Of a stretch of 64,000 nucleotides of DNA, positions 1 through 64,000 are shown piece after piece. The stretch is from Loxodes magnus (taxonomy: Eukaryota > Ciliophora > Karyorelictea > Loxodida > Loxodidae), in NCBI GenBank assembly GCA_946699065.1, contig CAMPDV010001985.1, positions 1-64,000 of the forward strand. Direction: 5' to 3'. The stretch's first letter is position 1. Every line of letters starts with the position of its first letter. The translations under genes and the position numbers were made by a program. Below the pieces are notes generated by a model. It was not told the origin of the DNA. It searched no databases and saw only the letters and a program-made list of their open reading frames with translations.

Positions 1-3000
1 GATTAATGCTCTATATTCGAAATAATTATCCTTTTATTATTATTTAGCTAAAATATATCTTCTCTATATAAATAGATACTCACCAGATATTAAATTTAGG
101 CTACAATAAAGTAGATATTTCCTCTGATTCAATTGCATTTTTGTATTTCCTTACAAATTGTAAATAAGCTTTAATTATATCTACTATTTTTTTCTTGGTA
201 TCTTAAGTTTATTTTACCTCCTTTATCGTATCAATTATATACATCAAGCCCATATTAAAAGAGAGTAAAGTTTTTTCTTTTTTGCTGACTATAATAACTA
301 CTATTCTGAAGCAAAATTCTGATAGTAATTAAACAACAGAATATTAATATCCTGTTCTATTACTAACTTATCTTAAGAATCTTCTAACTTACATTCATCT
401 GGGCCACTTTTATTAACTCTAGATCGTTTTCTTAATTACCATTCGATATTTCTTTTAGATCTTAACACTCATTCATTCTATATACTTCATGAGATGAAAC
501 TTTATCTAATATTAACCATTAAACTTTTCTTTTTTGCTTTTATCTTCATCTACAATATATCCATTCTTATTATATCGTATTCTTAGATTCATGGAATTTT
601 TCAAGGAATTCTGTATTTACTTGGATTCTAAAAAAGTTGTATACATAAGAAGTGGCTCATATTCCTGTAATCACAAGAACGATAATTTCATTAAAAACGC
701 TGCTAGTATAATATTAGTTACTTTAATCTATACTTTGAGACACTCCTATTGATAAGAACTCTTTTTATGATTCTTTCAATATTTACATTCTTCTACTTCA
801 GGAACTCTTCTGACAATAAAAGTTCAGAAGCTATCAAATGCTCTTTAAATATTATGCTGTCTGAAACTGAGGATCATAAAAAAATTATTAAAGCAGCAGA
901 TAAAGATTCTATTACTTGCAGCTCAAAAATATCTTTGTATTTTTATTATCGCTAACGCTATGGGTTTCTAAAGATAATCATTTAGCTCGTTATAGCTACA
1001 GTATAAGTTCATATCGTATTAAGAAGTAGCATTTTTCATGGCTTCTAGCAATAACTTATAATCATAGCTGCTCACAATACACTTACCAAATTTAGTAATA
1101 GCTGACACTCAGTAGCAATATTCATTTTCAACTCCCTGCTAATTTACCATTCATAAAATCCATATTTTAGTTCATTATAAGAAATCTTAGTAGAGACTTC
1201 TTGACCATAGAAGTGTCCCAAAGGAATTTATTTTCCTCATAAATACATTTAAAGTAAGGCTAATCCTTATTAATCTTTAACTTTATTAGATAGCCTTGTT
1301 GAAACCTTAAGACACATCTTATAAATAGCGCGTTCCTCCATTATAACATACAATCTAGGGATTATGAACTTAACATTGAATTGCTAATTAGATATCTTTT
1401 GAAACCTCACACAGTAGTTATTTTTTAAAAATTTGGTTAGTTATTATAATAGAGGGGAAGTGACAGTTTAAATATAAGGATTACTATAATTAAATTTTAT
1501 AATTTGGATTATCTTACTATGGTTATTAAATAGTGAGTAAATATTGGCTATTTACCTCTAGTAACTGGCACTGTGGGTATTATATTATGGTATTATAAGT
1601 ATATGTGGAAATATTTAAGGTTTGTATATGATTTAAAATGATAGTTATATAGTATCTTAGTTTAGCATTTTGATATAATACTAATTGATATATTTTAAAT
1701 AAAATACTAGGATTAGTTATAAGACTAGATTTATTCTAGATATACTGTAATTACAATATTAAAGTACTATTTATTTCAAATCTATAACTTATAAAAGATA
1801 CTTTCTACTATCTCTATAATTCTTTCCTCTTCTTCATCACTCAGAAAATTTAAAACTTAAAATACGTGAAATTCTCCTTGAAATTTAGTGAGAATGGTGA
1901 TGGTTGTCTGAATTATAACTGTTGTTAAATATGAACTTCTTATTAGAACTCTTGATTAGTGTAAATAAAGTAATTGATTTATACAATTTTCTGCAGGATA
2001 TTAGAAAGATAGTAGAGGAAAGTAGTTATTTTAATAAGTTCTAAGTATAGGGAAATTACTAAAAAGCACAATCATTTCCTCACGATACCTTAAATTAAAG
2101 ATCTATAAACATTTACTTTTTCATCTAATTTGAGAAGTATAATCTTTCTCAGTCTATCTCATTAACTATTTAGGACTTAAAGATTTGAAGTCTACTATTT
2201 TATTTGCAATAAGTAAGCATCAAAATGCCAGTAATACCTAGTAGTATCACCTAATTAATAAGATACTATAATTTTTCTAAATACTTCTAATATAGCATTG
2301 TAGCATGATAATTAGTACTAAAACATAAAAAATTTAGCAGCCTTTACATATGCAAACTAACAGAGTAATTTAGAAAGGAATACTTATTGTAGGAGTAGTT
2401 AAAGTTCTCTATTTTGTATATTTTGTATATTTTGTGTATTTTAGAGAAATAAAGAATAGTAGTTAGTTAGGGTTATGTAATAATTAGGTTTGATAGTATG
2501 GTAAATTTAGGGATTTGATGTATAGTAATATGATAATGTAGTGGTGTAATAATGTAGTGATGTGTAATAATTTGATGATAATAATTTAGTAAAGTTGGAA
2601 TAAAGGTAATCTAAATGTTGATTATATTTGTAAAGATAAGTTTGTAGTTGGTATTGTTAGAGGATATACTAAATGTTTGAAGATAAAAGTAATGGGTAGA
2701 AGAATATAATATCTACTTATTTAGTAAAGCTATAGAAGTAAATAAGCAATAATATGATAGAGACTTTTTAGTATTTTCTTAAGCAATAAACTAGGAATAA
2801 ATTAAATAGCAGGTTTATTAGTAAGAAGGTTGATAGTAGAGATTGCTTAATTAAATATCAAATATTAACTGCAATTCTATTATTAGCACAGCTGTATTAA
2901 GTCAAACTTTAAAATTGAGACTAAAAATAGAATGTTTTCAAAACTAGTAAATAACTCTTAGTTATTTAGCTAAGAAAATCTTGATGCTTAGTTTTGATGA
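1..3000. other. AT-rich stretch, no recognisable gene
   Basis: No conserved motif was identified on either strand. Weak protein-like runs can be read on the minus strand around 950-1350 under the UAR=Gln/UGA=Trp code, but they need frame changes and match no family I recognise. A short tandem run of TTTTGTATA-like units lies at about 2411-2442. Confidence 0.4.
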
Positions 3001-3420
3001 ATGGCTGCAAGTAGTGCTGATAATGAATTTGAGTAAAAAATAGAAGTTAATAAAGAAACATTCTTTGAAGAATTTAATACAATACGTTAGAAAATAACTT
3101 AATTTTGTGTAACTGTTCACAAGTTAGAAATAGTTGCTATGCTAATGTAGTATTTTCTAATAACTGGTTTTCTATACATAGAAATGAAGAAGGAAAAGGA
3201 ATTATTGTATATCATATAAAAATCCTTATAGATAATTAGAAAGTAGGTAAAATTCTAAAACGAACTAATATTCAGAGTTGCATTATGAAACTATTATTGA
3301 TCTAAGACAATATGAAAGTAAAGATAAAGTTCTTGAAGATACTGCTTATTTTTTTGATTTATAAAGAAGAATAATATTTATGGCATAAAGCTAGCGAACA
3401 TTTAAGTAGCATAAGATTTC
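3001..3420 (+). other. weak coding-like stretch, unknown
   Basis: An ATG at 3001 opens a frame with protein-like composition (MAASSADNEFEQKIEVNKET...) under UAR=Gln. A second, overlapping frame from about 3115 also looks protein-like (NVVFSNNWFSIHRNEEGKG), so a real gene here would need a frameshift. No domain is recognised. It could be a decayed gene or chance. Confidence 0.2.
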
Positions 3421-3429
3421 TTGACGCAA

Positions 3430-6400
3430 TTAAATTCTCATTTCACACAAAAACCTTCAAGTTAGTAGTTTTGAAGTTTTAAAACCCAGATACTCAAAAT
3501 GGGATTTATATAGTAATGTGATAATATGAATGATGGAATTTAAAATACTTATATACAGTGAGTGTATTAAGATTAATACTAACTTTAATTGAATTTCTAA
3601 AGTCATAGTATGAAGAACTTAGATAAATATCATTTAACACTATAAAGAGATATGCAGGAAATGCAATTTAACTTTATTTTCCCTTAAATTTAACATTTTA
3701 TAAGTAGCAAAATAAGGAAAATTTTAGTAAGTGTATGTTTAACCCTTAATGATAAAGCTGATTTGCCCTAAATTAATTTATAAGTTGATAACCTGAATTC
3801 TGAAACTAATAAAAAGCTCTACTATGGATCAATATTTGGAAAATTATAAAATTAGAGTGTTTCAGATATTTTTGAAGAGGTATAAGTTATATAATTATTT
3901 AGATAATTTATATAAGGAAGTTTATATAATCTAATTTATTCTAATCATCATTACATTAACAAGAGAATTTATCTCTTTAAATGTAAGAAGTATCTATTTT
4001 AATTCAACTAACCCAACAAATACTAATTCATCATTTCACCTACTTTTTCTTCCAGATTTATCTTAAAAAATGTTTCTTAGTGGAGAACATAAACCTAATT
4101 ATTTCATTTCGTAAGAACTTTACCAGTTCCTTTTTCTACTTTCAATCCAAAATTCCTATTTATTGCTATTTAAGTATTGGATTCTAAACTAAATTAAACT
4201 AATTATCATTCATCTCTTGTCTAAGCAATGCCAGAAATACAAAGAATCTAATTATAGACATAAATACTAAAGTTTATATTCATTAACCATCAAATCTTTA
4301 AAGTGTAAATTGTTAATTACCTAATTAGCACATATCTTATAAATTACTATTTAATATAGTTTAACTCCAATCAAGCATTTTAAACTACTCATTTTATCAA
4401 ACAAATTTAAATATTTCAAAACTATTATTTTGCTCTTATAAACTCATTTTATGCTTCTAATTTAGCCAACATATTTTTTTAACCTTAGTAGCAATCTTAC
4501 AAATTAATTGCATAAACATGTAATTATTCTTAGAAACCTTTTTATATACTCAATTAATCAGTTTTTCCAACTAATTTAAATCGTCTATTACTAAGCCATA
4601 CTATTATTCTTATTGTACACTCTGTTTTCTTCACTAACTAATTCGGTTTAATTCACTTCTAAATTTAAACTGAAACGCTCAAAAAATTAAAAATATCATT
4701 TAACCTATCGATTTTAAAAACACTTAGATATACATTTTTACCTCTACTCATTTAAACTGTTGAAATCTAAATGCATTTTAGAACATTAACATAAAAATAT
4801 AGTAGAAAACACCTAAATAATAAAAACTAAATTGCTAAAATTAAATAATTAAAATACTTAATACAAAATATTAAAATATTATAGAAATTAACAACTAAAA
4901 TAATTTTACTATAGATAGATTCTATTAGAAATAATTCTTCTATATATAAATCAAATTTTTAGAAGAATTTTTTTATTTAATTTAGTATTTTTACTTTTTA
5001 TTTATACTATCAAACTTTTTTCAGATGGATTAAATAATAAAGTAAAAATTAATTAAAAACTTTTAAAATTATAAATTTATATTTATATGGCTTAAATAAA
5101 GAAGTATTTTAATAATAACATTTTTTAGATTATATTTTTCTAAATTAAATAATAGAAAAAGTTTATATTTTCAAATGATAAATTTTAGATTCTTCGATAT
5201 TTTAAAATAGATACAAAAAACTTGTTTGTTAAATAAAAATATATCTCATACAAAAAGATCTTATAGGTAATTATATTCATTTACATTTACTAATATATAA
5301 TTTTAAAAAATCGTAAAATTAGCAAAAATATGTATTTTGCTTATAATATTTATTAAAAAATAAAAAGTTATTATATAGAAATAATTTAATTTAATTTAAT
5401 TTACTATGTTAGAACTGATAAATGTTTGATCATTTAGAACTAATATTTAAAAATCTTAATTCTTTATAAGAGAAATCAAATCTAATCTTTTATTAGAAGA
5501 TTCAGAAATTATTTTTTCTTATTCTAATCTTTTACAACATAAATAAAATGTTTTTGAAAATAGCAATGATTAATTTTTTACTAGAGGATTGTCAACTTTT
5601 CGTTTTTTTTTAGAAATTACTTTTAATGAGTTATTTAGGATTTTATACTAATTAATTTCTGCAAAAATAATTTATCATAAGTAATGAATTTTAATTTTAA
5701 ATAATTAAGCAAGCTTCTTAAATATCTGAATGCTCTCCTCAACCATGAATTTACCGGATATTTCTCTAGTCCAATATATAAATGTTAGCCATTACATTGA
5801 GTCTTGTATTTTCTAAAGATTTTAATGTCTGTAAACCATTATTTGAATATTCTCGGCTAGAACCTTATCAGCTCTTTCCAATTTACATTGTCTTAAAATT
5901 TCCTATATTCTATAAATTTGTTGTAATATCTCGCCAGACGCCTTTCAGAATTACAAAAGAGAAATTTCTTCTTATCTTTTTTTAGTCTCAACTAACAGTT
6001 CTTTTTCACTTTATTTAACCATTTATTTCATAACCATAATATAAATGTTTCAACTGTAATTCTAAATCAACTTCAGTTTTTATTGATCCAAAGATATTTT
6101 GGACGTTAATTAATAGTAAAGTCTAAAGATTTGCTCTATATAGGCAAACCATGAAATAATTTGCAGTAAATTTTCTAATGCATATCTCTTCTACCATTAA
6201 TTTAATTTTATAAAGCTTTTCCAGTCACAACTTTGTGCCATATCGGTACTTTTTTGCTTACTTTAGAGGAGTTTATGTAAGGGATTATTGCTAGTCGTTT
6301 TCTAATTTTCTATTTTTCTTCATAGCTAGTAAATTTACGATATAATGAAGATTGAGAAAGAAAGAAAGAAAGAAAGAAAGAACGCTACTGTCTATTCACA

Positions 6401-8800
6401 TTTTTTGAGGATGTAGTTTAAAAAAAATTTTGAAGCATTCTAGCATTTTTTATGAATGATAAAATTAATAATAAAAAAGTTAAAAATATAAAAAATAAAT
6501 AGTAATTAAAACATATCTTTTTTAATAATTTTTATGCTTTATTGACTCTTAACTTTAGAAATTTAAATAAATAGTGTTTAAAATATTTTTTAATTAAGCA
6601 AAATTTATAAAATTTGATATTGCATTAAATTTTAAAATAAAAGCAAACGTTTAAATTAATATTATTAATTTTAAACTTTTTTTAATTTTCATTCAAAGTT
6701 CTACAAATAATTAATTATTTTAGTTTTAAATTTAAATAAAAATATAAACTTTATTTATTTACTTCTGATATAATAAAATAATTCATAAATTTAGCTATAT
6801 TTACTATTTTTTTATTCCATATAATTATTTTATTTTTTCTATTATTAATCTATAAAATTAAGCTATTAATATCTTTCTTTTATTTTTGCCAAGATTTTCT
6901 AGACCATATTTATTAGAAAGTTTAGATATCAGTAATAAATAGTATCAAACAGATATTTCAGCACCAAAAACTTAAAGTATTTGAATTATTTCTTTCACAA
7001 TTTGTTTATTTTAATTTTATTTAATCCATTGAAAAAATAATCCTCTTTTATGAAAAATAAATAAAATTAAAAGTATTTTGAATTAAATTTCTTAAACAAC
7101 TTCAAAATTTAAAATTAATCAGATTTATATTAAATTTATTAAGAAATAATTTAAGATTAATAAAAGTTTTATTTAAGATATAAAGTAAAACTTTTTTGAG
7201 CTTTTATTTAACAGAAATATTTTATATGATTTTATAGAAAATATTAAAAAAATAAACAAAAGAAAAGAAGAAATATATAGATAAAAAATAATTAAATCTA
7301 TCTCAGAAAATCATTTTCTAAAATAACGTGCTAAAATGGTGATTTTAAATACAATTAAAAAAATTATATTTTCAAATGATTAAAATAAAGAATTTTAAAA
7401 ATTATGATAATTTAAATAATAGCAAATTTATAAAATAAATATGATTAAAAAAAATTTTAGAGACGCTGTAATAGATAAATTGAAATTTTTCATCTAATTA
7501 GAAAGATAATAAATTAATGAAGTTACAAGAAAATACTAAAAAATAAGAAAAATAAATTAAAAATTATTGATTGAAAGAAATTTTTAAGATTTTAATCCTT
7601 TTAAATCATACTTTATAATAATTTATTTACAAAAATGTATGGGAAACTTATGATTAGGTTTGCATAAAAAGATAACTGAAAAATAATAAGAGATAATTCA
7701 GAAAAAATATAAAATCTATATCTAAGTTATATTATTAAACAAACAAATTCAAGATATTTTAATAGAAAATTGGCAATCTCAGTAAAGCAGCTTACATTAT
7801 TTATTTTTCAGATAAAATGACAAGTGATTTCTGTGTTATCAGTTAAATATTTTAAACAAATTAAAATTTTTGTTTAGGAAATACTGCAAAAAATATTTTT
7901 TTATTTTATCATTTAAATATTTTAGAATATTGTTATTATTATACAAACTAAGATTTAACGCTTTGCTAAATTTTAGCACTTTTTGTTAATTAATTATTTA
8001 GAAAGTTAGTAATCATTTTTATAATTTTTTATGTTATAAAGTTTACTTTTTTTGCATACTCTTATAGTATAATATTTTAATAATTACTAATAATTATTAG
8101 AAGACTCTGAGGTAAATTTTACTTTAAGATGAATAAATTAAACACTTTTTAGTAAAATTTATGAAAAAACAAAAATATTTAAAGCTATGATGGAGATTTC
8201 ACTTTGTTGCTGTATATAACTTTTTCTTTAGAATGTTTTATAGGAAAATTATAAATTATGTATTATTTTTTAATTAAGCAGTGCTTCTAATGACGCTTTT
8301 CTCAAAAAAAATTAATTGCTACGATGATAAAATAATAATCCTCAATAATTTATATAAACGACTAATTATTAGTTTTGAAGCATTTAAGCAAAAAGATTTA
8401 ATCTATATAAAAATTAATTAAGACAATCAAAATAAATTTAATTTGTTAATCATAAGCATATCATTACAAACTAATAAATCATTTATTTATAACCCTATAT
8501 CACATATTGCATTTCAACTCCAAATATCACATATATAGATAAGTTGTATGTCTTTCAATATAATAAAATTATTTCTATAATTTGAGAATTAGTTGAGGGA
8601 TATATTATATTCCATAGAATTAATTTTGAATAATAGAAATAATGCAAGAAAATATCCTTTAAATAGTTTGTAAAAATTAGTTTCCTAATTATTAAATTTA
8701 TAAGATATTTTAATACTTCAACTTCATTATCAAATATTAAAATCAATAATTACCATAATTACAAGAAATCAAGAAATCAATCAAATTTGTTATTGTTATA
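3430..8800. other. AT-rich stretch without recognised genes
   Basis: A long run of very AT-rich sequence with many A/T homopolymers. I found no WD40, kinase, reverse transcriptase, rRNA or tRNA motif in it. The only distinct structure is the AAAG microsatellite at 6356-6382. Confidence 0.4.
6356..6382. repeat. (AAAG)n microsatellite
   Basis: About seven uninterrupted AAAG units stand out from the flanking AT-rich sequence. Confidence 0.9.
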
Positions 8801-8809
8801 TTATAGCAA

Positions 8810-9700
8810 ATGGCACCTAAGAATAACAGACCTCTCCAAAAAAACCTAATAACTCGTTACAGGAAATTACAACAATCTCTACCTTCTTTAGATGAAGAAT
8901 CACAATTTAACAAAGGATATTAAAGCTCTATCAGTGAATTTACGATCTAATCAACACTATGGAATTTTTTAAATCTGAAAACTCAATATTACGATAGGAA
9001 TTATCTCTAAATCTGTCTCTGTAGCAAATTTAAGGAAGAATTTTATAAAAAAATAGATCGTAAAGGAATTTAAAATTCCAGAAACTCTAAGCCAGAAAAA
9101 TCCTAATAACTCAACGACCCAATAGATATAAAGAAATAACCTCCAACATAAGAGATTCCCCATCAGAAAATAATGATATGCTGGTATTGTAAGCGGTCAG
9201 AGAATAAAGTACGGAGTTTTTACCAATTTTAATAAAAATAAAAGAGAGCAATAGAAAAATAATGGAAATATATATTTAAAAAATACTGATCAAACGTAGG
9301 CTTACTTTATAGAAAAAAATACTTAAACTTAACAAATAAGCTCCCTATTTCTAATAAACAGTCAATGAATTTAATAGAAAATAATTGTGAATTGACTTAT
9401 TGGAAAAAATAATGAAAATTAATCTAAATTATGACATAAAGATCCAAGCAAGTTAAGGTGAAAATTTTTATATAAAATTAAACTCTTTGATTTGCGACAA
9501 ACCAAATAAATGAAACCCACATTAATCATTAATCTATTATGCTATATTATAATTTTTTATCTTCATATACTTAGAACCAATTATATCCTTTAGTATTATT
9601 GATTTACTTATGGATTAACTATCATAGCCTTTATTATAACTTTAAGAAACTTAATAAATTAGTTCTAATCAAAAAAATAATGTTTTCTTAATTTAATTGA
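8810..9700 (+). CDS. unknown protein-like ORF with a CxxC motif
   Basis: An ATG at 8810 opens a frame with protein-like composition when TAA/TAG are read as Gln: it starts MAPKNNRPLQKNLITRYRK, has acidic and Lys-rich parts, and contains a CWYC (CxxC) near residue 125. The first in-frame TGA is at 9287-9289, giving 159 aa if it is a stop. Read as Trp, the frame continues to a TGA at 9698-9700 (296 aa) through a hydrophobic C-terminal part that could be membrane-associated. No family is recognised. Openness is not evidence in this code; the support is composition, the ATG and the lack of frame breaks over about 480 nt. Confidence 0.45.
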
Positions 9701-9774
9701 GGTTTATTTATATACATTTTTAAAGCTTATTTAATATTCAATAACTTCTCAACTTTGCTTCATAAGTCGTAAAG

Positions 9775-9790
9775 AGCAACCCTCGTTGCT
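9775..9790. other. small GC-rich hairpin
   Basis: AGCAAC-CCTC-GTTGCT forms a perfect 6-bp stem with a 4-nt loop in AT-rich DNA. Its centre (ACCCTCGTTG) resembles the loop of the larger hairpin at 42181-42214. Function unknown. Confidence 0.4.
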
Positions 9791-10083
9791 TATGAACATT
9801 TGCTAGAATGAATTTTTACTGCTTAGACATAATATTAAATTGTAATATTAAATATATCAATAAATGGAGAGCAATTTCAAGTTTTTTATACCTTTTTAGT
9901 TATAACTTCCCTCCATTTGACAATGGTTTATTTCGTATCTAATCTTTTTTTAGATCCTATTGTTATAAAAAGTCTTACTAATTCTTTTCAATCTCTTTAT
10001 TCTTCTTGTCAAGTCATTTGTAGCAAAAGCAGTTTTTATTATATGCTAGGAAGATTTGCAGTATCAGCACTTTTTTTTTCTAT

Positions 10084-10583
10084 TTATGTTTTATTTTGGA
10101 AATAAATTCTATCATTTTTACATTCTTTTTTGTTATCTTAGTTCTTTATATTTCTATCTAATAATTTAATTGATAAGTATCAATATCAATTTTAATTTCT
10201 TCAATGGTCGTTGAAATTCCTCTATTTATTTATTCTAGAATTAACGTCAATGTTATTCTTCTGTTAAGATTTTATTTTGAATAAATTACTTCCATAAAAA
10301 TGTCGTTTCTAAGAAAAGTTGTTCAAGATGCATCATCAGTTCTCTTAATTTATTTGAAAGAATGAAATTACCTCATCCTGCTTGCTAAGAGTTTTCTTCA
10401 TTTTGTCAAATTACTTAGCACAGGATGATTTTCCTATTCGATTGTTGAGATGATAACCTAGTTACCTTGTAGTTTTTACCTTGATTCTATGATAATGTTT
10501 CTATTGATTTTTGCTTTTTCACTTCTAATCAAGCTTATCTCCTTCCTTTCTTTGCTAATTTTTTATGTTCTGTTAATTTCCAT
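10084..10583 (-). pseudogene. broken copy of the small unit ORF
   Basis: Starting at ATG 10583 and reading minus, this matches the intact 140-aa ORF at 45002-45424 of unit C: shared MEI start, an ISTIEQEN stretch, KxLSKQD and RTDDASW. Agreement needs a frame change after SKQDE, where an extra T lies near CAAATAAATTAAGAG, and there is an insertion after NDIFM. It is therefore a decayed copy. It lies downstream of the WD40 gene on the same strand, as in C. The family is not recognised. Confidence 0.5.
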
Positions 10584-12780
10584 TTTCATGGGTATTTAGA
10601 ATTAATGTTTACACTTTCATAATGCAGTATAACTTATATAAGTTCATAATTACTTCTTTGTAGGATTTTTATTGCTTTATTCTATTTTTTGTAATATGAT
10701 TAAATATGAAAAATCTAGCATCTATATCAAAATATAATGATTAAAATAAAAATAATGCTTAGAGAAATTCTAAGGATTAAAAGATGATAAAAGGTAATTA
10801 TCTGTAAATACTATCAAATATTATTTAAAATAATAAAATAGTTTTTAGTTATTTTTACAGCAAAACATTCTATGTAGATCACTAATTTGCTAGATAGTTC
10901 AAATTTACTGAGTAGTTAATAAATTACATATTAATTCTATTTAATCTAATGAAAAATGTTTATCTCATTTATATATCCATAAAACCTATTAGCAAGATTT
11001 AAATTTTAATTAGAAAATTTAATAAAGCTATATATCTATAATTAAGTAAATATTTACTATACCATTTTAAAATCTTTGTAGGTTATTAAACTTTTTATAG
11101 CATTTGGAATAGTTAGTAATCTAAATATATTATTTATAGCATTTAAATTTTATACTATTTCTATCCTCCATATTTAATAACTTCTGCTTATATACTATCA
11201 TAATTTGAAGACATATATTGGCATTTTTAACTATTTTTTTCTGTAGAAGAAGGATTTTATAAAGATTACTTTATTTCTAATTCGCTGTAAAATATTTTTT
11301 TTATAAATTACTTCTAATTTCCATTGGAAAAGTTTAGGACATTTCACTGAAAGTAACATACATATTGGAAACATTTTTCTAATTTTTTCATTTGTATTTA
11401 TTCGCTGGAAATTTAAACTTGTTTATTAAAAACTTTAAACTAAAATAATTCTTAGTCTATTTAAACATTTATTAGACATTTAGATGCTGGTCAAGTGATA
11501 GGTTTTAAACCCATCTACACAAGTTCTACTTTATCAAAATCTAAAATTCGCTTACCCTAAGCTGATTTAAAATAAATAATGAATTTTAAAGATTATGTAA
11601 ATGAGTTAATAAACTAATGAGATTTTATTAAACAATCATATCTATTCTACTTTTTCTTTTTGAGTTTATCCAATTTGCTATTTAATAATTTCTTGCTTTT
11701 ATATCTTATTATTTGGATATTTTAAAAAAATAAGCTTCTTTATTAACCTTATTTGCTTTTTTAAATCATATTAAAAGTAAACTTAATGTAAAAAGATCAG
11801 AATATAATTCAGAATCTCTAATTATAAAAAATTAGCAAAATAATATGATTTTATTTGCTGATATGCTAATAAATAGATAATTTAAAGCATTAATTTTCTT
11901 TATTAAAAAGTTTATTTTATTTCAAATAAATTTCAATAATTATTTAATTATAAACAATCAATAATTTAGGTTTATAATTAACTAATTAGTTATATATACC
12001 TTATTTTAAAGTTAAAATATTGATAAAACATAAATAGTAGTGATATATATAAACTAGTTATAAAATAGATTTAAACTTAAAACCTAATATTTATTTCTAA
12101 GAATTAATTGAATATCTCATTTAAATTTCCAATATTTTCTATAAATAATTAAAAAAATCCAATTTTTATTATAAAAATGTTAGTTTGCTAAAATTATAGT
12201 TGCTGATGAATAAAAATTTAATACTTTAATACGGTTATTTTTAAATTATTTACTTAGAATTTATAATTTTGTTTGTCATATAATTATTAATTCTTTTAAT
12301 AGCTAAAATTTGTTAATATTTTTTTAGTATCTCTTCAATTATAAATAAAGTATTAGAGATCTTATTTATTCTAAAATTTAAGGTAACGTTTATAATACGG
12401 AACATAACTTATTTTAATTATATTAGTTAAAAAATAATTTAAAGATATTGTATAGCATCAAGAAACTCTACAAATTTCCATACTAAAATTATTTAGAACC
12501 TTAAATTTTCTTCTATAGTTAATCCATATCTTTCTTATGTTTTTCAAATACAATTAAAAAATTTTAATAGTTTTAATAAATTTTTCTTAAGAAATTTTGT
12601 ATTTCTTTTATTAAAAAATTTTTTTTCGGCGCTTTAAAACTTCGGAGATGGAAAAAGTTTATTTTTAATTTAATATTTTTACTTAATAAATTTCTCTATT
12701 AAATTACTGCGAAAATAACATGCTGAAAAAAATAATTGATATTAAAGTATTAGTCTGAAATAAAAAAAAAAAAATTTATT

Positions 12781-12830
12781 CTGTCCAAAAATTTTCCTGT
12801 AGTGTAAAAAGCTGAGCAAAAAAACAAAAT
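12781..12830 (+). repeat. conserved 50-bp motif, unit A copy 1
   Basis: This is a diverged copy of the motif AGTCCGTCCG...TAGTGTAAAACGCTGAGCAAAAAAAC; it begins CTGTCCAAAAATTTTCC. The equivalent copies are at 57281 (B) and about 42762 (C, reverse complement). Confidence 0.7.
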
Positions 12831-13030
12831 TAAAATTTTTACATTTTTATCTATGCTTACATTTACAATATTTTTGGAATTTTTAAATCTCACTCCTTAC
12901 TTTGTATCAATGCATTCAAGTCCATCTACAACTTTACAAACTTATCCTTTAAAAATCAAAAAATTTTTACTTAACCGATTTTTTTACACTTTTATAAATT
13001 CAATCTTATTTCAAAATTTTTAAAAAATTT

Positions 13031-13085
13031 TAGTCCGTCCGAAAAATGTCTTGTAGTGTAAAACGCTGAGCAAAAAAACAAAATT
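13031..13085 (+). repeat. conserved 50-bp motif, unit A copy 2
   Basis: The best-preserved motif copy: AGTCCGTCCGAAAAATG, then TAGTGTAAAACGCTGAGC and an A-rich tail. It is nearly identical to 57540-57587 in unit B and is GC-rich relative to its surroundings. Confidence 0.8.
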
Positions 13086-13514
13086 AAATTTTTTGCATTT
13101 TATTATACATTTATTAATTTATAAAAAAAAATTAAAACTTTTAAAATATATCACTGTTCTTATTTATATCGAAAAATAATTTTATTCAGATTCAAAAAAT
13201 TAAAATTTTTTCTTAAAAATATTTTTTATAAATTAAAATTATTCCTTTTACTAATATGTTCAACTCTCAAAAAAAATTCCTTTTTAAATTTTCAAACTTT
13301 TTTTAAATTCAAAATAAAAAAATAACCAAAATGCTGTAAAAAAAAATTCCTTTTATTAAAAAAAAAAAAATTTTAAACTTTTTTCTAAAATAATTTAAAA
13401 TTCCTTTCTTAAAATTTAATTCCTTTAATTCAAAAATTTTATCACTTCTATCTTTTAACACCTTTTAAACTTTTTATACCCTTTTCAAACCTTTTGTCCC
13501 GTTTTGCAAAAATT

Positions 13515-13567
13515 TAGTCCATTCAAAAAAATGTCTTATAGTGCAAAACGCTGAGCAAAAAAACAAA
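13515..13567 (+). repeat. conserved 50-bp motif, unit A copy 3
   Basis: Third copy, with AGTCCATTC at the front and GTGCAAAACGCTGAGC at the end. It corresponds to 58014-58063 in unit B. Confidence 0.75.
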
Positions 13568-14374
13568 ATTTTTATTTTCACAAAAATTATACTCAAATAT
13601 CAATCTTATCACACTAATTAATTACAAAATTAAAAATTAAAATTAAAATTAAAATTTAATTTAACTACACCTTCTATTTAATTCACCCATAAACTCCTAA
13701 AAAATTTATAAATTAAATATTGCACAGAAGTTTTTATAATATAAAAACTTTTATATTAAAAAATTTTATAACAGAAACTTTTATACCATAAAACTTTTAT
13801 AACAGAAAAAAATTATAACATAAACTTTTATAATTAAAAAATAATTACTTTTAAAAAATAATTACTTTTATAATTTTCCATATGCTTTCTTCCTCTTTCA
13901 ATAAAAAATATTAAAAATTCAAATTTTTTTTTTTAATTTAATTTTTATACTCTTATAATTATTAAGTACTCTCTCTCACAAAACACTATTTCTCATTATA
14001 AACAATTATAAAAAAAACTTTCCACTATTCTTAAAACAAATTATCCTTTTAATATACTTAAACAATAACGCAATTACTCTTTTAGATTAAAAAATAACAC
14101 ATTCAATCCTTTATTTAGTAAATACTTATACCCTCTTTTACACAAATTTAATCGTAATCCAAATTACATACTCTTGTCTTACACCTCAACAATTTAAACA
14201 AAAACTTCTATCATTATAATTTATTATTATTATATTCATTCAACTACATTGACACTTTGTTATTTTCCTACTTTAATGCTTAGAGTCGTAACTCAACTTT
14301 AGTATACATTTAATATTTTATCATTGCTGTTTAAACGTATAATATCATTGTAATATAGTTTTATATATGAGTTT

Positions 14375-14570
14375 AGTAGTATAACAGTATAACTGTATAA
14401 TAAAATTATAAATTAGTATTATAACAGTATAACAGCATAACAGTATATCAGTATAACTTTATAACTGTATAATTTTATATATAGTATTATAGATTAGTAT
14501 TATAACAATATAACTGTATAACAGTATAACAGTATAATAGTATAGTAGATTAGTAGTATATAGTAGTATA
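14375..14570. repeat. TATAAC/AGTATAACTG microsatellite, unit A
   Basis: Imperfect tandem 8-10-bp units (AGTATAAC, CTGTATAA) follow the 3' end of the WD40 gene. Equivalent tracts lie at 58824-58945 (B) and 41103-41285 (C) with different lengths and unit order. Confidence 0.8.
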
Positions 14571-14649
14571 TTGATTATTCAAATACTTAAATTCATTAGT
14601 CTAAATAAATATATTAATTTAATAAGTTCATTAATTTAATAAAAACATC

Positions 14650-17238
14650 TCATCTCATAATTCTATTAAAGTCCTACTCACTCATCTATATGTTGCTTAC
14701 TTCACAATCACTCAATCTCATTCCATAGGGAGCATATACACTATTCCAATCCAACTACTTTATTATTAAAATATCTAAATTGACACCTACCTATCCCACA
14801 GATTCATCAACACTTAACAACCTCTATACATTCCATCTTCTCAAGTAGCCATTACCATCCCCAGAATAGATCCATCTCGAATCCTTTGATAATGCCAAGG
14901 AAAATATTGGATAGTTGTGACCACTCAAAGTTAATACACACTAACCAGATGAAAAAGACCATATCTTTATGGTTGAGTCAACAGATGCTGATATGATATA
15001 TCTAGAGTCATTGGAGATTACTACCGAGGTAATATCAGAAGTATGTCCCTTTAAAGTTCTCAGGAGAGTACCATTAGAGAAATTTCAAATCTTTATGGTT
15101 TTGTCATCAGATGCTGATACTATATATCTAGAGTCATAGGAGATTACTACCGAGGTAACAGAATCAGTATGTCCGGATAAAGTTTTAACACAGGAACTAG
15201 ATAAAAAATCCCAAAATGAACTTTCGAACTTTCATATCTTAATTGTTTTGTCATCAGATGCTGATATGATATATCTAGAGTCCAAGGAGACTACTACCGA
15301 AGAAATAAAAGAAGTATGTCCCTCTAAAGTTCTCAGGAGAGTACCATTAGAGAAATTTCAAATCTTTATGGTTTTGTCACGAGATGCTGATATGATATAT
15401 CTAGAGTCATAGGAGATTACTACCGAAGAAATAGTATCAGTATGTCCCTTTAAAGTTCTAAGGAGAGTACCATCAGGGAAATTTCAGATCTTTATGGTTG
15501 AGTCAGGTGATGCTGATACGATATATCTAGAGTCATAGGAGATTACTACCGATCTAACAATTTCAGTATGTCCGGATAAAGTATTGATTAAAGCAGATGT
15601 TTAATAATCTCAGATCTTAATTTTTTTATCCCATGAACCAGTGATGATGTATTGATTGTCAGGAGAGATAGCTATTGACTCGATGCATTTGGAATGACAA
15701 TTAAGTTTATGAGGATACTCAGTTGTTATATCGGATAGATCAGCATTACTCAATACACAACCGATAAACTTAGTGTTTCTTAAATTACATTGATGGAAAC
15801 TTGAATTGGAGAAATCACATTCAGTAAATGTCATGTCCGATAGATCTGCTTACACTAATCTCATGTCGGAGAAATTTTATTATGATGCAAACTTAACATT
15901 CAGGTAGTTAAGTATCGTTATCACATTCGATGATACCTACGATACTTCCTATGATTTCCTAGATAACTCTAACACCTAATTTAATTTATTAGCCAGTTAT
16001 TAGTTAGATACCTTAGATAATTATAATAAGACTGAGGTCTAAAAGGTTAAGCTTGAGTGATTTAAAGGATGTTACTTCAAATATTAGATATCGATACTTT
16101 GTTATTGTATTAGTTGATCTAAGATTTGAATTAACTATTCGAACGTTAAGGTATTGAAATTCACTAAGGCTTATTTTATCAAGTTAGGTTATTCTTAAAG
16201 TTATTGAACTTAAAAGTTCTATTACTCTAACTAAAGTTCAATAATATGTTGAAGTAACTGTTAATCATCACTTAAAGCAGAATTTGAAACTTCTTGGCAT
16301 ATTTTAAACTGAGATTTGTCTTTTTACATTAGTTACTCTTAAACTTATTATTTGTCTTAACTTTAGTGTCTTAGGGAGGCTTAGTCTTAATATAAGTATT
16401 ATAATTATTGGCTTTCCTATATTTCATATTATTGAAGATCATAAACTTGTTCTTGTTGGGACAACTTTTATTATTATTGACCTTGACATAAACCACTTAT
16501 TACATTTTATTAACTGAAATAAGATTCTATTAACTAACAAGCTTTTTAATAAGTTAATATCTAACCCTATGAATGATCTCTCAGAAAATTGAAGACATTT
16601 AAGAGATAATACTGAATATTGTATCGCAAACCTTAATCATTCAAATTTAAATTCTATTCTTACTTTATCAAATTGATTTCTCTTAAGATATCCGTAAATT
16701 ATTACTATTATTCTTATAGCTAATACTGATTTGCCTGCTGCTGGTGGATATGCTAGCGCTATTACTATTATTGAATATTGAGTTCCGATAATCGATTCAG
16801 TAAACTCTTAATCTTATTCACTCTTTAAGAATATTATTCTATCAAGATCTTGAATATTCATTTAATTGCTTACTGGCAGATATTATTCCACTACTAACTA
16901 ACACCATTGATAACATTTCTTATAAACTATAGCTAATCTTATTTCTAATTCTATTATTCCTATAACCAATCGAGTTATTGATTTAACCATACTTAATCCA
17001 ATGCACGAGGTTGTTGAGGCAACAAAAATTATATTGGTTATTGTACCATATAGTTTTGTAGATCCTAAGGACTTATAATAAAAGTTTGCTGGTGATTTAT
17101 ACAATATACCATTCTCGTAAGCTGATATATGGCACTTAGACAGTTGAAACATTAAACACAGTTGCAAGGAAGATGCTTGGCTTAAAACTAACCTTAATCG
17201 AAAGCATTTCTACAGTTAGGACACTGTTACATATCCAT
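14650..17238 (-). CDS. RING / coiled-coil / pentapeptide / WD40 protein, copy A
   Basis: One continuous frame of 863 codons runs from ATG 17238 to TGA 14650-14652 when TAA/TAG=Gln and internal TGA=Trp. Domains: a RING-like zinc finger at residues 6-49 (CPNC, then LPCNCVQCFNCL, then CINH: C-x2-C, C-x-C, C-x2-C, C-x2-H); a Gln-rich coiled-coil part to about 440; pentapeptide-like repeats around 455-505 (ADLSD, CDFSN, CNLRN, NADLSD); and seven WD40 blades from about 515 to 808, with a conserved 55-residue tail. Blade Trp is usually TGA ('KIW-NF'). A RING plus WD40 suggests a ubiquitin ligase with a ligand-binding propeller; this is inference. It lies about 240 nt downstream of an SSU rRNA 5' fragment on the same strand. 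Compared with copy B, the variable blade positions differ strongly. The terminal TGA is conserved in B. Confidence 0.85.
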
Positions 17239-17474
17239 TTATAAAAAATAAAATTAGTTTTAGTATTTAGAAACTAATTACAATGAAATAAAAATTAAAA
17301 TATTTAAAATTTAATTATTAAATTTAATTTATTAATAAAATACAAACTAATAAAGAAGAATTTCTCTTAAAAAATGAGGAAGAAGAGATGGTTTATACCC
17401 AAAATATAGGGGCCAAATCATAAAAGATGGGCTCTCCTATCAAAAATTCGTAAAGAGAAAAATAACTTTAGATA

Positions 17475-17554
17475 AGAGACACTGAATCTCCAATCATCGA
17501 GACGAAGCCCAGTGTCGTTATTTATTGCCTCATTTAGACAGGATCAACCAGATT
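17475..17554 (-). pseudogene. SSU rRNA 5' remnant with internal deletion (unit A)
   Basis: Read on the minus strand, the first ~17 nt of SSU rRNA (CTGGTTGATCCTG) are joined directly to sequence around SSU position ~400 (AATAAATAACGACACTGGGC, then TTCGTCTCGATGATTG). Unit B keeps the 347 bp missing here. The deletion lies between two CAGGAT direct repeats (61926-61931 and 62273-62278 in B), one of which remains in A. Confidence 0.85.
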
Positions 17555-18351
17555 TATACTTTTCTATTTCCATCCACTTTTTCTATTTCCATCCACTTTT
17601 TCTATATACTCCTTTCCTCCCCCGTCATTTATGTTTCATAAAACTACCCTTCAAATATCCATACTACAGCCCACCTTTTACCCCTACTTGTCTTAAAAAA
17701 TATACACTAAACCACTATAGACATCAAGATCTTCTTTTTACCTTCTTAGTCATTCTTCATTTCTTATATATGCCTTTCTCAATTTTTAGATTCATGCCTT
17801 TGTCACACATAACTCATTCATCAAAGTCATCATTTTAAGCTTACAAGTCTCTTTTCTACTTTTTATCTACTTATATTGAATCTTCTTTTCTCAAACGGAA
17901 GCACTTAAAGTGCTTAATACTTAAGTATCATCTTCTTCGTTCCATTCTTCATCTATCAAAACTTTTTCTTTTGCTTTCTCTTTTTTCAAATTTGAAAAAA
18001 TTTGAAATTTTCACTTCCTTTAGAGTCCAAGAAATCTTCTTATTCATACTTTTTACTTTTCTTTTCATTCTTTTATCTCTATCCTTCTACTATTGATTAG
18101 CACTTAAAAATTCATCTCTTCTTCATCATCATTAGATAGTCAAGCGTCAATACCTTTTCAAGTTGGGTCTTTAGCAGCTTTTATTTCAAATTTTCAAAAA
18201 TTTGAAATTTTGTACTTAATAATCAAAGTAAGTTAAAGTAAGTAAAACCCCAGCAGAGATAGTAATGAGAATCTCGATGTAAAATCCTAGATAGATGATA
18301 CAAAGATAAGTAACTAAAGGAAAAACTAGGTACTACTCGGTACAACTAGGT
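17555..18351 (-). promoter_or_regulatory. rDNA-type spacer between truncated LSU and SSU 5' piece
   Basis: This pyrimidine-rich 0.8-kb sequence is shared with 62290-63124 of unit B. It sits upstream of the SSU 5' end, where the rDNA spacer and promoter normally lie. It contains two near-palindromes built on AAATTTGAAA/TTTGAAATTT (about 17987-18016 and 18186-18215) and GGTAC-containing short repeats next to the LSU end (18328-18354). Promoter activity is inferred from position only. Confidence 0.5.
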
Positions 18352-18720
18352 ACGACTATGAGCGGTTTCTGTCCGTTCTGAACTGGCCGTAGGACACCTG
18401 TGTTATCTTTTAACAGATGTGCCGCCCCAGCCAAACTCCCCACCTAACGGTTTCTCCCACCCAACTACATTGCTAGAAAGTTACTGTATGACAGGATAAG
18501 TAAAGTGATATTAGTAGTAGTATTTCAAGATCGCGGCTTCCTACTTATTCTACGCTTCCTATGCCACTCTACACTCCAGACTAGAGTAAAACTCAACAGA
18601 GTCTTCTTTCCCTGCTGATTATGCTAAGTCCGTTCCCTTGGCAGTGGCTTCGCTAGGTAGTAGATAGGGACAGTAGGAATCTTGTTAATCCATTCATGCA
18701 CGTCACTAATTAGATGACGA

Positions 18721-18757
<37 letters not shown>

Positions 18758-20580
18758 TGCCATTTACTCGTGCTTCGTTGAATCTCATCACCTTGACTTT
18801 CAGAACACTGGGCAGAAATCACATTGTGTTAACAGATCACCTTCACAATGCTTTGTTTTAATTAAACAGTCGGATTCCTCCTGCCGCTCCAGTTCTGAGG
18901 TGGCCATTCGCCGCAGGGCCGATCACCTTCGTTCATGGCGACAAAACTCCCACTTCCGTGAAAATTAAGTCAAACAATCCCTCCAGTGGAGATTTCTACC
19001 TGGCCCTCAGAGCCAATCTTTCTCCCGAAGTTACAGATCTAATTTGCCGACTTCCCTTACCTACATTATTCTATTGACTAGAGGCTGTTAACCTTGGAGA
19101 TCTGCTGCGGTATAGGTACGAATACTCCTACATATTACAAACTGCAAGCTTCATGGATCGTAGTTGGTGCTCTAGAAAAAACATAAAGTGTGCTGCTCTT
19201 CCATACATCACACCTCTCTCACTATAATGGATCCAGGCACACATGTATGTTAGACAGAAAAGACAACTCTCCCCCGACATATTGCGGCATACTGTGTCAC
19301 CACTATGTAGTAAGTACCTATGGAATATTAACCATATTCCCTTTCCCTTGTGAAGTTAGGATCGGGTGGCTCATGATCCAGTGCGGTTCTTATGAAAACC
19401 TTCTCCACTTCAGTCTTCCAAGTTGGCATTGGAATACTTGCTACTACCACCAAGATCTGCACTAATACCTGCTCCATAACTCTTCACAGAATTACTTCCA
19501 TGCAGATACTACGCCCTCCTACACCAGAGGGCAGAGTATGGGCACCCGCCTTTCGCAATTTCCATTTTCAGGGCTAGTCCATTCGGTAGGTGAGTTGTTA
19601 CACACTGCTTAGCGGGTTCTGACTTCCATGGCCACCGTTCTATTGTCTAAATGGATTAACGACTTTTCTTGCAGACGGGTTCTGTCGCCTTAACTCCATT
19701 TCAGGTTGGGCCTCATCGACAGTTCTGCTTACCAGGATTGTCCCACTAGGGACATTTATGTCATGTCACGTTCATTTATGAAACGTTACTGAACCCATTT
19801 AAAGTTTGATAATAGGAGGAAGAAGTTACTTCTCTCGAACCTCTATTCATTGGCTTTACCGGATACCACGAAAAGTTCCAGCTATCCTGAGGGAAACTTC
19901 AGAGGGAACCAACTAATAGATGTTTCGATGAGTCTTCGCCCCTATACTCAGGTCCACAGAGCGATTTGCACGTCAGCACCTACACGAACCTCCACCAGAA
20001 TTTCCCCTGGCTTCGTCCTGCCCAATCAATTTCATTTCACCTACATATTTACTTGCACAGACTCGCGATATAGCTAGATTCCTTGGACTGTGTTTCAAGA
20101 CGGGACGATCTGTCCACTATATCCTTGCAATACTTCTTTTCAAAGCTTTACTCAGATTTATTGTAGACGCACAGCTTCCTCTCCAACTATTTCAGGTCTT
20201 TTAACTCTCTTTCCAAAGTACTTTTCACTTTTCCCTCACGGTACTTGTGCACTATCGGCCTCTGGACGTATTTAGCCTTACGAGGAGTTTACCTCGCACT
20301 TTGGACAGCAATCTCAAGCTGTCTGACTCTTAGATAGTTTGGTTTCTAATCTAATTGAACCTCACGGGGTTATCACCCTCTATGACGTGTCATTCCTGAC
20401 CAATTTGGTCAATCAAACCAACACCATTCCTCCCTAACTTAGATAATTCCGAAGATTTACAAGTGGGCTTTGACCGCTCCATTCGCCGTTACTAAAGCCA
20501 TCCTTTTTAGTTTCTTTTCCTCCGCTTACTGATATGTTTAAGTTCATCGGGTTATCTTACTCCCCTCAGATCACAAATAC
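18352..20580 (-). pseudogene. LSU (25/28S) rRNA, truncated and decayed
   Basis: Minus-strand LSU from its 5' end (CCCGATGAACTTAAACATATC, AGCGGAGGAAAAGAAACTAA) to about three quarters of the gene, stopping after GTCCTACGGCCAGTTCAGAACGGACAG. Highly conserved blocks are easy to see, such as TCTCTTAAGGTAGCCAAATG and ACCCGATCC. A piece of domain II seems missing near 20010-20040, where GAAATGAAATTGATTGG is joined to GCAGGACGAAGCC. The LSU 3' quarter is absent. No intron interrupts the TTAAGGTAGC site. Many changes from the usual rRNA sequence are C-to-T or G-to-A. Apparent ORFs on the + strand here are shadows of rRNA. Confidence 0.9.
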
Positions 20581-20639
20581 ATATACTCAGTTTTTTCACT
20601 TGGTAAAAGAATTCTTATTCACTTACATTTGTATTTTAT

Positions 20640-20790
20640 ATGATACTGAAAGGAACATACCTTGAGTTTCCCCAAGGTGCCTGATGTGTTGGGAAATCTG
20701 ATGACTCACGAAATCCTGCAATTCGCATTGAATTTCGTGCTTCGCTGCGTCCTTCATCGACGCCAGAGCTTAGGCATCTATTGTTGGGGA
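20640..20790 (-). rRNA. 5.8S rRNA (probably non-functional copy)
   Basis: Minus-strand sequence includes GATGAAGGACGCAGCGAA, AATGCGAATTGCAG and GTGAGTCATCAGAT, the diagnostic 5.8S core. The 5' end (ACAATAGATGCCTAAGCTC) is somewhat diverged. ITS2, between this and the LSU 5' end, is only about 60-70 nt. It lies in a truncated rDNA block, so it is probably not expressed as a working rRNA. Confidence 0.85.
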
Positions 20791-20887
20791 TTTTGTTTTG
20801 TTTAGGTTTATATATTTGATAAAATGAAAAGCAGCATAAAGCTGTAAATAAATTTGATTTTTGTAATGTTTGATATTAATATTAATG
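20791..20887 (-). other. ITS1
   Basis: About 100 nt of AT-rich DNA between the SSU 3' end (GGATCATTA) and 5.8S, the expected place of a short ITS1. Confidence 0.7.
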
Positions 20888-21661
20888 ATCCATCTGCAGG
20901 TTCACCTACGGATATCTTGTTACGACTTCTCCTTCCTCTAAGTGATAAGGTTCACTTAACTTCCCATTAGTCCGAGAGGTTCACCTGATTACTCGAAATC
21001 GGAGGAACGATGGACGGTGTGTACAAAGGGCAAGGACTTAATCAGTGCAAGCTGATGACTTGCGCTTACTAGGAATTCCAAGTTGACGACCAAGAATTGC
21101 AAGGATCAATCCCAACTATGACGCAGTTGCGAGGTTGCCGGAATAGCTATACTTAGAAACTCATTGGCTGAGTTAGTGTAGCGTGCGTGCGGTCCAGGAC
21201 ATCTAAGGGCATCACAGACCTGTTATTGACTCACACTTCCTCCAACTAAAAGCTGGAAGTCCCTCTAAGAAGCCAACTTCCTCGGATAGAAAGAGTCTAT
21301 TTAGCAAGTTGAGGTCCCGTTCGTTATCAGAATTAACCAGACAGATCACTCCACCAACTAAGAACGGCCATGCACCACCACCCATAGAATCAAGAAAGAG
21401 CTCTCAATCTGCCAATCCTTATTATGTTTGGACCTGGTAAGTTTCCCTATGTTGAGTCAAATTAAGCCGCAGGTTCCACTCCTTGTGGTGCCCTTCCGTA
21501 AATTCCTTTAAGTTTCAGTCTTGCGACCATACTCTCCAGAATACAAAGACTTTGATTTCTCGGAAGGTGCCGAGGAGATTTATACGGTCTCCCCGATTCC
21601 TAGTCGGCATAATTTATGGTTAAGAGTAGGACGGTATCTGATCGTCTTGGATCCCTTAACT
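20888..21661 (-). pseudogene. SSU (18S) rRNA 3' portion, decayed
   Basis: The 3' ~770 nt of SSU rRNA lie on the minus strand, from GGGATCCAAGACGATCAGATAC to CGTAGGTGAACCTGCAGATG. Several positions in near-universal blocks are changed: the usual GTACACACCGCCCGTCGCTCC reads GTACACACCGTCCATCGTTCC, and AAGGTATCC reads AAGATATCC, all transitions. The SSU 5' half is absent here; a 5' piece lies at the other end of the rDNA block. Sequence breaks off abruptly at about 21661 into AT-rich DNA. Confidence 0.9.
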
Positions 21662-22169
21662 CAAAAACTTAAATTTTTATATTATTTTTTTTTATAAAAC
21701 TGGAGAATAAGTTAAATTTAGCAGTTAAGCAAAAATAGTTAATTTTTACATAGTTCTGATTTTTACATTCTAATAAATAAGATATCTAGTTATTTAGCAA
21801 TAAATAAGTTAATTCTCTAAAATTTTATAATCTCTTTACTATTTTATTATGTGATTACAGTTTTTTAGTTAAAAACTAATTGAGAATTAGATTATTTCTA
21901 TTTTGTTAAACTTAATTAAATTTTACACTTTTCAAAACTATTTTAATTTCTCATAAAATATACCAAATAATCCTTTTTATATTATTCTCTTTAATTAATT
22001 AATAATATGTTTTTTTAATTAATAGTAGAACCTTTATTTTATAATTTCAATAGTGCCATTTTTTTAGTACTTGATAAATTCAATTTTATTTACTTATTTA
22101 AGAGTTTTCATCTTTTTATCTATAATCAACTGTTTCGTAGATTAGCTAGGATTATATTATCTAAGTTTC

Positions 22170-23584
22170 TAACATTTAGAAAATAGATGAGATTGCTAAG
22201 GGTGGCTTTAGAGTTTTTTGAAAAGCTTTACTGAAGGAAGAACATTAATAGCGATAAAGAGTTTTACAATTAAAGTTTATCTTAGGCAGCTAAGAAAGAG
22301 ATGGAATAGCAGCTATCAATACCTAAAAGATGCATCATCCTAATAGTATCTTTATATGAGTACTGTCCTTAGCTGCTGTGTTTGGTATTGGAATATCTGC
22401 CTTACAATTTATACTAGCTTATAAAATAAGCAATATATATCATAGAAAATCAGATATAACATAACCTTGGATATCGTGATATGTCTAGAGTGTATTATCG
22501 AGAAAAATATTATTCACAGATCTTAAGAGTAATAACATATTACTGGATAAGAATTTAAGAGCTAAAATAACAGGTTTTAATTTGTCGAAAGTGAGAATGG
22601 AAACTTAATCTTTCGAATCAAAAACTTAGATAGGCAACATTCGTCAGATAGCTCCTGAATTGATGTGCTTAAAGCCTAAATACAGAAATAACCAGATATT
22701 TTTGCTTTGGGAGTCATTTTTTGGGAAATTGCAACTAATTAAGTGTCCTTTTAAGAAACTGATAACTTATCTATAAGAGAGGATATAAAAGCTGGAGATA
22801 GAGAAAAAATTCCTGAGGAATTTCCTAAGGATTATTAAATTTTATTTGAAAAATTTTGGACTTAAAATTCAAATGAGAGAGCAAGTCGTGAAACTGTATA
22901 AAACTTACTATTGAGTAACTTAGAAAAAATTAAAAAATAAGCCCCAAAATAAGATCCCTAAGTAATGAAAAATTCAACTAAAATGGAAAATTTTAGAATT
23001 CCTGCATTAAAGGAAATCAAGGCTTTCACTTAACCTTTATTAATTATTAACTTGCATAAAAATAAAGTAAAGGTAAATATTTATCTTTTAGGCTAAACTT
23101 TGATGGGACACTAGGGAGGAGTTTGATCTGTAGTGATATCTGGTGATTAGATATTAATTGTATAGGCTAGTTACGATATAAACTTAAAAATATGAGAGTT
23201 TCTTGCTGGAACCTGTAAGAGAACGTTGATAGGACACTAGAATGGAGTTTTATCTGTGGCGATATCTGGTGACAAGAAACGAATTGTATCGGCAAGTGAC
23301 GATGGAACTGTAAAGATATGAGAATTTATGACTGGATAATGCATTCGAATGCTCGAAGGTCATTCATAATCTGTATTAAATGCTTAGGTAAGTAATTATT
23401 ACAGATTTATATTTTTGGATCTTACCAATCAATTAAGATATGGAATTTTAGTTTGGATGAATGTGTTTTGACTCTCTTAGGACATATAGGTTAAATAAAC
23501 TCTATAGCTCTAAGAAGAGTTAGCAAATGGATAGTATCAGGTGCTGATGACAGGTTGGTAAGAAGTTATAAGATTGCGATTTGA
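22170..23584 (+). pseudogene. TKL-like kinase fused to WD40 repeats, broken
   Basis: Kinase features appear in order but in shifting frames: EIAKGGFRV (glycine loop) at 22183, LIAIKSF (Lys), YEYCP..LVLEYLPYNLYQL (hinge), IIHR then DLKSNNILLDKN (catalytic loop, two nt missing between R and D at about 22519), KITGFNLSKV (DFG-like, reading GFN), IGNIRQIAPEL, and IFALGVIFWEI after another shift. A C-lobe stretch follows in frame (KIPEEFPKDYQILFEKFW, NERASRETVQNLL). From about 23055 WD40 blades begin (GHQGGVWSVVISGD, GHQNGVLSVAISGD, DGTVKIWEF), with one more frameshift near 23410, ending at TGA 23582-23584. Trp of KIW is TGA. The frame breaks, FTD/GFN-type changes and decay indicate a pseudogene. 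The intact ancestor would be a kinase coupled to a WD40 sensor. Confidence 0.75.
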
Positions 23585-23589
23585 GTCAA

Positions 23590-24890
23590 GAGTAATTTAT
23601 TTTGTTAATTTCTATTTTGAGAAGTTAATTTTAAATTTAGTAATAGTTTTTTTATTTATTGTAAGTGTGTATAAAATTCTTAAGAGTATATTAGTTTATT
23701 AAATGTTGAAGATCTTTTAAAAGTTAAAATTATAATAGAATCTAAAATTTATTTATCTTTAAGTTTTTTATATTAAAGAAAGATAAAATTATATCTTAAT
23801 ATTTTATGATTTGAAAATGCCATTTGCTAATAATAAAGTATAAGAATTATTTTTTTACGTTTCTAGGTAAAAACAAGTAATAGCTAATATATATGTAGAG
23901 TTAATATTTACAAATTTTAAGTTCTTATCGTTATTTTTAAATTAAAATACATTTTTTTAAGTTAAGCATAGTGTATAAATAAAAGCTGTCAACATTTTTT
24001 AAGCATTTATTCTCAATGTTTTCACTACAGAATATTTTTTTGATGTAAATTAGAAATTCTAATTGAAAAATAAATTTATTTTAGTGAAATTAAAATTTTT
24101 TATATTAATAATAATAAACTATAAGAATTACAATATCCGAGATATTGAGATATAATTGCATATATATTGGTAAATAACCATGAATATTATGCTAAATTTA
24201 AAAGTTTCTGCATTTTCAATTATGGTTCTCTTTCACTCTCTTCTTGATTAGAACTTGATTAGCTCATTAAATCTATTTATTAGTTTCTTTTAATAGGATC
24301 TATTTCTTCTTCACTCTAGTCTTTAAAAATTTTTAATCTTCTTCTAAATAATTATTGATTTAATATTTTTTATGTACTTATCTACTTTATTCATCTTACT
24401 TTTTGTAAATTATTGATTAATATAGTTTTAGTCATATAAAATTAGTCGTCTTAATCTTTTCCAGTAATTATTTTGTGTTTATTCAAATTCTTAAAAATGA
24501 CAGAATAAAGATTACATTGGAAAACTTGCTCAAATGTATCAAATTCCTATCTGTATAAGTAAATATAGTCGAATTATGTTTCGTTATATCGCTGATTCAG
24601 TCCATCTTAAATATTATAAGTGTAAGTCCTTAGTTTATAGAATGAAACAGTTTCTTGAATTATATGTCTATTGTATTTAGTGTATGCTATTAAAGGGAAA
24701 ACATTATAATTACTTTCTATTTAATCAATAAATCTTTTTCTGTTTCATTACTGCATTCCTTTAAAGATATTCTTAGAAGAATTTTTTTAGATTTAAATAT
24801 TGAGATGCTTTTTATACTCTTTGAAATCATAAGTTCTTTAAATATCTAAATCATATTTTTAAACGCTTTTATCTATATATTTCTTGTAGG
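23590..24890. other. AT-rich stretch, nothing recognised
   Basis: No motif was identified. The part from about 24200 on may be the 3' region of the minus-strand LINE fragment that follows, judging only by adjacency. Confidence 0.35.
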
Positions 24891-24899
24891 AAAGGTTAA

Positions 24900-25745
24900 A
24901 TTTATTACACTTTGAAGTAAAAAGGCATATCTGGATTAGGATTTTCCTAGCTGAATCGAGTTAATTTTCAGTAAAAAAGCTTAAATTTTTATGTCGAAGA
25001 GTGGATAAATGGAAGTAAATTTAGATCAATAAAGCAAGATTCATTAAAGGAAGATTAAGAAGATTTGAAAGCTAATCTTTATATAAGTCTTTGTGATCTA
25101 GTAGTTTTTCTTATCATTCCTTTAATTCCCGATATTCTGCTCAAGAAGTTATATTCCTTCCATATTCTACTTTAGGTAAAATAAAAGTTCTACAAAGTTT
25201 CTTATAACTAATTGGAAATATAATGCCATATTTGGAAAGTACAGCAGTCGTTTTCAAAATTGCTCTCCTATATACAGAATCCTTTTCATCACAATGCTTT
25301 TTATAATTTTTACTTGTTACCCAACTTGTAACCTAGATAAGTGATTGAGTCTTTCTATGTGATTGAAATTCTATTAATGTTTAAGTTAATTTCAGTTTCT
25401 TTCTCTTTTTTCTCAGAAATTAAATCATTTCATATTTCTTTGCATTTATATTAAGTCTTACTCAAGTAAAAATATTGGCTGTGGCTTTTAATAGTTTCTT
25501 AGCATTTTTTTAGTAATCTGCAAATTCATTTAAAATATAAGCAAAACCACGCACAACGAAAGATCAGGAACAAATAATAAATCCTAGTTTATTTTAATTA
25601 TTTTCTAAATATATTATTACAATGTCATAGTATAGAATTGCAAGTACAGGCCATGACTACTTCCTTATAGAACATCATTATTAATCTTTATTTCTCTAGT
25701 AAGATATCCATCAATAATAAGCTTAGCATCAATATCGTTATAATA
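24900..25745 (-). mobile_element. LINE reverse-transcriptase fragment
   Basis: Read on the minus strand, the segment gives RT motifs: a LIIDGYLTREIKINNDVLQG stretch at its 5' end (motif B region), GFAYILNEFADY at about 25510-25548 (the FADD-type active site, with the second Asp changed to Tyr), SITYLGYKLG at about 25318-25350, and the downstream RRAILKTTAVLSKYG and VEYGRNITSWAEY stretches typical of the post-RT part of LINEs. Frames shift at least twice. It resembles the RT at 32.2-32.5 kb (both read QGSSH after the motif-B Gln). It is a dead 5'-truncated copy. Confidence 0.7.
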
Positions 25746-25749
25746 TTAA

Positions 25750-27550
25750 TTTTAAATTTTTCTATCTTAATTTCGATATTATTCTTTACTTATTTTTAAT
25801 AAAGATTTTTTATTTCCTTGTTGTATGAGTTTTATAATTAATTTGTTTTTTATTAAAATCGATCTATAGGCTTTTAATTTAAATTTTCTTTTAATGTAAA
25901 AGTATCTTTATACAATTTTCAATTTAGAAACTGTTAAAGTATTTAATTCTTAGATTTAATTTTATTAGCACTAGTTTTTTTATTTCATTTTTTATCTAGA
26001 TTATTCAATTTAAAAATAGCTTTTATATAATTTTTTGTATTATCTAAACTTTTTTATTCAAAAAACTTTTCAGATTCCTTTTTAAATTATTTAGATTGAA
26101 AGATACTAATATATAAATACTTTTTTTTAATTTTTTTCTAAGTAATAGTTTTATTAAATATTTTTTTGTAAATTAAAATGAAGTTATCTATCCCTCATTT
26201 TCAATCAAAAAGAATAATGTATAAAATTTTAGAAAATTATATTTTCTATAAAAGTTAATTTTTCCTTTTTAAGATATTTATTAAATTTATATCGTAAAAA
26301 TCTTTGGCAGTTTAAGTTTATGAGAAAAATTTTTTTTAAAGCAAAGATCTATCGATCTTTATAATAACTACTTAAACATTAAGATTGGTTGTATTTATAA
26401 ATTTTTCTACCTTTTACGATATATATTTTAGATATTTTTTAATTTTTAGATTTGTAAAAGTATGATTTTACATTTTGTCTATAAATGTTTATTATTTAAT
26501 TTTTCAAACCACTTTACCTTTTCAAAAAAATCCGATTCATTTTATGATTTAAACTCAGGTTTTCAATTTATGTTTTTTTCTTCTATTACAATTTTTTTTT
26601 AATTTACTCCAGTTATAAGAATCTTTGGTAGTATAAATTTATGATTTAAAAAATAAAGAAATTTTTAATTTTTAATATTTTGTTCATTCTATCTTATTTT
26701 ACTTCAATCTACCCAATTTTTTTCAAAAAATAAAAGATCTTTCAAAGATCATAAATTTTTCTAGTTTTTGAAATCTAATTTGAAAACTTTATTCCAATTT
26801 ACAATTAGATATCTCGAAATTTAGAATCTAAGTCCGCCCAAAATTGTCAACTTCTGAAAATCGCAAAAAATATTTTTTTTATTCTTCAAAAAATAAACTC
26901 AAAATGATCTCAATTTGTATTTAAATTTAGAAAGCGAATTTTGCGAAATAAAATTAAAAATTAAAGACATTAAACATGCAAAGAATTAAATAAATAAAAA
27001 TGTAACTAAACTATCTAAACAAAATCAGTAAATCTTATCAAAAGAATTACTACGTATTATAAAATAGAAATAATATCTGTATTTAGAGCATAATCAGTCT
27101 ATTCAAAAAATCTATTATAGTATAGAAATCTGAACAATAAAAGTCTAAAAAATGTTAAGCTTTATTTAAAAAAAATCAATTACCTAAAAAATAAACTATT
27201 TTCAAATTTTATCTTTCTAAAATTAATTAGTTTATTATACTTTTAAATTTTCATTTAAACAAGTATCTTGATACTTTACATTTAGATAATAAGTAAATAT
27301 ATCTTTTAAAAATAATTTTATATAATTAGACACATTCTTAAAGCAAAAAATTAAGTAATTTAATAACTTTCATCTTAAAAACGAAAACCTTTAGAAAACT
27401 TTATACTTTGAAAGAATCACAAATAATGTAATATATTTAACTATAGGAAACTTAAACATTTTATATTAATAAAATCTTAATTAGAATAAATACTTACATG
27501 AATTTACTTAATTTTAATACTTAATTTATAAAATTAAAAGTCTTAAATTT
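25750..27550. other. AT-rich stretch with one diverged 50-bp motif
   Basis: No gene is recognised. At 26829-26876 a sequence starting AAGTCCGCCCAAAATTGTC and ending AAATCGCAAAAAAT resembles the unit motif AGTCCGTCCG...CGCTGAGCAAAAAAAC. The motif is therefore not limited to the three large units. Confidence 0.4.
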
Positions 27551-27563
27551 ATATTTCTTCCTT

Positions 27564-28589
27564 TCAACTTGAGATTCTCCATTTTCTCACAGTGCTATCA
27601 CGAGATCCTGATATAATCCATTTATTGTCCTTACTCAATGCTATAGTTAAAATTTATTATGTATGTCCTTAGAGAGTCTATATACACTCGCCTGTGCTAA
27701 AGCTCCATATTTTGATTGTACTGTCCCATGAACCAGAAAATATAGCACTTTAATCATTGTTAAGTTGAATACTACGTATAGTTTTTGTGTGACCTGTTAT
27801 AGTTAGAATACATTATCCATTCTAAAAGTCCCATACTTTAATTGATTCATCACATGAGCCTGATAAAATATATTTATTATCAAGTGATAAAATTACCGAT
27901 CCAACCCATTTAGAGTGCCCAGTAAGAGTTCGAATAAGCTGACCAGTCTGGAAATCGCAGATCTTTATTGTTTCATCAGGTCAGTCTGAACTTGAAACAA
28001 TTTATTTCTAGTCACTTGATATTGCTACCGAGATAACTGAATCCATGTGTCCAATTAAAGTTCTCGCGCAACTTCCAGTCTGGAAATCTCAGATTTTTAT
28101 TTTTATATCTTAACTTCCCGATACAATTCATTTCTGGTCACTTGTTAATGCTACCGCGATAACTGAATCCGTATGCCCAATTAAAGTTCTCGCGCAACTT
28201 CCAGTCTGGAAATCTCAGATTTTTATTTTTATATCTTAACTTCCCGATACAATTCATTTCTGGTCACTTGTTAATGCTACCGCGATAACTGAATCCGTAT
28301 GCCCAATTAAAGTTCTCGCGCAACTTCCAGTCTGGAAATCTCAGATTTTTATCGTTGCATCTTAACCTCCCGATGCTATTCATTTCTAGTCACTCGTTAT
28401 TACTACCGAATTAACTTAATTTTTATGTCCTGTCAAAGTTCTCGTACAATTTCCATTCTAGAAATCTCAAATCTTTATCGTACCATCTCGACTTCCCGAT
28501 ACAATTCATTTTTGGTCATTTGTTATTGCTACCGAGATAACTGCATACGTATGTCCAGTCAATACTTAATCTAAACTATTAAATATTTA
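27564..28589 (-). CDS. WD40-repeat protein with recently duplicated blades
   Basis: The minus strand gives eight consecutive WD40 blades in one frame when TAA/TAG=Gln and TGA=Trp: GHTYAVISVAITND, GHKNQVNSVVITSD, two identical GHTDSVIAVALTSD blades, GHMDSVISVAISSD, GHSKWVGSVILSLD, GHTKTIRSIQLNND and GHTQQILTIALSKD. Most end KIW-DF with Trp=TGA, and DQKW also uses TGA. The frame ends at TGA 27564-27566 after VRKWRISS. The start is unclear: no in-frame ATG directly precedes blade 1, and homology to the kinase-WD40 gene (AAGGTAAATATTTA junction) suggests the 5' part is the decayed kinase upstream. The WD40 part itself has no frame break. Variation falls mainly after GH and before the SV core. Confidence 0.75.
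28081..28332 (-). repeat. perfect 126-bp tandem duplication = one WD40 blade
   Basis: 28081-28206 and 28207-28332 are identical base for base. 126 bp equals 42 codons, exactly one blade, so the frame is kept. The neighbouring blades are clearly diverged, so this duplication is recent or has been homogenised. Confidence 0.95.
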
Positions 28590-28599
28590 CCTTTAGTTT

Positions 28600-28940
28600 A
28601 ATCATACTTAATTTTGTTTACAAGCTTTTAAAAGCACAAATTTGGTAGAATTTCATATTTAAAAATAAGAATAGGAATTCTGCCAAGGGAATGCTTTTTT
28701 TGTCTTAAGATTTATCGTAAAAAAATACTTTTAGTAAATTGTATTTCTTTATCTAGCATTTTTATTTTTATAACTTGCATTATTAATCGCTTAAATATAA
28801 TAAATATTCTTATGAAAATAATGTTCCTAACTTAATTTCTATACAATTAAATATGTAAATTATTGACTTATTAATTATATTTATAGATTATTTATTTCTA
28901 AAGCATTTATTTCAAAATTCTATTTGTGTCTTAAATCTAG
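28600..28940. other. linker between kinase remnant and WD40 gene
   Basis: AT-rich DNA without a recognised motif apart from the AAGGTAAATATTTA stretch shared with the kinase-WD40 junction at about 23058. Confidence 0.35.
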
Positions 28941-28949
28941 TCAGTTACT

Positions 28950-29300
28950 AAATTGATTTTAAATAGTTCAGCATAAATAAATGTATACATTTTTAATTAT
29001 TTTATATCTTTCTACTTTCTAATAAAAGAATAAATGATTATATCAAAAACTGAATCACAGAATACAACTTAAATAAGAAACTGAAGTAGTTTGGATTACA
29101 TGTTGAACTTTTGCTTTAAGAGCACTTTAGTATATAGAGTACTCAAAATAGATTAGCAATTTCGCGAGCTGTTTAATCAGAACTTAAATCACTATAGCAA
29201 TATAGCTTTTTTTATTTATAACTCTAAATTCTCATCATGATTGTTAATAACTATCTTTCGAAGCCAAAAAAAAGATAATTGTACATTTTTTAAATCTTTT
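28950..29300 (-). pseudogene. kinase C-lobe remnant upstream of WD40 gene
   Basis: On the minus strand the sequence reads KKLYCYSDLSSDQTAREIANLF, matching the end of TKL kinase domains (usual pattern CW..P..RPT..EI...L) and the equivalent NERASRETVQNLL of the kinase-WD40 pseudogene at 22.9 kb. Upstream to about 30.1 kb only uncertain fragments can be read. It suggests that the 28-kb WD40 gene was also a kinase-WD40 fusion. The family assignment rests on this short region. Confidence 0.45.
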
Positions 29301-29309
29301 TCTTTCACT

Positions 29310-30600
29310 TACAAAAATTTTTGAGCCCCTCAAAACCAGGTATTATGTGTAGAAGTTTAATTTTCCGAAGATAAACTGTATTTTAATGATCTTTCAAAAA
29401 CACAAATCAGATGTATTTATAGGAGCATAATGACTTTAAACAACAACTTCTCTTTACTCAAATTTTGAAAATTAAATATCTGTTTTTAATTCAATTTATC
29501 TATTTTTGCTTAGTATTATTGTTTTTGTATGTATTCCTTTTAGCTATTAGTTAATTGAGTTACTACTATTGATATTCTTTTTCTTAAAAAAATTATTTGC
29601 AACTAAGAAAATTAGAGAAATTTTGAAACAACCATTATATAAAAAAATAAATAGATAAAGTAATTTTAAATATAATAATATATAATGCTTCATATGTGAG
29701 ATACCATATTACTAGAATAAATTAGATATAGATTATTTATATTACATAAAATTGATAGAAGGAAAAATATTTTCTAAGATAGTCTTCCAAGTAGTTCATT
29801 TCTAGTATAGTTTTATTTTAGAAAACATTTCTGAATAAAATTCTTCAGTAGTAAAATAAAAATCATATTCGAGATATGCCGACTTTTTTAAAATAAACTC
29901 TAAACGCAGTTATTCTTGAATTCTTTGAAGTGTATAGAATATTTATTTATTCGTAAGATTACAGTGCAATAGTTTTGTTGAAAAGTAATAATACATTGGA
30001 TCCTAAATTTAAGAATAATATTAACTTGGTTTCTTCTGAAATAGTTTATCCACCAAACATATAGAAACATTTCTAAATAAAGTGACACAGATCGATATTT
30101 TGTAGTTGAAAGTTTATTTTGTGAGACCTGTTCTTAAGTTCTACTAATTTTGTTGTACTTATATACATAATTTTAAATTGCTGACTATCTTTAATCCCCT
30201 ATATTATAAAAAAATAAAGATTTTGAGTATCTAAATGCCCGAATTTTTCCTAGGATAAAAATTCAAATATTTGAACTTATTATAGAATTCATTTTTCTAA
30301 ATAAAGCTTTAAAATATTGCTAAGAAGATCTTACTCTGAGTTTTTGCTTCTAAAGATATACACATTTCCCTAGATTATATTCATAGTGTAGTAATCTAAA
30401 GGTTCAGGAAAATCGATACAATGGTGAATAATTTCTCACTGCAATTATTATTTTTACACGGTAAATATGATTTTGTACACTAGCCCTAAGGCTTGTATGA
30501 TGGAAATTTGATAATGATAGTATGGTGTAAGGGGTATAGAATAAATTAGGTTAGTATAAATATTAATTGAGTAAATGAAAAAGGTATCCCTTATATATAG
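29310..30600. other. AT-rich stretch, nothing firmly recognised
   Basis: It may hold the rest of the decayed minus-strand kinase, but I could not identify glycine-loop, Lys or HRD motifs. Confidence 0.3.
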
Positions 30601-30609
30601 ACTTTGGAT

Positions 30610-33200
30610 GGATGGTAGTTTGTATTAATGGAGTAAGTGAAAATAGATTGGAATTAGCGCATTGCAATATGAAATTAGAACTAAATAATTAAGCATTTAA
30701 CAATTTACAAATTATTACAATATTTATATTTTTTCTATCAATGAGACTTGGCAGCATCAAGACTTTGCTCCTATATAAATTAAAGGATATAGAAGTTTTT
30801 ATAAAAACAGTGATGAAACTGAAAGAGCTGGTGGAGTTTGGTTGATTGTTAAAGATGCTGATTGGAGACAAATAGAGGATTTTATTTAATAAGATGATAG
30901 GTTTCTACTAGTAAAAATAAAGAATATTTATTTCACAACATGTTATATGCCAACAGATGAAAAACCTATATTAGTTAAAGAATAATCATATTCAAACTTA
31001 GATCTTATTCTTAATGTAGTTGGAGACTATCCTATTATATTAATGGGAGATTTGAATGCTCTTTTATAAGGTTATGGAAGTAATAATAGACATAACTTAT
31101 AAGATAATGCTTAAAGATTACAAACATTGATTGAAGAATATGATTTACAAATAATAAACGATTAAAGTTTTGATACTTTTAGAAGTAGAGCAAATTATAA
31201 AACTTATTTCAATTATTATATTATACCTAACTATCACATTAACATTAACCAATTCCCCTATTTCTCTACAAACCACTGCACTTCATACAGATCAATATTC
31301 CTAAAATTCACTACTTCAAATATCAATACAAATCCTCCAATTCTTGCTCCTAGAGTCTATTTCAACACTTATAACATTTAGAGTTTAGCTATACCAGAAC
31401 AATATAAAGCTAAATTTGAAGGATGCTTAAATTATTTTTAACTAATAGAAGAACAAAATTTAGAAACTTAATATTAGTATATTCTGCTAACTTTTAATCC
31501 TAATTGCTATTTACTACTAGGCCTACTAAATAACTAAATTACTTTACAAGATTATAATTCTTTAAATGGAAATACAAGGTTAAATAAGCCTAAGAAGATA
31601 GAGGAATAATGAACTAATCATCTTCTAAAATGTTTTAATATGCAAGAAGAATTCTAAGCCCAAGAATAAGAAACAATATGTATATGGATTCTGAAATTTT
31701 TTCTTAAGTTGTAAATAACTGAGAAGGTGGTGCTTTTAATAAGCATTCAACATTGATGTCGAAGAGATGAATAACTGTAACATAAAGCTCCTTATTAGTA
31801 AGAATTTAGTTTAACAAATTTAAAAGTAGTTAAATATACCATCAGGAAATCGGCAAATAATAAAGCATCAGGAGCAGATGATATCAAAGCCGAACTCATC
31901 AAATATGCTAGTAATGAATTTTATGAAGTATTTTAAAGATTTATGAATTATATGCTAAGAAAGCAAACAATTTCATACTAGCTCAAACAAGTTAGAATCA
32001 TTTCAGTTTATAAAAAAGGATCGAAGAGTAATTGAAAGAACTGGAGACCAAATGTGCTTATAAATATTATCCTCAAAGTTATGATAAAATAATAACTTAA
32101 AGAATTTATGGATACATTTATGAGAGTAAGATCATTCACCCTTCAGAGCAAGGATTTTCAAAGAAGAGATAAACATTACATCAAGTTTGAACTTTATAAT
32201 CAATTATTGACTTGCACAGAAGATGAGAAGGAGGAAAATATCTTCTTGCTACTCTTATAGATGTAGAAAAAACGTTCGATATCATTAGCAGAGATTTGCT
32301 ATTTGGACATTTATGTAGAATTAAGTTTCCTCTTGCACTAATAAATTATCTCGAATCATTCTAGTCTCATCTAGACGTTAGATTTATTTTAGACGGAATA
32401 TTATCAAGAAATTTGAATTATAGCAATGGGATTTTGCAAGGAAGTTCACATAATCAAGTTCTTACCATTATCTTCTATGGCATTGTAATCTTATATTTAA
32501 AGCTTAAAAAAATTTGGTTTTATAATTTGTGAGCATTTATTTGCTTCCAAAGCTTAAGCGGATGAATTTTTATTACTGTCTAATAAAGATAATATGAGTT
32601 AATTAATTTAGACCACATGTAAAGTATTTGTTTGAGTTAAATTGACTATAAATGCTGAAAAATGTGAATATATCTGCTTTAAAAGTAAGAACTAAAAACA
32701 TGAAAATTAAATAAAACTATGATTCGAGAAATAGTATCAATTTAAAAAATTAAGTACCTTTAGTTACAATTTTTAGTATGATTTGAATAAAGGCTCTATT
32801 AAATAAAACACTCTGAAATTTGCATTTGAGGAGAATAAGATACCTATTAACATATTTCTTAGTGTGAAGCTCTGCAAGATTTAATAGAAGAATTTAATGA
32901 TTTCAGGAATTACAATTTAATTAAACCTATAAATTATAACCAAAATTACATTAATCTTAACTCCCCACTCGAAGATAACTTTAATAAATAGTTTTAAGAA
33001 TTAAATACTTTCATTAAAGTTTCTTTGCAGAAGAATTTAAATTTTAGATAAAAATGACAATCAAGTGTAAGAATTATTGGAATAATAATTTTTCTAGTGA
33101 GCAAACAAAAAAGAAAATGATTAAAGAAAATTGAATAAAACTTATTTAGAAGGAAGTTGCAAAGGATTTTTGATTAGGTATATGAAATATAGTAAAAATA
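30610..33200 (+). mobile_element. LINE 1: APE endonuclease + reverse transcriptase, broken
   Basis: A non-LTR retrotransposon relic. The endonuclease part (30614-31300) reads NGVSENRLELAH, then INETW (about 30735-30755), AGGVWLIVKD, TTCYMPTD and ILMGDLNALLQG (about 31036-31060). The usual SDH near its end reads STNH. The RT part (31770-32700) reads SANNKASGADDIKAELIKY, VYKKGSKSNWKNWRP, IHPSEQGFSKKRQTLHQVW, ATLIDVEKTFDIISRD, NGILQGSS and AQADEFLLLS (the YADD box with two changes), then INAEKCEYICFKS. Frames shift near 30730, 32130 and 32470. TGA is read as Trp in HQVW. No ORF1 or poly-A end could be delimited. Confidence 0.8.
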
Positions 33201-33209
33201 TATGAAATT

Positions 33210-33690
33210 TGAATTAATTAATTATATTATTTTCTAATTTAATTAAATTAAATATAATAGCATTTTAATATTCTATAATTTTAGTATATCATAGCTTTAT
33301 TTATATAATATATTTTTTAATATGATATAAAAGGAAAATTTTACTATTTAAATATTGCATTTATTTTTTAATTTAATCTTCTTACATTTTTTCAGACATA
33401 AATATATGTGTAAAAATAGTATTTTTTATAAATTAGTTTACTAATGTTACCTTTATTTTTATTAAATATCTTATGTATAATAATTTTAGATAAGATATTG
33501 TTATTTATTTAATTATTCTAAATTTAATATATTTTAACTTATAATGCTTTAACTTTTATTTTTATCTAATTACCATAAAAATTAAGACAATAAAACTTTA
33601 ATATACTTTATTTACAAAACTATTATATTATATATATAAATCAAATTACAATATTACTCTATATCAAGTAGTAATCCCACTTTTCGCATC
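33210..33690. other. AT-rich spacer between two LINEs
   Basis: No gene is seen. At 33662-33720 a TATCAAG/CTTGATA inverted repeat encloses a GC-richer stretch that may mark the 5' end of the next LINE. Confidence 0.4.
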
Positions 33691-36600
33691 TTGCCAATCC
33701 TGGGTCAGAATTGCTTGATAAATTTAAAAAGGGTATGAAAGAGCTTTATAGTTTAATCAGATCTTTGATACTATTTTTAATAAAAAAGAATCTGTCGTAA
33801 AACTTTAAACTACTAGGAGGAATTAAATGAAAAAGGATTGTAACCTTAAAAATAAGCAATCTATCAAAAAGAGTAGGTAATTTAGAACGTCAAACCAAGC
33901 AACAGTTCTGTGCAAATCTTTATAATGGAAGAAGAAAATAACGAGCAAAAGCCATAAATGGTAACTAGAATATGCAGTTCAAAACTGTTAAAAGGGTAGG
34001 ATTTATCTATTTCAGTGGGAGATACTGCAACCAAAGTCTCAGGTTAGCAGAAATGTAAGAAGATAAAATCGTTCATGGTAAAAATATTGAAAGTGTGAAA
34101 ATCCTACAGACAGGAATAATTATTATATGATTCAAAAATAAGGAAACAATCATACAATTCAGGAATAATAAAATATATAAGTGCAGAAATTTTGTAATAC
34201 TAACAGAGCAAAGAAATATAGAAAAAATCTAAAACATCAAGAATATCAAATTCATTAACATTTAACATGTATTCAAGTTTGAACCAGGTGGAGACACAAC
34301 TGGAGCAGTACGTGAAAATAGTATGTACAGAAATTGGAACTGTAAATGTATAACGTGAGCCAATGTGAAAATGAAAACGTATTTAGAATTAAAGAAGATC
34401 AAAGATGCAGAAAGTGAGTCAGATAAGTTAGCGAAGAAGATATAAGCTCTTACTTGAGTCATCCATCAATTTGAAAATATATAAAATGTAGCCATAAAGG
34501 TCATAGAACAAATTAATGCCAAATAAAAAAATTATTAAAGGAAGCAATTAAAATACTAAGAAAGTACAAATCAGGTTGATGCATCCGTAAATCAAAAATA
34601 AAATGCCTTACTATTAAAAGAAAAAGATATCGAAGTAAAAGAAAGTGAAGAATAACGAAGAGAATTAACCTTTAAATAAAATATCACTTTGAATTTCTAG
34701 CTAAAACAGCAAGTTTGAGCCATACTAAAGTTACTTTAAAGCAGATCGAATTTAATAGATACTCTACTACAAAATTAAAAAAATAAAAACTGAGTCAAAA
34801 CGATCAATGTCACATAAAAACAGAAAGTAAAACAGGAAATATTGCAAAACCAAACTGAAACAACTTGAAAAAATGACAGGAAGTAACTTTGCATAAATTC
34901 AACGTTGTCTAAAAAAAGATAGAAAATAAAATATAATGGTAAGATAGAATATCGTGTAATAAAATTTAAGACATAATTATAGGAAAAATAATAAACATTA
35001 GATCGATTTGGTTTTCACGTTTCCAGAGAAGAGGAATCTAAAAATGTAGGGCTGTAGAACTAAGAAAAAGAGGAAGTACAGGGAAATACTAATATAATAA
35101 AATAAGGAGAATTAAGCATAGGCACAGCAAATGCCAGAGTAATAAATCTAACAAGGAAGAATTAATCAAGTTTATATGTGAAAAGAAGATAGATATTATG
35201 GCGATCTAAGAAATATTTGTGGATCAAACTGCTGAAATGCCTTTTGTATACGGCTTCAGAGTAATAATAAAATTGGGAACAAAACACAGCAAAGGAGTAG
35301 CATTTTATAGAAAAGATAAAATTACCAGCAAAACCAAGCTATTGGATATAGCGGATATCAATTAAACAGAATAATTTTAGGGAGAAAGATTAATAGGTTT
35401 AACTCTTGATGATTTACTGGCATTGATAAACGTATATGCGCCTATAACATCCGACTCAGATTAACTAATATCCATTTATGAAAGTCTATAATAATACAAT
35501 AGCAACTAACAGCAAAGAATACAAATTTTAATATTAGGGGATTTTAATAAACATATTCCCATATTTTTATTGCAAGAGTAGAATAATGCAGGCTAATACT
35601 TACTTAACTTGGTGAGATATTATCATTTAGAATGAAAGATTCAATCTTCATCACAACATAAAGGAAAGGAAATTTCAAATTAGATTACTTCTTAACGGAT
35701 TAATATATCACGCTAACATTATCAGCCCAAAATTTTATCTATAGATACCAATAGGAGTCATTAGCCAGGATAAAAAAGATGAAAGAAAAGGAAGAATATT
35801 GAAAAAGCCCATAAATTAAAAGGATAAACTTTCAAAAATTAAAGTAATAAAAGGTTCAAGAAATTCAAAGAATGATTCGAGAAAATAGATCTTAGCGAAT
35901 TTGAAAATTTAGATAGCGAAGCATATTATGACAAATGATCAGAATAAATCCAAAAGCGACTAAAAGCGATTGATGGTTTTTAACAAATTAAATGAGAAAA
36001 TGCTAATATACAGCAAAAACAATGAAACCAAGAAAATACTTCTAATAGAAGGCTAAATAAGTAAAATATCTAATTAGATAAAGATGCTAAGAAATTAATA
36101 ATAATATTAAAGTGAGATAAGAAGTAAGGAGAAACTTTAGACTGCATAAAATAAAAGATAGGAAAAATAAATTAAATATCTTCCTGATTAAATTAATTAA
36201 GGAAACCTAAGAAAAACTTGAAAGGGAATATAAAAATAATTGAAGTAGAGAAAGTGTACACCATGGACATTAATAAATGAAATGGATCTGCAGAATTTAA
36301 AGAAAACTGAGAGGAGCTCTATAAAAGTTATAGCAGCAGATTACCAGATTCATACAAGAACATATAAACAATATAGGCTTAAAAAGAAAATTCAGTGTAC
36401 TACTTAAAAAGCTCTCTTAATGAAAAGCTGTAGATTCTGATAGAATATAAATAGGAAAAATAAGAGCTGGTGGAGATAAGATTGTTAGCCTAACCGCAAC
36501 ATCAACATAAAGAATAATAAATCGGGCGTTATGTCAGGCAAAATTAAAGAATCTTTTATTATACTACTTCATAAAAAAGGCAGAGCGGAAGACCCTATTA

Positions 36601-38740
36601 ATTATAGACCGATTTTACTTTTAAATCGTATAGTAAAAATCATAGATCTCTGATATTTGGACAAAATAAACTCAGACTTGAGTGAGTGTGACGATGAGTT
36701 ATAGTATGACTTCAACCAAGGTAAATCATGTTCATAGAAAATCTTCAATCTAAGAACTACAATGATTTAAGCAAATAATCAAGAAACAGTAGTAATATTT
36801 ATTGATATTAAAAAGTATTTAATTCAATAATAAGAGAAGATATATGAAAGATACTAAATTAAATTGAAGTACCTGAGTAAGAAATTCAGCTACTGAATTG
36901 TACAGGGATGAAGTTAATAAGCTTAAAATAATTTATTTAATATCAGAATAGTTTTAAACGGAGAAAGGAATTAAATTATGTGGCACCTGCTCTCCAAGGT
37001 TATTCAATATTCCAATAAACTTCTAAACTAACTAAGATAAAATAAAATAGGAATAATTATAAACAAAGAATATGCATAATATACAGAGGAAAGATATATG
37101 GAAGCACTAGTGTATGCAGATGATATTGTAATGAAGTTAAATTCAGGCCAATTACAAGAGATAATGCTACAACAGTGATCTTAATAATATAAAAATTGCA
37201 GATGTAGTTAATGTTAAGAAAATAAAGATAATATAAATTTTGCAAATAATATATGAAATGGCAAAAGAAAGAGTGAAAGAATTTTAAGGACACTGAGGTC
37301 AAGAAAGTATTTCTATTAAAAAAACCTACAGTTAAGATTAATGAAATATAGAAAGCGTAAGCATGAATTTTGGTCAAGCTAGCAATATAAAAGGCGTTAC
37401 TCCTTAAAATGCATTACAGATTTTAAATGCTCTCATTAACTAAATATTTAACCATGGAAGTGAATATAATTTATTGAAGAAATAATAGTAAATGACATAT
37501 TTAATAAATTAGAAGTTGCTTAATGTAAATCATTGAGAGCTTAAATAGACTTACCTTTCTGTGTGTAAAATGAATTGATAGAACATGAACTCTAATTAGT
37601 GAAACCGTAACATTACTTATGATAACGTATGATATTATTGAGAAAATCGCTACTCCTAAACGTAGTCTCATATTAGATAGATGAATGTGTCGGTTAGTAA
37701 AAAGTAACAATTTTTTTTGAAATTTATTCTAAAAATGTACTGAAAACTTTATAACTGAGTGATGAAATTATTACCAAAAAGCTGATGTGGAAGAAAATAG
37801 TATTATAAATAAAGGAGTAAATTAAGTTACATAATTGAGTAAAAGTCTTAGAACGAAAGGGAAACATGTGAGCCTATTTCAATTATTGCAACAAATGATT
37901 GGAAAGCTTCATTTAAGGACTGCCGAATTATCTTAGATATAATATACATAGAAAATAGGAAATATGTTATTTATTTTAGATTACGTACGAGTATAATGGT
38001 GCAGCGTAAACTTTAAAGAAAGGCATCCTGGTGAGAATGCGAATTGCAGATTAGGTTAGTAAGGGAAATAAGACACATAATATTTACGAAGATCATAACA
38101 GAAGTTTATGAAAAATGTTACTTTAATAAATTTACCTCAGAGATAGTTAAGGATTAAAATTTTAAAGAAATCTGGACCTAGTTGATATCGTGTGAAGAAG
38201 CTACAAATTTGAGTAATGAATATGGAATCTTTAGGAAAGTTTTCAAGAAAGCAAATAAACCAAATAATAAATTATCACAAAAAGGAATTTTAGAAATAAG
38301 AAGAAGAGGTTATTTAGACAAAACTTTACTTCAACTCAAAATAATAGGAAAATACTACAGAGCAGGTATCAATGAATGCACATGGTTACTCAGGGAACTA
38401 AGTAGAGAGAAAAAAATGCATTAAGAATAGTTGGAATATTTAGCAAAACAAAAATTGAATTAAATCTGAGGAAAATTAAATAAAGATTCACAAACAGTAA
38501 AGAAGCAGAAAGACAATAAAAAATTAAGTAAAAATGGAACTCGAGCAAAGAATTATTGCAAAAAGGCTTAATGCTAGATTTGAACTGGATAAGCAATAAT
38601 GGAATTAATGGAAGAATAACTGAAAATCAAGAAAAACCAAGAATGTACGTTTAAAAAAGAGACAATGTCAAACTTTACCTAAAGTTTAATAATAGACGCA
38701 TGGCAAACCTAATAATGGTAGAATCACATTAATTCAACAT
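33690..38740 (+). mobile_element. LINE 2: zinc knuckle ORF1, APE endonuclease, RT, broken
   Basis: A longer LINE relic. Its ORF1 part (to about 35100) contains KCSHKGHRTNQC at 34487-34522, a CCHC knuckle whose first Cys is changed to Tyr (TAT). The endonuclease part (35150-35760) reads EEKIDIMAIQE, KGVAFYRKDK, LINVYAPIT and ILGDFNKH (about 35528-35550). The RT part (36520-37200) reads LLHKKGRAEDPINYRPI, VVIFIDIKK, GTCSPRLFN and LVYADDIVMKL, with the YADD box intact at 37113-37124. Frameshifts separate these motifs. A conserved-looking C-terminal stretch (EEATNLSNEYGIFRKVFKK) lies at about 38190. Its 3' end abuts repeat unit C. Confidence 0.8.
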
Positions 38741-38885
38741 TATTATTATAAACAAACCTTTTGAAGATCTCTACTATCAATTTGAAATAATTAAAAATTT
38801 TAAATTTAATAATTTAATTTTTAATATTTTTATTTTTATTTCATTATAATTAGTTTCTATAAAATAAAGCAAGTTTTGTTTCCAA

Positions 38886-41059
38886 ATGGATATGTAACAG
38901 TGTCTTAACTGTAGAAATGCTTTCGATTAAGGTTAGTTTTAACCTAAATCACTTCCTTGCAACTGTTTTTTTGTTTCAAATGTCTGAGTGCCATATATCA
39001 GTTTACAAGAATGATCGTATGTAGGAATCACCACCAAAGCTTTATTATTAGTCCTTAGGATTTACAAAATTATATGGTTCAATAACCAATATAGCCTTAG
39101 TTGCCTCAACAGTAACAAGCATTGGACTAAATATGGTTAAATCAATAAGTTGATTGGTTATAGGAGTAATAGAATTAGAAATAAGAGCAGCTATAGTTTA
39201 TAAGAAATGTTATCAATGGGACTAGTAAGTAGTGGAATAATATCTGCTAGTAAGCATTTAAATGAATATTTAAGATCTTGATAGAAACATATTCCTAAAG
39301 AGTTAATAGAATTAAGAATTTACTGAATCGTCTATCGGAACTCAATATTTAATAATAGTAATAACGATAGCAGATAAATCAACAAAATCAGAATTGTAAG
39401 AATATTAATAGCAATTCACAGATATACTAAGAGAAATCAATGAGATGAAGGTAGAATCTGATATTAATTTGAATGATTAAAGTTTGCGATATAATATTTA
39501 ACAATATCTCTTAAATGCCTTCAATTTTCTGAGAGATCGTTCATAGGGTTAGCTATTTACCTTATAAAAAGCCAAGTAGTTAATAGAATCTTATTTCAGC
39601 CAATCAAATGCTATAAAAGATTTATGTTAAGGTCAATAATAAAATTTGTCCAATTATTGGATCTTCAAAAATAAGAAATATAAAAAAATTAATAGAATTA
39701 ATTCTTCTTTTAAGGTTAATGTTTTTTAAGACACTAAAAATTAGACAAGTAATAAAGTCATAAGTAACAAATTTAAAAAGAGATATTACAGTTAAATTAA
39801 ATAAAGAAGTTTCTAGTATTGTTTAAAGTAATTATTAAAAGCTACTTCAATATATTATATAACTTTAAATTAAGTTTAGATCTTGTAAACTGAATAACTT
39901 TAAGAGCAACCTAGCTTGAAAAAGCAAACCTTCATAAACTTTAATAACCTTACGTACAATTAGTTAAATCAAATCTTAAACCAACTACAATAACAATCTA
40001 ATATCGATATTTAAGCTTTGAAATAATCTCCTTTAAATCACTAAAGCTTAGCACTTTCAACATCAGTCTTATTATAATTATCTTTAGGATCTAAAACAAA
40101 TCTTGCTTATAAATTAAATCAAGTGTTAGAGCTATCAAAAAAATCATAAGAAGTATCGTAGGTATCATTAAATATGATAACGATACTAAACTACATGAAT
40201 TTGTAGTTTGCTTAACAAAATTTTGTTAACATGAAATTAGTTCAAGAAGATTTATCGGACATGACATTTATTAACTGTGACTTCACCAATTCAAGTTTCC
40301 ATCAATGTAATTTACGAAATACGAAGTTTACCATTTACATTAAGCAATACTAATCTTTCTAATATTAAAGCTGAGTATCCTCATATACTATATGGTCATA
40401 CTTAATGCATCAACTCAATCACATTTTCTCCTGATATTCAATTCATCATCGCTGGTTCATGGGATAAAACAATTAAGATTTGAAATTATTAAATATCTAC
40501 CCTTATCAAAACTCTGCAAGGTCACATTTCTATTGTTACCTTGATAATTATCTCTCCAGACTCTAATTATATTGTATCATCATCTGGTGATTCAACGGTT
40601 AAGATATGAAAGCTTTAAAGTTCTTTTGGGCATTCCCTATCTACTCCATGTGTTAAAACTTTAGCAGATCACCCATCTTCAGTTAGATCTGTAGTTATCT
40701 CATTAGACTCTAACTACATTGTATCAGCATCTCGAGACAAAACTATAAAGATCTGGTCTTTCTCAACTGGTTAGTGTGTATTAGCTCTTAGTGGTAATAG
40801 ATTTTCAATATGATAGGTAGCAATATGATAGGATTGAAGATGAATCTATTCTGGAGATGGTATTGGTGAATTGAGAAGATAAAATATCTAGAGGTTAATG
40901 TATTCTAATCTATCTGGTTAATAGGTAATTAATAATTAATAATTTTTATAATTAAGTAGCTGGATTGAAATGATTTGCATGGTGATTATGGATTGAGATT
41001 GAGAAATTGCCTAACTGATAATGTTTAGTGAGTTGAATAAGAAGAGAATTATGAGTTGA
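38886..41059 (+). pseudogene. RING / pentapeptide / WD40 gene, copy C, broken
   Basis: The ATG at 38886 and the first zinc-finger half (MDMQQCLNCRNAFDQGQF, LPCNC) match copies A and B, but the next Cys residues are lost (FFVSNV in place of VSCLNCL) and the frame changes. The pentapeptide start ATG at 40261 is out of frame with 38886. A further shift lies in the pentapeptide part near 40330. About four blades remain (SPDIQFIIAGSWDKTIKI, SPDSNYIVSSSGD, SLDSNYIVSASRD, and the degenerate last blade) against seven in A and B. Conserved TGA codons stand at the Trp positions. A TGA at 41057-41059 corresponds to the end of A and B. Confidence 0.8.
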
Positions 41060-41102
41060 GTTACTTATAAATTAATAAAATGAATAATATTAAAAATGGA
41101 AA

Positions 41103-41285
41103 TAATGATATACTACTATGTTATTATGTTACTATGCTATCATGCTACTATTTTATTATATTACTATTTTAAACTAATATTATACTAATGTACTACTATA
41201 CTAATATATGATATACTATTATACTACTATATGATATACTACTTTACTACTATATTACTTCATTACTATACTACTATATTGTAAT
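41103..41285. repeat. TACTACTATA microsatellite, unit C
   Basis: Tandem TACTA/TATTA-type short units at the position equivalent to the TATAAC tracts of units A and B, with a different unit sequence. Confidence 0.75.
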
Positions 41286-41935
41286 ATTGCTAAATTAATA
41301 AGTTAATATGTAGTTATGTTTATATAATAGTATTTATATTTCTTAATATTTACAACTTTTAATAATTATATGTGGGGATGCTTGATAATTATATTTTGGG
41401 ATAAAATTATATTTAAGGAAAAGGTAGTAAATAATAATAAAATTAAACATTAAAAAAATGGGTTAATTATTTAGGAATTTAGAAAGGACTATTAATTATG
41501 TAATTAAGTGATTAAGTAATTTAAAAGTAGTATAAGATTGCTAAAGAATAATCAATTCAACTTAGTTTCAGATATTGAGATAGTTTTTGCGACGAGATTA
41601 AGGAGATCATAAATAAATAGTGTAAAAATGATAGCAAAATAATTTAGAAAGCTATGAAACATTTATTAATTAAAAGAAAAGTAAAGAGTAAAGTATAAAA
41701 TAATTAATAAAGTTTTTAAATATTTTTAATTATAAAAGTTTCTGTTATAAAATTTTATTTTTTAAGATTTTAAATTTTAAATTATTTTAGATGTAAAAGC
41801 GTTTATAATTTTGTTTTTATTTTGCTTAATTATGTTTTATTTTTAATTAAAATTTTTTTTAATTACTTTACATATATTTAATTTAATTTAATTTTTATTA
41901 GAGTAAAAATTTTTGAAAATAAAAATTTGTTTTTT

Positions 41936-41990
41936 GCTCTGTGTTTTACACTATAAGACATTTTTCGAACGGACTAAATTTTTGTAAAAT
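41936..41990 (-). repeat. conserved 50-bp motif, unit C (third copy equivalent)
   Basis: Reverse complement of the motif: GTTTTACACTATAAGACATT followed by CGAACGGACTAAATTTTTG. It matches 13515 (A) and 58014 (B). Confidence 0.75.
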
Positions 41991-42180
41991 TATATGAAGA
42001 ATTTAAAATGGTCTAAAAAGGTTAAAAAAGTCTAATAGGTAATAGTAATAAAAATTTAAGAAAATAATTTATTTTTATGAAAGGAATTTTAATCATTTTT
42101 TTTGATTTTTTTTAAAGTTTATAAAAGGTTTGGAAAAAAGTTAGAATTTTTTATAAATAAATAATAAATAAGATTGATTA

Positions 42181-42214
42181 TAGAGCGCGTAACACCTCGT
42201 TGGTGCGCAGCTCT
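42181..42214. other. GC-rich hairpin element, copy 1
   Basis: AGAGC-GCG-TAA-CACC-TCGTT-GGTG-CGC-A-GCTCT folds into an imperfect hairpin (stems AGAGC/GCTCT, GCG/CGC, CACC/GGTG). I see no counterpart in units A or B, so it may be an insertion. A diverged copy is at 47518. Confidence 0.6.
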
Positions 42215-42514
42215 TTATAATAAAAATAATATTTTTATCTAAGTTTTAGCTAATTTTTATTAATTAGCAAATAAATAGAAAGTTTGTAAATGTCAAAGGA
42301 ATTTTTATCAGTGATTTTAAATATAGAACATTATATTAAAAGGAAATATTTAATTTATAAAAAATGCTTACAAGAAAAAATTAAAAATATTTAAATTCTA
42401 AAACATATTTATTTTTCGATATAAATAAGAATAGAGATAAATTTACAAAGTTTTAAAATTAAAAAATTTTAAAGAAGAAAAGTACGTAAAAATGGAAAAA
42501 TTTTAATTATGCTT

Positions 42515-42562
42515 TTACTCAGCGTTTTACACTACAAGACATTTTTTGGACAGACTATTTTT
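42515..42562 (-). repeat. conserved 50-bp motif, unit C (second copy equivalent)
   Basis: Reverse complement: CTCAGCGTTTTACACTACAA then GACATTTTTTGGACAGACT. Confidence 0.75.
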
Positions 42563-42761
42563 TTCAAAAAATTTCAAAATAATATTGTGTGTATAAATGC
42601 ATAAGAAATCAATTAAATAAAAATTTTTAAAGAATGAGTTGCTAAATTGAAGATAGACTTAATTTTGAAGGCATTTCTACAAAGAAAGGGCTGAGTTTTT
42701 AAAATTAAAAAAGAATTGTAAATGTAAAGATAGCCAAATCTATAAAATTTAAATTTTAATT

Positions 42762-42804
42762 CTTTCAGCATTTTTCACTACAGGATAAATTCGGACGGAC
42801 TAAA
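42762..42804 (-). repeat. conserved 50-bp motif, unit C (first copy equivalent)
   Basis: Reverse complement: CAGCATTTTTCACTACAGGA then TTCGGACGGACTAAAG. Confidence 0.7.
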
Positions 42805-45001
42805 GATTTTGGAAAATTTAAAGACTAATACTTTAAGATGAAATAATTTTTGTTGATGTTATTTCCACAGTAATTTGAATAAAGAAATTGATTAAGAGAA
42901 AGCATTTTAAAAATATTAAGATTAAATTTAATTTTTATAGAAGATTTTGAATATTTTTGGTTAATAAATGAAAAAAACGTTGAAGCATATTTTTTAAAAT
43001 TGATTAATATTATTAAATTGGATTTTAATAAAATAAGAAAGATATACGATTAATATTAAAAGAAAATTGAAGACCTTTGACTCTAAGAATTTTGAGTATT
43101 AAAATTTGATCTCTTGATGTTATACAATATGTTTAAATTATTTTTAACTAATATATTAAAAATAAGTTACCCTTTTTTATTAAATATAAATGATGATATA
43201 CCTTAAAATTTTAGAATAAATAAAATATTTAATACTTTATTTATGAATAAAGAGATACTAATTAAATATTTTATCTTGCACAAAAAATTTAGTTAAAAGG
43301 AGATTAAATAATTATAAGCAAAGTTAAATGTTAAGTAAAGGATTTAAAAATACTGTATTAAAGTATTAAGCTATTCATCAGCATCTAAAATTTTAACAAT
43401 CTTACATTTTTATAATAAAAAATAGATTCTTTTAAATATTTATAGCATGAGAAATTTAATAGATATTCAATTAATTCTTAGAATAAATATAAAATTTTAA
43501 GTTTGAATCTATTTTATAACTATTTTATATATCACAACTATTTATGTTTTATCAAGATTTTAACCTAAAAATAAAGCCTATACAATTAATTAATTTGTAA
43601 ATCTAATAATTAATTGTTTCTATTTAAACAATTAGTAAATTAATTTGAACTAAAATTTATTTTTTTATTATGCAAAATTAATGCTTCGAATTATCTATTT
43701 ATTACCATATCTGTCAATAAAATCCGATCATTTTGCAAATTTTTAAGTTATTCGAGATTCTGATCTATATATGAATTTTTAACACTAAGTTTTATTTTGA
43801 CTATGATTTAAAAAGGAAAAAAAGATTAATAATGACTTTTACTCTTTAAATATCAAATTACAAGATATAAAAACAAGAAATTATTAAATAGCAAATTGAA
43901 TAAACTCAAAAAGAAAAAGTAGACTAGGCATTATTGCTTAATCAAATTTCACCAGATTTTAACTAGTTTATATAAACTTTAAAATTCATTATTTATTCTT
44001 CAATCCCCTTAGTGTGTGCCAATTATCAATTTAGAACCAGTAGAACTTATGTAGATGGGTTCAAAACTTAACACTTGGCTAGCATATAAAATGTTCAAGA
44101 AATGTTTAAATAGGTATGATTTTTTCAATCCTAAAGTTTTAAATAAATGAGCCAAAATTTCCAGCTAATGAATGTAAATTGTTGAAAGTTAGAAAAAAAT
44201 GTTTCCAATAAGCATGTTACTTTCAGTAAAATGGCCTAAATTTTTTAATTTAAATAGAATTAATTTACAAAAACAAATCATTTACAGCGAATTGGAAATA
44301 AGTGATCTTTATAAATCCTCCTTCTACGAAAAATAAATAAATAAGTAGTTAAAAATGCCAATAATATGTCTTCAGATGATGATTACTTGAAATTAAAAGC
44401 TAATAAAAATATAGAGGATATAAATTTTATAAAATTGTAATGCTATTAAATAATATGCTTAGATTACTAACTATTCCAAATACTATAAAAAACTTAATAT
44501 CTTACCAAGATTTATAATTCATCATAAATTATTTATTAATTATCAATCTAAAGTTTTATTAATATTTCTAATGTAAATTTAAAATTGAAATCCTGCTAAG
44601 CGGATTTATGGATATATAAATGATTTAAACATTTTTTATTAGATTAAATGTAATTAATTAGTAATTTATCAACAACTCAGTAAACTTGAATATCCAACAG
44701 ATTATTGATCTACATAAAATGTTTTCCTTTAAAAAGAATAACTAAAAACTATTTTATTATTATAGATCAATATTTTACAATATTTGCAGATAATTACCTT
44801 TTATAACTTTTAATACTTAGAATTAAACTATATTTTTATTCAAAAACTTATATTTAAATCTATTCCTAACATTTCCCATTATTTATCACATTACAAAACC
44901 AATTTAATCAATCAATACAAATCTTACAACCAACTATTACAAACTTATTCAACCAATATTCCATTCCTACATTCTAAACATTAATACTAAAACCTATTCA
45001 A

Positions 45002-45424
45002 ATGGAAATTACCAAACTAATCAAAGGAGATAACCTTGGCTAGAAGAGAAAAAGCAAAAGTTAATAAAATCTTCATCATAGAATAAAAGGTATAAAATAA
45101 AAAGGTAACTAGGACATCATTTCACTAATTGAATAGGAAAATAGTTCCGTATATAGGTAATTTGATAAAATGAAGATATTTCTCAGCAAGCAGGATGATT
45201 TAATTTTATCCTATAAAATAAATAAGAGAACTGATGATGCATCTTGAACAACTGTTCTTATAAACGACATTTTTATGGATTACTAAAGAAATTAAGATTG
45301 ATATTGTATGTTATCAATTCAATGATTAGATAAAAATTTAAAGAACTTAGATAACAAAAAATTGAAAAAATGTATGAACTTAATTCTTCAAAAATAAAAA
45401 CAGAAATAGAAGAAAAAGAGGTGA
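45002..45424 (+). CDS. small unit ORF, 140 aa, unknown
   Basis: ATG 45002 to TGA 45422-45424, 141 codons, with TAA/TAG as Gln and three in-frame TGA (one in RTDDASW is conserved in copy A). The protein is basic at both ends (start MEITKLIKGDNLGQKRKSK; end QKQKQKQKKKR) with a central SLIEQEN...KxxLSKQDD block shared with unit A. No family is recognised. It lies about 3.9 kb downstream of the WD40 gene on the same strand, at the very end of the unit; nucleotide homology with A stops at about its stop codon. Conservation of several peptide blocks between two diverged copies supports coding. Confidence 0.55.
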
Positions 45425-45549
45425 TTATACGGTAAATCTTGATAATGCATAAAAAAGGATTAAATTGAGTTTATAGTCTTAGAGAAGAGTTTCACAGTTA
45501 ACTTTTATTTGCTCCTGCTCTCTCCTAAACTACAGAATGTCATAGGACT

Positions 45550-45915
45550 TCATTAGTCCGACATCTTTGTTTCCCCCAAAAATCCATTTGTTCTTCTGGT
45601 TTCTTCTCCAATTGTTATTCTAACCATTGATTCTTGAATTATATAATTTTTTCCATATTTATCCTGTCCTTGCTAGTCAAAAGTAGAATAGTTCTTCTAA
45701 TGTTTGTTGCTTATTATTTCTTTCAATTTCTGCTTTCTTTCAACATTTTTTCAGCAGTGATTCTTTTAGCATATGTAGCAACGGATTTTTCTAAGATAGA
45801 AATTTATCTTATTTGTATAGATATTGAGATTCAATTTAAATTGGAATACTTGATTACTAATCTAAAGCTTTTTAAACTACTACTTACTATTATTCTTACT
45901 TTTCTTACAGTTCAT
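45550..45915 (-). CDS. possible zinc-knuckle ORF, unknown
   Basis: A minus-strand frame from ATG 45915 to TGA 45550-45552 (121 aa). It is Lys/Asn-rich and contains RCYICQKNHCW (C-x2-C-x3-H-C), then a charged segment and a TIGEETRRTNGFLGETKM C-terminus. The frame is open a further 18 codons upstream. It faces the small unit ORF tail to tail. It may belong to a retroelement ORF1 or be an unrelated gene; the + strand reading of the same DNA is a hydrophobic shadow. Confidence 0.4.
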
Positions 45916-45974
45916 TTATTTGCTTTTAAAATTAAAAAAATTGGAATTAAAACACTCGAGGAACTTCTTTGAAT

Positions 45975-47020
45975 TATTTTTCAATCTCTTCCATTTTAAT
46001 TACTATTTATGATTAAATCTTATTAAAAAATCCTTTCATAGATGGAAATTATAGGTCTAGTTATTCAATCAGATTCTTGCATGTTTTCTAGTTTTTCTAT
46101 CTTTTATATTTGCTACTTTAATTATATTACATGCTAGTTATTCGTTATTCCATCGATTATATAAATCTGCCTTATATTATATTTATTATTGACTAAATGG
46201 AAGAGAGTAATAACTTTCTACATAAAAAATGGTTAAGAAATTAAATCCCAATAAAAAAAGGACACTACAGTTGAATGTGAATCTACAGAAATGATGATAA
46301 AAACTAGCAAAAATAATAAAATAAAGTTATAAATATTTTAAATTTAAATATTATAAAATATTAATTTGGACTATGAAATCATTTAGTTTTCAAAATAAGG
46401 ATAAAAATAAATTAATTATATAAAACTAAAACTATATATCCAATAAATTATAAAACTAATTCCTTAAATTAATAATTCAAAAGCATATTCTATTCCATTA
46501 TTTTAAAGAAGCTGCTTTAAATTTTTTACGAGAAAGATTATACTTTAAAAGAATTGAATGAATAAATGGGGCTAAGGTACAAGTCATATTATTGAAAAAA
46601 GTAATGTTGAAGAAAATGGAAAATAGTTGATTGAAAATTGAAAATTTTAATAATAAAAAATGCAATAATAATTATAACTAAGATTATAAGTATTACAAAT
46701 TAATCCCAATGCTACTAAATATTGAAACTATTTTATTTTATTTTATTTTTAAATAGTTTCTAATATAAAAAGCTAAAGATTAATTTCATTATGATAAATA
46801 AGAATTGCTTTTAATCTTAATTAAGTGAAATTAAAAGAAATAAATAAATTATAGTTAGAGATAATTTTAAAAAACTATTATTAGAAATAATTTAAAAATG
46901 TAAAAAGAATTATTAAATAAAAGGTCAGTTAAAACTTTTAAGTTTCTTATTTGCTTATTTTCTAATCAAGGTTTTAAAATTAAAAATAAAAGTAATATTT
47001 GATTTAATTAAAAAAAATGA
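45975..47020. other. AT-rich stretch, nothing recognised
   Basis: No motif or structured element was seen on either strand. Confidence 0.35.
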
Positions 47021-47029
47021 AAGTGAGAT

Positions 47030-47356
47030 TTGAAAATTATTGAATAAATTTCGCAAGAGATAAAAATTATCTATAATAAGCAGAATATTAAACTGAAAAA
47101 TTTCTAAATAGTTTTAGTTTAATTTACAAAATAAAATTTATTAGAAACATAATTGAGTATTTTAAATTTAAAAAGTGGCAATTTAAAAGAAAGTTTAAAT
47201 AAAGTAATAAATATTTTAAGTAATAAATCTAATCACAAAAGTAAGTCAATAAAATTAGAATGGAAAAAATCAAATGAAAATGGGAAGAACAATCTTAGAT
47301 CAAAAAGAAAAAGAGTAGTAAAAATTAAAAAGCTATATTTATTAAATAAAGAATAA
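47030..47356 (+). other. Lys-rich coding-like stretch, TPR-like
   Basis: Under UAR=Gln the frame reads KIIEQISQEIKIIYNKQN, then QLSILNLKSGNLKESLNKVI, which fits a TPR helix pair loosely, then a strongly basic tail ending KKLYLLNKE. There is no clear start codon. It could be a fragment of a TPR gene like the one at 49-50 kb. Confidence 0.3.
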
Positions 47357-47517
47357 ATCTTTTAATCTTTATTATAAGTTTAGTAAATATTTTCTTTTTT
47401 TTGCTTATTTGAATAAATTTTTCATTTACTTAGATACTAATATATGATATCTTGAATAAAGAAGGGAGATAGTATTAATTTAAAATTTAAGTTAATATTG
47501 GTAAAAAAATTTATATT

Positions 47518-47555
47518 ATAGAGCACATAGTACCGCAAAAGCATGCAACTATTTT
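47518..47555. other. hairpin element, diverged copy 2
   Basis: TTATAGAGCACATAGTACC...GCATGCAACTATTTT aligns without gaps to the element at 42178-42217. Most differences are transitions that weaken the stem. Confidence 0.45.
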
Positions 47556-47559
47556 AAAA

Positions 47560-49280
47560 GTTTTTTTTTATTTAAAAAACTTCTTCGATAAAATCCTCCC
47601 CATTTCAAGTATTCCCTTGAAAATCTTGTCTTTAACTTTAAATGTATATGGAGAATAAGTTTTATACATGATATTTATTCTAAACAGTCTGTTAATGGAT
47701 ATAAAGGGCATATCCTTTGTATGAGATGCTACACACAAGAATTTATTTAAGAAAACTATAATTAAAAGAAAAAATATAGTAAATAAACAAATAAAAAAAC
47801 TTTAGAAGAATTATGATTTTATTGGATGAAAGATAAATATTTTGTTTAGTCTGATAACTTTGTTTTATTGTATTGAAACTAAGATTTTAATGCATTCTTT
47901 CCAAATAGTAATAATCTTTTATTTAGTAAATTCCTGAGAAAAATGTTAATTTGTGAATATATTTCCGATTATTATTAATAAGTTAATAGTTAGCTAAGTA
48001 TATTTGGTCATAAGTTATTAATAAATAATAATTAATTTATTTAAATACTAAGTTAACTTTACATATGCTTTCATCTTTTTAATCATTTCTAGTTTCCATT
48101 TGAATAAATGATATGAGGCTTTCGAAGTAAAAAATGATAAATAAAGGAAGATATTTATTAAATAAGGTTAATTAGAATTTTGATATTATGTGAATTGTAT
48201 TTATTTATCTTGACTCATGTTGGTTTAAGAATCTAAAAAAAAGATGTTCAGGAATCATTTATTATATAGAATCTCTTCTAAACAAAAGCAGATCTTAAAT
48301 ATAATTTTATTACACAAACTAAAATTAGTTAGTTATATTTAATCTAAAGAAGGATTATTGAAGTATATATCTCTATAAATAATTTTAAGAAATTATAGCT
48401 TATAATCTTATAATAAATTAACTAATTAATTAGTTAATTTAAGATTACTCTAGAGATTCTGACTATAAAAGTAAAATAGTAGTGAGTTTTAGTAAAATTA
48501 AATATTTAATGACTACTTAATAAAGATAAAATAATTATAATTAAATTATATTAAAAATATATTTATTACTATATAAAAAAACTTCTAATAAAGGCTACAT
48601 TGCTATATACTCTATATTATTTACATTTATATATTAATAAAATTAATAAAATACTATAGTTTATTTATCAACTTTAAAATGTTTCTATGATTACTAAGAT
48701 ATAATTTCTTGTAATTATCAAAACAATTTTCTTTTCCATTGTTTCATTATTCATTTTATTATTTTTATAACTATTTGCTATTAAATCATCAATAAAATTT
48801 TATGTTAAATCTTCCTAAAGTTAGTTTATCTTTTATGCATAATTTACTTAAAAAAGTATTTTAGTTAAAAAAAATGCTTTTTTTTGTTTATAGTTTATTC
48901 TCAGAAATTTAGTTATAAAGTATTTAATTACCATAAGATTAGAAGGAAGATAATTAACTTTTTATAAGCTTAAGAGTTTCTTTTTAAAAATATATAAACT
49001 GATAAAGAATGTTTAGGGTTATTGTAGTTAAGCACTTATTTGAATGTAATAAATAATTTAGACTTACTATTAGTATTTTGATGTTTGAATATAAAGGTTA
49101 AATAAAAAGTAAGTAAGTTTTAGTAAAGGATTGAATAAGATATAGAAGTTCTAAATATTAGATTAATTAAATAAATAGCTGAAGTAGCACTATTTAAAGG
49201 AAATATCTATGATAAAGAAGATTTATACTTAGTTTGATTAAAAGATGTTCATAATTTTAGTTTTATGAAATTAATGATTT
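47560..49280. other. AT-rich stretch, nothing recognised
   Basis: No conserved motif was found. Confidence 0.35.
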
Positions 49281-49289
49281 ACGTTTCTT

Positions 49290-50560
49290 TGGAAAAATAA
49301 ATAGCACTTATTCTAGTTAAGAATTGAAATAAATATCTTGATCTGTAGTAAGAACTGGTTTTGGTAGTTTATATGTGATAAATTTAATGTAATTAGATTA
49401 TTTATAAGGATGAAGTTAAATAGCTTCATTAAAGAATCTATTGCTTCTTTATATTTCTTAAAAATTGCTAAATATTTTCCTAAATAAGTATAAATATCAA
49501 CAAAATAAGGATCAAATTGTTTAACTTTGCTAAGCAATAATTTGCTTCTTGGTATTTTCCTAATGTGTAAAAAATAGTTTTCCGTTGTAAGGTCGAGTTG
49601 ATTTTGGATCTAGTTAAATAAATGTTTGATAGTAAGGATTTGTTTGTTCATATTTCTGAAGACTATAGAATTTACTTTTGCTCTAATAAGTTTTAATATA
49701 ATTTGAAGCTATTTAAATAGCTTTGATAAAGTATTATATTGTTCTGCATATTGGCAAAGCTTTGAGGACGTTTCTTTTATTATTATAAACATCAATAAAA
49801 TTAGGATGGAGTTAAATAGTTTTTTGAAAGCAAAACTAAGACCTTTTTAGCTTACATAGGAGTGTTAGGTTTTCCCTTTTAAGCTGGAGTTTTGGATAAT
49901 TTGAAATAGTTTGATCATAAGAATGAATTTGTTCTTGTTTACCTATATGTTTGTTTTTGCACTGTAGCAGGAAAATAATTAGGATCTAGTTGATTTGTCA
50001 TAAGAATTTAGTAGTTGTTAGGATATATTTAAACTAATAGCGTTTCCTTTTCCATTATATGTAGGAAAATGGTTAGGATGGAGTTGCTTTGCTGATACTA
50101 TGGTTGTTTATATTTACTTAGTTCAAAAGAGAATTTGCTTTATGAATATAAGATGAAGCATAATTAAATTCTATTTGGATAGCTCTTCATAGCAGTTTTT
50201 TCCTTGTTCATATTTATCTAGATTATTAAGAGAAGTCCCTTGAAATAAGCATTAATATTGGATAAGTTAAATAACAATATTATAGCAATCTATCGCTTCT
50301 TCATGATTTCTTCGATTAGTTAATTTATTTTTAAAATAAGCAAAAGCATACCCTGATATGATGGTTATATTAAAACAATTAAACGCTTCTTTATACTTCT
50401 TCAGACTACCAAAAGAAGTTCCATAAATATATTTAGCACCAATCATAATGGAATTAGTTGAGTAGCTCCGTGAAATAAATGAAAGCGCTTCTTGATATAT
50501 TTATAAACTAGCAAAAGAAGGAATTTTCACGAATAAAGCATAAATGGTTGGTTGGTAGAT
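49290..50560 (-). pseudogene. TPR-repeat gene, broken
   Basis: The minus strand contains repeated TPR-like phrases in changing frames: FGSLKKYKEAFNCFN (about 50400), HEEAIDCYNIVIQL (about 50300), LNNLDKYEQGKNCYEE (about 50200), LGKYQEANYCL (about 49540) and YLGKYLAIFKKYKEAIDSL (about 49440). The repeat spacing (~34 residues) fits TPR. Many frame changes show that the gene is decayed. Such TPR proteins, with Gln coded by TAA/TAG, are common in ciliates. Its role is unknown. Confidence 0.65.
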
Positions 50561-50569
50561 TGATTGGTT

Positions 50570-52790
50570 GTAATTAGTTGATAATGAAGGTTGATCTAAG
50601 TAAGTATAAGCGTAATTTAATAGTTAATTAGCATAATTTTTAGAGTCTAATTTTTAGATATTTGTAATTGAAAGTTAGTTTTTAAAGGTTTATAGTTTGG
50701 TATAATATACATATATGTATACTAATTTTAAGAATATATAGTATAGGTTTGAATAGTAATATAACTAAACTAAAGATTAGCAATCTAATATCTTAAGTAT
50801 ATGATATAGATACTATATATAAAATAGTTTAATTAATAGATCTAATAATCTTTTCATACTTTTGAAATAAGCAAGGAAATATTAGAGTTAGTAATCAGAA
50901 GCTTATATAATGATATAAAAAGTTATATTAGTTTAGTATTAAGTATTGCTAAAACAAATAGAGTAAGATAATTTAAGTATACTAATATTTTGCTAATTTT
51001 AAACAGCTAATTATCAATTAGGATTTAGATAATGTCTTATAGCTTAAATAATCAATTCAATCAAACCTTTCATTATTTTGCAATTCATTTACAAATCTAC
51101 CTAACATTAGTCTCAATCAAATATTAAAACAACCTTCAAATATTAGCTACCATGCATAATAGATAAACACTAACTATATCTAAAAATAGGGGTTGCTAAG
51201 TAAAAATCATATAGAAGCTAAGCAATCTTTCTATTGGCAAGCTAAAATAAACATTCAAATATCTTTTATGTAAAAAGAAAAAATCTTAAGACTCGAAAAA
51301 ATAGAAAGTTGTTAGAGGATATTTGAAAGTAAATTAGATAAAATGATTAAGCATATTCCCAGGTTGGTTATATAAAGTTAAGATTAATTAGTAAATAAAT
51401 AGTTGGTAATAAATATGATAATATAGATTATATAATAAACTAGCTTATGTATAAATAAATATATGATTAATAAATATTTGGATTTAAAGGAATTAAATTA
51501 ATTAATTATTTTAATAATAAAAGTAAAAATAAAGCTTTAAGTATGTTTAATTATTTAATATTATTTATAATCAAATATCTCATTTTAATTATCTTTTTTA
51601 CTTTTTAGTTAAAAAAGAAATTTCTTTTTTAGTTCTAAAGATAATAGTTTATATGTTTAATATTTAAAAGAATAGTATAGATATTCTTATTTTTAATTGA
51701 GGCTACTTGAGTAATCATTTTAATTAATTGAAGTAATTAGAACACACTAATTATTCCTTAAGTTATTTAATAAACTTCTATTTAGAATGGCAATAGGTTA
51801 TTAATTTTGTTTATAAATAACATTATAATTAAGCTTTAGTTTTAAAGGAGTAACATTAATTTCTTTATAAATAGAATAAATTTACTCTTTACTCTTTAGT
51901 TTATATTTAAAGTTCTAATCTAAATTAAATTATTTCAAAGAATCTAAATTTTAGCATTTAACTTAATTTGTAAATTATTAAAAGCACAAATAGACTACTT
52001 TAATCTACCTTTTTAGCAATGTACTTTATATAATATCTATATATTAATTTATAAAGTGCTTAATTATTCTAGTATATATAAACTTGTTGTAAGTTAGTAA
52101 GGTTTCTCATTTAACACTTCTAAATATAAATAAGAAAATATAAGCATTTAAGATTAATTAACTAATTCTTACACAGTAATTAAAATAACTAAATAAATAA
52201 AACATAAGTATAAAGAAATAGTATAAGATATTTCATTAACCTAAAATTTATTATTCTCCCTTATGTCTCCCATACTACCATATTATTAAATTAGCCCATT
52301 ATTACCATATTATCAATTTCATATTTCCTATTTTTACATTCATTTTTAATAACTTATACAATACATCAAAACAATATTTATATCAATCAAAAGTCCTTTA
52401 ACTCACTACTTCTTTACCAACATCAAATTTATTATACAAACTGGAGACCAAAAATATTTTATAATCAACAAACAAAATACCTAAAGTTATATGCATTTTA
52501 GTTTAGGGAATATTCTATACAAACTTTCAAATTCTACTAAAGGATTCTTCAGTTTATTTTATAAATCTAAATTAATATCTTTTAGATCAATATTTTACTT
52601 TAACCTATTTATTTTTAAATCCTATTTTAAAGATTAAGATAACTATAATGCTTTAACTATTTTTAATATGCAATATAATCAAATATCTTTAATTAGGAAT
52701 TTAACTTTTAGTTTACTAATTCTTTTATTTACTTTTATATATATAATTATTATATAACTTATAATCATTATTAATTATACTTCTATCAAT
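50570..52790. other. AT-rich stretch, nothing recognised
   Basis: No gene or structured RNA was identified. Confidence 0.35.
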
Positions 52791-52799
52791 CTCTTTTCT

Positions 52800-53500
52800 A
52801 ATTTTTAACTACAGTATATTGCAACCTTCATAATCTTTCTCTGTCTTATGCATCATGATAGCGTATCAGCTATTATTCTTTTCTCCATAGATATTTGATT
52901 TAGATCATATTAATTGTCAAATTTTTATTAGAGTTTGAGTCTTTTACCTTCACACATTCGATTTGATAATCGAATTTGTACATTATTTCAAGTCTATAAA
53001 TCTTACCCTCTGGAGTAATTTACAGATTATTTAATTTTTCTCATTCCTTTTATATTTCTTATTTTCAACTTTTTGTTTATTTAAAATTTCTAGCAAATCT
53101 TATGAAATATTCATGCATTTTACAGAGTCAGCATCTAATATTTATCTTTTCTCAATTTTTTTACTATCTGTATTGCTAGTTAATATCATATAATAATTAT
53201 GAGGTAGATTATTCAAAAGAAGGCTTTCAGTAAATTAGTTTAATTTTTCCTCTGTTTACAGTATTCTCAAATCGAGTTCTTAAACTGAAGATGGTCCCTA
53301 GTTTCAGATTTTCTGTTTTAATTTTCTTGTTTTAGCATATTAATGCTAGCTTTAAGGTATTAAATTTGTTCTTTAAGTGAGTGTAGCTGTACTGATAGTT
53401 ATTAGTTTATCTATTACATATATTTTAGAGAAGCATATGCTGAGAATCCATTTCATATGTCTATTGCAGAATTAATTTCTTAATTTGGTAAGTTTTGTTT
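52800..53500 (-). pseudogene. coiled-coil protein relic
   Basis: One minus-strand frame gives a heptad-like, Lys/Gln/Glu-rich stretch (INQQLSVQLHSLKEQIQYLK, then INMLKQENQNRKSETRDHL), continuing with lower quality toward 52.8 kb and with several TGA codons. It may be a decayed coiled-coil gene; the family is unknown. Confidence 0.35.
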
Positions 53501-54159
53501 GTGTTAAGAATAAATAGGATTAAAAATGGATTAGTAAAAGGGTAAGATGTTGTAGTTTTCTCTGGTGATATGAGAATGTAATAAAGGAATTTAGGCATAT
53601 GAATATATAATAATTGATATTTTTTGAATGTAAAAATAGGAAAATAATAATAATGTTAATTGTCTCTATTTATACAACTTTAATTAAAGGAATAAATTAA
53701 GAAATGCTAAATATTAGAAACTTTAAATGCTTCTTAAATATTACTTTAATCAAATTTTATAATTACTTCAAAGATAATTTACATCATAATATGAGAAGGC
53801 TTTTCAGAATAGTAACTTAACTAGTAAAATATTTTCTATATAATATATAAGATAAATGAAAAAGCTTAAAATATTTCAGGAAAGTTCTTTTAATTTTATT
53901 AATGTATTATCACAAAATAATTCAAATCTACATTTTTTAAAACAAACATTAATTCCATAAATAAATGATTATAATTAGTCTATTAGGATAACTTTAATAT
54001 TGCTTTAAAGTTGTTGGTTCTATATAAATTATTTTATATAAATAAGGGATAAAAAATGGAAATGTATTTGAGTTCATTAAAATATAAACTATAAAAATTC
54101 TTAGATAACTTAGAAACTCATTTTTAATATTTAAGAAAACGGTGAGGCTATAATTAAAA

Positions 54160-54232
54160 GGGGATCTAGCTCAAATGCTAGAGCGCTCCTTTCGCATACG
54201 AGAGGCAACGGGATCGATACCCGTGTTCTCCA
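54160..54232 (+). tRNA. tRNA-Ala (CGC), possibly decayed
   Basis: 73 nt with a D arm (GCTC...GAGC), anticodon loop TTCGCAT (anticodon CGC, Ala), an intact T arm (ACGGG-ATCGATA-CCCGT) and discriminator A, followed by TTTTTAT. The body matches the common eukaryotic tRNA-Ala. Weak points are one C-C mismatch in the anticodon stem (CTCCT/ACGAG), a T-T mismatch in the acceptor stem and a G-to-C change in the D loop. It may be a functional variant or an early relic. Confidence 0.75.
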
Positions 54233-54305
54233 TTTTTATGAAAGTAAAATTATAAATAAACTATAAAGATATTAGTTATTTTTAAATAAGTCATATAATA
54301 ATAAA

Positions 54306-54378
54306 TAAGCTTTAGCTCAGTCGGTAGAGCGCCACCCTTTTAAGCTGGTGGTCAAGGGTTCAAGTCCCTTAGTCGGCA
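54306..54378 (+). pseudogene. tRNA-Lys (UUU) relic
   Basis: The D arm (GCTCAGTCGGTAGAGC), anticodon loop CTTTTAA (anticodon TTT, Lys), T arm (AAGGG-TTCAAGT-CCCTT) and 3' strand AGTCGGCA are clear. The 5' acceptor strand (TAAGCTT) does not pair with AGTCGGC, and the anticodon stem has a C-C mismatch. It lies 73 nt after the tRNA-Ala on the same strand and is followed by TTTTTAT. Probably non-functional. Confidence 0.75.
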
Positions 54379-54384
54379 TTTTTA

Positions 54385-55500
54385 TCGTCTAAATACAATT
54401 TTTAGCTTATAATTTCAAAAATAAACTTTTAATTATAGAACAGTCTATAATAGATCTATAAAGCAGTAATAAAAAGACTTTAATAAACCTTAAAAAGAAA
54501 TATTTTACATTCTAAATTTGAAAAAACAGATTGAAGTTAGTTAAATAAACATTAAAATTTAGTTTAAAGGCTAATATTAAAATTTGTAAAGAAATTTAGG
54601 AAAATAAATGTATTTAAATTTTGTTTTTTTAATTAAAAAACTAAAATTATTAGATGGGAATAATTATATTCAAAAGTATATTATATCCAATAATTAAATT
54701 TTGTTTCCAAATAGTGGTCAAAAGTTCTTAGATTGATTTTAAATATTTTTAGAAAGTTTATTATTCTAATAAATTTAAATGTTTTAATTTAAATTTTTAA
54801 ATTAAAAGAGTTTTTGACATTTATAACTGTAAGAATTGCTTTCTTCAATTATAAACGTTAGTAAATATTTGTAAAGCTTTTTAACATTTTTAATGCTTTG
54901 TAAATATATTATTGATCTCATCAATTTTTAATTACTCATACTATAGTATCATCTTTTATTTCTTACTTTTTGCTTTTTCCATTTCTAATGATTTTAGTCC
55001 TCTTGATATAAGTTTCTTGTCAAATATTTTTATTTATAAATCTAAATATCCCAAATAAGACTTCGAAAGGAGTTTATAAGTCCTTAATCATATAATATAA
55101 GCGTCTTAAGTTATAATTCCCAATCTTTTAAAATAGTCAATTCTTATATTAGAATAACATATATATTTAAAAATGTGCTCGAATATATAATACTCTCCAC
55201 ACATACAGTAGGGATTATCAATAGGATAATGACAATCTTAGAGATCTTTTCAAAATTATAGGATTATGTTCTAAGTTTATATATACTAAAATTTATTGTC
55301 TAAATTATTTGTTCAACTTAGTGTAAATAATTAGTGGAAATTGGTAAATATTATTAAACAGCTTATCATATATTTTACCCATTTTCTTAAACTTTTTTGT
55401 AGCTGTATTATAGAAATAATGTTGTATTTTGTCTCTTATATATTTAGTATAATTTTTTGAACTTATACTAAAAATTTTTCGTATAAATCTACTAAAAAAA
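54385..55500. other. AT-rich stretch, nothing recognised
   Basis: No conserved motif was found on either strand. Confidence 0.35.
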
Positions 55501-55514
55501 GAATTTAATTTGTA

Positions 55515-56040
55515 GGTAAAAGCATAAATAATTAATTAGAATACAAAAGAACAACAAGAAAGCGCAAGAAGCAACAGGTAAGAGTTGGAAGATGAAACGA
55601 AGGATACATAACTTTAAGGAGATAATGAAGTATCTGATTCATATGATAAGTTAATTTAAATATAATTTTTGAATGAATTCTCAAGCAAAAGATTGATATT
55701 ATTTCTTTCTTATACATTTGCTAAGTTTAATATAGTTATTTTCTGGAAATTTCTAAAATCTTTGATGTTGTTATCTGAATATATGTGCAGTGGCATGTCT
55801 ATATAAGGTAAATTTGGTTTTTAATAAAATGTTTATTTAATTTTTTGGTTTTATAGTTCTCAAAAGGAAATTGGGTAGAAATAATGATTTGGTCATAATT
55901 TGTATCCCATAAATCTGTTAATTATATGAACTGAAATAAAAGTTATGACTTTGTGGAAGTGAATTTAATTTTAAAGGTATTTAGGAAAAAGTTTAGGTTA
56001 TTACTAATCTGACTATATTTCTGATATTAAGACTAAAATT
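55515..56040 (+). other. coding-like stretch, unknown protein
   Basis: Under UAR=Gln and UGA=Trp, the frame has a polar, acidic start (NTKEQQESARSNRQELEDET) followed by hydrophobic, aromatic-rich segments (IVIFWKFLKSLMLLSEYM and VYLIFWFYSSQKEIG) that could be membrane helices. No start codon or family is identified. The contrast in composition with flanking AT-rich DNA is the only support. Confidence 0.3.
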
Positions 56041-57280
56041 ATGTTTAGTAATAATAAAATGTAATAAAAGTAGTACTTTTTAGAATAGCTTTATTAATAA
56101 TTAATATTTCTTTAAAAAATGTAATTAATTCTTTTTTATTAACTTGTTACTCAAATATTGTAAATGCTAAAATATAAAAATGTATACTATTTTTTTAATA
56201 ATAAGCATACTAATTATTATCCTTAAAATGAAATTAATTTTTAAACTAGAAAGTTAAATTATTAGATAAGATATTTTATAGCTTATTATTAATCATTTAA
56301 AACATTCTTTTACCTTCATTATTAAAAAATACTTTTTATTTATTAGTTTTATTTCATAGTTAATAGTAATATATTTATTTAGATTTATATAATTAATTGA
56401 GCAATCTTTTAGTTACATTTTAAAGCTTACAAATTTATTTTACTTAAAATTAATTTCATTATTATTTAATTATAAACAATCAATAATTTAGGTTTATAAT
56501 TAACTAATTAGTTGCATAGGCTTTATTTTAAACTTCAAATATTGATAAAACATAAATAGTAGTGATATATATAAACTAGTTATAAAATAGATTTAAACTT
56601 AAAATTTTATATTTATTTCTAAGAATTAATTGAATATCTTATTTAAATTTCTCATGCTATAAATCATTTAAAAAACTACTATTTTTATTATAAAAATCTT
56701 AATTTCTTAAAATTTTATTATGAATCAGTATTTAATACTTTAATATACTCATTTTTTAATTACTTACTTACCATTTCATTTTGTTTCTCATATCATTATT
56801 TCATTTTTTAATCAATCAATGTTTTTTAATATCTCTTCAATCATAAATAAAGTATTAAATATCTTATTTATTCTCAAAATAACCTATACCATTATCATTT
56901 ATATTTAATCAAAAATATTACTTATTTTAAATATATTAGTTAAACTATTATTTAAAACATATTCTTTAGTATCAACTAATTTTACTACTTTCCATACTTC
57001 AACTATTTAGACTCTTCAATTTATACAGTTAGTATCTTTCTTATTTTATTCAAATACTATTAAAATATTATAATCAATCATTAATTTACCTTAATATATT
57101 TTGCTTTTTCTTTTATTAAAAATTCTTTTTCTGCTTTTTAAAATTTCTGAGATGGAAAAAGTTTATTTTTACTTTAATATTTTCGCTTAATAAATTTCTC
57201 TATTAAATTACTATGGAAATAACATGTTGAAAAAAAAATTGATATTAAAGTATTAGTCTGAAATTTTTCAAAAAAATTTA

Positions 57281-57332
57281 TTCCGTCCGAAAATTTTCCT
57301 TTAGTGTAAAACGCTGAGCAAAAAAACAAAAT
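57281..57332 (+). repeat. conserved 50-bp motif, unit B copy 1
   Basis: TCCGTCCGAAAATTTTCC then TTAGTGTAAAACGCTGAGC and an A-rich tail; equivalent to 12781. Confidence 0.75.
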
Positions 57333-57539
57333 TAAAATTTTTACACATTTATCTATGTTTACATTCACAATATTTTTGGAATTTTAAAATCTCAGTCCTT
57401 GCTTTGTATAAATACATTCAAATTCAAGTCCATCTACAACTTTACAAGTTTATCCTTTAAAAATCAAAAATTTTTTACTTAACCGATTTTTTACACTTTT
57501 ATAAATTCAACCTTATTTCAAAATTTTTAAAAATTTTTA

Positions 57540-57587
57540 GTCCGTCCGAAAAATGTCTTGCAGTGTAAAACGCTGAGCAAAAAAACA
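57540..57587 (+). repeat. conserved 50-bp motif, unit B copy 2
   Basis: GTCCGTCCGAAAAATGTC then GCAGTGTAAAACGCTGAGC; nearly identical to 13031. Confidence 0.8.
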
Positions 57588-58013
57588 AATTAAAATTTTT
57601 TCAATTTATTATACATTTATTAATTCAAAAAAAAAATTCTAAACTTTTAAAATATATCCCTGTTCTTATTTATATCGAAAAATATTTTATTGAGATTCAA
57701 AAATTAAAATTTTTTCTTACAAATATTTTTTATGAATTAAAATTTTCCCTTTCACTAATATGTTCAACTCTCAAAAAAATCCTTTTTAAGTTTTCAAACT
57801 TTTTTTAAATTCAAAATAAAAAAATAACCAAAACGTTGTAAAAAATATTCTTTTTATTTAAAAAAAAAATCGAAATTTTTAAACTTTTTTCTAAATAAAT
57901 TTTAAAATTCCTTTCTTAAAATTTAGTTCCTTTAATTTTATCACTTCTATCTTTTAACACCTTTTAAACTTTTTAGATTCTTTTCACACTCTTTGTCCCG
58001 TTTTGCAAAAATT

Positions 58014-58063
58014 TAGTCCTTCCAAAAAAATGTCTTGTAGTGCAAAACGCCGAGCAAAAAAAC
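58014..58063 (+). repeat. conserved 50-bp motif, unit B copy 3
   Basis: AGTCCTTCCAAAAAAATG then TAGTGCAAAACGCCGAGC; equivalent to 13515. Confidence 0.75.
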
Positions 58064-58823
58064 AAATTTTTTATTTTCACAAAAATTACACTCAAATATC
58101 AATCTTATCACACTAATTAATTACAAATTTTAATACAAAATTAAATTAAAAATTAAATTAAAAATTAAATTAACTAAGCCTTCTAAGTAATTCATCCGTA
58201 AACTCCTAAAAAATTTATAAATTAAATATTGCCACAGAAATTTTTACAACAGAAAAAACTTTTATACCATAAAAATTTTATAACAGAAACTTTTATACCA
58301 TAAAACTTTTATAACAGAAAAATCTTATAATTTAAAAAATAATTAATTTTATAATTTTCGATATGCTTTCTTCCTCTTTTAATAAAAAATATTAAAAATT
58401 CAAATGCTTTTATTTATTTTAATTTTTATACTCTTATAATTTATTCAACCCTCTCTCTTCTCACAAAACACTATTTCTCGTAATAAACAATTATAAACAT
58501 TTCACTATTCTTAAAATAATTATCCTTTTAATATACTTAAACAATAACGCAATTACTCTTTTAGATTTAAAAAAATCATTAACACATTCAATTCTTTATT
58601 TAGTAAATACTTACACCCTCTTTTACTTAATTATATATTAGATACATACTCTTATGCCTCAACAATTTAAACAAAAACTTATATCATTATAATTTATTAT
58701 TATTATAATTTATTCAACTACATTGCTACATAATTGCTTAGAGTTGTAACTCAACTTTAGTATACATTAAATATTTTATCATAGTCCTTTAACTGTATAA
58801 TATCATTGTAATTTTTATATATG

Positions 58824-58945
58824 AGTATAACTGTATAACTGTATAACTGTATAACTGTATAACTGTATAATAAAATTATAGATTAGTATTATAACTGTAT
58901 AATAACATAGTAATATAGTAACATAACAGTATTATAGATTAGTAG
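58824..58945. repeat. CTGTATAA microsatellite, unit B
   Basis: Five near-perfect CTGTATAA units followed by looser TATAAC/ATAGTAACAT units, just past the 3' end of the WD40 gene. Confidence 0.85.
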
Positions 58946-59036
58946 TATTGTAGAATATTGATTATTCAAATACTTAAGTTCATTAATCTAAATAAATATA
59001 TTTATTTAATAAGTTCATTAATTTAATAAAAATATC

Positions 59037-61628
59037 TCATCTCATACTTCTCTTAAAGTCCTACTCACTCATCTATATGTTGCTTACTTCACAATCACTC
59101 AATCTCATTCCATAGGGAGCATATACACTATTCCAATCCAACTACTTTATTATTAAATTATCTAAATTGACACCTACCTATCCTACAGATTCATCAACAC
59201 TTAACAACCTCTGTACATTCCATCTTCTCAAGTAGCCATATTCATCCCCAGAATAGATCCATCTCGAATCCTTTGATAATGCCAAGGAACATATTGCATG
59301 TTCGTGACCACTCAAAGTTAATACACACTAACCAGCTGAAAAAGACCATATCTTTATGGTTGAGTCAGCAGATGCTGATATGATATATCTAGAGTCAAAG
59401 GAGATTACTACCGATAAAATAGAATCAGTATGTCCCACTAAAGTTCTAAGGAGAGTACCATCAGGGAAATTTCAGATCTTTATAGTTTAGTCTTCAGAGG
59501 CTGATATGATATATCTAGAGTCATTGGATATTACTACCGATCTAATAGAAGCAGTATGTCCCTCTAAAGTTTTAACACAGGAACTAGATAAAAAATCCCA
59601 AAATGAACTTTATAACTTTCATATCTTGATTGTTTTGTCATAAGATGCTGATATGATATATCTAGAGTCATAGGAGATTACTACCGAGTAAATACGATCA
59701 GTATGTTCCTTTAATGTTCTCAGGAGAGTACCATCACTGAAATTTCAGATCTTTATGATTTTGTCTCATGATGCTGATATGATATATCTAGAGTCATAGG
59801 AGATTACTACCGATCAAATATAAGCAGTATGTCCCTCTAAAGTTCTCAGGAGAGTACCATCACGGAAATTCCAGATCTTTATGGTTTTGTCATGTGATGC
59901 TGATATGATATATCTAGAGTCAAAGGAGATTACTACCGAGTTAACTGGACGAGTATGTCCGGATAAAGTATTGATTAAGGCAGATGTTTAATAATCTCAG
60001 ATCTTAATTTTTTTATCATCTGAACCAGTGATGATATATTGATTGTCAGGAGATATAGCTATTGACTCGATGCATTTGGAATGACAATTAAGTTCATGAG
60101 GATACTCAGTTGCTATATCGGATAGATCAGCATTACTCAATACACAACCGATAAACTTAGTGTTTCTTAAATTACATTGATGGAAACTTGAATTAGAGAA
60201 ATCACATTCAGTAAATGTCATGTCCGATAGATCTGCTTACACTAATCTCATGTCGGAGAAATTTTATTATGATGCAAACTTAACATTCAGGTAGTTAAGT
60301 ATCGTTATCACATTCGATGATATCTACGATACTTTCTATGATGATCTAGATAAGTCTAACACCTAATTTAATTTATCAGCCAGTTATATATCTTATACCC
60401 TAGATAACTATAATAAGACCGATGTCTAAAAGGTTAAGCTTGAGTGATTTAAAGGATGTTACTTCAAATATTAGATATCGATACTTTGTTGTTGTTGTAG
60501 TTGGTCTAAGATTTGAATTAACTATTCGAACGTTAGAGTATTGAAATTCACTAAGGCTTATTTTATCAAGTTTGGCTGCTCTTAAAGCTATTGAACTTAA
60601 AAGTTCTATTACTCTAACTAAAGTTCAATAATATGTTGAAGTAACTGATAATCATTACTTAAAGCAGTATTAGAAACTTCTTGGCATATTTTAAACTGAG
60701 ATTAGTCTTTTTACATTAGTTACTCTTAAACTTATTATTTGTCTTAATTTTAGTGTCTTAGGAAGGCTTAGTCTTAATATAAGCATTATAATTATTGATT
60801 TTATTCAATTTCTTATTATTGAAGATCCTATAATTGTTTTTGCTGAAACTACTATTATTATTATTGACCTTGGCATAGACCACTTATTACATCTTATTAA
60901 CTGAAATAAGATTCTATTAACTACTTAGTTTTTTACTGAGTCAATATCTAACCCTTTGAATGATCTCTCAGAAAATTGAAGACATTTAAGAGATAATACT
61001 GAATATTGTATCGCAAACCTTAATCATTCAAATTTAAATTAGATTCTTACTTCATCTCATTGATCTCTCTTAAGATATCCGTAAATTACTACTATTATTC
61101 TTATAGCTAATACTGATTTGCCTGCTGCTGGTGGATATGCTAGCGCTATTACTATTATTATTAAATGTTGAGTTCCGATAATCGATTCAGTAAACTCTTA
61201 ATCTTATTCACTCTTTAAGAATATTATTCTATCAAGATCTTGAATATTCATTTAATTACCTACTAGCAGATATTATTCCACTACTAACTAACACCATTGA
61301 TAACATTTCTTATGAGCTATAACTAATCTTATTTCTAATTCTATTACTCCTATAACCAATCGAGTTATTGATTTAACCATACTTAATCCAATATTTGATG
61401 GTGCTGATGCAACTATGGCTATATTGGTTATTGTACCATGTAGTTTTGTAGATTCTAAGGCCTGATGTTAAACATCTGTTGATGATTCGTGCAAACTATC
61501 AATTACGTAAGCTGATATATGGCACTTAGACAGTTTAAACATGAAACACAGTTGCAAGGAAGTTGCTTGGCTTAAAACTAACCTTAATCAAAAGCATTTC
61601 TACAGTTAGGACACTGTTACATATCCAT
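59037..61628 (-). CDS. RING / coiled-coil / pentapeptide / WD40 protein, copy B
   Basis: 864 codons from ATG 61628 to TGA 59037-59039 in one frame (863 aa). A RING-like finger lies at residues 6-49: Cys6, 9, 25, 27, 30, 33, 46 and His49. A Gln-rich coiled coil spans about 85-440, with a TGA at codon 127 that is also present in A and C. Pentapeptide-like repeats cover about 455-505 (QADLSD, ECDFSN, QCNLRN, NADLSD). Seven WD40 blades fill about 515-808, and the tail ends QDFKRSMR. Seven internal TGA codons (127, 545, 605, 621, 628, 670, 719) are read as Trp; nine Trp codons are TGG. It is probably a cytosolic ubiquitin-ligase-like receptor (inference). The blade frameworks match copy A almost exactly, while recurring surface positions differ. 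Confidence 0.85.
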
Positions 61629-61884
61629 TTATAAAAAATAAAATTAGTTTTAGTATTTAGAAACTAATTACAATGAAATAAAAATTAAAATATTTAAAAT
61701 TTAATTATTAAATTTAATTTATTAATAAAATACAAACTAATAAAGATTAATTTCTCTTAAAAATATGAGGAAAAAAAGATGGTTTATACCCAAAATAAAG
61801 GGGGCCAAATCATAAAAGATGGACTCTCCTATCAAAAATTCGAAAAGAGAAAATAACTTTAGATAAGAGACACTGAATCTACAA
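61629..61884 (-). promoter_or_regulatory. leader between SSU 5' piece and WD40 start, unit B
   Basis: About 250 nt that is AT-rich near the ATG and GC-richer near the SSU piece (GGGCCAAATCATAAAAGATGG). It is strongly conserved with 17239-17475 of unit A; part of it is also seen before the ATG of copy C (TTTCATTATAATTAGTTTCT). It is the likely 5' leader or promoter region; no motif is proven. Confidence 0.4.
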
Positions 61885-62289
61885 TCATCGAGACGAAGCC
61901 CAGTATCGTTATTTATTGTCTCATTCAGGATTGGGTAATTTACGCGCCTGCTGCCTTCCTTAGATGTGGTCTCTCAGGCTCCGGAATTGAACCCTAATTC
62001 TCAGTTACCCATCATTAACAGGGTAGTCCAATACCATCGAAAACTGATAGGGCAGAAACTTGAATGACCCGCCATGCTTCATGGTTCTTGTGTATTATAA
62101 TTCTCACACAAACTAAATATCCAATAAACATCTTGCATGCATTCTAGAATTACTACGATTATTTAACACACAATCAAATAAACTATCACTGTTTAATGAG
62201 CCATTCACAGTTCCACGAGTAAATGCTTAAACATGCATGGCTTAGTCTTTGAGACAAACATATGACTACTGGCAGGATCAACCAGATTT
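61885..62289 (-). pseudogene. SSU rRNA 5' fragment (about 400 nt), unit B
   Basis: Minus strand: AATCTGGTTGATCCTGCCAG, TAGTCATATG, CTAAGCCATGCATG, GAATGGCTCATTAAACAG, GCGGGTCATTCAAGTTTCTG, GGTATTGGACTACC, AATTCCGGAGCCTGAGAGAC, AAGGCAGCAGGCGCGTAAAT and the GGGCTTCGTCT stretch. It stops at about SSU position 430 and passes into the WD40 gene leader. It looks well preserved as far as it goes. Confidence 0.9.
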
Positions 62290-63124
62290 ATACTTTTCTA
62301 TTTCCATCCACTTTTTCTATATACTCCTTTCCTCCCCCTTCATTTATGTTTCATAACACTACCATTCAAATATCCATACTACAGCACACCTTTTACTCCT
62401 ACTTGTCTTAAAAAATATACGCTAAACCACCACTATAGGCATCAAGATCTTTTTACCTTCTTAGCCATTCTTCATTTCTTATATATGCATTTCTCAATTT
62501 TTAGATTCACGGCTTTTTCACACGTAATTCATTCATTAAGCACATCATTTTAAGCTTACAAGTCTCTTTCTACTTTTTATCTACTTATATTGAATCTTCT
62601 TTTCTCAAACGGTAGTACTTAAAGTGCTTAATACTTAAGTATCATCATCTTCGTTCCATTCTTCATCTATCAAAACTTTTTCTCTTGCTTTCTCTTTTTT
62701 CAAATTTTCATTAATTTGAAATTTTCACTTCCTTTAGAGTCCAAGAAATCTTCTTATTAATGCTTTTTACTACTCTTTTCATTCTTTTATCTTTATCCTT
62801 CTACTATTGATTATCACTTAAAAATTCATCTCTTCTTCATCATCATTAGATAGTCAAGCGTCAATACCTTTTTAGTTTGGGTCTTTAGCAGCTTTTATTT
62901 CAAATTTTCAAAAATTTGAAATTTTGTACTTAATAATAAAAGAAACTAAAGTAAGTAAAACCCCAGCAGAGATAGTAATGAGAATCTCGATGTAAAATCC
63001 TAGATAGATGATACAAAGATAAGTAACTAAAAGAAAAACTAGGTACTACTAGATAAGATTAGGTACTATTAGGTACAACTTCTTTTTAACTAGGTACTAA
63101 TAGGTACATGTACTCGGTACAACT
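62290..63124 (-). promoter_or_regulatory. rDNA-type spacer, unit B
   Basis: Homologous to 17555-18351. It has AAATTTT/AAAATTT near-palindromes (about 62700-62727 and 62899-62925) and an expanded GGTAC-type repeat cluster at 63033-63132 (AACTAGGTACTACTAG, TTAGGTACTATTAGGTAC), longer than in A. By position it corresponds to the intergenic spacer and promoter of SSU. Confidence 0.5.
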
Positions 63125-63496
63125 AGGTACGACTGTGAGCGGTTTCTGTCAGTTCTGAGCTGGCCGTAGGACACCTGTGACATCTTTTAACAGATGTACG
63201 CCCCGGCCAAACTCCCCACCTAACGGTTTCTCCAACCCAGTTACAATACTAGAAAGCTACTGCATGACAGTATAAGTAAAGTGACATTAGTAGTAGTATT
63301 TCAAGATCGCGGCCTCCCACTTATTCTACGCCTCCCACACCGCTCTACGCGCCAGACTAGAGTCAATCTCAACAGGGTCTTCTTTCCTTGCTGATTATGC
63401 CAAGTCCGTTCCCTTGGCAATGGCATCGCTAGGTAGTAGATAGGGACAGTAGGAATCTCGTTAATCCATTCATGCACGTCACTAATTAGATGACGA

Positions 63497-63534
<38 letters not shown>

Positions 63535-64000
63535 ACCATTTATCCGTGGTTCGTTGAATCTCATCACCTTGACTTTCAGATCACTGGGCAGAAATCACGT
63601 TGTGTTAACAGATCATCTTCACAATGCTTTGTTTTAATTAAACAGTCGGATTCCTCCTGCCGCTCCAGTTCTGAGGTGGTCATTCGCCGCAGGGCCGACC
63701 ATCTTCGGTCATGGCGTCAAACTCCCACTTCCCTGAAAATTAAGTCACACAATCCCTCCAGAGACTTCTACCTGGCCCTCAGAGCCAATCTTTCTCCCGA
63801 AGTTACAGATCTAATTTACCGACTTCCCTTACCTACATTATTCTATTGACTAGAGGCTGCTAACCTTGGAGTCCTGCTGCGGTACAGGTACGAATACTCC
63901 TACATATTACATGCCACAAGTTTCATGGATCGTAGTTGATGCTCTAGAAAAAACATAAAGTTTACTACTCTTCCATGTATCACGCCTCCCTCGCCGTAAT
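63125..64000 (-). pseudogene. LSU rRNA fragment, continues past the window
   Basis: Minus-strand LSU collinear with 18352-19230 of unit A, with the same truncation point. Its sequence is closer to the usual rRNA (for example GGGAGGCGTAGAATAAGTGG, where A has changed several bases). It is called a fragment because it ends at the same internal point as A. The rest lies beyond 64000. Confidence 0.85.

Follow-up and report, generated by a model that had tools for sequence, protein, structure and literature searches.

A large ribosomal DNA-linked WD40 gene family in the ciliate Loxodes magnus, with diversifying selection on its propeller and a likely role in recognition

The window, the 64,000-nucleotide stretch of Loxodes magnus DNA that we analysed, contains two open WD40 genes, A and B, an inverted copy C, and several pieces of ribosomal DNA (Table 1). 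Genes A and B are both read from the minus strand, a point absent from the first-pass annotation of this DNA. In both, TAA and TAG encode glutamine and TGA is read as tryptophan or stop; the standard code, table 6 alone and table 4 alone were rejected, given the TGA codons at tryptophan sites of the WD40 repeats, the TAA and TAG codons in glutamine runs, and the single open frame. Copy C is 76-77% identical to A and B, with gaps in 56 of the 2016 columns of its alignment to A. Its frame is broken, as is that of family member L135. Upstream of the last 100 nt before the start codon of gene A, ten further 100-nt bins are 87-98% identical among 15 members.

Table 1. Features of the window
Feature	Position	Strand	Remarks
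Gene A	14650..17238	(-)	862 codons, then a TGA stop; read with code table 27
Gene A, seven-blade WD40 propeller	14815..15705	(-)	residues 512-808; 126-nt blades; Pfam WD40 E 1.7e-77
Gene A, blades 2-6	14930..15610	(-)	
Gene A, pentapeptide-repeat segment	15706..15882	(-)	residues 453-511; Pfam Pentapeptide E 2.3e-9
Gene A, Q-rich helical, presumably coiled-coil module	15883..16998	(-)	residues 81-452
Gene A, zinc-ligand (RING-like) module	16999..17238	(-)	residues 1-80
Gene A, proximal upstream region	17239..17338	(-)	last 100 nt before ATG; 99.6% identity, 15 members
Remnant of 18S rRNA 5' fragment	17485..17537	(-)	53 nt; same fragment as before gene B; before gene A
LSU rRNA upstream of gene A	18200..20573	(-)	Rfam LSU_rRNA_eukarya 1526 bits, model 1-2757; 18200 is the scan end
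5.8S rRNA	20641..20792	(-)	Rfam 95.5 bits
18S rRNA 3' part	20883..21660	(-)	aligns well from about model 985; 5' half absent; upper boundary approximate
Copy C	38890..41090	(+)	inverted, frame-broken, fewer blades; pseudogene
Gene B	59037..61628	(-)	863 codons + TGA stop; architecture as in gene A
Gene B, seven-blade WD40 propeller	59202..60092	(-)	
Gene B, proximal upstream region	61629..61728	(-)	last bins before ATG; 98-100% identity, 5 members
18S rRNA 5' fragment	61876..62285	(-)	true 18S start; good alignment up to about model 470; Rfam match 4-605
LSU rRNA 3' part upstream of gene B	63013..64000	(-)	runs past window end (L132)

From the N-terminus, the proteins of genes A and B comprise a zinc-ligand motif, a predicted coiled coil, a segment of pentapeptide repeats and the WD40 propeller. 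In all 48 members compared, C6, C9, C25, C27, C30, C33, C46 and H49 are invariant and spaced as C-x2-C-x15-C-x1-C-x2-C-x2-C-x12-C-x2-H. This module has no Pfam RING match, its predicted structure has a pLDDT of about 47, and the closest RING in the PDB, that of TRIM32, has a non-significant E value of 0.31. The helical module of gene A includes a long helix (residues 82-162) in a low-confidence prediction. Scanning residues 1-513 against Pfam, with E values up to 10 allowed, found no NACHT or other STAND NTPase domain and no HET model; the matches were LD_SV2 (E 0.0022), UFD1_N2 (E 1.3) and three pentapeptide models. A protein search for relatives of the N-terminal half (residues 1-511) gave 7125 candidates, none of them at E 1e-3. 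The propeller consists of seven blades of highly similar 42-residue repeats, a number found in nearly all aligned members (L131 has one extra blade), and the AlphaFold2 model of gene A has a pLDDT mostly above 85 across the blades. Its top solved-structure match is 7big (TM-score to target 0.94); 2YMU and WRAP designs occupy ranks 1-4 of the fold matches, 2YMU, which is a longer chain, with a TM-score to target of 0.47.

We number the columns of a blade from the G of GHT (column 1). The first-pass annotation had reported that A and B differ at the same positions in every blade, and the residues it quoted for blades 2-6 are present in the translations: after GHT and before SVV, EIV-R, DTI-S, SFI-S, DSV-T and SDI-T in A and RPV-N, AYI-W, DRI-Y, ASI-R and DSI-L in B; at the variable position of SASxD, P, R, D, D and V in A and H, W, Y, E and A in B. 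Blade 1 likewise reads GSWD in A and GSDD in B. The tryptophan in blade 3 of gene B is there because its TGA is read as tryptophan, and blade 4 of gene B departs from the framework in opening with EHT. The differences do pile up at the quoted sites: 19 of the 20 codons in these four columns change the residue, compared with 23 of the 190 remaining codons (p = 1.7e-14). For columns 4, 5, 7, 13, 23 and 25, which are the six most variable columns of the family even when A, B and L117 are removed, 25 of 30 codons in blades 2-6 differ in residue, and 17 of 180 do so in the other columns (p = 1.4e-16). The first-pass annotation had named a dN/dS near 1 across the propeller as a refutation; the A/B propeller as a whole does give 1.02, but this value averages opposite site classes.

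The first 38 bases of the gene have 241 matches in the Loxodes magnus assembly, and the reversed control has none. Fifty-two full-length family genes were scored, with gene A as the best match among them, and the selection statistics comprise 48 distinct members (L123, which equals L122, L131 with its extra blade, L099 and L114, whose starts are unmatched, and L134-L139 were left out). In these 48 members the top columns 4, 5, 7, 23 and 25, pooled, have a pN of 0.525 and a pS of 0.166, that is, a pN/pS of 3.15 (2.91-3.50), and their pN is 3.70 times the pS of the framework. Elsewhere in columns 1-32, the framework has a pN/pS of 0.18 (0.16-0.20). This comparison by blade position across the family is a check of the kind that the first-pass annotation had named, and its outcome agrees with diversifying selection at the top columns. 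The ratio is 0.36 (0.34-0.38) for residues 1-511, 0.36 for the helical module (residues 81-452), 0.22 for the pentapeptide segment and 1.04 for the C-terminal tail. The first-pass annotation had described the changes as concentrated on one face of the propeller; they are concentrated there but not confined to it. Column 13 is variable too (pN 0.35) and, by the strands of the structure model, sits in the a-b turn, which by WD40 topology lies on the other side from the shared face; columns 33-34, located in the c-d turn, show moderate variation (pN 0.148, or 1.04 times the framework pS).

Segments recombine freely between members. Distances computed for five blocks of the gene show no correlation over all pairs of members (Spearman -0.07 to 0.10). 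One member, L111, is an L109-like gene with a tract identical to L106 (0 differences in 135). Among 239 blades there are 209 distinct six-residue signatures, 5 of which recur at different blade positions. None of 17 exact 90-nt cores shared between genes was found at differing blade indices, and insert motifs at differing blade positions are only suggestive of movement between blades.

PMC1805685 describes the HNWD family of Podospora anserina (het-d, het-e, het-r) as having near-identical WD40 repeats through exchange within and between genes, and diversifying selection at the top-face positions 7, 9, 25 and 27. By spacing, these positions correspond to Loxodes columns 5, 7, 23 and 25. The correspondence with fungal NWD proteins that the first-pass annotation had drawn is borne out in that these four HET-D/HET-E positions are among our five columns. 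Likewise by spacing, the seven positions used in PMC12222747 (10, 11, 12, 14, 30, 32 and 39) fall on columns 3, 4, 5, 7, 23, 25 and 32. Diversifying selection at NWD-like sites in Loxodes is well supported for columns 5, 7, 23 and 25 pooled with column 4; for column 7 alone, residue variation exceeds the framework pS only. Repeat exchange, a feature of HNWD, is found here between genes, whose blades are 126 nt long. The two families differ in that HNWD proteins are NACHT-WD40 NLRs, whereas the Loxodes propeller follows a zinc-ligand, helical and pentapeptide half without a NACHT or HET match in the scan above. They differ also in member count (241 start matches versus 10 members of HNWD in PMC1805685), in blade number (seven in nearly all aligned members versus a strongly variable repeat number in HNWD), and in the linkage to rDNA, which sets the Loxodes family apart.

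Prokaryotic WD40 proteins of high internal identity, including cyanobacterial ones and with 2YMU as a solved example, share fold and repeat identity with the Loxodes propeller. In 21 such proteins the most variable blade columns are 23, 5, 7, 4 and 25; column 13, though variable in Loxodes, is outside their fourteen most variable columns. The Loxodes genes differ from this set in forming a single very large family in one genome and in the added RING-like module. TRIM or RING-coiled-coil E3 ligases carry a fast-evolving recognition domain, and the order of zinc module, helical region and variable binding domain is common to TRIM proteins and the Loxodes family. However, TRIM proteins have PRY-SPRY where the Loxodes proteins have pentapeptide repeats and WD40, the Loxodes module is a putative RING, and the similarity to TRIM32 is not significant. 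Signatures of this kind are known; what is new is the setting, the scale and the architecture, and no report of an rDNA-linked Loxodes WD40 family was found among titles and abstract openings.

Most known examples of large, hypervariable sets of receptors come from animals, plants, fungi or multicellular prokaryotes. We think it fairly probable that A and B belong to a large, rDNA-linked WD40 recognition repertoire that combines a propeller sensor with a common N-terminal output; that the family is a recognition repertoire at all is likely. The members sit in rDNA-derived units of this karyorelict ciliate. Under this reading, the propeller would act as the sensor, binding varied protein partners. 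Diversifying selection alters its top-face columns 4, 5, 7, 23 and 25, and purifying selection together with sequence exchange preserves the remainder. The N-terminal half may provide a common output, either signalling or of a ubiquitin type as its RING-like module suggests, with the coiled coil driving its oligomerisation, and the purpose may be the recognition of self and non-self, of pathogens or of symbionts. If true, this would show how a protist makes and keeps recognition diversity, using the propeller residues of a fungal allorecognition family but other domains, and doing so within units derived from rDNA.

The first-pass annotation had suggested a recognition or allorecognition family. 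The sites, the pN/pS ratios and the exchange of segments lend good support to a recognition-type family under diversifying selection, but the pattern alone does not indicate allorecognition: the five columns are also the most variable ones in the prokaryotic WD40 proteins, and the signature therefore does not show which kind of recognition is involved. Judged from the sequences, allorecognition and the sensing of pathogens, symbionts or other partners would fit equally well. As a sub-case of the recognition repertoire, the genes may encode sensors directed at pathogens or symbionts, with a TRIM- or NLR-like logic, rather than allorecognition proteins. We regard this as possible rather than probable. 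A large repertoire in one genome would be better explained by the sensing of many targets than by one polymorphic marker of self, but pathogen sensing is inseparable from allorecognition on the present data.

The linkage of the WD40 family to rDNA is a new observation. LSU rRNA lies upstream of the gene in 20 of 20 flanked members, 36 of the 40 LSU copies listed have a family member downstream, and all six predictions of the linkage held. The 18S 5' fragment is 247 nt before the ATG of gene B, and 28 of its 40 genome matches have a listed gene start, at a distance of 246-251 nt. The 18S 3' part is truncated alike in all three units observed (window, L132 and L133), and the stretch found in the window is continuous in L132 and L133. 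Except for the query, the listed LSU copies are 93-97% identical to the window's LSU; with the 18S broken in three units, the units could therefore be decaying repeats. Our list of 119 starts combines 100 of the 241 start matches with the 52-member set, with four approximate positions (L136-L139) added in places. Among those listed, neighbouring starts on the same strand are most often 26-33 kb apart (33 of 67), and 93 of 105 starts are on the majority strand. Of the 25 contigs that carry two or more listed starts, 14 are single-stranded and 11 have starts on both strands; the 52-member list had given single-stranded contigs throughout (12 of 12), which the larger list overturned. From the unit spacing we infer that the interruption of the 18S spans some 20 kb.

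R1/R2-type elements insert in rDNA, and the Loxodes units share with them an rRNA gene that is interrupted in several units and a site-specific position within it. The gene might belong to a selfish element that targets rDNA, either as a passenger or as a functional component. A large insertion in the 18S would then spread together with the WD40 gene, and the variation would serve the element rather than the cell, for example in discriminating self from rivals. The split 18S of the three units, the near-constant distance to the 5' fragment and the starts on both strands of 11 contigs point in this direction, yet we consider the explanation unlikely. The Loxodes interruption differs from R1/R2 in its length, in its place in the 18S and in carrying a WD40 gene, and the spacer frames scanned gave no reverse transcriptase that could be assigned to it. 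In the nine spacer frames scanned (three plus-strand frames at 22.3-24.3 kb, three minus-strand frames at 27.5-29.5 kb and three plus-strand frames at 30-33 kb) there was no transposition gene linked to the unit, the sole match of this kind being a weak endonuclease/RT-like fragment at 30695-31189, below the Pfam cut-off. Codon-usage scans found little; a codon-periodicity scan gave no coding signal in the spacer, but it also missed genes A and B, the positive control, and is hence uninformative. To our knowledge, diversifying selection on the top face of a propeller is not a trait of rDNA insertion elements. For the recognition repertoire, we tentatively suggest that rDNA may act as a diversity engine, a freely recombining pool with about one gene per unit inside a broken 18S, in which selection remakes the binding faces and array recombination reshuffles them. 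This link between rDNA recombination and receptor diversity is directly testable. A weaker possibility is that transcription is borrowed from an upstream rDNA promoter.

Codon-level diversity bears on whether the variable codons are made by targeted mutagenesis, either like that of a diversity-generating retroelement or by other hypermutation. First and second bases vary widely at columns 4, 5, 23 and 25, third bases hardly vary at columns 4, 5 and 25, and silent variation is high at column 7, all of which could be read in its favour. However, the third A of AAA codons at column 25 is nearly always retained, and column 6 has only ATT and GTT; adenine-specific mutagenesis therefore does not fit. 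Fourfold diversity is 0.0017 at column 4, 0.051 at column 5, 0.074 at column 13, 0.043 at column 23 and 0 at column 25, against 0.086 in the framework; column 7, at 0.505, raises the pool of variable columns to 0.120. With five of the six variable columns showing little silent diversity, a generally raised local mutation rate does not fit either, and we hold targeted mutagenesis to be very improbable. The near-constant third positions of most variable codons also speak for the recognition repertoire, and the exception at column 7 speaks against it. Relaxed constraint, under which top-face residues dispensable for the fold would drift, is likewise very improbable. The same columns are the freest in the prokaryotic proteins, and at column 7 alone pN (0.607) about equals its own pS (0.545), but drift predicts this equality for the pooled columns as well, where pN exceeds both their own and the framework pS more than threefold. 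In addition, seven of the eight closest pairs have 7-26 residue changes and 0-1 silent changes at the variable columns (12 and 0 in L103/L116); the closest pair, B/L117, has neither.

The genome was judged diploid and is not phased, according to PMC11441545. Near-identical pairs exist: L122 and L123 are identical, and B and L117 differ at 14 of 2589 positions. A copy number inflated by unmerged haplotypes or repeat mis-joins is nevertheless highly implausible, given that the median pairwise divergence of members is 8.8%, far above HiFi error, and that the 48 genes carry 47 distinct five-blade combinations.

Every residue that the first-pass annotation had listed for the blades of the duplicated WD40 genes A and B proved correct on re-reading. 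The propeller is the most divergent part of the pair, with a dN/dS of 1.02 inside and 0.37 outside it, and six of the 42 blade columns (4, 5, 7, 13, 23 and 25, the G of GHT being column 1) hold most A/B differences in blades 2-6. The residue has changed in 25 of 30 codons at these columns versus 17 of 180 elsewhere (p = 1.4e-16), which bears out the earlier claim that the blades differ at the same positions. With A, B and L117, a near-copy, excluded, the family's most variable columns are the identical six. A and B have a stretch in blade 4 (about 15177-15240 and 59565-59625) that is seven residues longer; this is missing in L101, L108, L127, L128 and L130, which have an ordinary blade in its place.

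A family alignment with per-column dN/dS, as the first-pass annotation had proposed, was run on 48 distinct members (the 52 scored genes minus L123, L131, L099 and L114). The pN/pS was 3.15 (2.91-3.50) at columns 4, 5, 7, 23 and 25, against 0.18 (0.16-0.20) for the framework within columns 1-32; it was 0.36 (0.34-0.38) in residues 1-511 and 1.04 in the short C-terminal tail. At columns 33-34 pN was 0.15. The blades display 209 different six-residue signatures among 239, and the 48 genes 47 five-blade combinations.

Values of pN and pS at the six variable columns
Column	pN	pS
4	0.503	0.015
5	0.517	0.068
7	0.607	0.545
13	0.347 (0.35)	0.041
23	0.619	0.176
25	0.381	0.011

Four-fold diversity is 0 to 0.074 at columns 4, 5, 13, 23 and 25 versus 0.086 in the framework, so that the third base is the more uniform at the variable codons; column 7 stands at 0.505 and raises the pooled six-column value to 0.120. 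Silent variation at column 7 (blades 2-6, 48 aligned members) is exceptionally high compared with the other five. Selection for changed residues against a homogenised background fits this pattern. For most of the variable codons the uniform third bases at five columns disfavour a high local mutation rate, and adenine-specific mutagenesis as the source of the changes does not fit the codon-level diversity.

An AlphaFold2 model gives a confident seven-blade propeller at residues 511-808 and low confidence for the rest. The predicted strands put columns 4, 5 and 7 at the d-a loop and the start of strand a, columns 23 and 25 in the b-c turn, and column 13 in the a-b turn. By WD40 topology we assign the first five to the top face and column 13 to the opposite side; the changes would thus be concentrated on one face, as proposed, but not confined to it. 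The topology that places variable sites on the top face is stated for Podospora in PMC1805685. Among solved structures, the propeller is matched best by WRAP designs (for 7big the TM-score to target is 0.94) together with 2YMU, a highly repetitive protein (0.47 over its longer chain).

The evolutionary signature is that of a recognition repertoire, and the propeller would recognise a target. The suggested likeness to fungal NWD proteins stands at the level of sites, where the signature matches the Podospora HNWD allorecognition genes; however, a Pfam scan of the N-terminal half found no NACHT domain, and membership of the HNWD genes fails. The signature is also common to the Loxodes family and prokaryotic high-identity WD40 proteins. 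We fetched 80 propeller-relative loci, 25 with at least six regular blades, 21 of these with a mean blade identity of 55% or more; across the blades of the 21, variation is greatest at columns 23, 5, 7, 4 and 25, as within-protein variation rather than a test of selection. This agreement shows the column pattern to be a known kind of propeller evolution. New here are the host, the copy number, the domain set, column 13 and the rDNA setting. The main text of the L. magnus genome paper (PMC11441545) does not mention WD40, and we found no report combining Loxodes and WD40 in the open-licence PMC literature.

The N-terminal half carries eight zinc-ligand residues with RING-like spacing, invariant in 48 of 48 members, and may act as a ubiquitin ligase. 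Pfam RING has no match in this half, the TRIM32 match of the module is non-significant (E 0.31) and the structure model there is unconfident. A pentapeptide segment is clear (Pfam, E 2.3e-9).

The 52 genes, each matched nearly full-length in one open frame by protein search of the assembly (705,730,643 bases, in keeping with the 706-Mbp L. magnus MAC assembly of Seah et al. 2024, PMC11441545), are the best 52 of 26,776 candidates, which leaves broken copies under-represented. The first 38 bases, searched as a pattern with at most three mismatches, occur 241 times and the reversed control 0 times; this counts gene starts, whether or not the gene behind is intact, and part of them may be unmerged haplotypes, since the coding sequences of L122 and L123 are identical and 14 of 2589 sites separate B from L117. 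Members diverge pairwise by a median of 8.8%. In L131, L135 and L136 blades are supernumerary or seemingly missing, which points to occasional change in blade number.

When the gene is divided into five blocks, the pairwise distances of one block do not correlate with those of another (Spearman -0.07 to 0.10), the result expected if members exchange sequence freely. There are 45 differences over 2583 sites between L109 and L111, and in one stretch, its ends set from these differences, L111 matches L106 (0/135 differences) and L109 is nearest to another gene (8/135). Linkage of the variable columns is 0.128 bits within a blade versus 0.023 and 0.027 between blades; none of 17 shared blade cores was shared exactly across different blade positions.

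Over the 100 nt directly upstream of the ATG, identity is 99.6% among 15 members and 98-100% among five others, and it drops further from the ATG. Divergence is rapid 3' of the stop, with identity down to 54%. Gap columns between A and B number 3 of 2592 in the genes and 231 of 2794 in the spacer after them. The conserved 100 nt and the few gaps in the gene speak for a conserved gene with a putative proximal control region of its own. Just 3' of gene A, about 14450-14550 consists of AT-rich short-period repeats and changes faster than any other 100-nt bin measured downstream (pairwise identity 0.54).

Genes A and B each lie downstream of LSU rRNA on the same strand, and LSU sequence is upstream in all 20 members for which 1.5 kb of flanking sequence was retrieved; between LSU and gene, five retain roughly 410 nt of the 18S start, and 15 only the last 53-55 nt of that fragment. 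Among 40 LSU copies scored from 594 candidates, 23 lacked a downstream gene from the list of 52; a gene was predicted downstream of six of these and found in 6/6 (the propeller frame is broken in L135, and for L136 and L139 the retrieved sequence stops within the gene). Against a longer start list, at least 36 of the 40 have a member 1835-2673 nt downstream, and the 18S 5' fragment precedes a listed ATG by 246-251 nt in at least 28 of 40 hits, or at least 30 of 40 after adding approximate starts of L136-L139, all lower bounds because the start list is incomplete. Of 67 pairs of listed neighbours on the same strand, 33 are spaced by 26-33 kb; where a contig has more than one listed start (25 contigs), 93 of the 105 starts share the majority strand, and 14 contigs are uniform. 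PMC11441545 describes hundreds of L. magnus rRNA genes in chromosomal head-to-tail arrays. The window, L132 and L133 provide three units in which the 18S is similarly truncated on its 5' side, so the gene, with probably some 20 kb of spacer, separates the 18S start from the 18S end.

Features of the window (L. magnus uses table 27, UGA as Trp or stop, according to PMC11441545)
Feature	Position	Strand	Remarks
Gene A	17238-14650	minus	open over 862 codons (TAA/TAG = Gln, TGA = Trp or final stop)
Gene B	61628-59037	minus	open over 863 codons (same code)
Protein kinase, then WD40 repeats	22498-23563	plus	match shifts frame twice, near 22672 and before 23459
Gene D, separate WD40 gene	27600-28650	minus	8 WD40 stretches
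Endonuclease/reverse-transcriptase-like match	30695-31189	plus	weak, below Pfam's cut-off
Copy C	38790-45279	inverted	partly decayed copy of gene and downstream sequence, between two units
Two tRNA matches	54160-54232, 54309-54378	plus	Rfam; ARAGORN none

The broken kinase-WD40 gene lies directly beyond the 18S 3' part. Gene D possibly belongs to another high-identity family; two of its blades are identical in protein, and its 126-nt repeats are up to 94% identical in DNA.
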